The notes under the pieces are model-generated. The model was given only the letters and a program-made list of their open reading frames with translations. It was not told the DNA's origin and made no database searches. Below, piece by piece: positions 1-64,000 of a stretch of 64,000 nt of DNA. How positions within the stretch are numbered: the stretch's first letter is position 1; every line of letters begins with the position of its first letter. Both the position numbers and the translations under genes were made by a program. Source of the stretch: Piper betle (taxonomy: Eukaryota > Streptophyta > Magnoliopsida > Piperales > Piperaceae); contig JAURVB010013220.1 in the NCBI GenBank assembly GCA_033002965.1, forward strand, positions 173,791 to 237,790. Reading direction: 5' to 3'.

Positions 1-1045
1 TGTACATGATGGTCATGACTTTTAGAATTTGCCCTAGCGACTTTCGAGGCAAAATATTTGGCTTGCCATGTTAATGGAAAATGATATAGGCATTTCTCTT
101 TGATGAGTCTGGGCCTTTCTTCAAGCCTACCTAATATGAATTATCCTCTGTACACAATTTCATGGCCTTTATTATACATATTTGTTTGATTACCCTTATT
201 TTAGCCTTGGCCTTTTTATTGAAAATATATCTTGCTACTTGAGTCCTAGCACCCTAGTGTTTTGAATTCGTTCTAAATTCTAACAAGAGATGAAACTTTG
301 ATTAGTATGGGGGGAAGGCATTGCATGTTAATAGAGTGGTGATTGAGTAGATAGTGTAGACTTTCCTGGCACTTTGCTTTGTAAAGAAAAAAAAAAAGAA
401 AGAAAAAGAAAAAGATGAGGCAATGATCCTCCACCAGTAAATACAAGATGAAGCAAGAGTCTTCCATTGGTTTGAAATAAAAGAAAAAAGAAAAAGCAAT
501 AGGTAGTCAATGGAAAATCAAAGCAAAGTTAGTTCTTATATTGGGTCAACTCGATACTACATTTAAGGAAGTTTGTGTCATATTGCTTGGGGATTTGTTG
601 TACATGTATGTCAGGATTTAGAAAGGATTTTTAATTCTAGGGTGCATATTAGCCTCTGATTTTTCTATCTTGTTTATCCTATTTTTGGTCCCTAGCCCCT
701 GGCCCCATTATAACCTATAAAGACCTATTGATTCCATTGAATTGGCATTGCCTACATTAGTGGAGATGGGAGCGAAAGGTAAATATATTTAAGCATGTGC
801 TTGATTGTATTCTCTTGGTTGCAGATGAGAATGATAAGCCAATGGACTATCACACACACGGAGAGCTTTCTTTTGGATGCGATTGATGAAAGGGAATTTC
901 TGATTTAATTGACATCTTGTTGCCTCTGGATAGTTTGATTAAGAATCATATGAGAACATAATGGGGACTAAGTATTTTTGTGTAGTAAAATTTTCTTTGT
1001 TATGATATTTTGCTCGGGACGCGCAAAAGTTTAAGTTTGGGGGTG
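1..1045 (+). mobile_element. 3' non-coding tail of a Tat/Athila-like LTR retrotransposon
   Basis: No credible reading frame is present. The stretch is AT-rich, with an A/G tract at about 384-415 and a second at about 480-497. It ends in a GACGCGCAAAAG stretch followed by TTAAGTTTGGGGGTG (about 1031-1045), which looks like the polypurine tract that closes the interior of plant Tat/Athila-type gypsy elements. The coding part would lie left of the window. The family assignment rests on this tract and on the LTR that follows. Confidence 0.45.
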
Positions 1046-2184
1046 TGTTAAGTGTTTAAAATATATGATATTTACCCATATTTTTAATATGATTTTGTAC
1101 TTCCCGGGTATAAACATTATTAATTAAGTGATATTTTACTTTATTTTTTGGTGTTAATTAATATTTTATTAGATATGCTTAATTTTGGTGTTTCAATGCA
1201 GAAAAAGATGAATAAATTAAACTTTGGAATTGAATGGTCATGACACTTGGCCCCACCCAATGGCTACAAGTTATGGTGTTCAATAGAGTCGAGGAGTTGG
1301 AAACTTGAAGCGACATCATAATTAATTAGACTACGTCGATTTGTGAACACCCTCTTCGAATTCTTGTATCTCCACTTCTATATAAAGGGGTGGTCATTTG
1401 TTGTTGATCATATCTCAACTTTTGGCTTAGCAGTTTAGTGAAAGAAAATATTTTTAGTTTTTGTAATTTCTTTCTCTTTCATAATAAAAATTAGTTTCTT
1501 TTTTATATTGTTTTCTATTTTTATTATGGAGTAGTCTTATATTTCGTTCTAGAGAAGAATGAAACTTAACATGATTTAATTGAATTTATTTCAAGCTTTT
1601 ACTCTTTTATTCAATCAGATTGTTTGAATTATCATGTTCTAAATGCTAAGAATAGATAGATCGCCTATATTTTAGATCATGAGGTTTAATTAGATTTCAG
1701 GAGAAATTAATTAGATTAGTCATTGATAATTCATCATACGACGAGTCTTTTGACTTGTTTGTCGTTGTGGTCGGGAGATACACAACACCGTATGCGATTG
1801 TAAGGCAAATCTTAATGCATTATTTTGTTGATTAATCAATTATCACCGGGAGGTAGAAATTGAGGCAAAATAATAGAAGCATGATGGAGCGGGAGCCACC
1901 ATGTCATATAATTACCCTAGATCGACAATCTTAGGGAATAAAAGTTAAGAGGAAGATTTGATGAAGATTAAATTGATGTTAAGGGAAATTCGACTCTAGA
2001 ACGAGTTTTATCATTTTAACTTCTGCTTTTAATTTAAAGTTATTACTTAGATTTAGTTAAGTCAATTATTTTTGTTTTATTTTTAATTTGATTTTCTTTA
2101 ATTAATTTAAGGAAATTCATCTCCCTGTGGGAACAATACTTGAATTTATCATTATATTACTTGTTGCGACCATGTATACTTGCA
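1046..2184 (+). repeat. LTR of the Tat/Athila-like element
   Basis: Starts TGTTAAGTG directly after the G-rich polypurine tract and ends ACTTGCA after a CTCCCTGTGGGAA...TTGTTGCGACC stretch typical of Tat/Athila-like LTR ends. Length is about 1.14 kb. A TATA box (TATATAAAG, 1379-1387) and a later AATAAA (1483-1488) give a plausible U3-R-U5 layout. The partner LTR is not in the window, so it cannot be told whether this is a full element running off the left edge. Confidence 0.5.
1379..1387 (+). promoter_or_regulatory. TATA box in the Tat/Athila-like LTR
   Basis: TATATAAAG about 335 bp into the LTR, followed about 100 bp later by AATAAA (1483-1488), the order expected for an LTR promoter and its poly(A) signal. 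No transcription data are available here. Confidence 0.45.
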
Positions 2185-3600
2185 TGTCATTAAAATTATT
2201 CAAATAGCCTACCACCTCTTTTCCCCCATCTCCTCTCCTCTTCTCCCCATAACCACCCTCTTCCTTCCAGCCTCCTCCTCATCCTTCCTCCTCCCCCACC
2301 TCATCATCCTCCTCCCCTTCTCCTCCTTCCTCTATGTTCTTCTTCCCTGCAAAGTACACTCTTCCCCCTCTCGTTTCTTTTTATTTTTGGGCATGTCATG
2401 ATGTGTTTGTATGTAGATCTCCTTGTTTAGGGATGTAGATGTGTAGATCATCATAATCATTTACATCTAATGATTTCTTGATAAACTTTTGATTTTCATT
2501 TGTAAAATGTGATAAATGCTTGTGTTTATGAAAAGTTGTAATCTACCTAATAACGGTCAAAACAAGAAAAAAATTAAAACATTGTAATTTTTTGCCGCAT
2601 TGATGTGACCTTGTTTTGCATACCAAATTGATTAAATAATTAAATAATTAAAATATTAATATTTTAACTTGTATTTGATTAATTAAAATAAAGGCGGCAT
2701 GAAAATCTTAAGTTAAAATAATAATTAACAATTATATTAACTAAATAAAATGTATGAGATTATTTTTAATATAATCTTCAATTAACGGGCAGACACAAGT
2801 AATATGTGTTTGATTAGACATCTCAACTTGCTTCAATAGAACCAACCAAATCTATTTGATTCAATATTTTTCAAGTTCTTATTATTATAATCAGGGTTAA
2901 TATAATTAATTGAGCCAACATCTCAAATTATTATTTTTAATTATTTGCTAAGATCTTATACTCGATTAGTGTTCTGGATATATCAAATAAAATTGCCCTG
3001 GAATCTCAATTGTAATTTGTTATTTCATGTTATCTTCAAACGTGGATTGAATCTCAGAATTTACTTCATAATGCGCCAAGATCTCTGTCTTAACATCTTT
3101 ATTTATTTTTATCAAATTTTATGCAATTATGATTATGATGCTCATTATGAAATGACGTGTTGTGAAGTGCTCTTTAAATTCCTGCCCTCCTTGCATGGCA
3201 TATCATTTGCTACATCTAAGATTGTCTTCATATCATCATATGCATATTATCATGAGTGAGAGTTGAATAGTGGGACTACGTTTGTTAAGTCGTGCGGAGT
3301 TGAGCTTGTCGAGATACGACATAGAGCTTTCCTCACTGGTTCATTAGGACTCTTGCTTGATCTGCTACTTGACTATATGTTGTTTTATTTTTATTTCGTA
3401 GGATGTAGTTAGTAGTATTTTATTAAATCCCACTACTTATTGGTCATCTAATCAATATTTCGGCTTGATAAAATTTCAAAGTTTAGATCACTTATGTGAA
3501 TTTCAAAGAACATGAGATTCAATTAAAATTTTACATAAGCACTATTTATCATACCCTTCCTAAGCCTTATAATTACTGTATGATTTCTTAATTTCTATGC
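2185..3600 (+). repeat. Diverged D-type LTR sequence, plus orientation
   Basis: No gene. A pyrimidine-rich run (2216-2370) mirrors the purine-rich run of the minus-strand D LTR (4776-4945). The block around 2815-2880 (CTCAACTTGC...CAATATTTTTCAAG) reads like the reverse complement of 4260-4320. The block at 3340-3475 (TTAGGACTC...GTAGGATGTAGTTAGTAG...CCCACTAC) matches the reverse complement of 61800-61900. Similarity is low and the ends are not defined. Confidence 0.4.
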
Positions 3601-5438
3601 ACGCATGTTGGATGGGAGCGTGATGCCCATTGAGGGGCCTAGTCGGTACCCACCTATGGTTCTATGTTATACGGTTAGTATTTATGATTCTTAACTATAA
3701 TACATGCTAGCAATGTGTATTCGGCATGTGCATGCCATATGTTGAGTGTATCCAAACCATGCAATGTTGTTGATAATTAGTTTGGCTCCATTGGCCATAG
3801 TAATGACATGTTGTCGACCAAATTCTAAGCTATCTAACGATGAGGACAGTTGCACACTCCTGTATGATGAATGTGTGCAATACATGAATAGCCCTAAATA
3901 CAACAAGGATGGTGACATCAATAGAAAATTAAATAAATACACTGATATGATATGGTCTGATAATTGTGTCCCATGTGAAATCATATATCGTGCAATAAAC
4001 TAAACATGTTAATAAACCATATGCTAAAATCATAAGTATGATGTCAATATATTACGAACACCATCTTGGCTTAAACTCACACAATTGAGATATCAAAAGA
4101 TGTCGACGTATCTGGGGATCTGGTCAACTAAACTTGAGATACCCTAATCTATTAAACAGTCACATAGTATCTGAATAATTATTAAAGCAATCTGATTTTG
4201 TTGGTAAATTAGTTGGCAACCCAACCGTTAAATTGTCGAGTTGAATTGAGATCTGGAACGTGAAAAATATCAAATCAGACAGATTCAATTAGCTTGTGTA
4301 GAGTGAATTGAGATGCCGTAATCACCCAACCCAACTATGCAAATAATGATTTTTATTAATTAAATCTTGTTTCTTTTAATAAAATAATTAATTTAATTAT
4401 GAAATTAATTAAGGTCACTTGATTGATTTGTTTTAAAATTAAACATGAATGCAACTTATTATTACGTTGCTTATTTAATTAATCAATAATTAGTATGTGA
4501 TCCGGGCAATTCAGACACGACCTAAATTTTATGAAGTTCACATTTTTTTATTGCAATAACCTTGATTGGGTGATTTAGGAAGTGTTTTACTATGCACAAT
4601 CAACAAACACATATTACGCAATCTAAATAATAATAAAGGTACAATTTTTATATAAAAATAAAATTTTTATAATGATCTAACATGCAAAACATAATGAATA
4701 ATATGCCAAAATGATCAAAATAATATGATATACATGATTCTATCAAGATCTATATGGAACAATGATAACATGTAAAGCAACCAAAGAAAAGGGAAGAAAA
4801 GCGTACCTGGAAGGTGATGAAGAGAAAGGGAAGGAGAGGGGGAAAGAGGGAGAAGAAAGGAGGAGAAGAAGAGGAGAAAAGAGAGGTGAAGAGGGTGGAA
4901 GAGGTGGAGAGGGGCGGGAAGAGGAGAGGGAGAAGGGGAGAACAATTGTGGCGGCTAGGGTTTGTGTAAAAAAAAAAGATTTGAGCACGAATGCCGCGCC
5001 CTCATTAATGAGCGCCATGACACTAAGCATACGCATGGCACACCACATGCGTGCCAGTGCCATGAAGCTAGACCCCAAACGGTGAGAAAAGTGGGAAATT
5101 GGGGGGAAAGAAGGGGAAAAGCTGGGGTTGACCGAAGAAGTCTACAAGGGAACGACTAGGGCTAGAGGGTATGCCGAAGATGCATACAACATGACTCTAA
5201 TGAGACACACATTGCTAGGCTAACTAAACACCCATTATAATAATAAATCCACGACTTGGCAATTGGGACCGACTGGATAAAACTCAATGGCAGTCGCACC
5301 CAATGCCCAAGTCCACAACAACACACAAGGACCCACTTAGCGCTAGCACGATCGAAGTGGACCAGCCAAATGCTAACTGAGCCTAACCAAAGCCCAAACC
5401 GGTTGCAAAAACACCGAGCTGACGAGTTGGGCTTTACA
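3601..5438 (-). repeat. 3' LTR of element D (minus strand), partly degraded
   Basis: On the minus strand the LTR begins TGTAAAGCCCAACTCG at 5438, right after a polypurine tract. It is alignable by eye with the minus-strand copy ending at 63534: same start, same purine-rich block (4776-4945 versus about 62895-63075), and the same block around 3960-4090 versus 62070-62200. The distal end near 3600 is lost or rearranged. Short open frames here (for example 3746-4003 and 5162-5575) are chance ORFs with no similarity I recognise. Confidence 0.6.
4776..4945. repeat. Purine-rich (GA) tract inside the D LTR
   Basis: About 170 bp almost entirely A and G on the plus strand (polypyrimidine on the LTR sense strand). 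The same tract occurs in the other D LTR at about 62895-63075. It creates spurious Lys/Glu/Arg-rich or Pro/Ser/Leu-rich open frames. Confidence 0.7.
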
Positions 5439-5452
5439 ACCGCCCCCCTTAA
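5439..5452 (-). other. Polypurine tract of element D
   Basis: On the minus strand TTAAGGGGGGCGGT abuts the LTR start at 5438. Further upstream on that strand lies a GAGGATGGAATTTTC motif, equivalent to the AGGACGAAATTTTTC next to the PPT of A. It fixes the orientation of D and the inner edge of its 3' LTR. Confidence 0.7.
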
Positions 5453-5942
5453 GAAAATTCCATCCTCAGAATTGACCTTAAAGAGAACAACCACCCAAAG
5501 CATAAAATAGCAGCAACAACAAGAGCTGCAAGCCACAACAAGGCAAGGGAAAAGAACGGTGGCTACTTCACACAACAGGTGGAATGAACAAGCCAGGGAA
5601 ACGCTGCCTCACCTAGTCCTCATGCACCCAAGTGCCTCCTCAACGCCATGCCTGGACCACAAAACCTTGACCAAGGGTGTCTCTTTCAGATGAAAAGAAC
5701 CACCGGCATCCTCCTCATAAGACAGGTCAGAACGGATCTCCAAATCCTTGTATGAGATCTGGTGCTACCGATCGGGCACATATCCCTTCAGCAGAGATAC
5801 GTAGAACACACGAGGCACTCATAACAAACTAGGTAGAAGGGGGAGTGTGTAGGCCACCTCTCTTCCTTGCTCAAGCACCTAAAACAGACCACCATATCTA
5901 GGGCTCAACTTGCATTGCTTTCCACATCTCACACTTCTTATG
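5453..5942 (-). pseudogene. Element D: end of pol (integrase C-terminus / chromodomain-like), decayed
   Basis: Minus-strand translation in changing frames gives recognisable pieces of the Tekay-type pol C-terminus: a SPRYGGLF-like stretch near 5900, then DLEIRSDLSYEE and PLVKVLWSRHGVEEA between about 5750 and 5600. These are the segments after the integrase core that bind DNA and, in chromoviruses, resemble a chromodomain. Several stops and frame changes interrupt it, so it is not functional. The upstream part of the same gene resumes at 15953, on the other side of element A, which landed here. Positions 5453-5590 hold only low-complexity leader to the PPT. Confidence 0.65.
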
Positions 5943-5947
5943 GTTGG
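5943..5947. other. Target-site duplication of element A, left copy (GTTGG)
   Basis: GTTGG directly before the TGTAAAAC start of the left LTR; the same five bases follow the right LTR at 15948-15952. A perfect 5-bp duplication shows that 5948-15947 is one integration event. Confidence 0.95.
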
Positions 5948-6429
5948 TGTAAAACCTGTGACTCGAGTCAGAGTTTTACGGGAGTGAACCAGTCGGTTCA
6001 ACTGTCGGTTCGAGTCGAGTCAGCTTCATGGACCGCGAGCTGAGTTGAGGCCAGCTGTGAGTTATGAGCGATGAGGGTCATGTATGCTCAAATGTACGAT
6101 GATAACGCCTAAAAGATGATGAAAAATGGGTTATCAAGTATATGGAGGTATGCAGTATTGATTGTTATTTTTATTTGATCGTAGAATAGTTCTAGGCCGA
6201 ATAACGCATTAGGACGCGTTGGATTATATTCGGGTGGGCTATTAGTTATAGAGCATGCCATTTGGATGTTGTTGTGTTTGTTTTATTTTATGGAATTTTT
6301 CCATATTTTTCTAGATTTTTTTAGGATTTATTACGAACTAGTTATTATTTTGACTCGAGTAGGAATCGAGTCAATACTTATTTACGAAACTGCCATTGAG
6401 GATACTTCTCTTCCTCCCGACACTTACCC

Positions 6430-7080
6430 TTCCAAACCCTAGCCACGCCACCCATGGTCGTCGCCACTGCCGACGCCGCACTGCCGCCGATCAACGCCGC
6501 CCCGCCCCGCCGTGCAGTCGCCGTGCCGCCACGACCCACCCCGACCACCATCTCGCCGCCACGACGTCGGAATCGCCCCACGAAACCACCTCGGCCGTCG
6601 CCACTCCGAGCCAGATTCCGCCGCCGTCCGGGCCGCGCCGCCGCCGCTGTGGCCCTGACGACCACCCCCTCGCCGTCGCCGACGTTTCCCCCACCATCCC
6701 GACCGCCGTCGAGGCCGGGCGCAGCCTTGATCGGAGCACGCCGCCACCGCCAGCCCATTTTCGACGCCGCCGTCGACGGCCATCGCCGCCTCGGCTACCT
6801 TGTTTGACACCACCATCGGACCAAGCTCGTCGAGCTGGTGCCGATAGACCCCCTGATTGCTCCGTCCCGAATCGTCGCCGGAAAACCGCCGAGAAAATCG
6901 CCGACACTCGCCAGAAAACCGCCGGAACCGCCGGAAAATTGGATTCGTGGGAAATTCGCCGGATCATCCGCCGAACGCACCTGGTCCAATCTGATCGGAC
7001 TTCGGACGCCGCTAGGTGCCGAATTCGAGTTTCGAGCCACAAAACGGAAACCCTAGCCGTCGCCGATTTTCGACGACGCG
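6430..7080. repeat. GC-rich island in the A LTR
   Basis: About 650 bp of CpG-rich sequence with internal CGCCGGAAAACCGCC-type repeats, set in AT-rich DNA. It is preceded by a CCAAACCCTAGCC stretch and followed by GCGAGGTATAATTTATTTTA, which looks like a plant exon edge next to an intron start. Long overlapping open frames occur on both strands because stops are rare in such DNA. Equivalent islands occur at 13640-14230 and 53515-54170. Confidence 0.7.
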
Positions 7081-7545
7081 AGGTATAATTTATTTTAATT
7101 TAATTATTTGAAAGTATTGATTATTAGAATTGCATGCTAGGATTGGTGAATTGTATGTTATAATAATATATATAAATGTAGATTTGATTAAGGATAAAAT
7201 GTGAAATTTGCTTGATTGAGTGGTGTTAAAAATGGAGGCTAAGAAATAAATTAGGGTAACTAGGTAATGATCATGATCTAATGCAAATTAGCCTAAGTAG
7301 GCTTGCTAGAATTGATATAGGTTGATGTGTGTTGATTGATGCGTGATTGTGTTGATTGTGTGTGCATGCTATAGGATGTGTGATTCATCATGCGGGCGTT
7401 AGTTTTTAGCTTGATTGTGTAGGTACGGTGTAGGAGCTCGCCGCCTAGGCGCGTGGACCCGTGTGGAGCTTCTACCAGGTCCGTTTAGGACTCGTTCTCT
7501 GTTTTACGCTACTCTATTGTATATTTGATTTATCATGTGCAGGAT

Positions 7546-7581
7546 GAGTTAAGTGGCGTTTTATCGGATCCCACTTAACTC
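7546..7581 (+). promoter_or_regulatory. Conserved LTR hairpin
   Basis: GAGTTAAGTGG (7546-7556) pairs perfectly with CCACTTAACTC (7571-7581) around a 14-nt loop ending GGATC. The same structure is at 14694-14729 and 54636-54671. Related LTR families keep the loop wording but have different stems (see findings). Confidence 0.65.
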
Positions 7582-7690
7582 GGGCCATTTAGCGAACAGT
7601 TTTATTTCGGATTAATAACCCTCGAGGATGAGATCCCTCGAGTTTGTTTTCGAACTTCAGATCCAGCTCATGATGCCTTCGGGCCTATTG

Positions 7691-7697
7691 TATAAAT
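7691..7697 (+). promoter_or_regulatory. Likely TATA box of the A LTR
   Basis: TATAAAT within CCTATTGTATAAATCCC. It is kept in the other A copies (14839-14845, 54781-54787) and in the E left LTR (39060-39066). It is the best promoter candidate in the 3' half of the LTR; the start site is not provable from sequence. Confidence 0.5.
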
Positions 7698-8793
7698 CCC
7701 AACCCAGGCCTATATATGTATAGTTTTCGTGTTTTCGGTGAGAGATGGGATGAGGGGTACTTGCGGCCACGTCTTCAGATAGGGCGTGTGCTCGGAAGAG
7801 CGGGCTCTGGAGCTGGGGAGAACCCACTTCGTTCCCGAAGGATCCGGACAACTCCACCTTTGAGTTCCTCAAACCCGGAGAAGTGTGGAGGTTTACGGGT
7901 ACTGCAATGCAGCGCATGTCTAGACTTGTGGTTCAAAGGGTACTGAAGGCGACTGCCTGAGAGTGCTCGGCCTTTGTGCTCAAGGCCAGGAGTAATATGG
8001 AAGGTGCAGAGGGCGGTAAGGAATGAAATTTGATGCGAGAAGCGATAGAGAAATGGCCAAGGTATGAGAATGAGAAAGAAAGGGGGATGCTGTCGACCCG
8101 ATGGCGACGGCTCCGACGTATGTGCCTTGATGAGAGTTCTTGAGGAAGTATATGGTTTTGATTCAACAGGAGAGTTTGCTCTCCTGTGCCAGATTGATAT
8201 TAGTTATTTTCCGGGCCGGTAACACTCGTTGCTGACGGTTTTTCTATATATATGTAGGTGAGGAATGCGAGCGATGAAAGCTGTCGGGACTGCGGAGGAG
8301 CAGCACGGAACCGCGCACACATGTACCTGCCGCGTGTAACGTATGTATAATGATGGTATGTTATTGTTATGTAAATGATAATTTTGATGTGTTTGCTTGA
8401 ATGAATTACTTGTTATGAAACGAACTGATAAATATGAATGAGTAGGGAGCCTTGGAGTTCAGACTCGGCTCGGGTAAAAACGAATGAGATAATGATTTAA
8501 TGTCAATGTAGATTGTTATGTGTTATCGTATTTTCATAAAATAGTATATATTTTCTTTTGGTTTCTCATTTGTTGTTTTGTCTTATTTTGCTTGTACATC
8601 ATAGCATGCATGTAGGACTCCGTTAGAACCCAATCGTTCCCATTCATGCATGTCATATTTGCATCTCCATCTTGAGACGCCGAGAGTAGATCCTGGTCGG
8701 CTTATCCGAATCTAGTAGATTAACGAACGGTTCGGTCGCCGGTGACATTTCCGGGTTGGTTCACGGGTGAGCCGAAACGGGGTGTTACAGGAG

Positions 8794-8850
8794 TGGTATC
8801 AGAGCCAACTCTTGGCACATGTTCTCTGATACCAACAATTGTATCAGAGC
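8794..8850 (+). other. Primer-binding site of A with inverted and direct extra copies
   Basis: TGGTATCAGAGCC begins four bases after the LTR (8794) and matches the complement of the plant initiator-Met tRNA 3' end, the usual primer for minus-strand DNA synthesis. It is followed by an exact inverted copy, CTCTGATACCA (8824-8834), and a second direct copy, TTGTATCAGAGC (8839-8850). The first two can form a perfect 11-bp hairpin. Confidence 0.9.
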
Positions 8851-9020
8851 TAACCCTTGGTTGATTAAGATGGTAGATGCGTTATAGGTTACATGTGTGC
8901 CGAAGCTGCTCCGAGCTGTACTAACAGGTATTTTTCTGTCTTTATGTTTTTGTTCACAGATTTTCTTACCTAACAGTGGTGTGACAGGGTGAGTAGATTA
9001 GAGTAGGGTACACAAACAGG

Positions 9021-10258
9021 ATGGTGACACAGACCCGTCGGACGCAGATCTGGACCCCATCGCCTCCAGTAGTCAGACAGGATAGTCCCGACCATGGTCA
9101 CAGTGACACAGCTTCCAGTCAACCTAGGACCACCATGCCACCAGCAGAGACGAGTGTACCGGTATCAGCAAGTCGTCGCACGGAGAGTCATTGCCGAGAC
9201 AGTCGACGCGACAGTCACCGCAGTGGGAGTAGTCGACAGGAAAGGGATGCTGCAATAGCTAGGCTAGTTGAGGTTCAGATGCAAATGCAGCAGAATCAGG
9301 AGGAATTTAGGAGAGAGCTCAGACAGATAGCTCTATCAGTGGCTAGAGTAGAGAAGAGACCAGTCATGGATGAAGAGGCGCAAGGAGAGCCACTGGCGCC
9401 CATGGGCCCTCAGCCACCACCTCCTCCTCCACCGCTGCAACAGGGAACTACCCCCGCAACTCTAGTTGCCTCACTTCAGGCAAGGATGAGACAGGACGCC
9501 GGTGGACCTGCGATAGCAGGTAGCGGGCAAACCGTAGGGGGAGTAGAGCAGTTGGAGGTGACAGTGTACCAGTTGGTACGGGATCACAGATTCCTCGTTA
9601 TGAGCAAGCAGAGGGATCAAATAGATCTGTAGATGTGAGGAGTTTGGAATTGTGGCAATATGAAAGATTCGTGAAGAATGGCGGACGACCTTTCTTTGGG
9701 AAGTTGGATGCTGAGGAGGCATTCGTATGGATATCGTGGGCCATAGGAGTGTTTGATAGTATGGCATGCCCCGTAGAACACAGAGTGCGCGTCGTTACAT
9801 GAGCATTCCAAGACGAAGCGAGGATATGGTGGAGTTCGGTGCAGAATTCTGTATTCGCTCATCGCCAGCCTCAGGACATCACTTGGGAGGAATTCAGAGT
9901 GGAATTTGATGGAAAGTATTTTCCACCAGATGTTAGGAGAAGGAAGGAACGAGAGTTCCAGATGTTGAGGCAAGGGCCTATGACAGTAGTACAGTATGAG
10001 ACGAGTTTCAGAGCATTGGAGAGATTCGCACCAGATTTGGTTCCAACCGAAGGAAGAAGAATAGAGCGCTTCTATGAAGGCCTCCATCATGAGATCTGTT
10101 ACAGTTGCGGTCAACCGGGACATAGGGCTACAACGTGTCCGACTAGCCAGAGCCAGCAGTTGACACTCCCAGCGCCTCAGTAGAGACTTGCACTTCCAGC
10201 TCCCCAGCAGCAGTCACAACAGAGAGGCCAACAGGGCCATGGACAAGGCCAGAGAGGT
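9021..10258 (+). pseudogene. gag: Element A gag (capsid/nucleocapsid), broken
   Basis: The first frame starts at ATG 9021 (MVTQTRRTQIW) and runs to 9632. It holds a Ser/Arg-rich head, a Gln-rich likely coiled stretch and a run of seven prolines. A frame change near 9625 shifts to a frame with a TGA at 9800-9802 and TAG at 10181-10183. That frame carries the retrotransposon gag core (ITWEEFRVEF, then REFQMLRQGPMTVVQYETSF to about 10100). A CCHC zinc knuckle (CYSCGQPGHRATTC) comes immediately after HHEI, whereas gypsy Gag usually has a linker of the order of 100 residues there, so an in-frame deletion is likely. Gag forms the virus-like particle in the cytoplasm; this copy cannot. Confidence 0.85.
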
Positions 10259-11222
10259 GGATCTTGCCATCAAGTTGATGCCTGGCACAACCCCAATTTC
10301 GAGAGCTCTGTATAGGATGGTACCTCTGGAGCTCAAGGAACTGAAGGAACAACTACAGACACTGTTGGACCAAGGATTCATCAGACCGAGCGTTTCCCCT
10401 TGGGGCGCACCAGTGCTATTTGTGAGGAAGAAGGATGGAAGCATGCGGTTATGCATAGATTATAGGATGCTAAACCATGCAACAGTTAAGAACAGATACC
10501 CTCTTCCTCGTATTGATGATTTATTTGACCAGTTGAGCTTAGTAGTTGTCTTTTCGAAGATTGATTTGAGATCAGGATACTACCAACTGATGATTAGAGC
10601 AGAAGACATCCCGAAGACTGCGTTCAGGAAGAGATATGGACACTACGAGTTTCTGGTCATGCCGTTTGGATTGACCAATGCTCCAGCAACATTTATGGAC
10701 TTGATGAACAGAGTGTTCAATCAGTACTTGGAGCAGTATGTGATCGTCTTTGTGGATGACATACTGGTATATTCTTCATCTAAGGAAGAACATGTGCAAC
10801 ACCTGAGGATTGTGTTGCAAACACTGAGAGAGCATAGGTTATATGGGAAATTTTTGAAGTGCAGTTTCTGGTTGTCAGAGGTGAATTTTCTTGGCCACAT
10901 CATCTCAGCATCAGGCATCTCAGTGGATCCAGCTAAGATAGAGGCAATAGTGCAGTGGGAACAACCGAAGACGCCTACGGAGGTTCAGAGTTTTCTGGGA
11001 TTGGCTGGATACTACAGACGGTTCATTCTGGACTTCTCTTCCATAGCAGCCCCTCTGACGCGACTGACTAGGAAAGAGGAACGGTTCATATGGACAGACG
11101 AATGTGAGCGGAGTTTCAAGAGGTTGACTTCGGCACCTATCCTCGCATTGCCTGAGGGACATGAGGATTTTGTAGTGTATACTGATGCCTCAGGGATTGG
11201 CTTAGGTTGTGTTTTGATGTAG
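10259..11222 (+). pseudogene. pol: Element A pol: reverse transcriptase (protease missing)
   Basis: Open frame 10188-11222; the real pol part begins near 10259 ([14 protein letters not shown]). RT signatures are in order: [66 protein letters not shown], and the catalytic FVDD (10749-10760). The start of RNase H (TDASGIGLG, 11181 on) is in the same frame, then a TAG at 11220-11222. No aspartic protease (DSG/DTG) lies between the zinc knuckle and RT: the gag-side sequence runs straight into the RT linker and the frame changes at the join. The enzyme would copy the element RNA into DNA. Confidence 0.9.
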
Positions 11223-12230
11223 AAGGATAAGGTTATTGCTTATGCATCTCGTCTGCTCAAGGTGCATGAGCGTAACTATCCTACTCATGACCTAGAACTT
11301 GCTGCAGTCATATTCGCTTTCAGAATATGGAGGCACTATCTATATGGGACATCTTTCAGACTTCTAACTGATCACCAGAGTCTGAAATATATCTTCACGC
11401 AGAAGGATCTGAATAGCAGACAGAGGAGATGGTTGGAGATGTTAGCTGATTACGAGGTCGACATAGCATACCATGAGGGCAAAGCAAATGTGGTAGCCGA
11501 TGCATTGAGCAGGAAGCCAGGATTCTTGTACACCGCAGGATTAGCAGCATTGTCAGTGACCGAGCACACTACGAGCCAGAGACAGTTAGTTGGGATGATG
11601 GCGCGACTTACGATTCATCCAAGCATGCTTGAGCAGATTCGGATTGCACAGGAGGCAGATCCGCAGTTGAAGCAATGGTTGGAACACGGAACACATCAGG
11701 AATTGGCCAGGGATACAGACGGATTAGTCAGATTGAGAGGCCGACTATTCGTGCCTAATGTTCTAGAGTATCCCGGACTTCGAAGTACTATTCTTCACGA
11801 AGCTCACACGTCGAGATGCTCAGTACACCCAGGTGGAGTGAAGATGTACCACAATATCCGACGAACCTATTGGTGGCCAGGAATGAAGAGAGAAGTATAC
11901 GATACAGTGGCTAGATGTTTGGTATGCCAGCAAGTGAAAGCCGAGCACGTACGTCCAGGTGGAATGCTACAACCGTTGGAAACTCCAGAGTGGAAGTGGG
12001 AGAGTGTAGCTTACGACTTTGTAGTTGGTTTACCTAAGACCCGCCAACAAAAGGATGCGATATGGGTCATAGTGGATCGACTTAAAAAGAGTGTACACTT
12101 CATACCGATCAGGATGGACTACCCACTGACCACATTGGCTACGCTGTATAGAGATCAGATAGTCAGGTTACACGGCGTTCCACGGGAGATCATATCAGAC
12201 AGGGATCCGAGGTTCACATCGTGATTTTAG
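11223..12230 (+). pseudogene. pol: Element A pol: RNase H and first part of integrase
   Basis: Continues the RT frame after the TAG. RNase H landmarks are HDLELAAVIFAFRIWRHYLYG, LLTDHQSLKYIF and VVADALSRKPG (to about 11520). The integrase zinc-binding HHCC follows (HEAHTSRCSVHPGG ... CLVCQQVK, about 11797-11940), then the core with its first Asp in YDFVVGLPKT and second in IISDRDPRF. Two in-frame stops lie six bases apart, TGA 12222-12224 and TAG 12228-12230. Integrase inserts the DNA copy into the chromosome; this copy is inactive. Confidence 0.9.
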
Positions 12231-12868
12231 AAGGCTTTTCTGGCAGCTATGGGCACAGAATCGAGATTCAGCACAACTTTCCATCCTCAAATAGACGGAC
12301 AGACGGAAAGAACCATACAGACCCTGGAAAACTTGCTTCGCGCATGTATCCTGGATTTCAGAGGGAGTTGGGAAGAACACCTACCTCTGGTGGAATTCTC
12401 CTACAATAACATCTATCAGGCCACAATTGGAATGGCACCATTCGAAGCATTGTACGGTAGACCATGCAGATCCCCAGTGTGTTGGGTGCAGGGCAGCGAA
12501 CCATAGTAGTTGGGCCAGAAATGATCCAGCAGACACAAGAGGTGGTAATGAGGATTAGAAGAAGAATGAGGTCAGCTGAAGATAGACAAAAGAGTTATAC
12601 AGATCAGCGCAGACATGAGGTTCATTTCGCGTTAGGAGATTACGTTCTCCTGAACATCTCTCCGACTAAGGGAAACACGAGATTCGGGACGCGAGGGAAA
12701 CTCAGTCCGCGCTATATTGGACCCTTTGACGTGATTGAGCGCATTGGACCAGTGGCATATAGGCTAGCATTGCCTCCTCACCTATCAGCTGTGCATGATG
12801 TCTTCCACGTGTCAATGTTGAAGAAGTATCACCCTGACAACTCTCATGTTGTCAGATTCAAAGAGTAG
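12231..12868 (+). pseudogene. pol: Element A pol: integrase core end and C-terminal domain
   Basis: Same frame to TAG 12504-12506, with the third catalytic residue in GQTERTIQTLE (35 residues after the second Asp, the classic D35E spacing) and [17 protein letters not shown] frameshift near 12500 moves to another frame ending at 12868, which carries [48 protein letters not shown] and [13 protein letters not shown]. This is the DNA-binding tail of gypsy integrases. Confidence 0.85.
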
Positions 12869-13095
12869 AGCTGCAACCGGACCTGATGTACCCAGAGGAT
12901 GCAGTCCAAATCGTGGACCGAAGAGTGAAGATTCTCCGTGGAAAAGAAGTTCCCCTACTACGAGTGCAATGGACCCGACGAGGAGTTGAAGAAGCTATGT
13001 GGGAACGAGAAGATGAGATGAGGAAGCGATACCCGGAGTTGTTCGAGCAACCAGCTTCACAACAAGATACTACGCCAACATGTACATTTAGATGA
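12869..13095 (+). pseudogene. pol: Element A pol: chromodomain-like tail
   Basis: After a second small frameshift near 12866 the frame starting at 12886 reads AVQIVDRRVKILRGKEVPLL and EEAMWEREDEMRKRYPELF, then stops at 13095. This is the C-terminal segment of Tekay/Del-type pol, which resembles a chromodomain and is thought to guide insertion to heterochromatin. The domain call is from its wording and position, not a structural match. Confidence 0.8.
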
Positions 13096-13146
13096 AGAAC
13101 ATGGTTGAAACTTCCTTAGCTAAAATTTTTAGGACGAAATTTTTCT

Positions 13147-13158
13147 AAGGAGGGAAGG
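13147..13158 (+). other. Polypurine tract of element A
   Basis: AAGGAGGGAAGG one base before the TGTAAAAC of the right LTR. The tract primes plus-strand DNA synthesis. The upstream motif AGGACGAAATTTTTCTAAGG recurs in D, E, F and the TRIM. Confidence 0.9.
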
Positions 13159-13159
13159 T

Positions 13160-15947
13160 TGTAAAACCCATGACTCGAGTCAGAGTTTTACGGGAGTGAA
13201 CCAGTCGGTTCAACTGTCGGTTCGAGTCGAGTCAGCTTCATGGACCGCGAGCTGAGTTGAGGCCAGCTGTGAGTTATGAGCGATGAGGGTCATGTATGCT
13301 CAAATGTACGATGATAACGCCTAAAAGATGATGAAAAATGGGTTATCAAGTATATGGAGGTATGCAGTATTGATTGTTATTTTTATTTGATCGTAGAATA
13401 GTTCTAGGCCGAATAACGCATTAGGACGCGTTGGATTATATTCGGATGGGCTATTAGTTATAGAGCATGCCATTTGGATGTTGTTGTGCTTGTTTTATTT
13501 TATGGAATTTTTCCATATTTTTCTAGATTTTTTTAGGATTTATTACGAACTAGTTATTATTTTGACTCTAGTAGGAATCGAGTCAATACTTATTTACGAG
13601 TTTGCCATTGAGAATACTTCTTCTTTCTCCCGACACTTACCCTTCCAAACCCTAGCCACGCCGCCCACGGTCATCGCCGCCACCGCCGATCAACGCCGCC
13701 CCGCCCCGACGTGCAGTCGCCGTGCCGCCACGACCCACCCGGACCACCATCTCGCCGCCACGACGTCGGAATCGCCCCATGAAACCACCTCGGCCGTCGC
13801 CACTCCGAGCCACCCTGACGACCACCCCCTCGCCGTCGCCGACGTTTCCCCCACCATCCCGACCACCGTCGAGGCCGGCTGCAGCCTCGATCGGAGCACG
13901 CCGTCACCGCCGCCCATTTTCGATGCGGCTGTCGACGGCCATCGCCACCTCGGCTACCTTGTTTGACACCGCCATCGGACCAAGCTCATCGAGCTGGTGC
14001 TGATAGACCCCCTGATTGCTTCGTCCCGAATCGTCGCCGGAAAACCGCTGACACTCGCCGGGAAAACCGCCGGAACCGCCGAAAAATTGGATTCGTGGGA
14101 AATTCGCCAGATCATCCACCGAATGCACCTGGTCCAATCTGATCGGACTTTGGACGCTGCTAGGTGCCGAATTCGAGTTTCGAGCCACGAAACGGAAACC
14201 CTAGCCGTCACCGATTTTCGACGACGCGAGGTATAATTTATTTTAATTTAATTATTTGAAAGTATTGATTATTAGAATTACATGCTAGGATTGGTGAATT
14301 GTATGTTATAATAATATATATAAATGTAGATTTGATTAAGGATAAAATGTGAAATTTGCTTGATTGAGTGGTGTTAAAAATGGTGGCTAAGAAATAAATT
14401 AGGGTAACTAGGTAATGATCATGATCTATTGCAAATTAGCCTAAGTAGGCTCGCTAGAATTGATATAGGTTGATGTGTGTTGATTGATGCGTGATTGTGT
14501 TGATTGTGTGTGCATGCTATAGGATGTGTAATTCATCATGCGGGCGTTAGTTTTTAGCTTGATTGTGTAGGTATGGTGTAGGAGCTCGCCGCCTAGGCGC
14601 GTGGTCCCGTTTGGAGCTTCTACCAGGTCCGTTTAGGACTCGTTCTCTGTTTTACACTACTCTATTGTATATTTGATTTATCATGTGCAGGACGAGTTAA
14701 GTGGCGTTTTATCGGATCCCACTTAACTCGGGCCATTTAGCCAACAGTTTTATTTCGGATTAATAACCCTCGAGGATGAGATCCCTCGAGTTTGTTTTCG
14801 AACTTCAGATCCAGCTCATGATGCCTTCGGGCCTATTGTATAAATCCCAACCTCGGCCTATATATGTATAGTTTTCGTGTTTTTGGTGAGAGATGGGATG
14901 AGGGGTACTTGTGGCCACGTCTTCAGATAGGGCTTGTGCTCGGAAGAGCGGGCTCTGGAGCTGGGGAGAACCCACTTCGTTCCCGAAGGATCCGGACAAC
15001 TCCACCTTTGACTTCCTCAAACCCGGAGAAGTGTGGAGGTTTACGGGTACTGCAATGCAGTGCATGTCTAGACTTGTGGTTCAAAGGGTACTGAAGGCGA
15101 CTGCCTGAGAGTGCTCGGCCTTTGTGCTCATGGCCAGGAGTAATATGGAAGGTGCAGAGGGCGGTAAGGAATGAAATTTGATGCGAGAAGTGATAGAGAA
15201 ATGGCCGAGGTATGAGAATGAGAAAGAAAGGGGATGCTGTCGACCCAGGGCGACGGCCCGACGGCAACGGCTCCCGTATGTGCCCTGATGAGAGTTCTTG
15301 AGGAAGTATATGGTTTTGATTCAACAGGAGAGTTTGCTCTCATGTGCCAGATTGATATTAGTTATTTTCCGGGCCGGTAACACTCGCTACTGATGGTTTT
15401 TCTATATATATGTAGGTGAGGAATGCGAGTGATGAAAGCTGTCGGGACTGCGGAGGAGCAGCACGGAACCGCGCACACATGTACCTGCCACGTGTAACGT
15501 ATGTATAATGATGGTGTGTTATTGTTATGTAAATGATAATTTTGATGTGTTTGCTTGAATGAATTGCTTGTTATGAAACGAACTGATAAATATGAATGAG
15601 TAGGGAGCCTTGGAGTTCAGACTCGGCTCGGGTAAAAACGAATGAGATAATGATTTAATGTCAATGTAGATTGTTATGTGTTATCGTATTTTCATAAAAT
15701 AGTATATATTTTATTTTGGTTTCTCATTTGTTGTTTTGTCTTATTTTGCTTGTACATCATAGCATGCATGTAGGACTCCATTAGAACCCAATCGTTCCCA
15801 TTCATACATGTCATATTTGCATCTCCATCTTGAGACGCCGAGAGTAGATCCTGGTCGGCTTAACCGAATCTAGTAGATTAACGAACGGTTCGGTCGCCGG
15901 TGACATTTCCATGTCGGTTCACAGGTGAGCCGAAACGGGGTGTTACA
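13160..15947 (+). repeat. 3' LTR of element A
   Basis: Same TGTAAAAC...GTGTTACA ends as the 5' copy, 2788 bp. The main difference is a ~39-bp deletion in the GC island, at the join near 13808, plus scattered substitutions. It keeps the hairpin (14694-14729) and TATAAAT (14839-14845). Confidence 0.95.
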
Positions 15948-15952
15948 GTTGG
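15948..15952. other. Target-site duplication of element A, right copy (GTTGG)
   Basis: Matches 5943-5947 exactly; element D integrase sequence resumes right after it. Confidence 0.95.
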
Positions 15953-17100
15953 AGAGACTTTTAGGAGGATGGGATTTCCAGGAATGAAGATAACCTCACA
16001 ATGTCTCTAATCAGTTAAGAGCGCTACCTGTCCTAAGCTGCCCTCAACCATTTACGGATGGTCTCAATAACCCTCTGCAAATCTGTAACAACTTCGAACC
16101 AAATGCCAACGGCTGTCCACCCTCAAGCCAACACATGGGAGATCTAAACGGTTTATTATACAATGTCTCAAATGGAGCCATACCAATGCTTTCTTGATAA
16201 CTGCTGTAGGCAAACTCTACCAACAAAAGATACTTATCCCACAAACCACAAAAGTTCAAGTACACATGATTTGAGAAAGTCCTCCAGGATCTGAATCGTC
16301 ATCTCGACTACCCATCTGTCTTAGGATGATACACTGTACTGAACTTGGTCTCTGTACCCAACTCTCTCTACATTAAAGTCCAAAACACAGGCATGAACAT
16401 CAAATCTTGGTTGGACACAATTCTCTCATCACCCCATGTAGCCTGATAATCTAATCTCTGTACAGTTTGGGAAAGGTATTCAAGGCTTGCATTGTCTTTT
16501 TGCACTTCGGCATGCAACGTGTCATTGGTAATGATTTTAATACAGTGCCACAAATTTGCAAGCTGCTCCTAAGTAATGGTTGTTGTTCATTGGATTCTGA
16601 GGGTTAGAATACAACACCACAACAAAAAAGGTAGTAGCTTATGATGGTACGATCTGGTACCAAGGATCATAGTTTGTAGCTAGGAAGGATGTGTTTCTTA
16701 TGTTTGCACACTGATTGGAATAAAGTGCTTTGATTTCATCAACTGGTCTACAATCACCCACACTGTATCAAGCTAGTGATGAGTAGCTGGTAGATCCATG
16801 ACAAAATCACAAGTGATATAGTCCCACTACTAATCAGGATGCAGCAAAGGCTGAAGCATCCCTCTAGGTCTCATGTGCTTGGCCTTCACCTGCTGATAGA
16901 AAAGACATCTTGATACCATGTCCAACACGCCTTTCATTAGGCCAGGCCACCAGTACAATTTGTGGATATCATGGTACATGTTCATGGATCTAGGGTGAAC
17001 CGTAAATTTGGAGTAGTGTGCCTCTTGAAGAATTTGCTGCCAAAAACTTGTGTGCACTAGCACTCTGACACATACAACTGTCCCCTCATTCAGACAAACC
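15953..17100 (-). pseudogene. Element D pol: integrase, decayed
   Basis: Minus-strand pieces in order: the HHCC zinc domain at 16830-17063 (HYSKFTVHPRSMNMYHDI, YWWPG, with the last Cys of CxxC changed to Tyr in CLFYQQVKAKH); core fragments at 16368-16553; the core end at 16044-16265 (LLVEFAYSSYQESIGMAPFE, LYNKPFRSPMC); and an LLKVSP-like stretch next to 15953. Many stops and shifts. It joins across element A to 5942. Divergence from A's integrase is clear, so D is an older, separate family. Confidence 0.8.
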
Positions 17101-18422
17101 CATCAGCATCTCTAATCAAACTAAAGTGAGCTCTTTGTGTCAACCATCTGTTCGGCAACTCATCCTCATCCTCATACTATGCTTGCCTAATCCGATCTAT
17201 CTCCGTCAAGCTAATTGCAAGCCTGGCCATTGCTGCTACCAACTCTTTGTCTAACATGTCAGCCCTCTGATCATCATACTAGATCCCCATCACTGCTATC
17301 TGTTTCCACTCGTCACTGGCCTCCAACTCTGTGCATCTGCCACTACATTTACTTTATCAAGGTGGTAGGCAATTTCAATCGCATAGTCAGCCAAGAACTC
17401 AAACCATCACCTCTGTATGTTGTTGATCTCCTTCAATGTGAAAATGCTCTTTAAGCTCCTGTGACCATTGTAGAGCTAGAAGGACACTTCATACAAGTAG
17501 TGGTGCCAAATTCAGAGGAAACACATAGCGAAGTCTAACACATAGCACATCACTCTACACCACGAAGTTATCATGGTCATCTGGAAGACTTAGGATGGGT
17601 GCTTAAGTGAGCCAATCTTTCAATGTTTTAGAGTTGTACTCATAAGTGGCAATCCACACAAAGTGTTCATCCTTTTAAGTCAGCTACATGAGAGGAGCTG
17701 CCATTGAGGAGAAACCTTGAATGAACCATTGGCAATAGCCTACAAGACCAAGAAACTCCAAATCTCTAATGCTGACTCGATGTCTCCCATCTGAGAACTG
17801 CCTCGACCTTTGTTGGACCCACTAATATACTTACCCACGATACCACGTGGCCAAGGAATACTAGATTAGACAGCAAAACTGGCCCTTAGATAGCCTAGCA
17901 TAAAACTTGTGCTCTTGGCTCTTGCGGAGTCTACAAGGATATGTGCAAGAGCATCTCGTGCTCCTTCCAAAATCCTTAGTAGATCACAATGTCATCAACA
18001 AACAATCACAAACTAATCCATATATGGTATGAACACTTGGTTTAGGAGATCCATCAATGTTGACAGGACATTCTTCAAGCCAAAGGGCATGACAAAGAAT
18101 TCATAGTGACCATATCTCGTCTTGAAGGCTGTCTCTGCACATCCACCTCTTTGATCTTGAGCAAATGATAACCTGACCAAAGGTAAATCTTCGAGAATGC
18201 AAAAGCATCACCCAACTAGTCAAATAGATCATCAATCTTGACCAAAGTACTTCACATTCACCTGGTTGAGCATTTTGTAGTCAGTGCACAACCGTAGACT
18301 ATTGTCCTTCTTCCTTACAAAGAGGATAGGAGCACCCTAGGGTGAGATGCTCGGTCTAATAAACTCCTGATCCAACAACTCTTGCAACTGCACCTTAAGC
18401 TCTCTGAGCTCAAGTGGGGGCA
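17101..18422 (-). pseudogene. Element D pol: RNase H and reverse transcriptase, decayed
   Basis: On the minus strand the RT begins at 18422 with PLELRELK and LDQEFIRPSISP. It continues through an ILFVRK-type stretch (about 18310-18340), [11 protein letters not shown] (near 18280) and VMPFGLKN (near 18090) to the active site FVDDIVIY (about 17985-18002), which is intact in wording but sits after a small frame change. RNase H is only faintly traceable below 17700. The N-terminal start of the same RT lies at 24470, beyond the C-type insertion. Confidence 0.75.
18418..18422. other. Target-site duplication of the outer C LTR, left copy (GGGCA)
   Basis: GGGCA here and at 24470-24474. Removing the insert and one copy puts element D's RT N-terminus back in register with the same codon count as in A, which supports the duplication. 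Confidence 0.8.
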
Positions 18423-18610
18423 CGTTATATCCAATACCCGGTTAATGCTACCTGGTTAATTATTATATTTTATTATTTACCCAGTTACCCGGTTAAATGA
18501 AACACGGGTGTTTTCACATACCGTAGCCATCATTTCATTTTATTTTATGAAGGACGTCCTCCACCCTAGCCTTCATTCACATTTTCTTCTCCTCTTCCTT
18601 ACCGGTGTGT

Positions 18611-18615
18611 CTTCT
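18611..18615. other. Target-site duplication of the nested C LTR, left copy (CTTCT)
   Basis: CTTCT before TGTAAAGACC at 18616; the same five bases follow the LTR at 21634-21638. Confidence 0.92.
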
Positions 18616-18819
18616 TGTAAAGACCGTGGAAAAAAAATTTTAATATATTCGACTCAGGAATGGAAGGATCGAACGCTAGAGAATTAATATTAATTAGTAT
18701 ATTCTCTACCCGATTAAGTCTACCCAGTTAAATATTTTATTCTTTACCCAGTTACCCAGTTAAAGGAATAAAATATGGGTGTTGGTGTGTTTCCACAAAC
18801 CCTAGCCGTCATTTCATTT

Positions 18820-18826
18820 TATAAAG
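18820..18826 (+). promoter_or_regulatory. TATA box of the C LTR
   Basis: TATAAAG in CATTTTATAAAGGACGCC, just after AACCCTAGCCGTC. The third C copy has TATAAAT at 47127-47133 in the same setting. Confidence 0.5.
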
Positions 18827-20779
18827 GACGCCCTCCAACCTAGCTTTCATTCGCATTCTCTTCTCCTCTTCCTTACCGGCGTGTCTTCTTCCTTGCTTAG
18901 GTATTCTTTCAATCCCCCTCTTTTTAATTTTCTTGCATACATATTTTAAGTTGATAATAAGCTGTATAATCGCAAGGATTAAAGTTTAAAATCAACAAGA
19001 AAGAAACTAAACAGAAATTAAAGTTTAATTTGGCCGACAAGTCCCATGTTTCGGCGAGATGGGTAAGCACAGGCGAGGTTGCGCCGGGAATCAGTGGCGA
19101 TGGTCGTTCCGACGTCGAAAGATGATCCTACTCTCTTCGTCGATCAGTGTAGGGTCAATCTCACGTGTGTGCATGTCAGCCTGGGGTGGTAAATGGCCAA
19201 AAACAGAGGATGGCGGCAAAAACAGAGGCTACGGCGGTGGGGGAAGAAATCCAGCCGTCTTGGGTGGCGACAGGTTTAAATATGGCCGGGGAAGGTAGAT
19301 AGGTGGTCGAGGGTGTCGAGGCGACCACCCAATTGAGGCGGCAACGCTTGGGCAAGCGATGCGGGTGTTGCCGCTGGTTGGAAGACGGCCAGAGTTGGCT
19401 GGGGCAACACCGCAACGGCATAGCAGGGCTGGAAGGCGACGATGGACAGCGGCCGGAGGTGGTCGGCAGGGGCGGCGGCGGCTGGAGGGCCACTGGAGTC
19501 GGGAACAGAGCATGCTGGAGAAGAAGAAGGAAAATAATTACCTTGGGTGGCAAACTTGTAAATAATACTTGACTCAAAATAGCACGAGTTAAATAATAAT
19601 ACCAACTTGTAAATAACACCTGACTCGATACCGACTCGAGTTAAAAATAATTCGAACTCGTAATAAATCTTTAAAAATAATTATTTTAATGGGTTATGGG
19701 TTAAAGTTACTAAATTAATTAATTATTGGATGAGGTCAACATGGACATAAGTAATAAAAATACAGTAATGATAAACGGTCGATAATTAATCAGTATAATA
19801 AAAGCGATTAAATTAAATCAGACGGTTATAAGTGATTAACAAAATAAAGATTTTACCTTTACCTTATCAAATTTAATATTAGGTAAATAAAGTGATTATT
19901 TTAATAACGAGTAAGTAATGTAGAAAATGAGTTATTAAACTATAGTCGGGTAGCAATCACTAGCACCGAACCTAAAAAGAATAATGAAAATAAATAAAGT
20001 TCGAAACTTTATTGTGTCGAATAATTTAAAATAATTGTATTAATAATATTATTTAATAATACACATTATTTTGAATAATTTAATTGATCAACTTAATTAA
20101 TTAAATTGCTATAAATAATAGTAGCGATTAAAAATTATAACCGTAAACTAAATCATCAAGATCGGGGTAAGTAATTATCATTGCAAAGGAAATTAAATAT
20201 TTGTTGATTAGTAATAATTATTTTGTCCATTGTTAAGTATTAATTAAGATTTAGATAATTAATTTAAAATGTGAAATAGGACTTAAATGATTATGGCATA
20301 GGAATAATTAATTATCTCACTAGATTTGTTGATAATTTAATATTTAATATTTTTGGAAATGATATATATATTACATATTTAGTTGCATGCATTCCTACTC
20401 GAATAAAATTATACTTATGTATAATTTTATATTCTCGTTTAGATTAGAATCATTGGTCGCAGCTGCGAGTTCAAAATATCCAAGTCTGTATAATCATTTG
20501 AAATGTTGTACTTTCCCTTGTTAGCAGCCCTGGTCGGCCTGAGCCCAGATTGTATCACCATGCGTTGTAATGCAATCAGGGTCAAGGAATTGACTCAGTC
20601 CGACACGGGGCCACACCTTTAAAATTACTATGTGTGTTACTATGGGTGTGCTTATAATTAATTGAAATGTTGTATTTACCCAAACTGGTATAATTATATA
20701 AAATGTTGTATTTTCCCAAATTGGTATAACTATATGAAATGTTTTATTATCCCAAATTGGTAGCCTTTGTCAGCACTAA

Positions 20780-21205
20780 TCTCAGAATGAGCTAGAGATG
20801 ATTTTTAATCTCAAAATGAAGTGCTCAGAATGAGCTGGGAGACTATTTCTAATCTCAGAAGGAATTAGGAGACCATGACTAATCTCGAAATGAATTGGGA
20901 GACCACCTAATCTCAGAATGAGCTGGGAGACAATTTCTAATCTTAGAATGAACTGGGAGACCATGACTAATCTCAAAATGAATTGGGAGACCACTTAATC
21001 TCAGAATGAGCTAGGAGACGATTTCTAATCTCAGAATGAACTGGGAGACTATGACTAATCTCAAAATGAATTGGGAGACCACCTAATCTCAGAATGAGCT
21101 GGGAGACATTTTCTAATCTCAGAATGAGCTGGGAGTCGACTTTTACTAATATCAAAATGATCTGAGAGACAAGTTACTAATCTCAGAATGACCTGAGGGA
21201 TAATT
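20780..21205. repeat. Minisatellite, ~28-30 bp unit, about 15 copies
   Basis: Imperfect repeats of AATCTCAGAATGAGCTGGGA followed by GAC and a short variable tail, with a loose higher-order alternation of GAGCTGG, GAACTGG and GAATTGG types. The same repeat is at 49215-49430 with fewer copies. Followed by a (TAA)n run at about 21218-21236. Confidence 0.9.
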
Positions 21206-21633
21206 ACTCTGTACTTGTGTAATAATAATAATAATAACGAGTAAAATGATAATAGGGATTACATTGACTTGTTTCATTTAATTATGCGGCTTAGTGGTTT
21301 TATTACTAACGTGGAATTGCCTCTGCAGGTGAGCAGCTTTGGGACTAAAGAATAGGAGTGTGGTTAGTGGTTCTTTTACCAACCCAGGTATGGTGAATCG
21401 ATAATAAAGTTGGACTTCCTTATTATTCTCTGGTGTTATAAATGTGGCTATGGGAAATGGTCCCAGACTGTGGGATGGTTATTTTAAATTTTAAAGAACA
21501 TGATTTATTTTTATGCTTTATATTATATGTTGCAGGACTATGTGCTGTATTTAAATTCATGTTCTGGAAGGTTACATTTACATTAACTATATTTTTTAAG
21601 TAACACTTGGTCTGGTTCGGGCGGGTCGTTACA

Positions 21634-21638
21634 CTTCT
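21634..21638. other. Target-site duplication of the nested C LTR, right copy (CTTCT)
   Basis: Matches 18611-18615; the outer C LTR continues directly with CTTGCTTAGGTATTC. Confidence 0.92.
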
Positions 21639-23325
21639 TCCTTGCTTAGGTATTCTTCCTATCTCCCTCTTCTTAATTTTCTTGCATGCATATTTTAATT
21701 TGATAATAATCTTTATAATCGTGAGGATTAAAGTTTAAAGTCAACAAGAAAGAAACTAAAATTTGCTGACGAGTCCCCTATTTCGGCGAGATGGGAAAGC
21801 ATGGGCAAGCCTTGCCAGGAATTAGTGGCAACGGCCGTTCTGACATCGGGAGATGTTCCTACTCTCTTCGCCGATCAATGTAGAGTCGATCTCATGTGTG
21901 TGGATGCCGCCCTAGGGTGGTAAATGGCCAAAAACAGAGGATGGCGGCAAAAAAGAGGTGTGGCGGTGGGTGAAGAAGTCTGGCCGTCCTAGGTGGCGAC
22001 GGGTTGCAATCTGGCCCGGGAAGGTCGATAGGAGGTCGAGGGTGTCGAGGCAACTACCCAATTGAGGCGGCGACGCTCGCCGATGGTGGAATCAGTGACG
22101 CGAGCTCACCGCTAGACACTGAAACGGAACGGCGGAGCTGGACGGCGAAGATGGACGGCTACCAGAGGTGGTCGGCGGTGGCAGCGGTTGGAGGGCGCCT
22201 GGAGTCGGGAACAGAGCATGTCGGAGAAGAAGAAGGAAAAAAATTACCTTGGGTGGCAAACCTCTAAATAATACTTGACTCAACACAGCTCGTGTTAAAT
22301 AAAAATACCAACTCGTAAATAACACCGGGCTCAATACCGACTCAAGTTAAAAAATAATATTAACTCGTAATAAATCTTTAAAAATAATTATTTTAATGGG
22401 TTATGGGTAAAGTCACTAAACTAACAAATTATTGTATGAAATCGCCACGAGTAATAAAAATCCGGTAATGATAAATGGTCGATAATTAATAGGCGTAATT
22501 CAAGCGATTAAATTAAATCGGAGGGTTATAAGTAATTAATAAAATAAAGATTTTACCTTTACCATATTAAATTTAATATTAGGTAAATAAAGTGATTATT
22601 TTAATAGCAAATCAGTAATATAGAAAATGGGTTATTAAACTATAGTCGGGTAGCAATCACTAGCGTCAAACCTAATAGCATAATGAAAATAAATAAAGTT
22701 CAAAATTTTAATGAGTCGAATAATTTAAAATAATTAATTTAATAATATTTTTAAATTAGAATAATACAAATTATTTTAAATTAGTTAATCGCACAACTTA
22801 TTTAATTAAATTGCTATGAATAAGGATAGCGATTAAAGATTTAAAACCATAAACTAAATTATCAAGATTGTGGTTAAGTAGTCATCATCTCAAAGGAAAA
22901 TATACTAATAATAGAAATTAAATATTTTTTTATAAGTTGATAATTATTTTATTATTTGTTAAGTGTTTATTATGATCTAGATTATTAATGTAAAGTATGA
23001 TTTAAATGATTATATCACATGAATAGTTTAATATTCAATATTGTTGAAATTTAATAGTGATATACATATTAGTCATTTAGTTGTATGCATTTCTACTCGA
23101 ATAAAATTATACTTATGTATAATTATATGTCCTCGTTCATATTAGGATCATTGGCCACAGCTACAAGTTTGAAATATCCAGGTCCGTATAATTATTTAAA
23201 ATGTTATATTTTCCATTGTGGACAAACTGGTCAGCCTAAGCCCAGATTCGACCACAATGCACCGAGTGCAACCGGGGTTAAGGAATTGACTCAGTCTGAC
23301 AGGGGCTACGCCCTTTATAATCAAA

Positions 23326-24040
23326 TAATGGACATGATGGACTGACCCATTAGCCAATAAATTGGACATGGCGGATTGGGCTCACTAGCCAATTACAGAC
23401 ATGGTGGATTGGACTCACCAGCCGATAACGGACATGGCGGATTGGACTCACCAGCCAGTAATGGACATGATGGAATGACCCATCAGCCAATAAATTGGAC
23501 ATGCCGGATTGGACTCGCCAGCCAATTACAGACATGGTGGATTGGACTCACCAGCCGATAACAGACATGGCGGATTGGACTCGCCAGTCGGTAATGGACA
23601 TGATGGACTGACCCATCAGCCAATAAATTGGACATGGCAGATTGGACTCGCCAACCAATTATGGACATGGTGGATTGGACTCACCGGCTGATAACGGACA
23701 TGGAGGATTGGACTCGCTAGCCGGTAGTGGACATGATGGCCTACCCATCAGCCAATAAATTGGCCATGGTTGATTAGACTCGCCAGCCAATTACAGACAT
23801 GGTGGACTGATCCATCAGCCAATAGATGGACATGGTGGATTGACCCATCAGCCAACTAATGGACATGGTTGATTGGACTCACCAGCTGATAACGGACTTG
23901 GCGGATTGGACTCGCCAGCCGGTAATGGACATGATGGACTGACCCATCAGCCAATAGATGGACATGGTGGACTGACCCATCAGCCAACTAATGGACATAG
24001 TGAACTAAACCATCAGCTAATAAATGGACATATTGGAACG
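23326..24040. repeat. Minisatellite, ~33 bp unit, about 20 copies
   Basis: Repeats of the type GGACATGGCGGATTGGACTC followed by (A/G)CCAGCCGATAAC, with a variant GGACATGATGGACTGACCCA. It sits in the same place in the LTR (between the GGAATTGACTCAG box and the GGAATTGCC box) where other C copies carry a different repeat. Several short open frames across it are artefacts of the repeat. Confidence 0.92.
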
Positions 24041-24469
24041 GTCACAACTGCCAATATTATAGATAATGATACGGAGTTTATGGACTTAGTGGTTAATCAC
24101 TAACATGGAATTGCCATCGCAGGTTAGCAGCTAGAACTAAAGACTAAGAGACGGCAGGGTGGTTCTTCTACCAACTCATGTGGTGAACAGATAATAAGCG
24201 GACTTCTCTTTTACTTTTCTTATGTTATAAATGTGGCTATGGGAAACGGTCGAAGACTGTGGGATAATTACTTCATGCATTGTCATTTGAAAAATAAGTT
24301 TTTTGAGTTAGAAATGCTAGACTTATTTGATTTCATATTATTCATGTAACCTTTTAAGTAACACCCGGTCCGGTTAGGACTGGTTGTTATAGGGTTGGTT
24401 TAGTTAAATTTTGAGTAACACCTAGCCAGCAAGGCCCACAATATCGTACAAAAATGGCGGGTCATTACA

Positions 24470-25243
24470 GGGCATGTGATAAGGTGTTCTCAAAATTAGT
24501 GTCGAATCCAAAACTAAGTCAATAGGTGGTAAACCTGGCACCTCATCTGGAAATACGTCAACAAAATCTTAGACAATCAGGATCTCTACCCACTCTGATC
24601 TCCTCAGTTCCATTATGGCAATCACACTAGCAAGGAATACCTCGCAACCTCTACTCATCAGTCTTTAAGTCCATTGATAGGTGAAGATCATCGAAACACT
24701 GTCTCAGCCTCGGCCTTAAAAATGCTATCTTCAGCTTTCATATCAAGAGAAGATGGACCTTCTTTCACCTGCAATCAATTAGTACTCAGTATCTCAATAT
24801 CAAGTCCAACCGGAAGATCACATCAAACTCTCGCATTGGTAACACTGTAAAATCAGTAAACAAGATGTGTCGTTGTATGGCCACAACACCACCTCTCACA
24901 CACTCTCTAGTGGTGAGAACTACTCCGGCAAGAGTAGTCACAACCAAGTCATAGCCTATGTCCTCTAGTCCTCCTCCAATTCTAGGGACAAATGTCTAAG
25001 CAATGAAAGTATGGGTGCTATTAGAGTCAAATAAAACAACTGCATGTACTCAATATACCTGTGATCACTGCCGCATCTTGCACAGCCTCATCAGTGTTCA
25101 TAACATACACTCTGTCATGCTGCTCAACTCTATTACCTTGACCCTACGCTGTTGGCACTACATCTATTATCTAATCAGTCACTACAACAATACCCTCTAT
25201 CTCTATTGACCCTACTAACCATGCTATTGCTAGCCACCGCAGT
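24470..25243 (-). pseudogene. Element D: protease and RT N-terminus, decayed
   Basis: Minus strand from 25243: the end of the gag/protease linker (HDRVYVMNTDEAVQDAAVIT, about 25075-25130), the aspartic-protease active site as LFDSNSTHTFI (about 25010-25035, with the usual DSG changed to DSN), then MREFDVIF (about 24830) and decayed sequence up to the RT start at 24470. Stops are frequent. The loss of the active-site Gly would inactivate the enzyme by itself. Gag continues on the other side of the B-type insertion (31176 on). Confidence 0.7.
25239..25243. other. Probable target-site duplication of the B solo LTR, left copy (GCAGT)
   Basis: GCAGT here versus GTAGT at 31171-31175: four of five bases match, the difference being a transition. 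Confidence 0.6.
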
Positions 25244-25892
25244 TGTAACACCCCAATTTTGGTTCACCTAAGAACCGAATAAGAAATGTTACGATTGAGT
25301 TGAGTTATGTTTAAAGTTGTTCGTCGATAAGACTCAATTAATATAATAGATCAAAATAACCTTCTTGGTATCATGAGAATGAAAGACATTTTTAAATACG
25401 TGTTAAAACACATCAAATATAAGTAAAAGTAAGAAAAGAAATAAATGTGTTGAGCTCAAGTGTGTGTAGCATTTATCTGTCCTTCCACCAAAGTCGACTC
25501 ATAATTTGTAAGACCTACACATATTATATGAAAAACATCAGTAACGAGTGTTACTAGTCCAAAAAATAACTAATACAATCTGGAAAATGGGTATTCTATT
25601 ACCCATGAAAACTAATGAAACTTCAAGATTGCCTCACGCTGAGCGGTAAGCAAACATACTTAAGCAAGTATCGGCTCGCATGCACAACAAATGTTCATAT
25701 TCATACATACAACGCTTACGCCCTCACATCTTTCATATTTCATCCACCATGGTTCTCGAGTGGCAAAAGGAAGAGTTAAGTTACTACCACAAATTCCAGA
25801 AATGTGCTGCATTATCTAGCACCCTCATACACCGCACTACCTCAGGGTTTAAAGGAGTACTAGTGTGATTCATACATATCTCCATATCACTC

Positions 25893-26046
25893 TGTAACGA
25901 CCCAGCCCAAAGTGCCACGTAATGGGCTAAGTCATTTCTTTAACATGGGTACCCCGGAAGTTAAAGATCTATAGTCCATTCCCACTTATAAATAGGATCT
26001 TCTCCCAGTAGGTATTAGATGTGGGACTAAGTTGAGGGATCTCACA
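25893..26046 (-). repeat. TRIM LTR 1 (3' end on the minus strand)
   Basis: 154 bp, nearly identical to the other two. It carries a TATA-like TATTTATAAG (25985-25994, minus strand). Confidence 0.92.
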
Positions 26047-26083
26047 ATCCACCCACCTTAGGAAATTTCGTCCCCGAAATGCC
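26047..26083 (-). other. TRIM polypurine tract and conserved motif
   Basis: On the minus strand TTTCGGGGACGAAATTTCC then TAAGGTGGGTGGAT abuts LTR 1. The first part closely resembles the motif before the PPT of A, E and F. Confidence 0.8.
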
Positions 26084-26260
26084 TATTCTTGGCCCGTTGC
26101 TAGCCCCAACCCACGTCCTTTCTGGCCCGTGACCGGCAGCCTAGCCAACATTTCTAGTCTTAGCCCGTTGCTATCCCCAGCCCGCGACCTTTTGGCCCGT
26201 GACCGGCAGCCTAGCCAACGTCCCTAGTCCATCCCACTATCTAACACAGAACCAGGTCGG

Positions 26261-26273
26261 CTCTGATACCATT
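26261..26273 (-). other. TRIM primer-binding site (first interior)
   Basis: Minus strand TGGTATCAGAGCC directly after LTR 2, matching initiator-Met tRNA. The second interior has a TGGTATCAAAGCC version at 26571-26583. Confidence 0.85.
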
Positions 26274-26426
26274 TGTAACGACCCAGCCCAAAGTGCAACG
26301 TAATGGGCTAAGTCATTTCTTTAAAATGGGTACCCTGGAAGTTAAAGATCTCTAGTCCATTCCCACTTATAAACAGGATCTTCTCCCAGTAGGTATTAGA
26401 TGTGGGACTAAGTTGAGGATCTCACA
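26274..26426 (-). repeat. TRIM LTR 2 (shared middle LTR)
   Basis: 153 bp; missing one G of a GAGGGATC run relative to the other copies. Confidence 0.92.
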
Positions 26427-26583
26427 ATCCACCCACCTTAGGGAATCTCGTCCCCGAAATGCCTATTCTTGGCCCGTTGCTAGCCCCAGCCCACGACCTT
26501 TCTGGCCCGTGACCGGCAGCCTAGCCAACGTTTCTAATCTAGCCCACCATCTAACACGGAACTAGGTCGGCTTTGATACCATT

Positions 26584-26737
26584 TGTAACGACCCAGCCCA
26601 AAGTGCAACGTAATGGGCTAAGTCATTTCTTTAACATGGGTACCCCGGAAGTTAAAGATCTATAGTCCATTCCCACTTATAAATAGGATCTTCTCCCAGT
26701 AGGTATTAGATGTGGGACTAAGTTGAGGGATCTCACA
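26584..26737 (-). repeat. TRIM LTR 3 (5' end on the minus strand)
   Basis: 154 bp, followed by the CACTC duplication at 26738-26742. Confidence 0.92.
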
Positions 26738-27543
26738 CACTCACTCTCTTATTCGTGAAATTCATAAAAATACATGTATTCATGTAATAGGCTTAGGAAA
26801 GAGGCTTGTATCATATATTTTTAGAGCTTCAATTTGAAAACCAATAAAGGATCTCATCCTTGTAGTTTTATTAAATATGTGTAGAAAACATAGCTAAATA
26901 GCCCAACATAGGAGGGATCTGATAAAACACCACCGATGTCGTCCTACATCTAACAAATGATTAAACTCGATACGCAGGGAGTCAAGCAAAGATCAAACAA
27001 AGGGAGAGTCTTACGGACTTGTGGTCCAAGCTCCAAGCACATCAACACATTTATGACAAGCTCGAACTACGTAACCTACATCGAAACCCACTACTAAGTA
27101 AAATACTGATGTCTCCACATGATGCATGCTCGTGGTGTATGCTCATATCATCAATACATCACAATAAAGAAAACAATACTAACAAACCTATAACTAAATT
27201 TGTGGCACACAAATCTAGACATAATAATAATAAATAAATAAACAAGAAAATGCACTCATAGATAATTAGATAAATAAAAAATACATAAATATGAACAATA
27301 CTCCAATCATAAAATAATAATATAATTATATTATATAAATATACAAGTCAACACGAGTAAATATCAACAAATATTCATTTAGTAAACATATAAATAAAAA
27401 AATATAAATATATAATAATTCAATAAATAAATAAATAAATAGTTAATACACATTAATCATGAATATTAATAATATCAAAGTCATACAATACTAGAATACA
27501 TAATTAACTACAAATAAATAATAACAAACACATACGAACAAAT

Positions 27544-27544
27544 T

Positions 27545-27577
<33 letters not shown>
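27544..27577. repeat. (TA)n tract
   Basis: Interrupted TA dinucleotide run at the left edge of the foldback repeat. Confidence 0.85.
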
Positions 27578-27659
27578 GGGCAGCGCTACCCATATGGACT
27601 GTTGGATCTAATCCAACGGTCCACAATCAGCCACCCACACCACCCGTCCTACTTTTCAG

Positions 27660-28110
27660 CCGCCCCAGTCCCCGCCCCTGCCGGCCGCCCTCAGCCCTTG
27701 CTCCCGGCCGCCCCATGACCCCAGTCCCATCGGCTGCCCCTGCCTCTGCCCCGCAGGCCGCCCCTACCCCGCCCCACAGGCCACCCCTGCCCTGCCCCTG
27801 CTCCCGCGGCCTCCCCTACCCCCGCCCCGCCCCGCCCTTGCCCCCACCCCGGCCAGCCGCCCCATGCCCCCGTCCCGCTGGCCGCCCCAGCCCCGCAGGC
27901 CGCCCTTGCCCCCGCCCCGCCCCTGCCCCTGCCCCTGCCCCTGCCCTGCCCCTGCCTCGCCCCTGCCCCCGCACCCGCCGACCGCCCCCGCCCTGCAGGC
28001 CGCACCTGCCCCTACCCCACCGGCCTCCCCTGCCCCCACCAGCCGCTGCCCCCACCACCCTGGCCGCACCGCGGCTTCCCCCTCCTAGCCTCACCCGGCA
28101 CTGTAGGTCC
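27660..28110. repeat. C-rich tandem repeat, left foldback arm
   Basis: Variants of GCCCCTGCCC and GGCCGCCCC. Long Pro- or Gly/Ala-rich open frames on both strands result from composition. Confidence 0.85.
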
Positions 28111-28239
28111 CCCTGCCCCCACCCGGCTACGTTCAGGTGTCTACCCGCCGGCCCCTGGCGAGGTCGCTGGTGGTCGTGCGGCAGGAGGAGGGAAGAAACA
28201 GGGGATAAATAGAGCAAAAACCGGGGGTGGTAATTTCGT

Positions 28240-29060
28240 AATAAAAATTTGACTAAATCTCGACTCAAGTCAATAGTTTGAAATAAATTTTTCAAAAAAA
28301 TTTATAATAATAACATGACTCGATCTCAACTCAAGTCAATAGTATGAAATAATTTTTTTTAAAAAAATAATATTATATTATAATAAAAACTTGATTCGAT
28401 CTCGATTCGAGTCAATTGTATGAAATAATTTTTTTAAAAAAATAAAGTAATTTTGTAATAAAAACTTTATTCAATCTCGACTCGAGTTAATAGTATGAAA
28501 TAATTTTTTTAAAAAATATTATTTCGTAATAAAATTTTAACTCGCTCTTTACTCGAGTCAATAGTAAGAAATAATTTTTTTAAAAAATTAAAATAATTTA
28601 TTAATAAAAACTTGATTCGATCTCGACTTGAGTCAATAATATGAAATAATTTTTTTAAAAAAATAATTTCCTAATATTATATCGAGTCAAAGTTTTTATT
28701 AATAAATTACTTTATTTAAAAATTTTTCTTTCATACTATTGACTCGAGGCGAGATTGAATATAGTTTTATTACAAAATTACTTTATTTTTTAAAAAAATT
28801 TCATATTATTGACTCGAATTGAGATCGAATCAATTTTTTATTTCAAAATTATTTTATTTTTTTAAAAGAAAATATTTCATACTATTGACTTGAGTCGAGA
28901 TCGAGTCAAGTTTTTATTACAATTTTTTTGAAAAATTTATTTCATACTATTGACTCGATTCGAGATCGAGTCAAGTTTTTATTATGAAATTATTTTATTT
29001 TTTAAAATAAGAATTTATTTCATAATATTGACTCAAGTCAATATCGAGTCAAATTTTTTT
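28240..29060. repeat. AT-rich ~60-bp tandem repeats in opposed orientation
   Basis: About eleven copies with CTCGACTCGAGTCAATAGTA plus GAAATAATTTTTTTAAAAAA, pointing one way up to about 28678 and the other way after it; they form the inner half of the foldback. Confidence 0.85.
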
Positions 29061-29169
29061 CAGGAAATTACCACCCCGTTTTCTCCTTCATTTCTCCCCT
29101 GTTTCTTCCCTCCTCTCGTTGCGTGACCACCGGCGACCTCGCCAGGGGCCAGCGGGTAGAGGCCGGTGG

Positions 29170-29600
29170 GTAGATACCTGAACGTGGTCGGGCAGGGGCG
29201 GGGAGCCGCAACGCCGGGCGAGGCAAAGAGGGGAGGCCACGGTGCAGCCAGGGTGGTGGGGGCAGCGGCTGGCTGGGGCAGGGAGGCTGACGGGGCAGGG
29301 GCAGGGGCAACTTGCGGGGCGGGGGCGAGGGCTGGGGCGGCCGGCGGGACGGGGGCATGGGGTGGCCGACAGGGCCCGGGCTTGGGCGGCCAGCGGGCGG
29401 GGCTACGGGCGGGGGCGGGCTGGGGCGGCCTACGAGGCGGGCTGGGGCGACCGGCGGGACAGGGGCATGGGGCGGCCAGCGGGCGGGGGCCAGGGGCAGC
29501 TAGCAGGGGCAGGGGCGGCCTACGGGCGGGGCAGGGGCATGGGGTGGCAAGCAGGCAGGGCCGGGGGCGACTAGAGGGGGCGGGGGCTGAAAAGTGGGAG
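29170..29600. repeat. G-rich tandem repeat, right foldback arm
   Basis: Repeats of GGGGCGGGGGC and GGGGCGGCC on the plus strand, complementary in kind to 27660-28110 and rich in GGG runs that could form G-quadruplexes. Confidence 0.85.
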
Positions 29601-31170
29601 GAGGGGTGATTTAATAGTGGGCTACCGGATCTGGATCTGACGGCCCACAGATGATAAGTAAATATAATATTAATAATAATAAATAATCATGTAAACATTC
29701 ATCTTATATATGATAAACATATAAATAAAAATAAATAAATAAATAATAATGAATAAAGACATAAATAAAATAATAAATAATGAAAAATAATCATAACATC
29801 AAATCATGTTAAATCATATGAAAATGTAACACAACTAATATAGAGGTTCTCAAATTATCGAAAACAGTACAAGAACAAATGAAAACAGACCAAAAATTAG
29901 ATGAATCGGACCGAACTAAGTTCAACTAGACCGAACCGAATGGGCTGAAGCAAACCAGTCTAGGTTAACTAGAAAATGGGTTGGGTTGGCTGGGCGGACC
30001 TAAATTGGATTGATGGACATGGACGCTGGATTGGAGTGGAGGACTTGAGCATGGCCAGGAAGACGTGAAATGACGAACGCGGTCATGGGCAAAAGGGCCA
30101 AATGGAGGGTGGAGGTGCCTGTCACCAGAAAACACCAACAACAACGCAACTAGGGTTGCCACTAGTCGAGATTGATGGCCCATGTGACGAGGAACATGAT
30201 GGTGGTGGCAATTGGCAAAGTTCGGCCGGTGACTGACCGAAAAGGGAGGTATCATCGTTGGGTGCGGTGAAGTCGCTGACAGCAATCACAGCTGCGACAG
30301 GGAAGCTATCAGGGTGGTCAGCTTAATCGGAGGACACTCGCTGGTGGCAGAAATCGACTAGAAATATACTATTTCCGGCGGCAACTGCGGTGGCACCGGT
30401 GGCAATGGTGGGTATGGACGGATTGCTGGCCACGAGGTGTTCACAGCCATACCAATCCAGTGGTCAGAGGAGGGATGGGGTCTCGCCGATAGCGAACCAA
30501 AGTGGTGGTGGCACTATAGGTGTAACTCTGAAAATCAATGGAAATGTTTGAAACATAAATGGTAGAAACTAGGGTTCATGTTGACGGCTTAGATCTTCCC
30601 ACATGGCACAATCTGAATGTCCGATAACTTGTGGTTTAGTGGGATCCACCTATGGGTATATGAAATATACATGTGGATGGAAGGCTTGGATCGAGACCAT
30701 CTAAACTTGAAACTGACTCAAGTCCTAAAAGTGATTTTATAGGCAAGAATTAAGGCAAGAAGACTAAATAGGCCTCGAGCCCTGAACACAATCAAGCTGG
30801 GCCAAAAGGGGCAATACCCAGTGATTTGAAATTCTTATGCTCCATGCAAATGAAATACCCACAAAATCTCGAACGGATACTAAATGCTGCAACAGCCTAT
30901 ATCTAGGCCTAAAGTCCTAGCTAACTCATAAAAATCATATGTATAGTTCGTGTATATACTAATAACTCATGCTTTACTGTATATAACTGAAGCTATCATA
31001 TGCATGTTGGGCATACTCAGCCTCCATAACATACTCAAATAACCATCTGGGCCTCATACTTATATTCTTAAAATTGTTTTCGCCATAGCTTGCTCGAACT
31101 AACTCGAGACTGGTCCGAACTAGGCAAACTACAAGCAAATAAAACCCTTACCCAAAGTTGGGGTTTTCTA

Positions 31171-31175
31171 GTAGT
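31171..31175. other. Probable target-site duplication of the B solo LTR, right copy (GTAGT)
   Basis: See 25239-25243; one transition apart. Confidence 0.6.
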
Positions 31176-32540
31176 GCTGCTATCCCTTCCCTCCTACTGG
31201 GGCTGGAGATGGGGCAAGAGAGTACGTTGAGCTGGAGCCGGCATGATCCCCTTATTGTTGCCTAGCCTGAAACTATTGATGCTGCCGGTACGGTTAATGC
31301 TGCGGAGCACAGTGCGAACACTCTACTGCCCACAAGCAAAGCATGTATCAGTACTCCTCATACCTGGCCTGGGTGCCTCCACTTACCGGTAGGGCATATT
31401 GGAAGATCCTGACCACCCTGCTACTAACCCCCTCTGATACTGCTAGGTCTGCTGCTACTCAGGCGCCTGCTGTGCCGGCTGAGCCTACACTACAAACATG
31501 GCTACAGCATCATTAGTCTGACACCTCTAAAATACTCCTGGCTGCTGGTCCTGGCCTCTACCACTATGCCTTAGCCTAGACTGTGTCTAGATAGGCTTTG
31601 CCTAAGACCTCCTCATGTGATGGATATGGTGGGTGGCCTCACCCTCCAATGCTCTCACAACAGCCTCCTCTAGTGTGGCATAGTGAAACATCAACATGGC
31701 TGATTGAAACATCAACATCCTGCACTCACAAACTTCTCTGCCCTCTATCTCTCTGTTTGGAAGGAGCTTGGCGCGTACCTCTCCAAGGCCAAGAATCTAG
31801 CATGAAACTCTACCACTGTCATGTCCCTTTTCTCTAGAGCCATGAACTCTATCTTGTCCTCCTTTATCATAGTCACGGAGAAGAACTCGTTGTAGAAGAC
31901 CTCACAGAACTCCTGCCAAGTTATCTCCACGGTATGGCAGGTCCTAATGAAGATGCGAGAACGGACCTCCACCAGATCTGTCCCTTTCCTCTGATCACTG
32001 CACCAATGACTCAGACCCATAGGTCAAGAGGGCATCCCATGTGGTCTAGAACCACCTCTGTGTCATCAAACCACACCATCCTATAGATCTGCGCTCCAGT
32101 GAACAGACTGCCTCCATTTTTCAGGAAGTAGTCCACATCCCATTTCGAAGCCAAATGAGACACATGTTCATGACATCCTAAGCTCTCGCCATGCTCAAAG
32201 TATCTGGGTCTCACTACCTGGCCTTGCTCACTCTCCTACCTTAGAGTAGGAGTCCCCATCGTAGTCAAGCCCTATGACTAAATCATCGTGTCACCAGGCA
32301 TCCCTGGTGGTGGAATGGTATACTGTCCTACTAGGGGTAGTGTCACAAATTGTCCCATTGGCTCTGTCTGAACTGTGACTGAAAATTGTCTAGTAAGCTG
32401 CTCCTCCAGTATCTCAAACTGTCCACAGGAGGTGTTTCAAACTGTGGTGGCAGCAACGGAGGCTGAACTCTTCCTGCTTAAAGTGATCGTCTAGGTATCA
32501 TCCATCAGCCTCTTCTGCATCCATGCCATTGTCACTGCCA
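31176..32540 (-). pseudogene. Element D gag, decayed
   Basis: Minus strand. The gag core is open at 31745-32020 (VEITWQEFCEVFYNEFF, DKIEFMALEKRDMTVVEFHA, RFLALERYAPSSF), the same arrangement as the A gag core but clearly diverged. An upstream piece is at 32011-32214. A zinc-knuckle remnant follows near 31330-31350 (CFACGQ, then a stop), so the CCHC box is lost. The N-terminus is traceable only loosely to about 32530. Gag would have packaged the element RNA. Confidence 0.75.
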
Positions 32541-33080
32541 TCTCTCATACTGTCACCACAGTACTCTATCCTCTCTAGTCTATCTCTGCTCCTTGCTGAG
32601 GTGATGGATCTCCTCATATTTCACACTGGCACCACTGACTTCTTGGTGCTCCTCACTGCGCTCATCTTTGCGCTCCTCTCGGCGCTCAGCCGTCATGACT
32701 CAAGGGGGCAAGCTACGATGCCCAGCACGAGTATGCACCAGCAATGGGGTGCCTTCTCTACCACCTCTCTACATAAACTCCGAGTGCGAGCCATTCGCTC
32801 AACTGCCACTGACACTACCACAGCCCACACAAACACTAGTCAGCCAAAACCAAACAGCACTGTCCACGAAATCACCCAGCCAACTTAGAGGAAAAACACC
32901 AATCAACAACCTATGGCACAAGGCAACAACAACAGCAATAGCAACAAGAGAGAGAGTGAAATGAAAGAACAACAACAAGAAAACCAAAAAATGGGTGCAC
33001 CTGGCAATGTAGACTATGGGCCACTAAACTGAGGATGTAGGCAACATACCACGGGTTCCCATCTTAATTGTCCATGAATT
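32541..33080 (-). other. Untranslated leader of element D
   Basis: Stretch between the gag remnant and the primer site. Short open frames here have no recognisable similarity. Nothing else seen. Confidence 0.4.
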
Positions 33081-33097
33081 AGCTTTGATACCAAAAT
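33081..33097 (-). other. Primer-binding site of element D
   Basis: Minus strand TTTTGGTATCAAAGCTAA, just inside the LTR end GGTGTTACA (33098). One base departs from the usual TGGTATCAGAGC. It fixes the inner edge of the D 5' LTR. Confidence 0.7.
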
Positions 33098-34283
33098 TGT
33101 AACACCAAGATTTGGTTTGTGATTTGGCTGGTGGAGTGAACCTAATCAAACTGATAAATTTCAGGATATAAATTCATAATCCATCAAAATGGAGAACCGA
33201 CACAAGAAGGACCTAACCACTCAAAGTGTCAAAAGATGAAACGCGAGGAAACTAATGCGCAAACAACACCACAATGCATGCAAGACATCTATGATTTGGC
33301 TCATGCAAATAGGTCAACCTAGATGAGTCAAATTTACAAAGGAGACTAAGTTTTTGAGAAAACCTGGCAGAGTCTCCTCTGTAAATTGGACGATGGAAAA
33401 AATTAAACAACTTGAATAATTATCAATCAATTGCAGAAAAATCTTAGAAAAATTTCATAATAGCATTCATCATTCACATAAATATCTCAAGGTGTTATGC
33501 CACATTTCCAGTTCATTCCTAATACATCAGCACAAATTTTATATTCATTAGGATGTGGGCTTGCCTGGTCTTCACATGGGTCCTTCTCCTACAATTACAA
33601 TAATAGTAGAAGCTCGTCTAACCTGGTTCCTTCTTTGCTTTATGTCCTGCACAGGTAATATGGTTTTGCGTACCTAAATATTTATTTAACCGTCAGTTCC
33701 AATATGCACAAAATAAGTTAGACCTATGTACCCTAAAGTATTCTAACTACAAAACAGAGGAAATATAGTTAGGTGCACAAGAGCTAGAAAATAGTCTTAA
33801 TATCATATCATGAGGCACTAGCCGGCATGGGCCACAACACAAGTTTGAAGGCCTTACGGCCACAACATCGCATCATGTTCCACAATCTCAAGACATCAAC
33901 ACACATGAGTCAAATACATATCCAGCAACTAACAAAGTCCTCAAGGGACACAACACACAACCAAAAACCAACAACACAAAACACATGCCCAGCATCCACC
34001 AAGGTCCTTGTGATCTATGCAACAACACACTGTCCAATGCCAAGCTTGCCACCTACATAATATAAAAAAATGCATTAACAACAGGTGTCACTGAGTCCTA
34101 ATTAACTAATAGGGAAAATCTCAATACTGACAGATGGTTAAAATAGTTATACATGAAGAATTGAAAAGCAATAGCAACTCCTCCACAACACGCTAATTAT
34201 AAGCAAGGGTCAATAGGGCCTAAGCATATTCATTGGTAATCCATACACATAGACCAGATAATAGATCATGATAACATGCAAGT
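33098..34283 (-). repeat. 5' LTR of element D, inner part (minus strand)
   Basis: Begins on the plus strand as TGTAACACCAAGATTTGG (LTR end read backwards). No gene. The LTR continues toward higher coordinates but is broken by a B-type LTR at 34284. Correspondence with the D 3' LTR at 3601-5438 could not be followed by eye along its length. Confidence 0.5.
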
Positions 34284-36703
34284 TGTAAAATCTGAGAATT
34301 TTATTTCTTTTAAGTTTTTTTACACGTTTGGCTTTTGGGTTGAACCGATGGTATAGGTCGAACTTTAACTACCCGGTCCACCTCCGGCCACCGGATTGGT
34401 ACAGCCGTGACCACCTCGTGGCCGGCTATTAGTCCGTCGGCGACCGAGTTTTTTATCACTGTTCATCATCGCCGCCACCACCGTTTGGATCTTTTCCGGT
34501 GCCAGTGAGGCACCTTCAGCTGATCTGACCACCCACACAATTTCCCCTTGCCAAGATCTTCCCTTTGAGTTTGACATCAACCTCTGTTGTGGCCACAATC
34601 GTTGCCAGAGACGTCACCACTCCTATTAGCAAAACTGTTGCTTTCTGGCCGTTTATCATCAGACCAGCGATCTGGCTTCACCGATCATCACCGCCATCAT
34701 ATTCCTCATCCTCCCCTCCATCAATCTTGACTACCGGCGACCCAAGCAGTGCTGCCATCGGCATTTTCCGACGATGAGAACTGGCAGCCCTCCACCTGAC
34801 CGATTTGCCTGGTTCACCATTCGCGTCTGCTTATTCAAGTACTATTTGTGTCTGTGGCCATGTATCCGCATCCACCTACCTGGCCAGCACTGTTCTTTGA
34901 CTTGGCTGAGTCGGCTCAATTGACTTTCACGGGTTGACTCGGTTCGCCATTTAAACCAGATTTCAGCCATTTTTCGATCGTTTTCGGTAATTCGTAAACC
35001 CTTACATTAGTTTATATGCATATTCATATTATTTAGCATAACTTGATATTATAAGTGTTTTTATTTATTTATTTATTTATTTTTATTTATATGTTTATCA
35101 TATATGATGTATGTTTACATGATCATTTGTTATTATTGATATTATATTTATTTATTAATGTCAATCCTTTTATATTTACTAAATTGCATATATTGATTTA
35201 TTTATTTATTTACTTGTTCGTTGTGAGTATGTTATTATTTCACTATACGTAATTACATATTTTGTAATGATGACTATGATATTATTATTATTCATGAGTA
35301 ATTAAAATTAAATAATTTTTTATTTGTTTATTTTTTATTTATTTAATTATTTATTTATATAATAATTATGTATTTACTTATTTAATTGTTTATATGATTA
35401 CTAACACGTGTATATATAATATTTACTCGTGTTTATCTATTTACATATATACTATATCATATTATTATTTTATAATTAGAGTATTGCTTATTTTTATGTA
35501 TTTATTATCTATCTATTTATTCGTGATTGTATGTATTTATTTATTTATTATTTGTTATTTGTTATTATTTATTTTCTTGATTATGTCTCGATTTACGTGT
35601 TGTTTGTTTAACGGTATGCTTATTTAGTATAGTCTTTTTATTATGATGTATTGATCATGTGAGCACACACCACGGGCATGCATCATATAGAAAAGTCAGG
35701 ATTTTCTTAGCAGTGGGTTTCGTTGTAAGTTACGAAGTCCGAGCTCACCGTAGATGTGTCAATCTGCTTGGCGCTTGGACCACAGGTCCTTAGGACTCTC
35801 CCTCTCTACTTAATTCCTTGTGTGTCAAGTTTAATTGTGTTTTATACGTAGGACGAGATCGGCGGCATTTTATTTCATCCCTCTGATGTCGAGCCGTTTA
35901 GCTGTGTTTTCTACACGTTCAATAAAACTACAAGGATGATATCCCATGTTGGTTTTTGAATTAAAGCTCTATAAATGTATGATACAAGCCTCTTCCCCAA
36001 GCCTATTATATAAGTACGTACATTTTTACGGATTTCACAAATAAGAGAATGAGTGGTACAGAGATATGTATGGACCACACCAGTACTCCTTCAAACCTTG
36101 AGGTAGTGTTGTGTATGAGAGTACAATGTAATGCAGTGCATTTCTAGAATTTGTGGGACTAACTTAACTGTTATTTTTGCCACTCGAGTACTGTGGTGGA
36201 TGATATGAAAGATGTGAGGGTGTGAGGGTGAAAGTGTTGTATGTATGAATATGATTATGAGTTGCGCATGCAAGCCGGCACTTGCTTAAGTATGCTTGCT
36301 TACCGCCCAGTGTGAAGCAATCTTGAAGTTTCATAAGTTTCATGGGTAATGGAATACTCATTTGCCAGTTTGTATTAGTTATTTTTCGGACCAATAGCAT
36401 TTGTTAATGACTTTTTTCATATTATATATGTAGGTCATGCAATCTTGAGTCGACTTTGGTGGGAGGACAAATAAATACTACACACACTTGAGCTCACTGC
36501 AATTATTAACTTTGTTACTTTTATTTATGTTCGATGTGTTTTGACGTGCATTTAATGGTGTCTTCCTTTCTCATGACAACAAGAAGGTTGTTTCAATATA
36601 TTGTATCGATCAAGTCATAGTAATCGACAACTTTAAACATGACTCGATTCGATCACAACATTTCTGATTCGATTTTTAAGTGAACCGAAATCAGGGTGTT
36701 ACA
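34284..36703 (+). mobile_element. B-type LTR (solo), plus orientation
   Basis: Starts TGTAAAATCTGAG and ends GAACCGAAATCAGGGTGTTACA, 2420 bp. It aligns by eye with 58180-60671: the ACCACCTCGTGGCCGGCTAT block (34408 versus about 58909), the TCGGTAATTCGTAAACCC block (34985), the TTATTTATTT-rich zone (35055-35560), the hairpin zone (35850-35893), and the CAATAAAACTACAAGGATGA zone (35919). The 5' part is shorter than in other B copies. Neighbours CAAGT and CACAC do not match, so the target duplication is lost or the start is misplaced. Confidence 0.7.
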
Positions 36704-37008
36704 CACACTGTCCCATGCCACTATCATCTATATCGCATAGGTGTCCCATACCACCAATACTATTTAAATAACACCTCTAATTGTAAAGGCATCCCATATA
36801 CGCTCATTGGTTTAAGTGTCACGTACACCTAGCATGACACATAAGTGGCACACCCATAATTGCTTACCATCTAAAACAATGAAAATTAATTCAATAAAAT
36901 AAAGATGAATGCTTATATGAAAGAAATTTTTACCCTTTGGATAGTGGACTCTTAGACTTTCAACAAGGTAAGGACTAATTTGCACGGTTCCATGGGAAAC
37001 ATAGCTCT
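36704..37008. other. Unassigned, no gene seen
   Basis: AT-rich, probably more of the D LTR or its target. Nothing recognisable. Confidence 0.3.
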
Positions 37009-37467
37009 GTTATGACTCGCCCGTTCCAAGCCACGAGCCAAGTGCTACTATATGAAAGTAAGTGTTTCATAAATTAATTTTCTTATTAATTTTTAAAATT
37101 TTAAATAATCCCAGGGCATAAAATTTAATATAAAAAATGCTCGAAATAATCTAAGCCCCATGAACCAAACCGAAATCTCACTCTCATGGAAACAATCTAA
37201 AAGTGTAATAACAAATAAGAAAAAAAGGGCAAATAATAGAGTCCTCCACCCGTCCCGATTTTAACCATCCTTCCATAATGCTCACACGAGTGGAGGCAAT
37301 TCCATGTTAGTGATAAAAATATTAAGTCCTATAATTACAAGAAACAAATTAATATATTTCACAACATCTAAACTTGAGTCTTGTAATGATTATGAGCCTA
37401 TGCCGAGCTCTCATTATGCTAGGAGGGTGCCGCTCATCCAGCTACAATCCCATGTATGCGCACACAC
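37009..37467 (-). repeat. C-like LTR, 3' end (minus strand), cut by element E
   Basis: TGTTATGACTCGCCCG...CAAGTGCTACT at 37009 is the reverse complement of the C LTR end. Further in, GAGGCAATTCCATGTTAGTG (37285-37304) is the reversed GGAATTGCC box of C. The remainder resumes beyond element E at about 45215. Confidence 0.65.
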
Positions 37468-39595
37468 TATAAAACCCACGATTCGAGTCAGGGTTTTATA
37501 TTCAGAACTGGTCGGTTTGACCATTATTTTTGAGTTGAGTCAGTTTCGGAACACGCGTACTGAGCTGACGCCAGTCGCGTCTATGAGCTATGGGGGTCAT
37601 GCGTACCCAAGTATATGATGATAACGCTATGAACAGAGCAGAACAGAATGCGTTATCAGAATATATGAGAGTATGCTAGTTATTTTTCTTTATTTTATTT
37701 TTATATACAGTGGATCGTAGAAATAGTTTTAGGCTGTTTACCGCGTTAGGACGCATTACGGGTAGTTTGGGTGGGTTGATAGTTCTAGAGCATATCATTA
37801 TGATGTTTTGGTGTTTGTTTGATTTTTGGGATTTTTCCCGATTTTTATGAAATTTTTTTAGGAATTACGGCGACTTAATTATTATTCTTGACTCGAGCCA
37901 AAGACGAGTCAAGTAATATTTACAAGTTTGCCACCAGCCCTTTTCTTCGCCCCCAACGCTTTCTTCCCCAAACCCTTGCCCCGACGCCACCCCCGTGCAG
38001 TGTCACAGCAGCCGCTATCGACCCTAGCCTTCTGCCGGTCATCGTTGCCATGCTCCGCCGCGGCGGTGCCGTGCCACCTCGAGCGCCCCGGCCTCCACGA
38101 CGCCGGATCGCCATGCCAAGCGCCGCGCCCACGTTGCACTTGCGTCGCCAATTCTACCGCCAACGACCGTCGTAGCTGCCATCCAGTGGTCACCTCGACA
38201 CCTTTGACTCACGACCCTCCCTGACTGAAGCAAAGGCCATCGCCGCCTAGGCCGGCCGGATCTAGCCACCCACCATTGTCGCCTCTGTTTTAGCCATTTG
38301 TCGGCGACCACCTCGGCCGACCACATCAACATCATGGACGTGTCGGGCACGCCGAGCCGGTTCCAATGGTACCCAATATGATCCCTATCCAGCCAGTAGA
38401 AGCCGCCGGAAAGTTGCCGAAAAACCACCGGAACCCCCCATAAAACTAGATTTTCATGAATTTGGCAGATCATCCACGAGTTCATCCAGTCGAACCTGAT
38501 CGACTTTTATGGCGCCAAGCATCAAATTCGAGCTCTGAGACGAGTGTGAAACCCTAACAGTTGTGGACCGCCTACAATGAGAGGTATAATTACCTCCTAT
38601 TTGATTATTTAAACTTGTTGATTGTTAGCATAGCAAGTTAGGATTGATTAATTATCATGATAAATGTTTGACTATGGATGAAGTGATAATTGCATGATGC
38701 AATTAATAGAGAATGAATAGTACATGATCTAATAAGGTAGATCGAGTCTGAGCATGATAAGTGACCACAACGTAACTTAGAAAAACACAGTAAAATCGGT
38801 AGGAGCTCACTGCCTAGGCACGATGACACGCTTGGAGCTTCTACCAGGTCCATTTAGGACTCGTCTCTGTTTTATGTTCTCTTCTATTGTATGTTTATTT
38901 TATCATTTGCAGGACAAGTTAAGTGGTGTTTTATTGGATCCCACTCAACTCGGGTCATTTAATCGAACAGTTTTCCAGATTAATAACCCCTCAAGGATGA
39001 GATCCCTCGAGGATGATTTTGAAAACAAGATCCACCACAAGTTGCCTTCGGGCCTATTATATAAATCCCTTCCCAGGCCTATATCGAGTTTTAAGTAAGA
39101 TGAGAGATGGAGAAACCAATTGCACGTACCATGAGCGGATGTCGTGATAGTCAAAGCGGGCTCTGGATTAGTGCAACAAAGTGTTCCATTCCCGAGGGAT
39201 CCTGATAACTCCGTGTTTGAGTTCCTCACATCTAGACAACGTGGAGGTTTATGGGTACTGTTTAGTACAGCGCATGTCCAAACTTGTAGTTTAAAGGGTA
39301 TTAAAGGTGACTGCCAGAGAGTACTCGACCTTCATGCTCAAGCCAGGAGATATATGGAGGTAAGGAGAGGGCTTAGGATTCGAGACCAGAAAATGAAGTA
39401 AGAAAATGCCGAGAGAGGCATCAGCAGCAACAGATTAGTCAGTTCAGAATTCTACCGGGTCTGCAACCCAGTGGCTCCTCAATAGGTCCTTAAGAGTGTT
39501 CACGATGAGTATCTGATATTTTCTTTCATATGAGAGTTTGCTCTCATAGCCAACTTGTTATAGTTATTTTATTTTCCGGAATTTGGGATGTTATA
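37468..39595 (+). repeat. 5' LTR of element E
   Basis: Starts TATAAAACCC (G to A at base 2 of the usual TGTA) and ends GGGATGTTATA. Compared with the right LTR it lacks ~130 bp before the GAGCTC block (near 38800) and ~120 bp near the end (the join at about 39580). It keeps TATAAAT (39060-39066). Confidence 0.8.
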
Positions 39596-39599
39596 GAAT

Positions 39600-39612
39600 T
39601 GGTATCAGAGCC
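39600..39612 (+). other. Primer-binding site of element E
   Basis: TGGTATCAGAGCC, four bases after the LTR end, matching initiator-Met tRNA. Confidence 0.88.
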
Positions 39613-42600
39613 ACTCTTGGTTGATTAAGATGTAAGATACTTTTATAGGTGATGTATGTGCAAAGACTGCTCCAAGTCCAGCTGGTAGGTATGTTTCTAT
39701 TTATTTTCTTTACATGCAGATTTTTCTTCATAAGTTATTTGGATAACATTGTATTCAGAATTGGATCAGAAATATGTGGAGCTGACGTTAGTTAAGCTGA
39801 CTAGTCATCTCTATGGATTTTTATCATGATATCAGATTGTTTGGTTAGATGTGAGCAGGGTATGTCATAGTGCTAGCAGAGGTAGAATGGGTATAAGATC
39901 CCATCTTATACTAGATCTAGATGTCAGCAGGAATCTAATAGGATTGTCATGATGGGCTTAGAGACCACTAGTTCTGTCCATCACATAAGTGAATTAGATG
40001 ATTGACCAGGTGTTCGTGTCTTGCATGTTACCACATTAGTCCTGTTTCCATGGGACATGGTGTACATGATGGGAATGAGTTAAAAAGAAAAGGGGTAATA
40101 GTAAGGAGCTTGAAGTATAGAGATATTGATAGTGATGAATGAGATAGTGATGAATGACGATGAGTAGTGACGTGGATCGACAGTCCAATGGGCACTTCAC
40201 CACATCCCTCTCTTCCACTAGTTTATGACCTACGGGCAGCAATTTTTGCTTCTTTTTGTTAGACATAGGTCTCGATATGAGAAGGAAAAGATCAGGACCA
40301 CCATTGCCTATGAGATCAGCTATTTGACCAGATTCTACTAGAGATAAGGCACCAGATTAGTGATTGTCGTTTGAAGGCCTATCAGCACTAATGAAAGCAG
40401 CCACTCCAGATTTCAAGAGATTAAAATGGGTTCAGCATAGGTTTACCATCATATGTGTCGGCACCATGATCCAAACCCCTTTGGATTGGACACGCATGGT
40501 TGGACAACCTGAGGCGAGTTGTTAGCGGCCAAGATATGTTAGAGACACTAGAGTGGATTTACGATGTATACGATCAAGATCAGATTTTTAGTATCTACAT
40601 AGAATTGTCACCGACAGAGTTGCCCAACCGCTGACCGAGTGCACAACCACCGACTGAGTGCACAACCGCCGACCAAGTTGTACGATCATAGACCGAGTCA
40701 CACAACTACCGTCGAGGTGCACAACTGCCGTCCGAGATGCACTACCACTGACCGAAGACGCACTACCGCCATCCGTGTATTGCTCATCCTCCGACCAAGT
40801 AGATTAGTTAGAGCTTAGTAGGGCCAGAACTTGAGGAACAAGATATAGCTACAATGGGATTAGCAGAACATAGAAGAGTTAGGAAAACGGAGGTAATTTT
40901 GATGAGATGCCATAGGATTGATCCGACTTCACAAGCTCTCTTGCAATCAGTGTCTTGACCTAGCACTCTTTGGTTAGATAAATATTGCAAGATAACCCCA
41001 TCAGACGCTGTTATTGATAGTCTCATTGGGATGCTCGTGGACAGAATCAGAGAACATGATAGTATGACCTCCAGATGGGACGGTCACAATCATCAGACTG
41101 TGTAGATTACATGATAGTATATCCATGGGCCACAACCAGCATACATAGATTAGATGGTTAGTAGACAGTCACACTCCGTTGAACCCATTCTAGCGATTGG
41201 TCAGTAGACAATAGGTGTTTGACTTGTATTAGAGTGTTGGGCACAGATAGAGGGTTAGTGAGGAAGTGTCTTTTAAAAGGATAGTGATTCCCTTGTGTTT
41301 CGCCAACACAATTAGGTTCTCACCTTGAACCATAGGTTTCAGCCTTACCCTGAGTATAGAAGTACCTTCATGGTACTAATTAGGGTTTACAGTGTAGGTA
41401 GATGTTTGCAAACCGGCTTTCTAATGAGGATTTCACCCCAACATGAGAGCGATGTAGACAGAGACTTCATACAGCATAGACCATGCTGACCTAGACCATG
41501 ATATCAGAGTAGTCATGTGAGTCAAGATTAGTACTACAAATCGGTATGGCAGGTCACACACCACTGAAGAGTAGACGAGACATGGGTCAAACCTCACTAT
41601 GAGTCCACGTAGACGTGAGGGGAGATAGTGGTTCTTTGGTTCATTTGAACCCCACCTGTTTAGAAGTGTGTGACTAGTACGGTATCAAGAAACATGTGCC
41701 TACTGTTATCTGATTGAACTAGAGCCACTTAGGAGCCATTTTTGAGATTCATCATTGATTGACTGTTCCATAGCCTAATCACCTATGGCATAGTGAATTA
41801 TGGTGATCTTAGAGACAAGTCCATAGACCCACCGATATTTTGGCCACCCAGTATGCTACATAGGGATTTCATCTCCCCTACCACTCGCATGACAGCTTGA
41901 CCTCATCATCGATCAGAGGGACATACCTATGTAGCAGTTTTTCTTAACCTAGTGGATTCCCTTATTTACTTGACATCAGATACCACATGTCAGGATGAGA
42001 TGTCACCTATCGAGAGTTCTTGAGCAGTGTGATTAGATTTCCACGAGATTCAGCCTCCTTTCCTATAACCCAGAGATGTTAGATAGAGTGGAGTTTTCAC
42101 TTGAGAATTTTCATTCACCCCTTTGTATGTATCAGTTCTACCATCAGTTTATCCAGAGGATTGAGATGAGTATACATTGACCAGAGCACATGCCACAGAC
42201 CATATGCAGGCTCTATAGACCATGCAGAGTATGTTATAATACTCCTTGAGACACACTGTGTATGTACAGGTGTTCTCGCCTCCTTTCAGTAGTAGTTAGT
42301 GGTTGTATAGATAGTCACCTGATCCATATTATGCAATAGAGTCATGGCAGCTATCCTTGCTCTCTTATAGAATAGAGTGAGATACTTGACTCAGGACCGA
42401 GTCAACTAGGACCTAGTGAGCGGTCCAGTTCCTTATATAGGGACACCTAAGAGTTGGATCTAGACTGGCGACAGTGAGCCATGTAGCTCATTACTTTATA
42501 CACTCGACCTAATAGGAGACTCAAAATATACTTTAGGTTGGTTGTAGGACTTAGGAATAGAGTTTCCTGAGAGTACATGTAGGTGACTTTTCACAGATGA

Positions 42601-42995
42601 GGATTAGACGGACATGGGTAGATGCTAGCAGGTAGGTCTTACCCTCGATGTAGTTTCCCAGACATAGCCCAGATTATGTAGGCGACCTAGGGTTTTTCCA
42701 CCAAGTTATCAGTAGGGATCAGAACAGAAGAGAATCATGATGGTAATCTCAGAACAGGCATATAGCACAGTAAGGATCAGGACAGAAAAGAAAAGACATA
42801 GGAAGTATAGAATCCAGAATGTTTGAGGTGGTTAGCATCACAAGCAGGACTCGCCACATCAGCACCACTACAGTCAGTGAGAATATATAGGATTGTTGAA
42901 GCAGTAGAGGATATGACTGATGTGTATTCCAGCTTCCACGAACTAGTTTCAGTAGAACCTCCTTGAGTTGAAATTTCGAGGACGAAATTTTTTAT
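39613..42995 (+). other. Non-coding interior of element E
   Basis: No open frame over about 80 codons and no gypsy motif in any frame. Long stretches match the F interior, for example 40015-40120 versus 52415-52525 and 40140-40220 versus 52730-52805 (CACTTCAC...CTCTTCCACTAG), 41560-41720 versus 56610-56775, and 42550-42660 versus 57580-57690. Confidence 0.75.
40608..40800. repeat. Degenerate tandem repeat, ~20-27 bp unit
   Basis: Variants of ACCGCCGACCGAGTGCACA in eight to nine copies inside the E interior. No counterpart seen at the matching place in F. Confidence 0.7.
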
Positions 42996-43007
42996 AAGGA
43001 GGGGAAA
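42996..43007 (+). other. Polypurine tract of element E
   Basis: AAGGAGGGGAAA just before the right LTR, with TTTCGAGGACGAAATTTT upstream. Confidence 0.85.
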
Positions 43008-43008
43008 T

Positions 43009-45214
43009 TGTAAAACCCACAATTCGAGTCAGGGTTTTATATTCAGAACCGGTCAGTTTGACCGTTATTTTTGAGTTGAGTCAGTTTCAGAACACACGTA
43101 CTGAGCTGACGCTAGTCGCGTCTATGAGCTATGAGGGTCATGCATACCCAAGTATATGATGATAACACCATGAACAGAGCAGAACAGAATGCGTTATCAG
43201 AATATATGAGAGTATGCCAGTTATTTTTCTTTATTTTATTTTTATATACAGTGGATCATAGAAATAGTTTTAGGCCGTTTACCGCGTTAGGACGCATTAC
43301 GGGTAGTTTGGGTGGGTTGATAGTTCTAGAGCATATCATTATGATGTTTTGGTGTTTGTTTGATTTTTTGGGATTTTTCCCGATTTTTATGAAATTTTTT
43401 TAAGAATTACGGCGACTTAATTATTATTCTTGACTCGAGCCGGAGACGAGTCAAGTAATATTTACAAGGTTGCCACCAGCCCTTTTCTTCCCACCCAACG
43501 CTTTCTTCCCCAAACCCTTGCCCCGACGCCGCCCCCATGAAGCATCGCCACCGCCACTGTTGACGCCAGCCTGCTGCCGGTCATCGTTGCCATGCTCCGC
43601 CGCAGCGGTGCCGTGCCACCCCGAGCGCCTCGCCCGTCGTCCGGCCTCCACAATGCCGGATCATCGTGCCAAGCGCCGTGCACACGTTGCACTTGCGTCG
43701 CCGATTCTGCCGCCGATGACCGTCGTAGCTGCCATCTAGCGATCGCCTCGACACCTTTGACCAACCCTCGAACCCTCCCCGACCGGAGCGAAGGCCATCG
43801 CCACCTAGGCCGGCTGGATCTAGCCACCCACCATTGCCGCCTCTGTTTTAGCCATTTTTCAGCAAGCCACCGCCTTAGCAGACCACATCGACATCGTGGA
43901 CGTGTCGGGTTCCAATGGTACCCAATATGACCCCTATCCAGCCAGTAGACGCCGCCGGCGATTGCCGCCAGAGAACCGCCGGAAAGTTGCTGGAGAACCA
44001 CTGGAACCCGCCGGAAAACCAGATTTTCATGAATTTGGCAGATCATCCACCGAGTTGATCCAGTCGAACCTGATCGACTTCAAATGCCGCCTAGCGTCGA
44101 ATTCGAGCTCCGAGACAAGCGTGAAACCCTAATAGTTGTGGACCGCCTACGACGAGAGGTATAATTACCTCCTATTTGATTATTTAAACTTGATGATTGT
44201 TAGCATAGCAAGTTAAGATTGATTAATTATCATGATAAATGTTTGACTATGGATGAAGTGATAATTGCATGATGCAATTAATAGAGAATGAATAGTACGT
44301 GATGTAATGCGTAGATCGAGTCTGAGCATGATAAGTGACCACGACGTAACTTAGAAAAACAAAGTAAATTTTGGTACGAATAGGATTAGTTAGAATTATT
44401 TTCATACGTATGATTATTTGATTGTTCATTGAGGTTCATTGAGTTTGATGCATCATTTAGTTAGCGGGCGTTAGTATTTAGTTTTGATGTGTAGGTACGG
44501 AGTAGGAGCTCGCCGCCTAGGTGCGATCACACACTTGGAGCTTCTACTAGGTCCATTTAGGACTCATCTCTATTTTACCTTCTCTTCTATTGTATGTTTA
44601 TTTTATTATTTGTAGGACGAGTTGAGTGGCATTTTATTGGATCCCACATAACTCGGGCCATTTAATCGAACAATTTTTTGGATTAATAAGCAGGCTCCGG
44701 ATTAGTGCAGCGGATTGTTCCATTCCGAGGGATCCTGACAACTCCACGTTTGAGTTCCTCACACCCAGAGAACGTGGAGGTTTATGGGTACTATTTAGTA
44801 CGCATGTCTGGACTTGTGGCTTAAAGGGTACTAAAGGCTATTGCCTGAGAGTACTCGGCCTTCGTGCTCAAGGCTAGGAGAAATATGGAGGTAAGGAGAG
44901 GGCTTAGGATTCGATACCAGAAAATGAAGTAAGAAAATGCCGAGAGAGGCATCAGCAGCAATAGATCAGTCAGTTCGAGATGCTACCGGGTCTGCAGCAC
45001 AGTGGCTCTTCAGTAGGTCTTTCAAAGTGTTCACAAGGAGTATCTGATATTTTCTTTCATATGAGAGTTTGCTCTCATAGCCAAATTGTTATAGTTATTT
45101 TATTTTCTGGACTAGTAACACTTGTTACTGACGTGTTTTTATACTATATGTAGGTAATAATCACGAGTTGGAGAAGCCAGCTTAGACGGAGGAGCACTGT
45201 TGTCGCTTGCACAC
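43009..45214 (+). repeat. 3' LTR of element E, 3' end lost
   Basis: Starts TGTAAAACCCACAATTCGAG. It lacks about 165 bp around 44690 that in the left LTR hold the TATAAAT box, so the promoter zone is gone. It ends in GCTTGCACACATG without the GTTACA terminus; C-like sequence follows. Confidence 0.75.
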
Positions 45215-45750
45215 ATGTCAGTCGATAGAGTGGTTACCCCTTGTCAGACACAACAAATCCTTTGACCAAGACTCCCAAATAGGAATATACAATTTTAAGG
45301 GTTGGTGCTACCCCTCGTCAGACACAACCAATCCTTTGACCCCGGCTGAACTCGGCGCATGCTGGTCGAATGTTGGCTCAGACTGACAAAGACTCCCAAA
45401 TAGGAATATATAATTTTAAGGGTGGGTGCTACTCCATGTCGGACTGAACCAATTCTTTGACCACTGTTACGCTCAGCGCATGGGGGTCGAATGTGGGCTC
45501 AAGCCGACCATGGCTCCCAAATAGGAATATATAGCATTTCGAGTAATTATACAAACCTGGAATATATAATTTTAAGGGTGGGTGTTGCTCCGTGTCGGAC
45601 TGAACCAATTCATTGACCACTGTTACGCTCAGTGCATGGGGGTCGAATGTGGGCTCAAGCCGACCAAGGCTCCCAAATAGGAATATATAGCATTTCGAGT
45701 AATTATACAAACCTGGAATTGTGAAGAGGCACCCACAACTATGACACACG
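45215..45750 (-). repeat. C-like LTR (minus strand) with repeated ~120-200 bp module
   Basis: The box read on the minus strand as GGTCGGCTTGAGCCCACATT ... GACATGGAGTAGCACCCACC, single in other C LTRs (about 20530-20620, 23225-23310, 48985-49080), is repeated here about four times. The 106-codon minus-strand open frame (45429-45749) is this repeat and is broken in other copies. Confidence 0.6.
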
Positions 45751-46579
45751 ATCCTAATATGAATGAAACTTCTCTAAAGACTTCCTTTTGTGAGCCAAAT
45801 GTTCCTTCAAACTATCAAGATGATGTTTTATTTAACATCCACAGAATTATCCTTTATATAGAAGAATATATGTAGAATTCAAGAAGCTACTATATTAAAT
45901 TTAATAGAAAAAAACATAATCACACATAAATATATTAAACACCAACTATTTGTGTGATAACGAATAGTAAAAAAACTAACTATTGAGTTAAAGTGAATGA
46001 GTGTCAAATTACACTCACAATTATCAATCCCAAAATTTAATAAATATAACTGATTCAAAATTATCCATAAATACCATTGTGTTGGTCCTCTAAAGGTTAT
46101 AATTGATCATTTATATTATTGATTCTTAAGAATTAATTTAATTAAATATTATTTATAGTTTGTTCTAAGATTTACAAAACCCTAAATAAAATAACATAAT
46201 TACTTTTTTTGGGGTTTTATATAGATCAAGGGTCTTACCTGGTCATTTTGCCATGTATTTGCGTATGGTATCTAGGTATGTATAAGTTGCTTGGCCTTAG
46301 CCTCCTTTGGCGTTCGACACGCCTGTTTGGATGCGTCACGCCAAACTTTTTAATTTTGGTCCAATTTAATCGTGTATAGCTCGATGTTAGGACCATGCCC
46401 CTTGCATGTCTTTTGTGTGCTTGTCATGTGTTTGATAACCTTTCGAACCATCCTAACCACTTTTGGGATCTATAGTGCAAATCAGAGGTGGACCCGATCG
46501 CTTTAAGGTAAAAACCCTAAGTTTTTGGGTTTTGAGATAACCCAATCCATACTTTTGTAGCTAACCCAACCCATACATC
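45751..46579. other. Unassigned, no gene seen
   Basis: AT-rich to 46200, then mixed sequence. Nothing recognisable beyond possible LTR remnants. Confidence 0.3.
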
Positions 46580-46830
46580 CTTATATATTCAACCCATACT
46601 TCTATTGGTATGGCACCCATACCACTATAGGTAGGCACCCATACCTCTATGACATCACCAAGCCAACCCATACCTCTATAGGTATGGCATCCATACCACT
46701 ATAGGTATGACACTCATACCTCTATGACATTACCAAGCCAACCCATACCTCTATAGATATGGTATCTATTCCTATATGACATCACCAAGCCAACCCATAC
46801 CTCTATAGGTATGGCACCCATACCTATGAC
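46580..46830. repeat. Minisatellite with palindromic core
   Basis: Repeats of CCATACCTCTATAGGTATGG, itself nearly self-complementary, spaced by CATGACATCACCAAGCCAACC-like filler, in about seven partial copies. Confidence 0.8.
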
Positions 46831-46947
46831 ATCACCAAACCAACTACCATTTTTCTATAAAACCTTTTCACCATTTCTCCTTCCCTCCTCACCTCCAACC
46901 ACTTTTTCTACTCTCCTCGGCCTTCTTATTCCTCCTTGGAGCTCTAA

Positions 46948-49440
46948 TGTAAAGACCGTGAAAAAAAATAAAAATAAAAAAATTTGGACGTGGACGCGGT
47001 TCGGGAAGGACCGAACATGTTATATTTTTTACCCGGTTAATTATTTACCCATTTTATTATTTACCCGGTTAAATAAAATACAGGCGTAGAGGTGTTTTGA
47101 CATACCCTAGCCGTCATTTTCATTGTTATAAATTTGGAAAAGGGACATCATTTTTCACATACGGGTGTAAGGGCGTCTTCCTCACCTTAGCCGCCTAGTT
47201 CTCCTCTTCCTTACCGGGGCTTCTTCCTTTCTTAGGTATCCTTCTTATCTCCCTATTCTTAGTTTGCATGCATGTTCTTTTTAATTGATAGTAAGCTTGT
47301 TAATCATGTAACTTAAGTCTCAAATCAACAAGAAAGAAAAGAACTAAACTAAACTGGAAACTGAAATTCCGTCCATGGCCGACGGGTGTAAATTGTTGGC
47401 AAGATGGGCAACTGTAAACAAGTTTGCAAGGCTTCCCCTCACACCCCCGACAACCCCTCTGGTTGCTGGGTCGAAGGGATGGATTGCCATGTCCCCATTT
47501 TCCGGTGGGTGGCGGAATTGCAGCTGTGTGGGGGTGGAGTTGCAAGGGTGATGGAAGTGGCGACATTCTGCTGCAATAGGTGCTGTAATGGACGTTCAGA
47601 GGAGTAGACAACAGTTGTGCTTCATCGAAAGCATCATGGGTTCCATCACAGTAGTTCAGGCCGCCGGAATAATCCACTATAGACCACCTTCTCGCCGGAA
47701 TTCATGGCAGCAACATGCAGGAGAACGACCATACTTCATGCAACGTCCAAAGGTGGCCAATCTTTCTTGTTTTGATGCTAGCCTGAGGTTGTGGAACATC
47801 TGAATTGGAGCAAGGTGCAAGAAAGGAGGGGTCTTGAGGCTGGGAGAAGAAGAACAGGCCAGGAGTTGGGTGCCATGGTGCAGCACATGGTCGTCTTGGT
47901 TAACTACTGTAAAACACTCACTTTAGGCTTCCAATTGGTTGCTAGAAAAGGTTGAAGTTGAGGGAGGACATGATTCTGGGTTTGGGTGCCAAGAAAAGGG
48001 GTGGAGAAGAAGGGCGTGGTCTGGTTTTGGTGCAGAGAAGAGTGGCGACAGGGAAGAAGAAGAAGAAGGAGAAGGAGGAGGAGGAGGAGGAGGAGGGTGG
48101 AAATTCTGTAAATACTGGTTGACTCGATACCGACCCGAGTAAAAATAATGCGAACTTGCAATAAATCCGTAAAAATAATTATTTTAATGGGTTATGGGTA
48201 AATTAACTAAACTAACTAATGATTGTATGAAATCGCCACGAGTAATAAAAATACGGTAATGATAAACGGTCGATAATTAATCGGCGTAATTCAAGCGATT
48301 AAATTAAATCAGAGGGTTATAAGTAATTAATAAAATAAAGATTTTTACCTTTAGTATATTAAATTTAATATTAGGTATATAAAGTAATTATTTTAATAAC
48401 GAGTCAGTAATGTAGAAAATTGGTTATTAAACTATAGTCGGGTAGCAATCACTCGCGTTGAACCTCAATAGCAAAATGAAAATAAATAAAGTTCAAAACT
48501 TTATTGAGTCGAATAATTTAAAATAATTGTATTAATAATATTTTTGAATAATACAAATTATTTTAAATAATTTAATCGAACAACTTAATTAATTAAAGTA
48601 GCGATAAAAAAATTATAACCGTAAACTAAATCATCAAGATTGGTGTTAAGTAATTATCGTCGTAAAGGAAAATTAAATACTTGCTTATTAGTAATAACTA
48701 TTTTATCAACTGTTAAGTATTATTTATGATTTAGATAATTAATTTAAAATATACAGTAGGACTTAAATGATTAAATCATCTGAATAATTTAATATATAAT
48801 TTTGTTGAATTTTAATAGTGATATATATATTAGTCATTTAGTTGCATGCATTCCTACTCCAACAAAATTATACTTATGTATAATTTTATGTTCTCGTTCA
48901 GATTAGGATCATTTGGTCACAGTTGCGAGTTCTAAATATCCAGGTCCGTATAATCATTTGAAATGTTGTACTTTCCCTTGTTGGCAGCCCCGGTCGGCCT
49001 GAGCCCAAATTCGACCACCATGCACTATAACGCAATCGGGGTCAAGGAATTGACTCAATCCGACACGGGGCCGCACCTTTAAAATTATTGTGTGTCCGTA
49101 TAATTATTTGAAATGTTATATTGTCTATATAATTTGAAATGTTGTATTTTCCCAAATTGGTATAATTATATAAAATTGTGTCTTTTTTTTCCAAACTAGT
49201 AGCCTTTGTCGGCACCTAATCTCTGGACGAGCTGGGAGACAATGTTCTAATCTCAGAATGAACTTGGAGACCATGACTAATCTCAAAATGAATTGGGAGA
49301 CCACCTAATCTCAGAATGAGCTGGGAGACATTTTTTAATCCCAAAATGAGCTGGGAGTCGACTTTTACTAATCTCAGAATGACCTAAGAGACAAATTACT
49401 AATCTCAGAATGACCTGAGGGATAATTACTCTTTACTTGT

Positions 49441-49472
<32 letters not shown>

Positions 49473-49868
49473 GAGTGAAATGATAATGGGGATTATATTG
49501 ACTTGTTTCATTTAATTATGCGGCTTAGTGGTTTTATTACTAACGCAGAATTGCCTCCGTAGGTGAGCAGCTTTGGACTAAAGAATAGAAGTGTGGTTGG
49601 TGGTTCTTTTACCAACCTAAGTATGGTGAATCGATAATAAAGTTGGACTTCCTTATTATTCCCTTGTGTTATAAATGTGGCCATGGGAAATGGTCCGAGA
49701 CTGTGGGACAGTTATTTTATATTTTAGAGAACATGATTTATTGTTATGATTTGTATTATATGTTGCAAGACATATTTGCTGTATTTGAATTCATGTTCTG
49801 GAATGTTACATCTACATTACCTATATTTTTTGAGTAACACCCGATCCAGTTTGGGAAGATGCGTTACA
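46948..49868 (+). mobile_element. C-type solo LTR (third copy)
   Basis: 2921 bp from TGTAAAGACCGTG to GATGCGTTACA. Same plan as 18616-21633: CCCGGTTA repeats, TATAAAT (47127-47133), TTTCTTAGGTATCC donor-like site (about 47230), a less GC-rich island, AT-rich stretch, the GGTCGGCCTGAGCCC box, a minisatellite and the GTAACACC end. Flanks TCTAA and TCTAT agree at four of five bases, a likely decayed duplication. No interior, so a solo LTR. Confidence 0.85.
49215..49430. repeat. Minisatellite, ~29 bp unit, about 7 copies
   Basis: Same AATCTCAGAATGAGCTGGGA unit as 20780-21205, with fewer copies; followed by (TAA)n at about 49442-49472. Confidence 0.85.
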
Positions 49869-51390
49869 TCTATGTGACCCCCTCCACGTTCCTAGCATCC
49901 TTGGGTGGAAGGCTTTGAGGTTGGATGCCTCAAAAGACCCCCCCTTGGTCTTGACTCGTTAGCATCAGGTTGGGCTGCCATTGTTTCTCGTTGTTTGATG
50001 TGTACTACTAGTATATTCAATTAATTTATTTCCATAAAGTTTTTATCATGTATATCTAAATGTTAGGAAAAGTTTAAGAATATATTCATATTAGTTGGAC
50101 ATGTAAATAAATAGATATGATTTTTACAATGCATGTAGGTCACTAATATACACCATTTCAGTATAAAAATCATATCTTGCCATTATGATATTCTATTTGC
50201 AGTATTCTTATTTTGCTGAACTCAAAACATATAGATATACAACTTTTATGTTTGGTGTTTTACCTATCATGCCCTAGAATTTGCATATATGGGGATAAAA
50301 ATTGAGGAAAGGTGGTGACTTGGACCGTGATAGTGTTATAAACGCTCTTTCTCCAATTTGTACTCTCTGACCTTGTAGGATCTGTTAATGTACAGCATGC
50401 CATATTTTTTATGGTACATTTATGATTTCTTGGTAAAATTTTAATCCTAATATAGCCACTAAATAATCATGAACATAACCCATACGTTCGCCTTGTATTT
50501 TATGTGTGTTTATGACTATGAGCATAATCTGTGATTGTATGATATTTTAAGCCACGAATTTTGAACTAACAAAACCTTGTTAAATTATATGATACCTCAC
50601 TAATTGTGTAATTGAAATGTGTAAATTTATGGAATGGTTAAAAATCATCTGTATATGTTTTAGTGGTATTTACCAGAGACAGTGTAAAGATATTGGGTGA
50701 AACCCCTAGTTTTTAAATCCAGTTGTAAATTACCTTAAAATAAATTAACAACGTTGGATTTCATTCAAACTTGGTCCACACCTTACCCTATGTCTCAGTA
50801 ACACCATGACTAATTTTGGGGCTATTTGGCTAGGTTCCCAATTTTATTTGTAAATTTTAAATATGTAAGGGTCCAGATAGCTCCAGAAACAACTCATCCC
50901 ATGACCCAATTGTAAAATCCACTTAGGCTCATTTACAAAGTAAATTTGGCCTATCTCTTACTGGAATCAAGATACATGTGTTGGATTACTAGGCCCACTG
51001 ACCCAACTCCATTTGGAGTCTTCTAGCCTATGAACCAATAGTTACAAAATTGGTGTTCAGCACATGAACACTGTTCCAGCCCTTAGGGCCAAGCTTAATG
51101 GGCCTGGTTACCCTTGATTGGCCCATGGACCAGTCATGGTGGAATTTACCTATTAACCTTAGAGTTTAAGGGACAACCCATATAAATTTCAATTCATTTG
51201 GACATTTTTAGGCCCATCCAAAAAATCAGCCGGTAAGCCCATTCAATTAAAAACCCTGGAATTGATTAAAACCCACTATGTGAACATGAAACCAAAACCT
51301 TAATTAAGTTACCTAGAAAGGTGTAATACTTTACTTAGAACCTAGTTAAGAAAATTAAGTGATGTTAAGTGTTGAGCTTGTTTGGAAGCT
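49869..51390. other. Unassigned AT-rich sequence, no gene seen
   Basis: May be the 5' part of the F left LTR or its target. No open frame or motif that I can name. Confidence 0.3.
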
Positions 51391-52047
51391 TTGCCTCGTT
51401 TTGTGTGCCGATGTGACCCGATTCCTATTCGGTTCCATCTTCATGCTAGGTATCACGAATGATCTCACAGACTAGAATATGAAGATCTAGATCCATAGGA
51501 CTCTCTTGCTTCACCCTTATGTTTGGCTCTTGAGTGGCACGTTTAATCGTGTGTTAAACAATAGGATGGTGTCAGCAGCACTTTTATTAGATCCCTCCGA
51601 TACCGGGCCATTTAGTCTCATTTTATTGTATATTAAATAAAACTACAAGGATGAAAACCCTTGTTGGTTTTCGAAATGAAGCTCTAGAAATGTATGATAC
51701 AAGCCTCTTCCCTAAGCCTATCATATGAGTATGCACATTTTTACAAATTTCACAATTAAAGAGTGAGTGGTTTGGAGATATGTATGAATTGCACTAGTAC
51801 TCTTTCAAACCCTAATATAGTGCAGTGTATGAGGGTACTGCATAACATAGCACATTTTCTAAATTTGTGTCACTAACTTTGTTGTTCCTTTTGCCACTCG
51901 AGTATCGTGGTGTGTGAAATATGGAAGAAGGTTGTATCGATCTATTTCATCGATCGAGTTACACTAACCAACTACTTTAAACATGACTCGACTCAATTGT
52001 AACATTTCTAATTCGGTTCTTAGGTGAATCAAAATTGGGGTGTTACA
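51391..52047 (+). repeat. 3' part of the F left LTR (B-type)
   Basis: Matches the B LTR at 35750-36703 block by block (hairpin zone at 51564-51610, AAAACTACAAGGATGA, ATGTATGATACAAGCCTCTTCC) and ends GTGAATCAAAATTGGGGTGTTACA at 52047. Upstream similarity to B is lost. Confidence 0.7.
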
Positions 52048-53029
52048 TCTTGGTCGATTGAGATGGAAGACTTTTGTTTGGAGCCAAGTGTGTGGAGTTA
52101 TCCTTAGCCAAGCGACAGGTATTTTATTTGGCCTTTTCTTAGGATTTCAGATTGTGTGCTTAGTCAGACCTAAGTAGTGTATATTTTTACTGTTAACGAT
52201 TTGAGAAGTTATGAGATAGATATGAGATCATGATTTTAGTAGATTTTAGCATGGGTCTCACTGGAATGTCATGATAAGCTCAGGGCACGCTTTTCCTTTT
52301 ACCGTGCCAGAGGTTTGGACTACTTAGAATGTTCACATATTTGGTCAACTGAAGTTTAGTTGAGTAGTGACCTAGAGTATTTGGAGCACCGTGGACATTC
52401 CAGCACTTGTCCATCTTTTGTATGTCACCACATCAGTCCTTCCTTGGAACATAGTGTACATCGCAAAATGGAGTTATAATAGATGACACAAGTAGGGAGC
52501 TTGGAGTATGGAGATACTCACGTAGTTACGTGGCATATAAGGTGGGCCATCGAGTGCTTTAAATTGATCCATTAAGTATAGTCCGAGGTCTTTAGTAGAG
52601 AACTTGGACCTTCAGACAAATGCTTGTGGAAGAATGATGTGGCTTTGATAGTGGAATCACTTAAGTACTTGGAGCACAAATGAGAGTTTGGACAAGTTGC
52701 TTGAGAGGGACAACTTCTAGGAGATAGTAGTGGATGAGAATGAGTAGCGAGGTGGATCTACAGTGCCATGGACACTTCACTGCCTCCCCCTCTTCCACTA
52801 GTGTATCTCTGTGCCAAGAATATTATTGGTCACTCTTCAATAGACAAAGTCATGAACATACCAAGGATGAGCGAGATTACCTTTGACCACAGTTTTAGAA
52901 CGTTGATTAGATTTCACTCGATCTGCCAGGATCGGATCAATGATGGCTCTTGAGAACTAGTTAGTGTTTATAGGAACAGACCCCACATTTCAGGAGATAT
53001 GTGTAGGCTCGGCATTGGATCACCATTGT
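52048..53029 (+). other. F interior, left part, non-coding
   Basis: Matches the E interior (39616-40250) with clear blocks such as GGAGCTTGGAGTATGGAGAT (52497 on) and CTCTTCCACTAGTGTAT (52788 on). No gene. Confidence 0.7.
53025..53029. other. Target-site duplication of the A solo LTR, left copy (ATTGT)
   Basis: ATTGT here and at 55644-55648, a perfect match. Confidence 0.95.
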
Positions 53030-55643
53030 TGTAAAACCCGTGACTCGAGTCAGAGTTTTACGGGAGTGAACCAGTCGGTTCAACTGTCGGTTCGAGTCGA
53101 GTCAGCTTCATGGACCGCGAGCTGAGTTGAGGCCAGCTGTGAGTTATGAGCGATGAGAGTCATGTATGCTCAAGTATACGATGATAACGTCAAAAAAAGA
53201 TGATGAAAAATGGGTTATCAAGTATATGGAGGTATGCAGTATTGATTGTTATTTTTATTTGATCGTAGAATATTTTTAGGGCCGAATGACGAATTAGGAC
53301 GCGATATAGGTGAGTTTGGGTGGGTTATTAGTTATAGAACATATCATTTGGATGTTGCTGTGTTCGTTTGATTTTACGGGATTTTTCCCAATTTTTTTGG
53401 ATTTTTTTAGGATTTATTAGGAGATAGTTATTATTATTGACTCGAGTCGGAGTCGAGTCAAGTTTAATTTACAAAAATGCCATCGCACGCCCCTTCATCT
53501 TCCCCGACACCTTCCCTTCCAAAACCCTAGCTGCCGCAGCCCCTCGTTCTCGTCGCCGCCGCCGACGCCGTGCTGCCGCCAATCGACGCCGCCCCGCCCC
53601 GCCGTGCAGTCGCCGTGCCGCCACGACCCACCCCGGCCACCGCCTCGCCGCCACGACGCCGGAATCGCCCCACGAGCCGCGACGCGCTCCCTCGGCGATT
53701 CGCCGCCGTCCGGGCCGCTCCGCCGCCGCTGTGACCCCGACAACCACCCCCTCGCCGTTGCCGACGTTTCCCCCATCCTCCCGACCGCCGTCGAGGCCGG
53801 CCGGAGCCCCGATCGGAGCACACCGCCGCCGCCGCCCATTTTCAACGCCGCCGCCGACGGCCATCGCCGCCTCGGCTACCTTGTTTGACACCGCCATCGG
53901 ACCAAGCTCGTCGAGCTGGTGCCGATAGACCCCCTGATTGCCCCGTCCCGAATCATCGCCGGAAAACCGCCGGAATCCGCCGGAAAACCGCCGACACTCG
54001 CCGGAAAACCGCCGGAACCGCCGGAAAATTGGATTCGTGGGAAATTCGCCGGATCATCCGCCGAACGCACCTGGTCCAATCTGATCGGACTTCGGACGCC
54101 GCTAGGTGCCGAATTCGAGTTTCGAGCCACGAAACGGAAACCCTAGCCGTCGCCGATTTTCGACGACGCGAGGTATAATTTATTTTAATTTAATTATTTG
54201 AAAGTATTGATTATTAGAATTGCATGCTAGGATTGGTGAATTGTATGTTATAATAATATATATAAATGTAGATTTGATTAAGGATAAAATATGAAATTTG
54301 CTTGATTGAGTGGTGTTAAAAATGGAGGCTAAGAAATAAATTAGGGTAACTAGGTAATGATCATGATCTAATGCAAATTAGCCTAAGTAGGCTTGCTAGA
54401 ATTGATATAGGTTGATGTGTGTTGATTGATGCGTGATTGTGTTGATTGTGTGTGCATGCTATAGGATGTGTGATTCATCATGCGGGCGTTAGTTTTTAGC
54501 TTGATTGTGTAGGTACGGTGTAGGAGCTCGCCGCCTAGGCGCGTGGACCCGTTTGGAGCTTCTACCAGGTCCGTTTAGGACTCGTTCTCTGTTTTACGCT
54601 ACTCTATTGTATATTTGATTTATCATGTGCAGGACGAGTTAAGTGGCGTTTTATCGGATCCCACTTAACTCGGGCCATTTAGCCAACAGTTTTATTTCGG
54701 ATTAATAACCCTCGAGGATGAGATCCCTCGAGTTTGTTTTCGAACTTCAGATCCAGCTCACGATGCCTTCGGGCCTATTGTATAAATCCCAACCCAGGCC
54801 TATATATGTATAGTTTTCATGTTTTCGGTGAGAGATGGGATGAGGGGTACTTGCGGCCACGTCTTCAGATAGGGCGTGTGCTCGGAAGAGCGGGCTCTGG
54901 AGCTGGGGAGAACCCACTTCGTTCTCGAAGGATCCGGACAACTCCACCTTTGAGTTCCTCAAACCCGGAGAAGTGTGGAGGTTTACGGGTACTGCAATGC
55001 AGCGCATGTCTAGACTTGTGGTTCAAAGGGTACTGAAGGCGACTGCCTGAGAGTGCTCGGCCTTTGTGCTCAAGGCCAGGAGTAATATGGAAGGTGCAGA
55101 GGGCGGTAAGGAATGAAATTTGATGCGAGAAGCGATAGAGAAATGGCCAAGGTATGAGAATGAGAAAGAAAGGGGGACGCTGTCGACCCGAGGGCGACGG
55201 CCCGACGGCGACGGCTCCCGTATGTGCCCTGATGAGAGTTCTTGAGGAAGTATATGGTTTTGATTCAACAGGAGAGTTTGCTCTCCTGTGCCAGATTGAT
55301 ATTAGTTATTTTCTGGGCCGGTAACACTCGTTACTGACGGTTTTTCTATATATATGTAGGTGAGGAATGCGAGCGATGAAAGCTGTCGGGACTGCGGAGG
55401 AGCAGCACGGAACCGCGCACACATGTACCTGCCGCGTGTAACGTATGTATAATGATGGTGTGTTATTGTTATGTAAATGATAATTTTGATGTGTTTGCGT
55501 GAATGAATTACTTGTTATGAAACGAACTGATAAATATGAATGAGTAGGGAGACTTGGAGTAGATTCGGGTAGATTAACGAACGGTTCGGTCGCTGGTGAC
55601 ATTTACAGGTCGGTTCGCAGGTGAGCCAAAATGGGGTGTTACA
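53030..55643 (+). mobile_element. A-type solo LTR
   Basis: 2614 bp from TGTAAAACCC to GGGGTGTTACA with a perfect ATTGT duplication. Very close to the element A LTRs, especially over 54180-55540. A deletion of about 260 bp lies near 55560. It keeps the GC island (53515-54170), hairpin (54636-54671) and TATAAAT (54781-54787). It arose from a full element by LTR-LTR recombination, inside the F interior. Confidence 0.95.
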
Positions 55644-55648
55644 ATTGT
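55644..55648. other. Target-site duplication of the A solo LTR, right copy (ATTGT)
   Basis: Matches 53025-53029. Confidence 0.95.
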
Positions 55649-58166
55649 ACATATGACCACTATGATCCATATACCCTTCAGATCAGGCACACATGATTGG
55701 ATAGCCTAAGTAGAGTTGATAGCAGCTACTTTTGATGAGACAAACACATGGAGGAAGACATGTCAGAGACAGTAGTGGGTTCACGAAGTACATGATTAGG
55801 ATCAGATCTTCAATAGTTTGATGCGCAACCACCGTCCATATATCACACTACCACTAACCTAGTGGAGCAATTATTGTGGAAGTAAGGGCCAAGTAGTTGC
55901 CTCACCCTACAAAAGGACAACTACTTGTAGATTTTCTTAGCTTTGCACAGAGATCGCATGTCACAGCATTGAGAGCAGAGTTTGGTCAAAGATTGAGGAC
56001 AAGATATAGCTACGATAACATCAATTGGGCAGAGGAAAGTTAGGTGCATTGACATCATTTTGACGAGGGGATACATGATAGACTTCACTAGCCATCTTGC
56101 ATACCATCACCTTGACCTGACATCCATGGGTCAGATGTGTATTGCAAGATAGTATTAGTTACAGTCTTACATGGATCATCATACAATATTAGTGTGTCGC
56201 TTAAGGATGTATATGGATAGAGTCCAAGAACAGTGTAGGGTGACCTCTAGACAAGATGGCCACATCAATCAGATTGTTCATACATTAAGACAGCACGATT
56301 AGGTTCTTACCCTAGGACATAGGATTTAGCCTTTACCCTAAGTATATGAGGTACCTTCATGGTACTTTTTAGGATTTACAGTGCAGGTAGCTGATGATAT
56401 ACCAGTCTGGAGAAGAAAACTTTACCTAAGCTTGGGAGTGACACAGACAGGGACTTCAGTCAAACCAGAGCATGTTGACCAGATAGAGGGACACTAGTGT
56501 ATGCTCATCTTGACTTATGGCTTTGCTTGAGAGTCTACTAGAATGATAATAGTCATGTGAGTCAAGATTAATGCAACAGATCAGTACGGGACAGCAGGTC
56601 ACACACCACTGAAGAGTGGATGAGACAAGTATTAAACATCACTATGAGTCCCTATAGACTCGAGGAGAGATAGTGGTTCTTTAGATCATTTAAAGCCCAT
56701 CCATTTAGAAGTGCGTGACTAGTATAGTATTGAGAAACACATGCCTACTGTTAGTTGATTGAACTAGAGCCACTTAAGAGCCATCTAAGAGCCGTCTTAG
56801 ACTCATCTTAGAGACACATCCATGGACCTACCCATATTTTTGAGCCATCCAATGTCCTATACAAAGTTTTTTGTTACCCTTATGACTTAGACGGAGACCC
56901 TCATTACGTACCTAGTAGGATTTTCTCAGCTTTGTGTACTCTCCCAGCACCCCCGATGTCAGACTATGTGAGGATGAGACACTTCATAGTTAGAGTCGTA
57001 GAGCAGTGTGATCAGTTTTTCATAAGAGATCTATTCACTTGTCATGTGACCAGAGATGTCAAATAGAGCCGAGCCTCTACTCGAGTATTTTCACACTCAC
57101 CCTTCTAGATATATCAATCCTACTATCTATTTTCCAAATGGTTGAGATGAGCAAACATTGACCAGTGCATGTGCCACAAACTAGATGCAGACTCCACAGT
57201 TCCAGGCAAAGTATGTTTTCATACTCCTTGAGGTACGTTGTGCATGTACAGGTGTTCTCGCCTTTATTCCATCATAGAAAGCCCTCTTCAACCTCAGTTA
57301 CTGATCATATAGATAGTTACAAGAGTAGTAGCATACAATAGAGTTATCGCAGCAATCCTTGTTCCATTATGGAACGAAGTGAGATACTTGACTAGGGATT
57401 GAGTTAGCTAAGACCTAGTGAGCAGTCCAGTTCCTCTTATAGGGACACTTGAGTGTTTAACCTAGACTGGTGATAGTGAGTCATAGAGCTCATTAGCATA
57501 CACCCTTGGTACCTGTGTCTACCATAGGTTAGCAGGACTCACAAGACACCCTAGTATAGCTATACGACTTGGAGCAGAGTGCTCTAAGGGTATATGTGGT
57601 TGACCTGTCACATTGATGAGGATCACGGAGACATGGGTAGATGTTAGGCTGCAAACCTCTCACCGATATAGTTTTTCTTGATGTAGTTCACACTAGTACC
57701 CTGTGGTACTCTAGAGTACATGCTCCACTACCCATTAGACCCTTAGGGGTGAGCTTAGGTTTTCCCCACCAACGTCAATGCATTTTAACCCCCATAGTTT
57801 GTAGTGACCCTAGAAGCTAGTCCAGCAAGATGACTCAACCATGCATGGTCAGTCTAGCGAGACGATTCTAGCATGCATGGTCAATCTAGCGAGACGATTC
57901 AAGCATGTATGGTCAGTCCAGCCAGATGATTCTAGCATATATGGCATGTTTCACCAGCTAATTTGATCACGTGTAGTCTATCTAGCTAGATTATTAAGGA
58001 GCTAGCGAGCTTCGTTTGTATTCAGAGTTCCAGCTTTATGTTGGTTCATTTGGGTTGTGTAAAGCTAGCTTTCAAGGGAGAGTTGCTAGTTGCCAACAAC
58101 ATGACATCTTCTGTTGAGTCCTCTGATCGCAGTTGATGCGAGAAATTTTGAGGACAAAATTTTTAT
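55649..58166 (+). other. F interior, right part, non-coding
   Basis: Matches the E interior (for example 56610-56775 with 41560-41720). No open frame of note. Confidence 0.7.
57811..57990. repeat. Tandem repeat, ~33 bp unit, 4-5 copies
   Basis: Variants of GTCAGTCTAGCGAGACGATT plus CTAGCATGCATG, decaying toward 57990. Confidence 0.8.
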
Positions 58167-58178
58167 AAGGAAGAGAGG
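58167..58178 (+). other. Polypurine tract of element F
   Basis: AAGGAAGAGAGG one base before TGTAAAGCCCC (58180), preceded by TTTTGAGGACAAAATTTT. Confidence 0.85.
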
Positions 58179-58179
58179 T

Positions 58180-60671
58180 TGTAAAGCCCCAACTTCGGAT
58201 AAGGGTTTTACACAATTGTAGTTTGCCTGGTTTGGGCCTTCCTCAACTCGGTTTGAGCGAGCTCGAGCAAGAACAATTTTAAGAATATGAGTATGAGGCC
58301 CAAATGGCCAATGAGCATGTTGTGGAGGCTGAGTATGTCCGACAAGGATATGATAGCTTTTATTATGGTATAGTAGAGCATGAGTTATTAGTGTATACAT
58401 GAGGTGTACATATGATTTTTATGAGTTAGTTAGGATTTTAGGCCTAGATCTAGGCTATTGCAGCGTTTAACATTTGTTTGGGATTTTTTGGATATTTCAT
58501 TTACATACAGCATAGGGATTTTGGATCACTTGATTGTGCCTCTGTGGGCCTAGCTTGATTGAGTTTATAGTTTGAGGCCTATTTAACCTTCTTGCCTTGA
58601 TTCCCGCATAAATAGTCACTTTTAGGATTCGAGTCAGTTTCGACTTTAGACTGTCTCGATCCAATCTTTCTGTTCATAGGTATAGTGCATATACCCACAT
58701 GTGGGCCTACTAGGTAACAAGTTGTCAAACGTTTGGATCATGCCACGTGGCAAGATCTGAGTTGTCCACGTCAACCTAGTTTTCTCCCATTTATATTTCA
58801 AAACATTTCCATTGATTTTCAAAGTTACACCCCTAGCACCACCACCACTTTGGCTCGCCGCCAACGAGACTCCGCCCCCTTCGACCATCAGATCAGTACA
58901 ACTGTGACCACCTTGTGGCCAGCTATCGGTCCTTACCCACCATCGCCACAGGTGCCACCACAGTAACCACCGGCAATAGTGTGTTTTCGGCTGATTTCCT
59001 CTATGGAAGCCACCTGTTTAGGCCATTTTTTGGCACCGGCAAGCTGCCTCTGGCCGATCCAACCACCCACACAGCTTCGTCTTGCCTAGATCTCCATTTT
59101 GAGACAATCACAACTGCCACCACAGATCACTGCCAGCGACGTCAACGCACTTGGCCATTTTCTATCCAGCCAGTGGCCAAACTCCTCCCATCATCACCAC
59201 TAGCACCTCCGCTATGACGCCCCCTGTTGATGTCGAGCAGCAACGACCCTAGCCGCGCAGCCGTCGGCATTTTTTGGCGACGCACACCGGCTGCCCTGTC
59301 CGGCCCATTTGCCATGTTCGCATCTGTGTTGTGCTTCGTGTCTGCCTGGTCGTGCCCGAGTCAACCTGGTCATGCCCGAGTTTGCTTGGCCATGTCCGAG
59401 TCCCTGTCCATTATGTCCGCCCAGCCAACCAACACATTTTCCAGTTAACCCATATCAGGTTGGTTTAGCCCACTCAGTTTGATCTGATTCGGCTCATTTT
59501 CGGACCATTTTCATTCATTCTTACACCATTTTTGGTAATTCAAGAACCTATGTGTTAAGTGTTATGCATAGTCACATGATTTAACATGTTTGGATGTTAT
59601 GAGTATTTTTTGTTATTTATTAATTTTTGTATTTAGTTATTTATTTATATTTTTATTCATGATTATTAATTTCTTGTTATTTATATATTTGTTGACTCTG
59701 ATGAATGATTATGTGATTAATTATTGTTACTGATAATGTATTTATTCATAAATATTATTTTTGTTCATGTTTATCTTATTTTATTTATTTAATTGATTGA
59801 TTATTAATTATTTTCTTACTCGTGTTATTATTTATATGTATTTAGTCGTATGCTCATATATTTGATATTTATATTATTATTCTTCATGATTAATTAATAT
59901 TAGTCATTTATTTATTTATTTATCTATGATTTATTTAATTATTCGTTTGGTTGTTTATTTAATTATTTATATGTTTACTAACACAAGTGTATATGATATT
60001 TACTCGTGTTTAGTTGTGTATTTATATAGTATAATTATATTATTATTTTCTAATTGTAGTATTATTTATGTTCATGTATTTGCTATTTACCTAATTATCT
60101 ATGAGTGTATTTATTTGTTTAATTATTTATTTATTATTTTTTATTATTATCTGTCGATTTGCATGCCAGGTGTTTAGTTGTAGGCATGTTAGCACTGGTT
60201 TCTTTATTATAATGTATTAATGATATGAACACACACCATGAATGCATTATATAGAGATGTTAGTATTTTACTTTGTAGTGGGTTCCAATGTAGGTTTCAA
60301 ATGTTTTTGTGGGTAATGGAATACCCATTTGCCAGATTGTAATAATTATATTTCGGACCAATAACACTCGTTACTAACATTTTTCATATAATATAGGTAA
60401 GTCTTGCAGATCCTGAGTCAACTTTGGTGGAAGGACAAATAAATGGTACACACACTTGAGCTCAGTGTATTTATTTCTTTTCTCACTTTTACTTATATTT
60501 GATGTGTTTTAACGTATATTTAACAATGTATTTCATTCTCATGACACAAAGAAGGTTGTTTCGATCTATTTCATCGATCAAGTCATACCGATCCACATCT
60601 TTAAACATGACTCGACCTGATTTTAATATTTTTGATTCGGTCCTTAGGTGAATCAAAATCGGGGTGTTATA
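58180..60671 (+). repeat. F right LTR (B-type)
   Basis: 2492 bp from TGTAAAGCCCCAACTTCGG to ATCGGGGTGTTATA. It has a terminal hairpin (TGTAAAGCCC with GGGTTTTACA), a moderately GC-rich mid part (58820-59440), a TTATTTATTT-rich zone (59580-60150), and a shortened 3' part that has lost the hairpin and CTACAAGGATGA zones found in other B copies (join near 60300). Confidence 0.8.
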
Positions 60672-61455
60672 TAATTCATTTCATTGCATGCATTTATTTA
60701 TTATAAAATTATACTTATGTATAATTTTACCTCATCAAATTAGGATCGTGTGTAGTAATTATATTTCCAGGTTCATATATTAATTGTAAATTTGTAGTAC
60801 TTAATTGAGGTCTCAGTCTGTCTAAATTTAGTCTTGACCTACTCGCGCTAAGTGTGGAAGAGTAGTCAATCAGTTAATCTAACTTGACATGAGACATGAA
60901 AAAATTATAATTAAATTAAATTAATTTGCCCTCATGCAAAAAGGGGTGTCACAAGACCCATTATGCACTTGTGACACTAAAAAGGTGGATGTGGGCAATA
61001 TTGTTAACTATAGATTAGGCCCATAGCGTATATGTACATGCATGGGAGAGTACCCTCCAAGGGAGGCCACCCCTAAAGGCAAGGGAGCTCAGCATAGGCT
61101 CATATATTAAGATAATTGAAATGATGAAAATTTGACATGAGTATTCCTTTAATTTTTACTTTTATTATATGACTTAGTGATTTTAGTACTAATGAGAAGC
61201 TATGTTCATAGTGGGTCCTCATGTTGATAGTTGAGAAGGGAAATCAACTACGTGTTGCGACTCTTTCGTCGAAGACCGTTGTCGTACTAGATTTATGGAC
61301 TTTCCTTATTTTAATTTAGTTAAGCATGAACAATTAAATCATTCTTCGGGGACTTCTATCATTTTTAGTTGTTTTATCATTACATCTATCTCTTTTGTCC
61401 TTTAATTATTCCTTTTTAATAGTGGCCAATTCGTATTTTTGGGTAGGTCATTACA
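60672..61455 (+). repeat. C-like LTR 3' part
   Basis: TTGCATGCATTT and AAAATTATACTTATGTATAA (about 60700-60730) match the C LTRs at about 20390-20430 and 48840-48890; the end GGTAGGTCATTACA at 61455 is C-like. Well diverged, no minisatellite, 5' part absent. Confidence 0.55.
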
Positions 61456-63534
61456 CAAGACCTAGCTAATAATCATTGCAATACTCCATGATCTAGATAT
61501 ACTCATGGGAGGCAACAAGCCAAAACTACAACAATATGCACTACATGTGGGTTAGTAATTTGGTATCATATATATATAAGACTGTCACTAAGCACCACAG
61601 GTGGGTGCTGACGGTGAGCGTACCATCACATCCATCTCGCGTGCAAGTCAAAATCAAAAACGTAATACATATATCAAAGTCTGGGCATGGACATGTTATG
61701 TAGCGCTTAAGTGCGACTTTGACCTGTATTTCATAATCTTTAAAAAATTCATCAAGGGATATCAACCTCGAAATTTATTAATCCGGAAGATAGGTTAATT
61801 GGCCCGTAGGTAGTAAGATCAAATATAACGCTACTAACTACGTTTTACAATATAAATCAAATCACATGAGCCAAGCAGAAGAGAGTCCTAACGGACATGA
61901 GAATAGCTCCCCCATCCTACCATGACAAGCCCCAACTCTGACTAGCCTAGTGATACGGACATCTACGCGCTCCTATATGATAAATATGTGCAATGCATGA
62001 ACATTCCCAATGTAGCAAGGATGTTGGCATGAAACATGAAATCAAATAAATAAATTAATCTGATCTGGTCTGAAATCATGCTCGCATGTTGAAATTTGAT
62101 ATTGAGTAATAAACTGAACAAGTTAATAAATCATATACCGAAATCATAAGTGTGATCTCCGTATATTAATAATATCATCTGGGTTTAAACCAACATATTT
62201 GGGATATAAAAAATGTAAGCATGTCATAGGATCTTGACACCTAAACTTAAGATATCCTAATCTGCTAAACAATCATACAACATGTGAATAATTATTAAAA
62301 TTATTTGATCTAGCTGCTAAATTAGTTTGCAACCCAATGGTTAAATCACCGAGATAAATTGAGATCGAGAACTTGAAAGATATCGAATCGGATGAGTTTG
62401 ATTGGCTCCTATGGAGTGAATTGAGATATAATAATCATCCAACTCAAATGTGTAAATAATAATTTTTATTAATTAAATCTTTTATCATTTAATAAATTAA
62501 TTAATTTCATTGTGAAATTAATTAAGGTCGCATGGTTTGTTTGTTTTAAAATTATACATGCACACAACTTATTATCAAGTTGCTTATTTAATTAATCAAT
62601 AATAAGTACATGATCAGGGCTACTCAAACGTGACCTAAATTCTATAAACTTTACATTTTTTATTGTTATAACCTTTATTAGGTGATTTCAGGAAGCGTTT
62701 TACTGCACACAATGAACGAACCACAATACGCAATCTAAATAATAATAAAGGTGCAAACTTTATATAAAAATTAAATCTTTATAATAATTTAATATGCAAA
62801 AAATATTAATTAATATACCAAAATGATCAAAATGATATGATATATATGATTCTATCAAGATTTATGTGAAACAATGATAAACAAGCAAAACAACCAAAGA
62901 AAAGTAAAGAAAAACGTACTCAGAAGATGACGAAGAGAAGGGGAAAGAGAGGGAAAGAGGGAGAAGGAAGGAGGAGAAGTAGAGAGAAGAAGAGGTGAAA
63001 TGAGGGGACGAGGGTGGAAGAAGTGGCAAGGGGCGACCAATAGGAGAGAGGAGAAGTGAGAAGAGGAGAGGGTTTTGGAATTGTGCTAGCTAGGGTTTTA
63101 TATAAAAATGAACTGTAGCATGAGTGCCGCTATGCTGAGCACATGTGTGCTAGTGCCATGGTGTTGGACCCAAGATGGCAAGAAAAGAGGAAAATTGGGA
63201 GGAAAAGAGTGGGAAAAAGCTGGGACTGACATGAGAAGGCTACTAGGGCATGACAAACGCTAGAAGGTACATGAAGATATATGCAAGACGACTCTAATAT
63301 GACACACGGGCCAAGGCTTGCCAAACACCTAAAATAACAACAAAGCCATGACTTGACAATTAGGGCTGACCGGATAAAACTCAATAGTGGATGCTACCAA
63401 CGCCCAAGTACACAACAATACACAAGGACCCTCTTACAGCCAACACAATCGAACTAGACCAGCTGAATGCTAACCAAGCCAAACCAAAGCTCAAACCGGT
63501 TGCAAAAATACCGAACCAACAAGTTGGCTTTACA
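61456..63534 (-). repeat. D-type LTR (minus strand), second copy
   Basis: On the minus strand it starts TGTAAAGCCAACTTGTTGG at 63534 and carries the blocks of the D 3' LTR, including the GA-rich tract (62895-63075) and a hairpin zone (61801-61844). No PPT is recognisable outside it, so it is probably a solo LTR; the distal end near 61456 is a guess. Confidence 0.55.
62895..63075. repeat. Purine-rich (GA) tract, second D LTR
   Basis: Counterpart of 4776-4945. Confidence 0.7.
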
Positions 63535-64000
63535 AAAATACTTTAGGATATGTAGGTCTAATACAAGTTTTCACGTACACTTCAAACTCGAGAGTTTAGG
63601 AACTAAAGGTATAAATACACAGCGCACACACACACTATGTTATACATCTAGGTGCAATAGAGCTAGAAGGTATGGATTGGAGGACCTTATAGACAATATC
63701 TGTGTAGAACGTATCCATGGGGAAGACCAAGTGAGAAGGGGTGGCTTAGATGACTATAGCCTCCTCACTTGAAGAATGCTTATAAACTCATGTAAGATGT
63801 CATATGTGTGTTGATGTGTGTCACATGTAGAAGTTCCACATGTCAAGTTTTTCATCTTATATTACCTTGAGTGGTTAGGATCTTGATTGTGATTAGCTTA
63901 CTACATTAAGTGTCTATGAATGAATTTTATAATCTAATATTTTGATTCTGTTCGGGTTTGAATTGATTCGGATTGTTACTATCTATTACATGTGTGTTGA
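63535..64000. other. Unassigned, no gene seen
   Basis: A 101-codon plus-strand open frame (63467-63772) starts inside the LTR and has no recognisable motif; treated as chance. Confidence 0.3.

Follow-up and report, generated by a model that had tools for sequence, protein, structure and literature searches.

The LTRs in the 64-kb window (the whole stretch of DNA that was analysed) carry a hairpin, here called HP2, that was found in ten copies from families A, E, B, F and D, at the same LTR place in each. Its arms differ between families and remain paired, and the loop, the 3' flank and an AATAAA-like motif downstream are conserved. It is very likely that the pairing is under selection, and probable that RNA is the form on which this selection acts. 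The reading we favour, with a probability of roughly 0.4, is that HP2 is an RNA hairpin kept by selection within the transcribed R part of a Ty3/gypsy LTR, that it shares a structured region around the AATAAA-like motif with the hairpins HP1 and HP3, and that it governs poly(A) use in a retrovirus-like manner. In broader terms, the region is best read as a retrovirus-like RNA control region within a long R segment, which would bear on how 3' ends are processed or on the choice of the RNA to be packaged.

The window holds nested plant LTR retrotransposons. One of these, element A1, has TG...CA LTR ends and a primer site (TGGTATCAGAGC, a string that matches initiator tRNA-Met), and its domain order is RT, RNase H, integrase (PF00078, PF17919/PF17917 and PF17921, in 10164-12224). 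The integrase C-terminal SH3 (PF24626) lies in 12461-12865, and the integrase end gave a chromodomain match (PF00385, 12838-13092; E 1.5e-4) of 22.1 bits, under the curated cut-off of 25.1. The element is Ty3/gypsy; the label Tekay is that of the first-pass annotation. All organisms named among the 120 RT relatives listed are plants, names being absent from most rows. Four contigs that are recorded as parts of Streptomyces, Mycobacterium, Geminicoccus and Solirubrobacter genomes encode an RT that is 65-69% identical to that of this plant element, and are probably plant DNA contamination. Other repeats in the window include a block repeated in tandem within the B2 LTR region on the minus strand (25893-26737, with primer-site matches at 26570-26581 and 26260-26271) and short tandem arrays (23322-24031 and 20776-21208) that lie in or next to a further repeat family, which occupies 18885-23321 and is related to 48107-49868.

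Table 1. Position of the hairpins and of the sequence signals discussed in the text
Feature	Position	Strand	Basis
A1 LTR, TGTAAAACC...GTTACA (GTTACA at 8784-8789)	5948-8789	+	self-comparison and motif search
Primer-binding site TGGTATCAGAGC, after the A1 LTR	8794-8805	+	motif search
GC-rich exon-like block, starting near a pyrimidine-rich stretch and AAACCCTAGC; common to A and E	6434-7082	+	composition, alignment; predicted
Donor-like GAG then GTATAATT, ending the GC-rich block; common to A and E	GT at 7083	+	predicted
AT-rich intron-like block, ending TGTAG then GT	7083-7422	+	composition; predicted
HP1, stem GTAGGAGCT / AGCTTCTAC; in B1 GTCCGAGC / GCTTGGAC	7430-7475	+	alignment, covariation tests
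Acceptor-like CAG then GA at the HP2 foot, cut 7542/7543	7540-7544	+	sequence
HP2 copy A1, 12-pair stem, loop CGTTTTATCGGATC	7545-7582	+	pairing, alignment, covariation
HP2 copy A2	14693-14730	+	pairing register and covariance model
HP2 copy A3	54635-54672	+	pairing register and covariance model
HP2 copy E1	38915-38952	+	pairing register and covariance model
HP2 copy E2	44618-44655	+	self-comparison/motif search, pairing register, covariance model
HP2 copy B1	35854-35891	+	pairing register and covariance model
HP2 copy B2	26904-26941	-	pairing register and covariance model
HP2 copy F	51567-51605	+	pairing register and covariance model
HP2 copy D1	3404-3441	+	pairing register and covariance model
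HP2 copy D2	61805-61842	-	pairing register and covariance model
Conserved flank GGCCATTTAG, directly 3' of HP2	7583-7592	+	alignment
AATAAC, aligned with AATAAA in B1, B2, F and D2	7614-7619	+	alignment
HP3, CTCGAGG / CCTCGAG, loop ATGAGATC; weaker covariation	7621-7642	+	covariation tests
HP4, CAGGAGAG-TTTG-CTCTCCTG; in E1 and E2 TATGAGAG-TTTG-CTCTCATA	8167-8186	+	suggestive
Branch-point-like CTGAC, T-rich tract, acceptor TATGTAG	8232-8257	+	similar in A1-3, E2, B1, B2 and B3; predicted

The first-pass annotation had listed eight places for the hairpin; all eight hold sequence as described, and E2 and B2 were added here. In one fixed register the number of Watson-Crick and G-U pairs out of 12 is 12 in A1, A2 and A3, 11 in E2 and D2, 10 in E1, B1 and B2, and 9 in F and D1. 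MAFFT, to which the structure was not supplied, aligned the ten copies with gap-free arms, the sole gap being due to one additional loop base in copy F. The loop (TTTTATYNGATC) and the 3' flank (GGGCCATTTAR) are largely kept in sequence and the arms are not, in line with the earlier remark that the loop wording recurs across families; at one pair (columns 163/195) G-C, A-U, C-G and U-A all occur.

The earlier claim that the stems differ by compensatory change is supported: an arm pairs far better with its own partner than with that of another family. When arms were swapped between eight copies (family A being represented by one of its three near-identical copies), the observed Watson-Crick total was reached in 23 of the 40320 permutations and the total including G-U pairs in 44 of 40320; with only A2, E2, B2, F, D1 and D2, 4 of 720 reached the observed number, and arm swaps in slid registers gave no signal. 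We also used a phylogenetic null in which substitutions were placed randomly on a tree built from the flanks (2000 simulations, our own simplified version of the R-scape idea); this test and the shuffle test used all ten rows, with gaps set aside. Paired cells amounted to 88.3% for HP2, against 60.6% (sd 6.0) in the simulations, and double-change cells to 18 against 5.0 (sd 2.5), and neither value was reached in any of the 2000 simulations. A weaker count, that of pairs with any double change, was reached in 94 of 2000. Among the ten copies of the window we therefore found neither a lack of covariation beyond phylogeny nor a majority of unpaired copies, the two outcomes that the first-pass annotation had named as speaking against its proposal of a selected RNA or DNA structure, and pairing, covariation and the tree null all support that proposal.

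Models of the hairpin point the same way. A covariance model made from the ten copies finds those ten in the 64 kb and nothing else up to E = 1. When the model was trained on A2, E1, E2, B1, B2 and F, leaving family D out, D1 and D2 scored 52.1 and 50.0 bits, compared to 32.3 and 28.5 bits with a sequence-only model, a gain of about 20 bits; as the general scoring of the two model types is not the same, which A2 illustrates (94.9 versus 81.0 bits), the stem may account for only part of this gain. RNAalifold, a check that had been proposed for the surroundings of the loop, predicted HP2 unaided, together with the cores of HP1 and HP3. Single-copy folding was compared with 1000 shuffles for eight of the ten copies (all except A1 and A3): the number of shuffles that did as well was 0 for A2, 1 for E2, 4 for D2, 16 for E1 and 34 for B2, and 58, 107 and 141 for B1, F and D1, respectively. 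The first five folds are convincing and the latter three are not clearly better than shuffles, so that the case for HP2 rests on comparison and not on every copy alone. On the sense strand of the LTR, G-U cells outnumber A-C cells by 26 to 8 (seven of the G-U cells being one shared position), which leans to RNA as the structure.

HP2 is the middle one of a row of three hairpins, in each of which about 88% of the cells pair. HP1 and HP3 were chosen by eye before testing. For HP1, HP2 and HP3 combined, 88.4% of the cells are paired (shuffled mean 77.4%), double-change cells number 28 (shuffled mean 10.1) and the covariation score is 0.344 (shuffled mean 0.167), and with partners slid by 1-3 columns only 34-52% of the cells pair, versus 88% in register. 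Separately, the support for HP1 and HP3 is modest: under the phylogenetic null their paired cells were reached in 33 and 37 of 2000 simulations, and their pairs with a double change in 181 and 327 of 2000. Arm swaps put HP1 at the maximum but tied (12 of 120, for the five copies that remain with A1, A3, E1, F and D1 set aside) and gave no support for HP3, where 816 of 5040 do as well (seven copies, with A1, A3 and E2 set aside). The single-sequence minimum-energy fold of 7408-7670 contains HP2 and HP3, and HP1 is absent from it. A kissing contact between the HP2 and HP3 loops via GATCCC/GGAT was rejected by eye, as it is not conserved in D.

A further hairpin, HP4, was chosen by eye and by a scan, before testing, and is suggestive as a conserved hairpin. 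A and E differ in it by two matched double changes; at this place B1 and B3 carry another hairpin. The scan of A versus E for stems with a double change gave 16 (E1) and 20 (E2), values inside the range of the control (means of 8.8 and 7.8, maxima of 18 and 21); from it only HP4, with its two double changes, was kept, and the control also reached such values. At the start of the A1 LTR (5948-5980) we observed an inverted repeat (TGTAAAAC...GTTTTACG; in E1 TATAAAAC...GTTTTATA) with one matched double change.

The string ATAA, 25-31 bases 3' of the HP2 stem, is invariant in the ten copies (10/10). The motif around it reads AATAAA in four of ten, AATAAC in four, AATAAG in one and GATAAA in one, and begins at LTR position 1667 in A1. 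Upstream, the A and E LTRs read like a plant 5' leader with introns, namely a GC-rich exon-like block followed by an AT-rich intron-like one. Near 6420-6440 both families share a pyrimidine-rich stretch and AAACCCT(A/T)GC. The donor-like site of A1 stands at a sharp composition border (GC 0.56-0.80, then 0.21-0.38); B1 has a similar plan (GC 0.44-0.56, then 0.05-0.21, with GTAATT at 34987), B2 has both blocks with a border that lacks a clean donor, and in the composition of D1 and D2 a clear GC-rich block is missing. Directly before HP2, YAG then GA occurs in 9/10 copies (D2 has no AG), with a T-rich stretch upstream in most copies (8-17 T of 25). A second acceptor-like site, TGTAG then GT, lies 5' of HP1 and 120 bases upstream of the one at the HP2 foot in A1, A2 and A3, and has its equivalent 5' of HP1 in E2 and B2; it is also found in B3, which has no HP1, and is absent from B1, D1 and D2. 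A third (TGTAG or TATAG then GT, after a T-rich tract) was seen at 8257 in A1 and at equivalent places, with a branch-point-like CTRAY in six of the seven copies read (A1, A2, A3, E2, B2 and B3, not B1). According to a review, plant LTR elements are generally without introns, Ogre and EVADE being exceptions (PMC12786077), and a study in sunflower describes spliced RNAs of two other expressed elements and no expressed Tekay element (PMC7730604).

Some other observations concern the same part of the LTR. A dyad at 6350-6374 (TTGACTCGA...TCGAGTCAA), upstream of the supposed start site, is nearly invariant in A and E. The block 7835-8014 is about 84% alike between A1 and E2; a protein-coding reading of it was rejected, the frame of A being broken in E by indels and stops. 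A single deletion has removed the whole HP1-HP3 region from LTR B3, and a short AAGTT-like repeat is common to both of its ends (60270-60320 versus 35731-36328). The deletions in B3, F and E2 were also considered as traces of splicing and rejected as such by eye, as their junctions show short shared letters and no clean GT-AG.

In the favoured reading, transcription would start near 6420, in front of the GC-rich block, which would place the hairpin region within R and thus at both ends of the full-length RNA. HP2 would begin an exon directly after an acceptor site and would offer its loop and flank to Gag or to a factor of the host that processes RNA; with HP3 it would govern the use of the poly(A) signal between them, so that the signal would be ignored in the 5' copy of the LTR and obeyed in the 3' copy, as happens with the R-region hairpins of retroviruses. 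The positions of transcription start, splicing and poly(A) addition are all predictions from the sequence. The covariation of HP2, the stem gain of family D, the presence of three hairpins, the G-U excess, the invariance of ATAA, the YAG-GA string of nine copies, the exon- and intron-like composition with the donor common to A and E and the acceptors common to A, E and B, and the similar layout assigned to Retrosat2 of rice support this reading; the exact AATAAA is present in only four of ten copies, is dispensable for plant poly(A) sites and lies outside the stem, which counts against it. Further points against it are the composition of D1 and D2, the B2 border, the weakness of HP3 alone, the tie for HP1 and its absence from the minimum-energy fold, the choice of HP1, HP3 and HP4 by eye, and the lack of a copy in 27 related loci, most of which have little or no LTR.

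The closest known parallel is found in HIV-1, where TAR and the poly(A) hairpin are stem-loops beside an AATAAA signal in the terminal repeat; R hairpins and the selection of the polyadenylation site were reportedly the subject of work by Das, Klaver and Berkhout in 1999. Stem-loops beside an AATAAA-type signal in a terminal repeat are what the two systems share. The HIV-1 poly(A) hairpin, however, holds AATAAA inside the hairpin, whereas here the motif follows the stem; moreover, the host is a plant, R would exceed 1 kb, and the present case is known from sequence. In HTLV-1 and BLV, the 3' part of the LTR RNA likewise combines AATAAA with RNA structure, in the region of the Rex response element; we know of no Rex-like protein for this plant element. 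Among plant elements, Retrosat2 of rice also has a very long LTR, to which a short U3, an R of 2 kb and three AATAAA were assigned from sequence, the first at LTR 1684-1689 (PMC3485330), close to the position of the AATAAA-like motif in A1; the words hairpin and intron occur nowhere in the main text of that paper. Plant poly(A) sites do not need AATAAA, and generic LTR models use AATAAA with a downstream GT-rich stretch and count stem-loops among the sources of the residual conservation that long R regions show, plant Metaviridae lying outside that modelling according to its conclusion (PMC3601003).

A rather doubtful alternative is that the region serves dimerization and packaging of the genomic RNA, with HP1 and HP4 spliceable, so that only unspliced RNA would be packaged, and with the GATC of the HP2 loop as contact. 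A hairpin with a conserved loop within the predicted leader would suit this, as would the location of HP1, with an acceptor-like site on either side, and that of HP4, 5' of the branch-point motif, and introns in an LTR could persist only if the packaged RNA were unspliced. The retroviral dimer initiation hairpin has a self-complementary loop, and GATC is found in eight of the ten HP2 loops; this self-complementarity is, however, lost in B1 (CATC) and D1 (AATC). In addition, splicing within the LTR is a prediction, and part of the region may be in U3. A combined version, in which a leader with LTR introns holds packaging hairpins removable by splicing (HP1 and HP4) and exon hairpins that set poly(A) use (HP2 and HP3), all kept by pairing across families, seems to us unlikely as a whole.

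A location in U3 is central to the next alternative, in which HP2 is a DNA dyad, bound by a dimeric protein or extruded as a cruciform, just 5' of a TATA box. A TATA-like stretch is present at 7691-7718 in A1, with TATAAAT and TATATATG about 110-130 bases downstream of HP2 in A and similar strings in E1 and B1; if it is the real promoter, the hairpin would lie in U3, and this is the main point against the R-region reading. Palindromic motifs 5' of the TATA box have been reported in Sireviruses, Ty1/copia elements in which such motifs are conserved, non-coding and repeated, most of them with a CGG-CCG core (PMC2829016). They resemble HP2 as conserved palindromic non-coding motifs in plant LTRs, yet HP2 occurs once per LTR copy, has changing arms and shows no fixed CGG-CCG core (compared with the description in PMC2829016). 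A protein that reads sequence would not easily allow arms to change while pairing stays, the conserved part is the loop, G-U pairs outnumber A-C, and B2, F and D2 have not retained the TATA-like stretch, so that we regard a DNA dyad as decidedly unlikely.

We are very doubtful that HP2 controls the splice acceptor at its foot instead of a poly(A) signal. The YAG-GA string with its T-rich upstream stretch and the alternative acceptor 120 bases upstream would fit such control, but the acceptor is predicted from sequence, D2 lacks the AG, and the upstream string is absent from B1, D1 and D2. Template-switch mutation, which is known to copy one arm of an inverted repeat onto the other, could in principle have changed the arms together during reverse transcription or replication (quasi-palindrome correction) in the absence of structural selection, and the matched changes that adjoin each other in HP1 (AG/CT to CC/GG), like those found in HP4, would fit this, but it is highly improbable for HP2, which differs at many separate pairs with G-U pairs and mismatches left between them in imperfect arms, has a conserved loop and flanks, and shares its pattern with other hairpins.

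A search of the genome contigs gave 27 related Ty3-type loci, of which seven had a primer-site match, indicating that most hold little or no 5' LTR. In these 27 loci one covariance model (R1) had no matches at E up to 5, and in 14 of them a second (R2) had none better than E 1.8. Four further matches of model R2 in the window (15.9-18.1 bits, E 0.25-0.92) were treated as chance. Viral contigs gave no matches for the RT, the hairpin pattern or the RT alignment. Rfam 15 had no matches in the window at the gathering threshold, and among the matches listed in a literature search that lay mostly outside subscription papers we found no named element of this kind, which agrees with what the first-pass annotation had stated.

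RNA control structures of plant LTR retrotransposons are, in our judgement, little known, none having been found among the literature matches listed. With a hairpin whose pairing has been kept across families by compensatory change, and with intron-like signals around it, this region is a defined site at which to study how mRNA and genome are kept distinct in such elements, and how 3'-end formation distinguishes between two LTRs that are alike.
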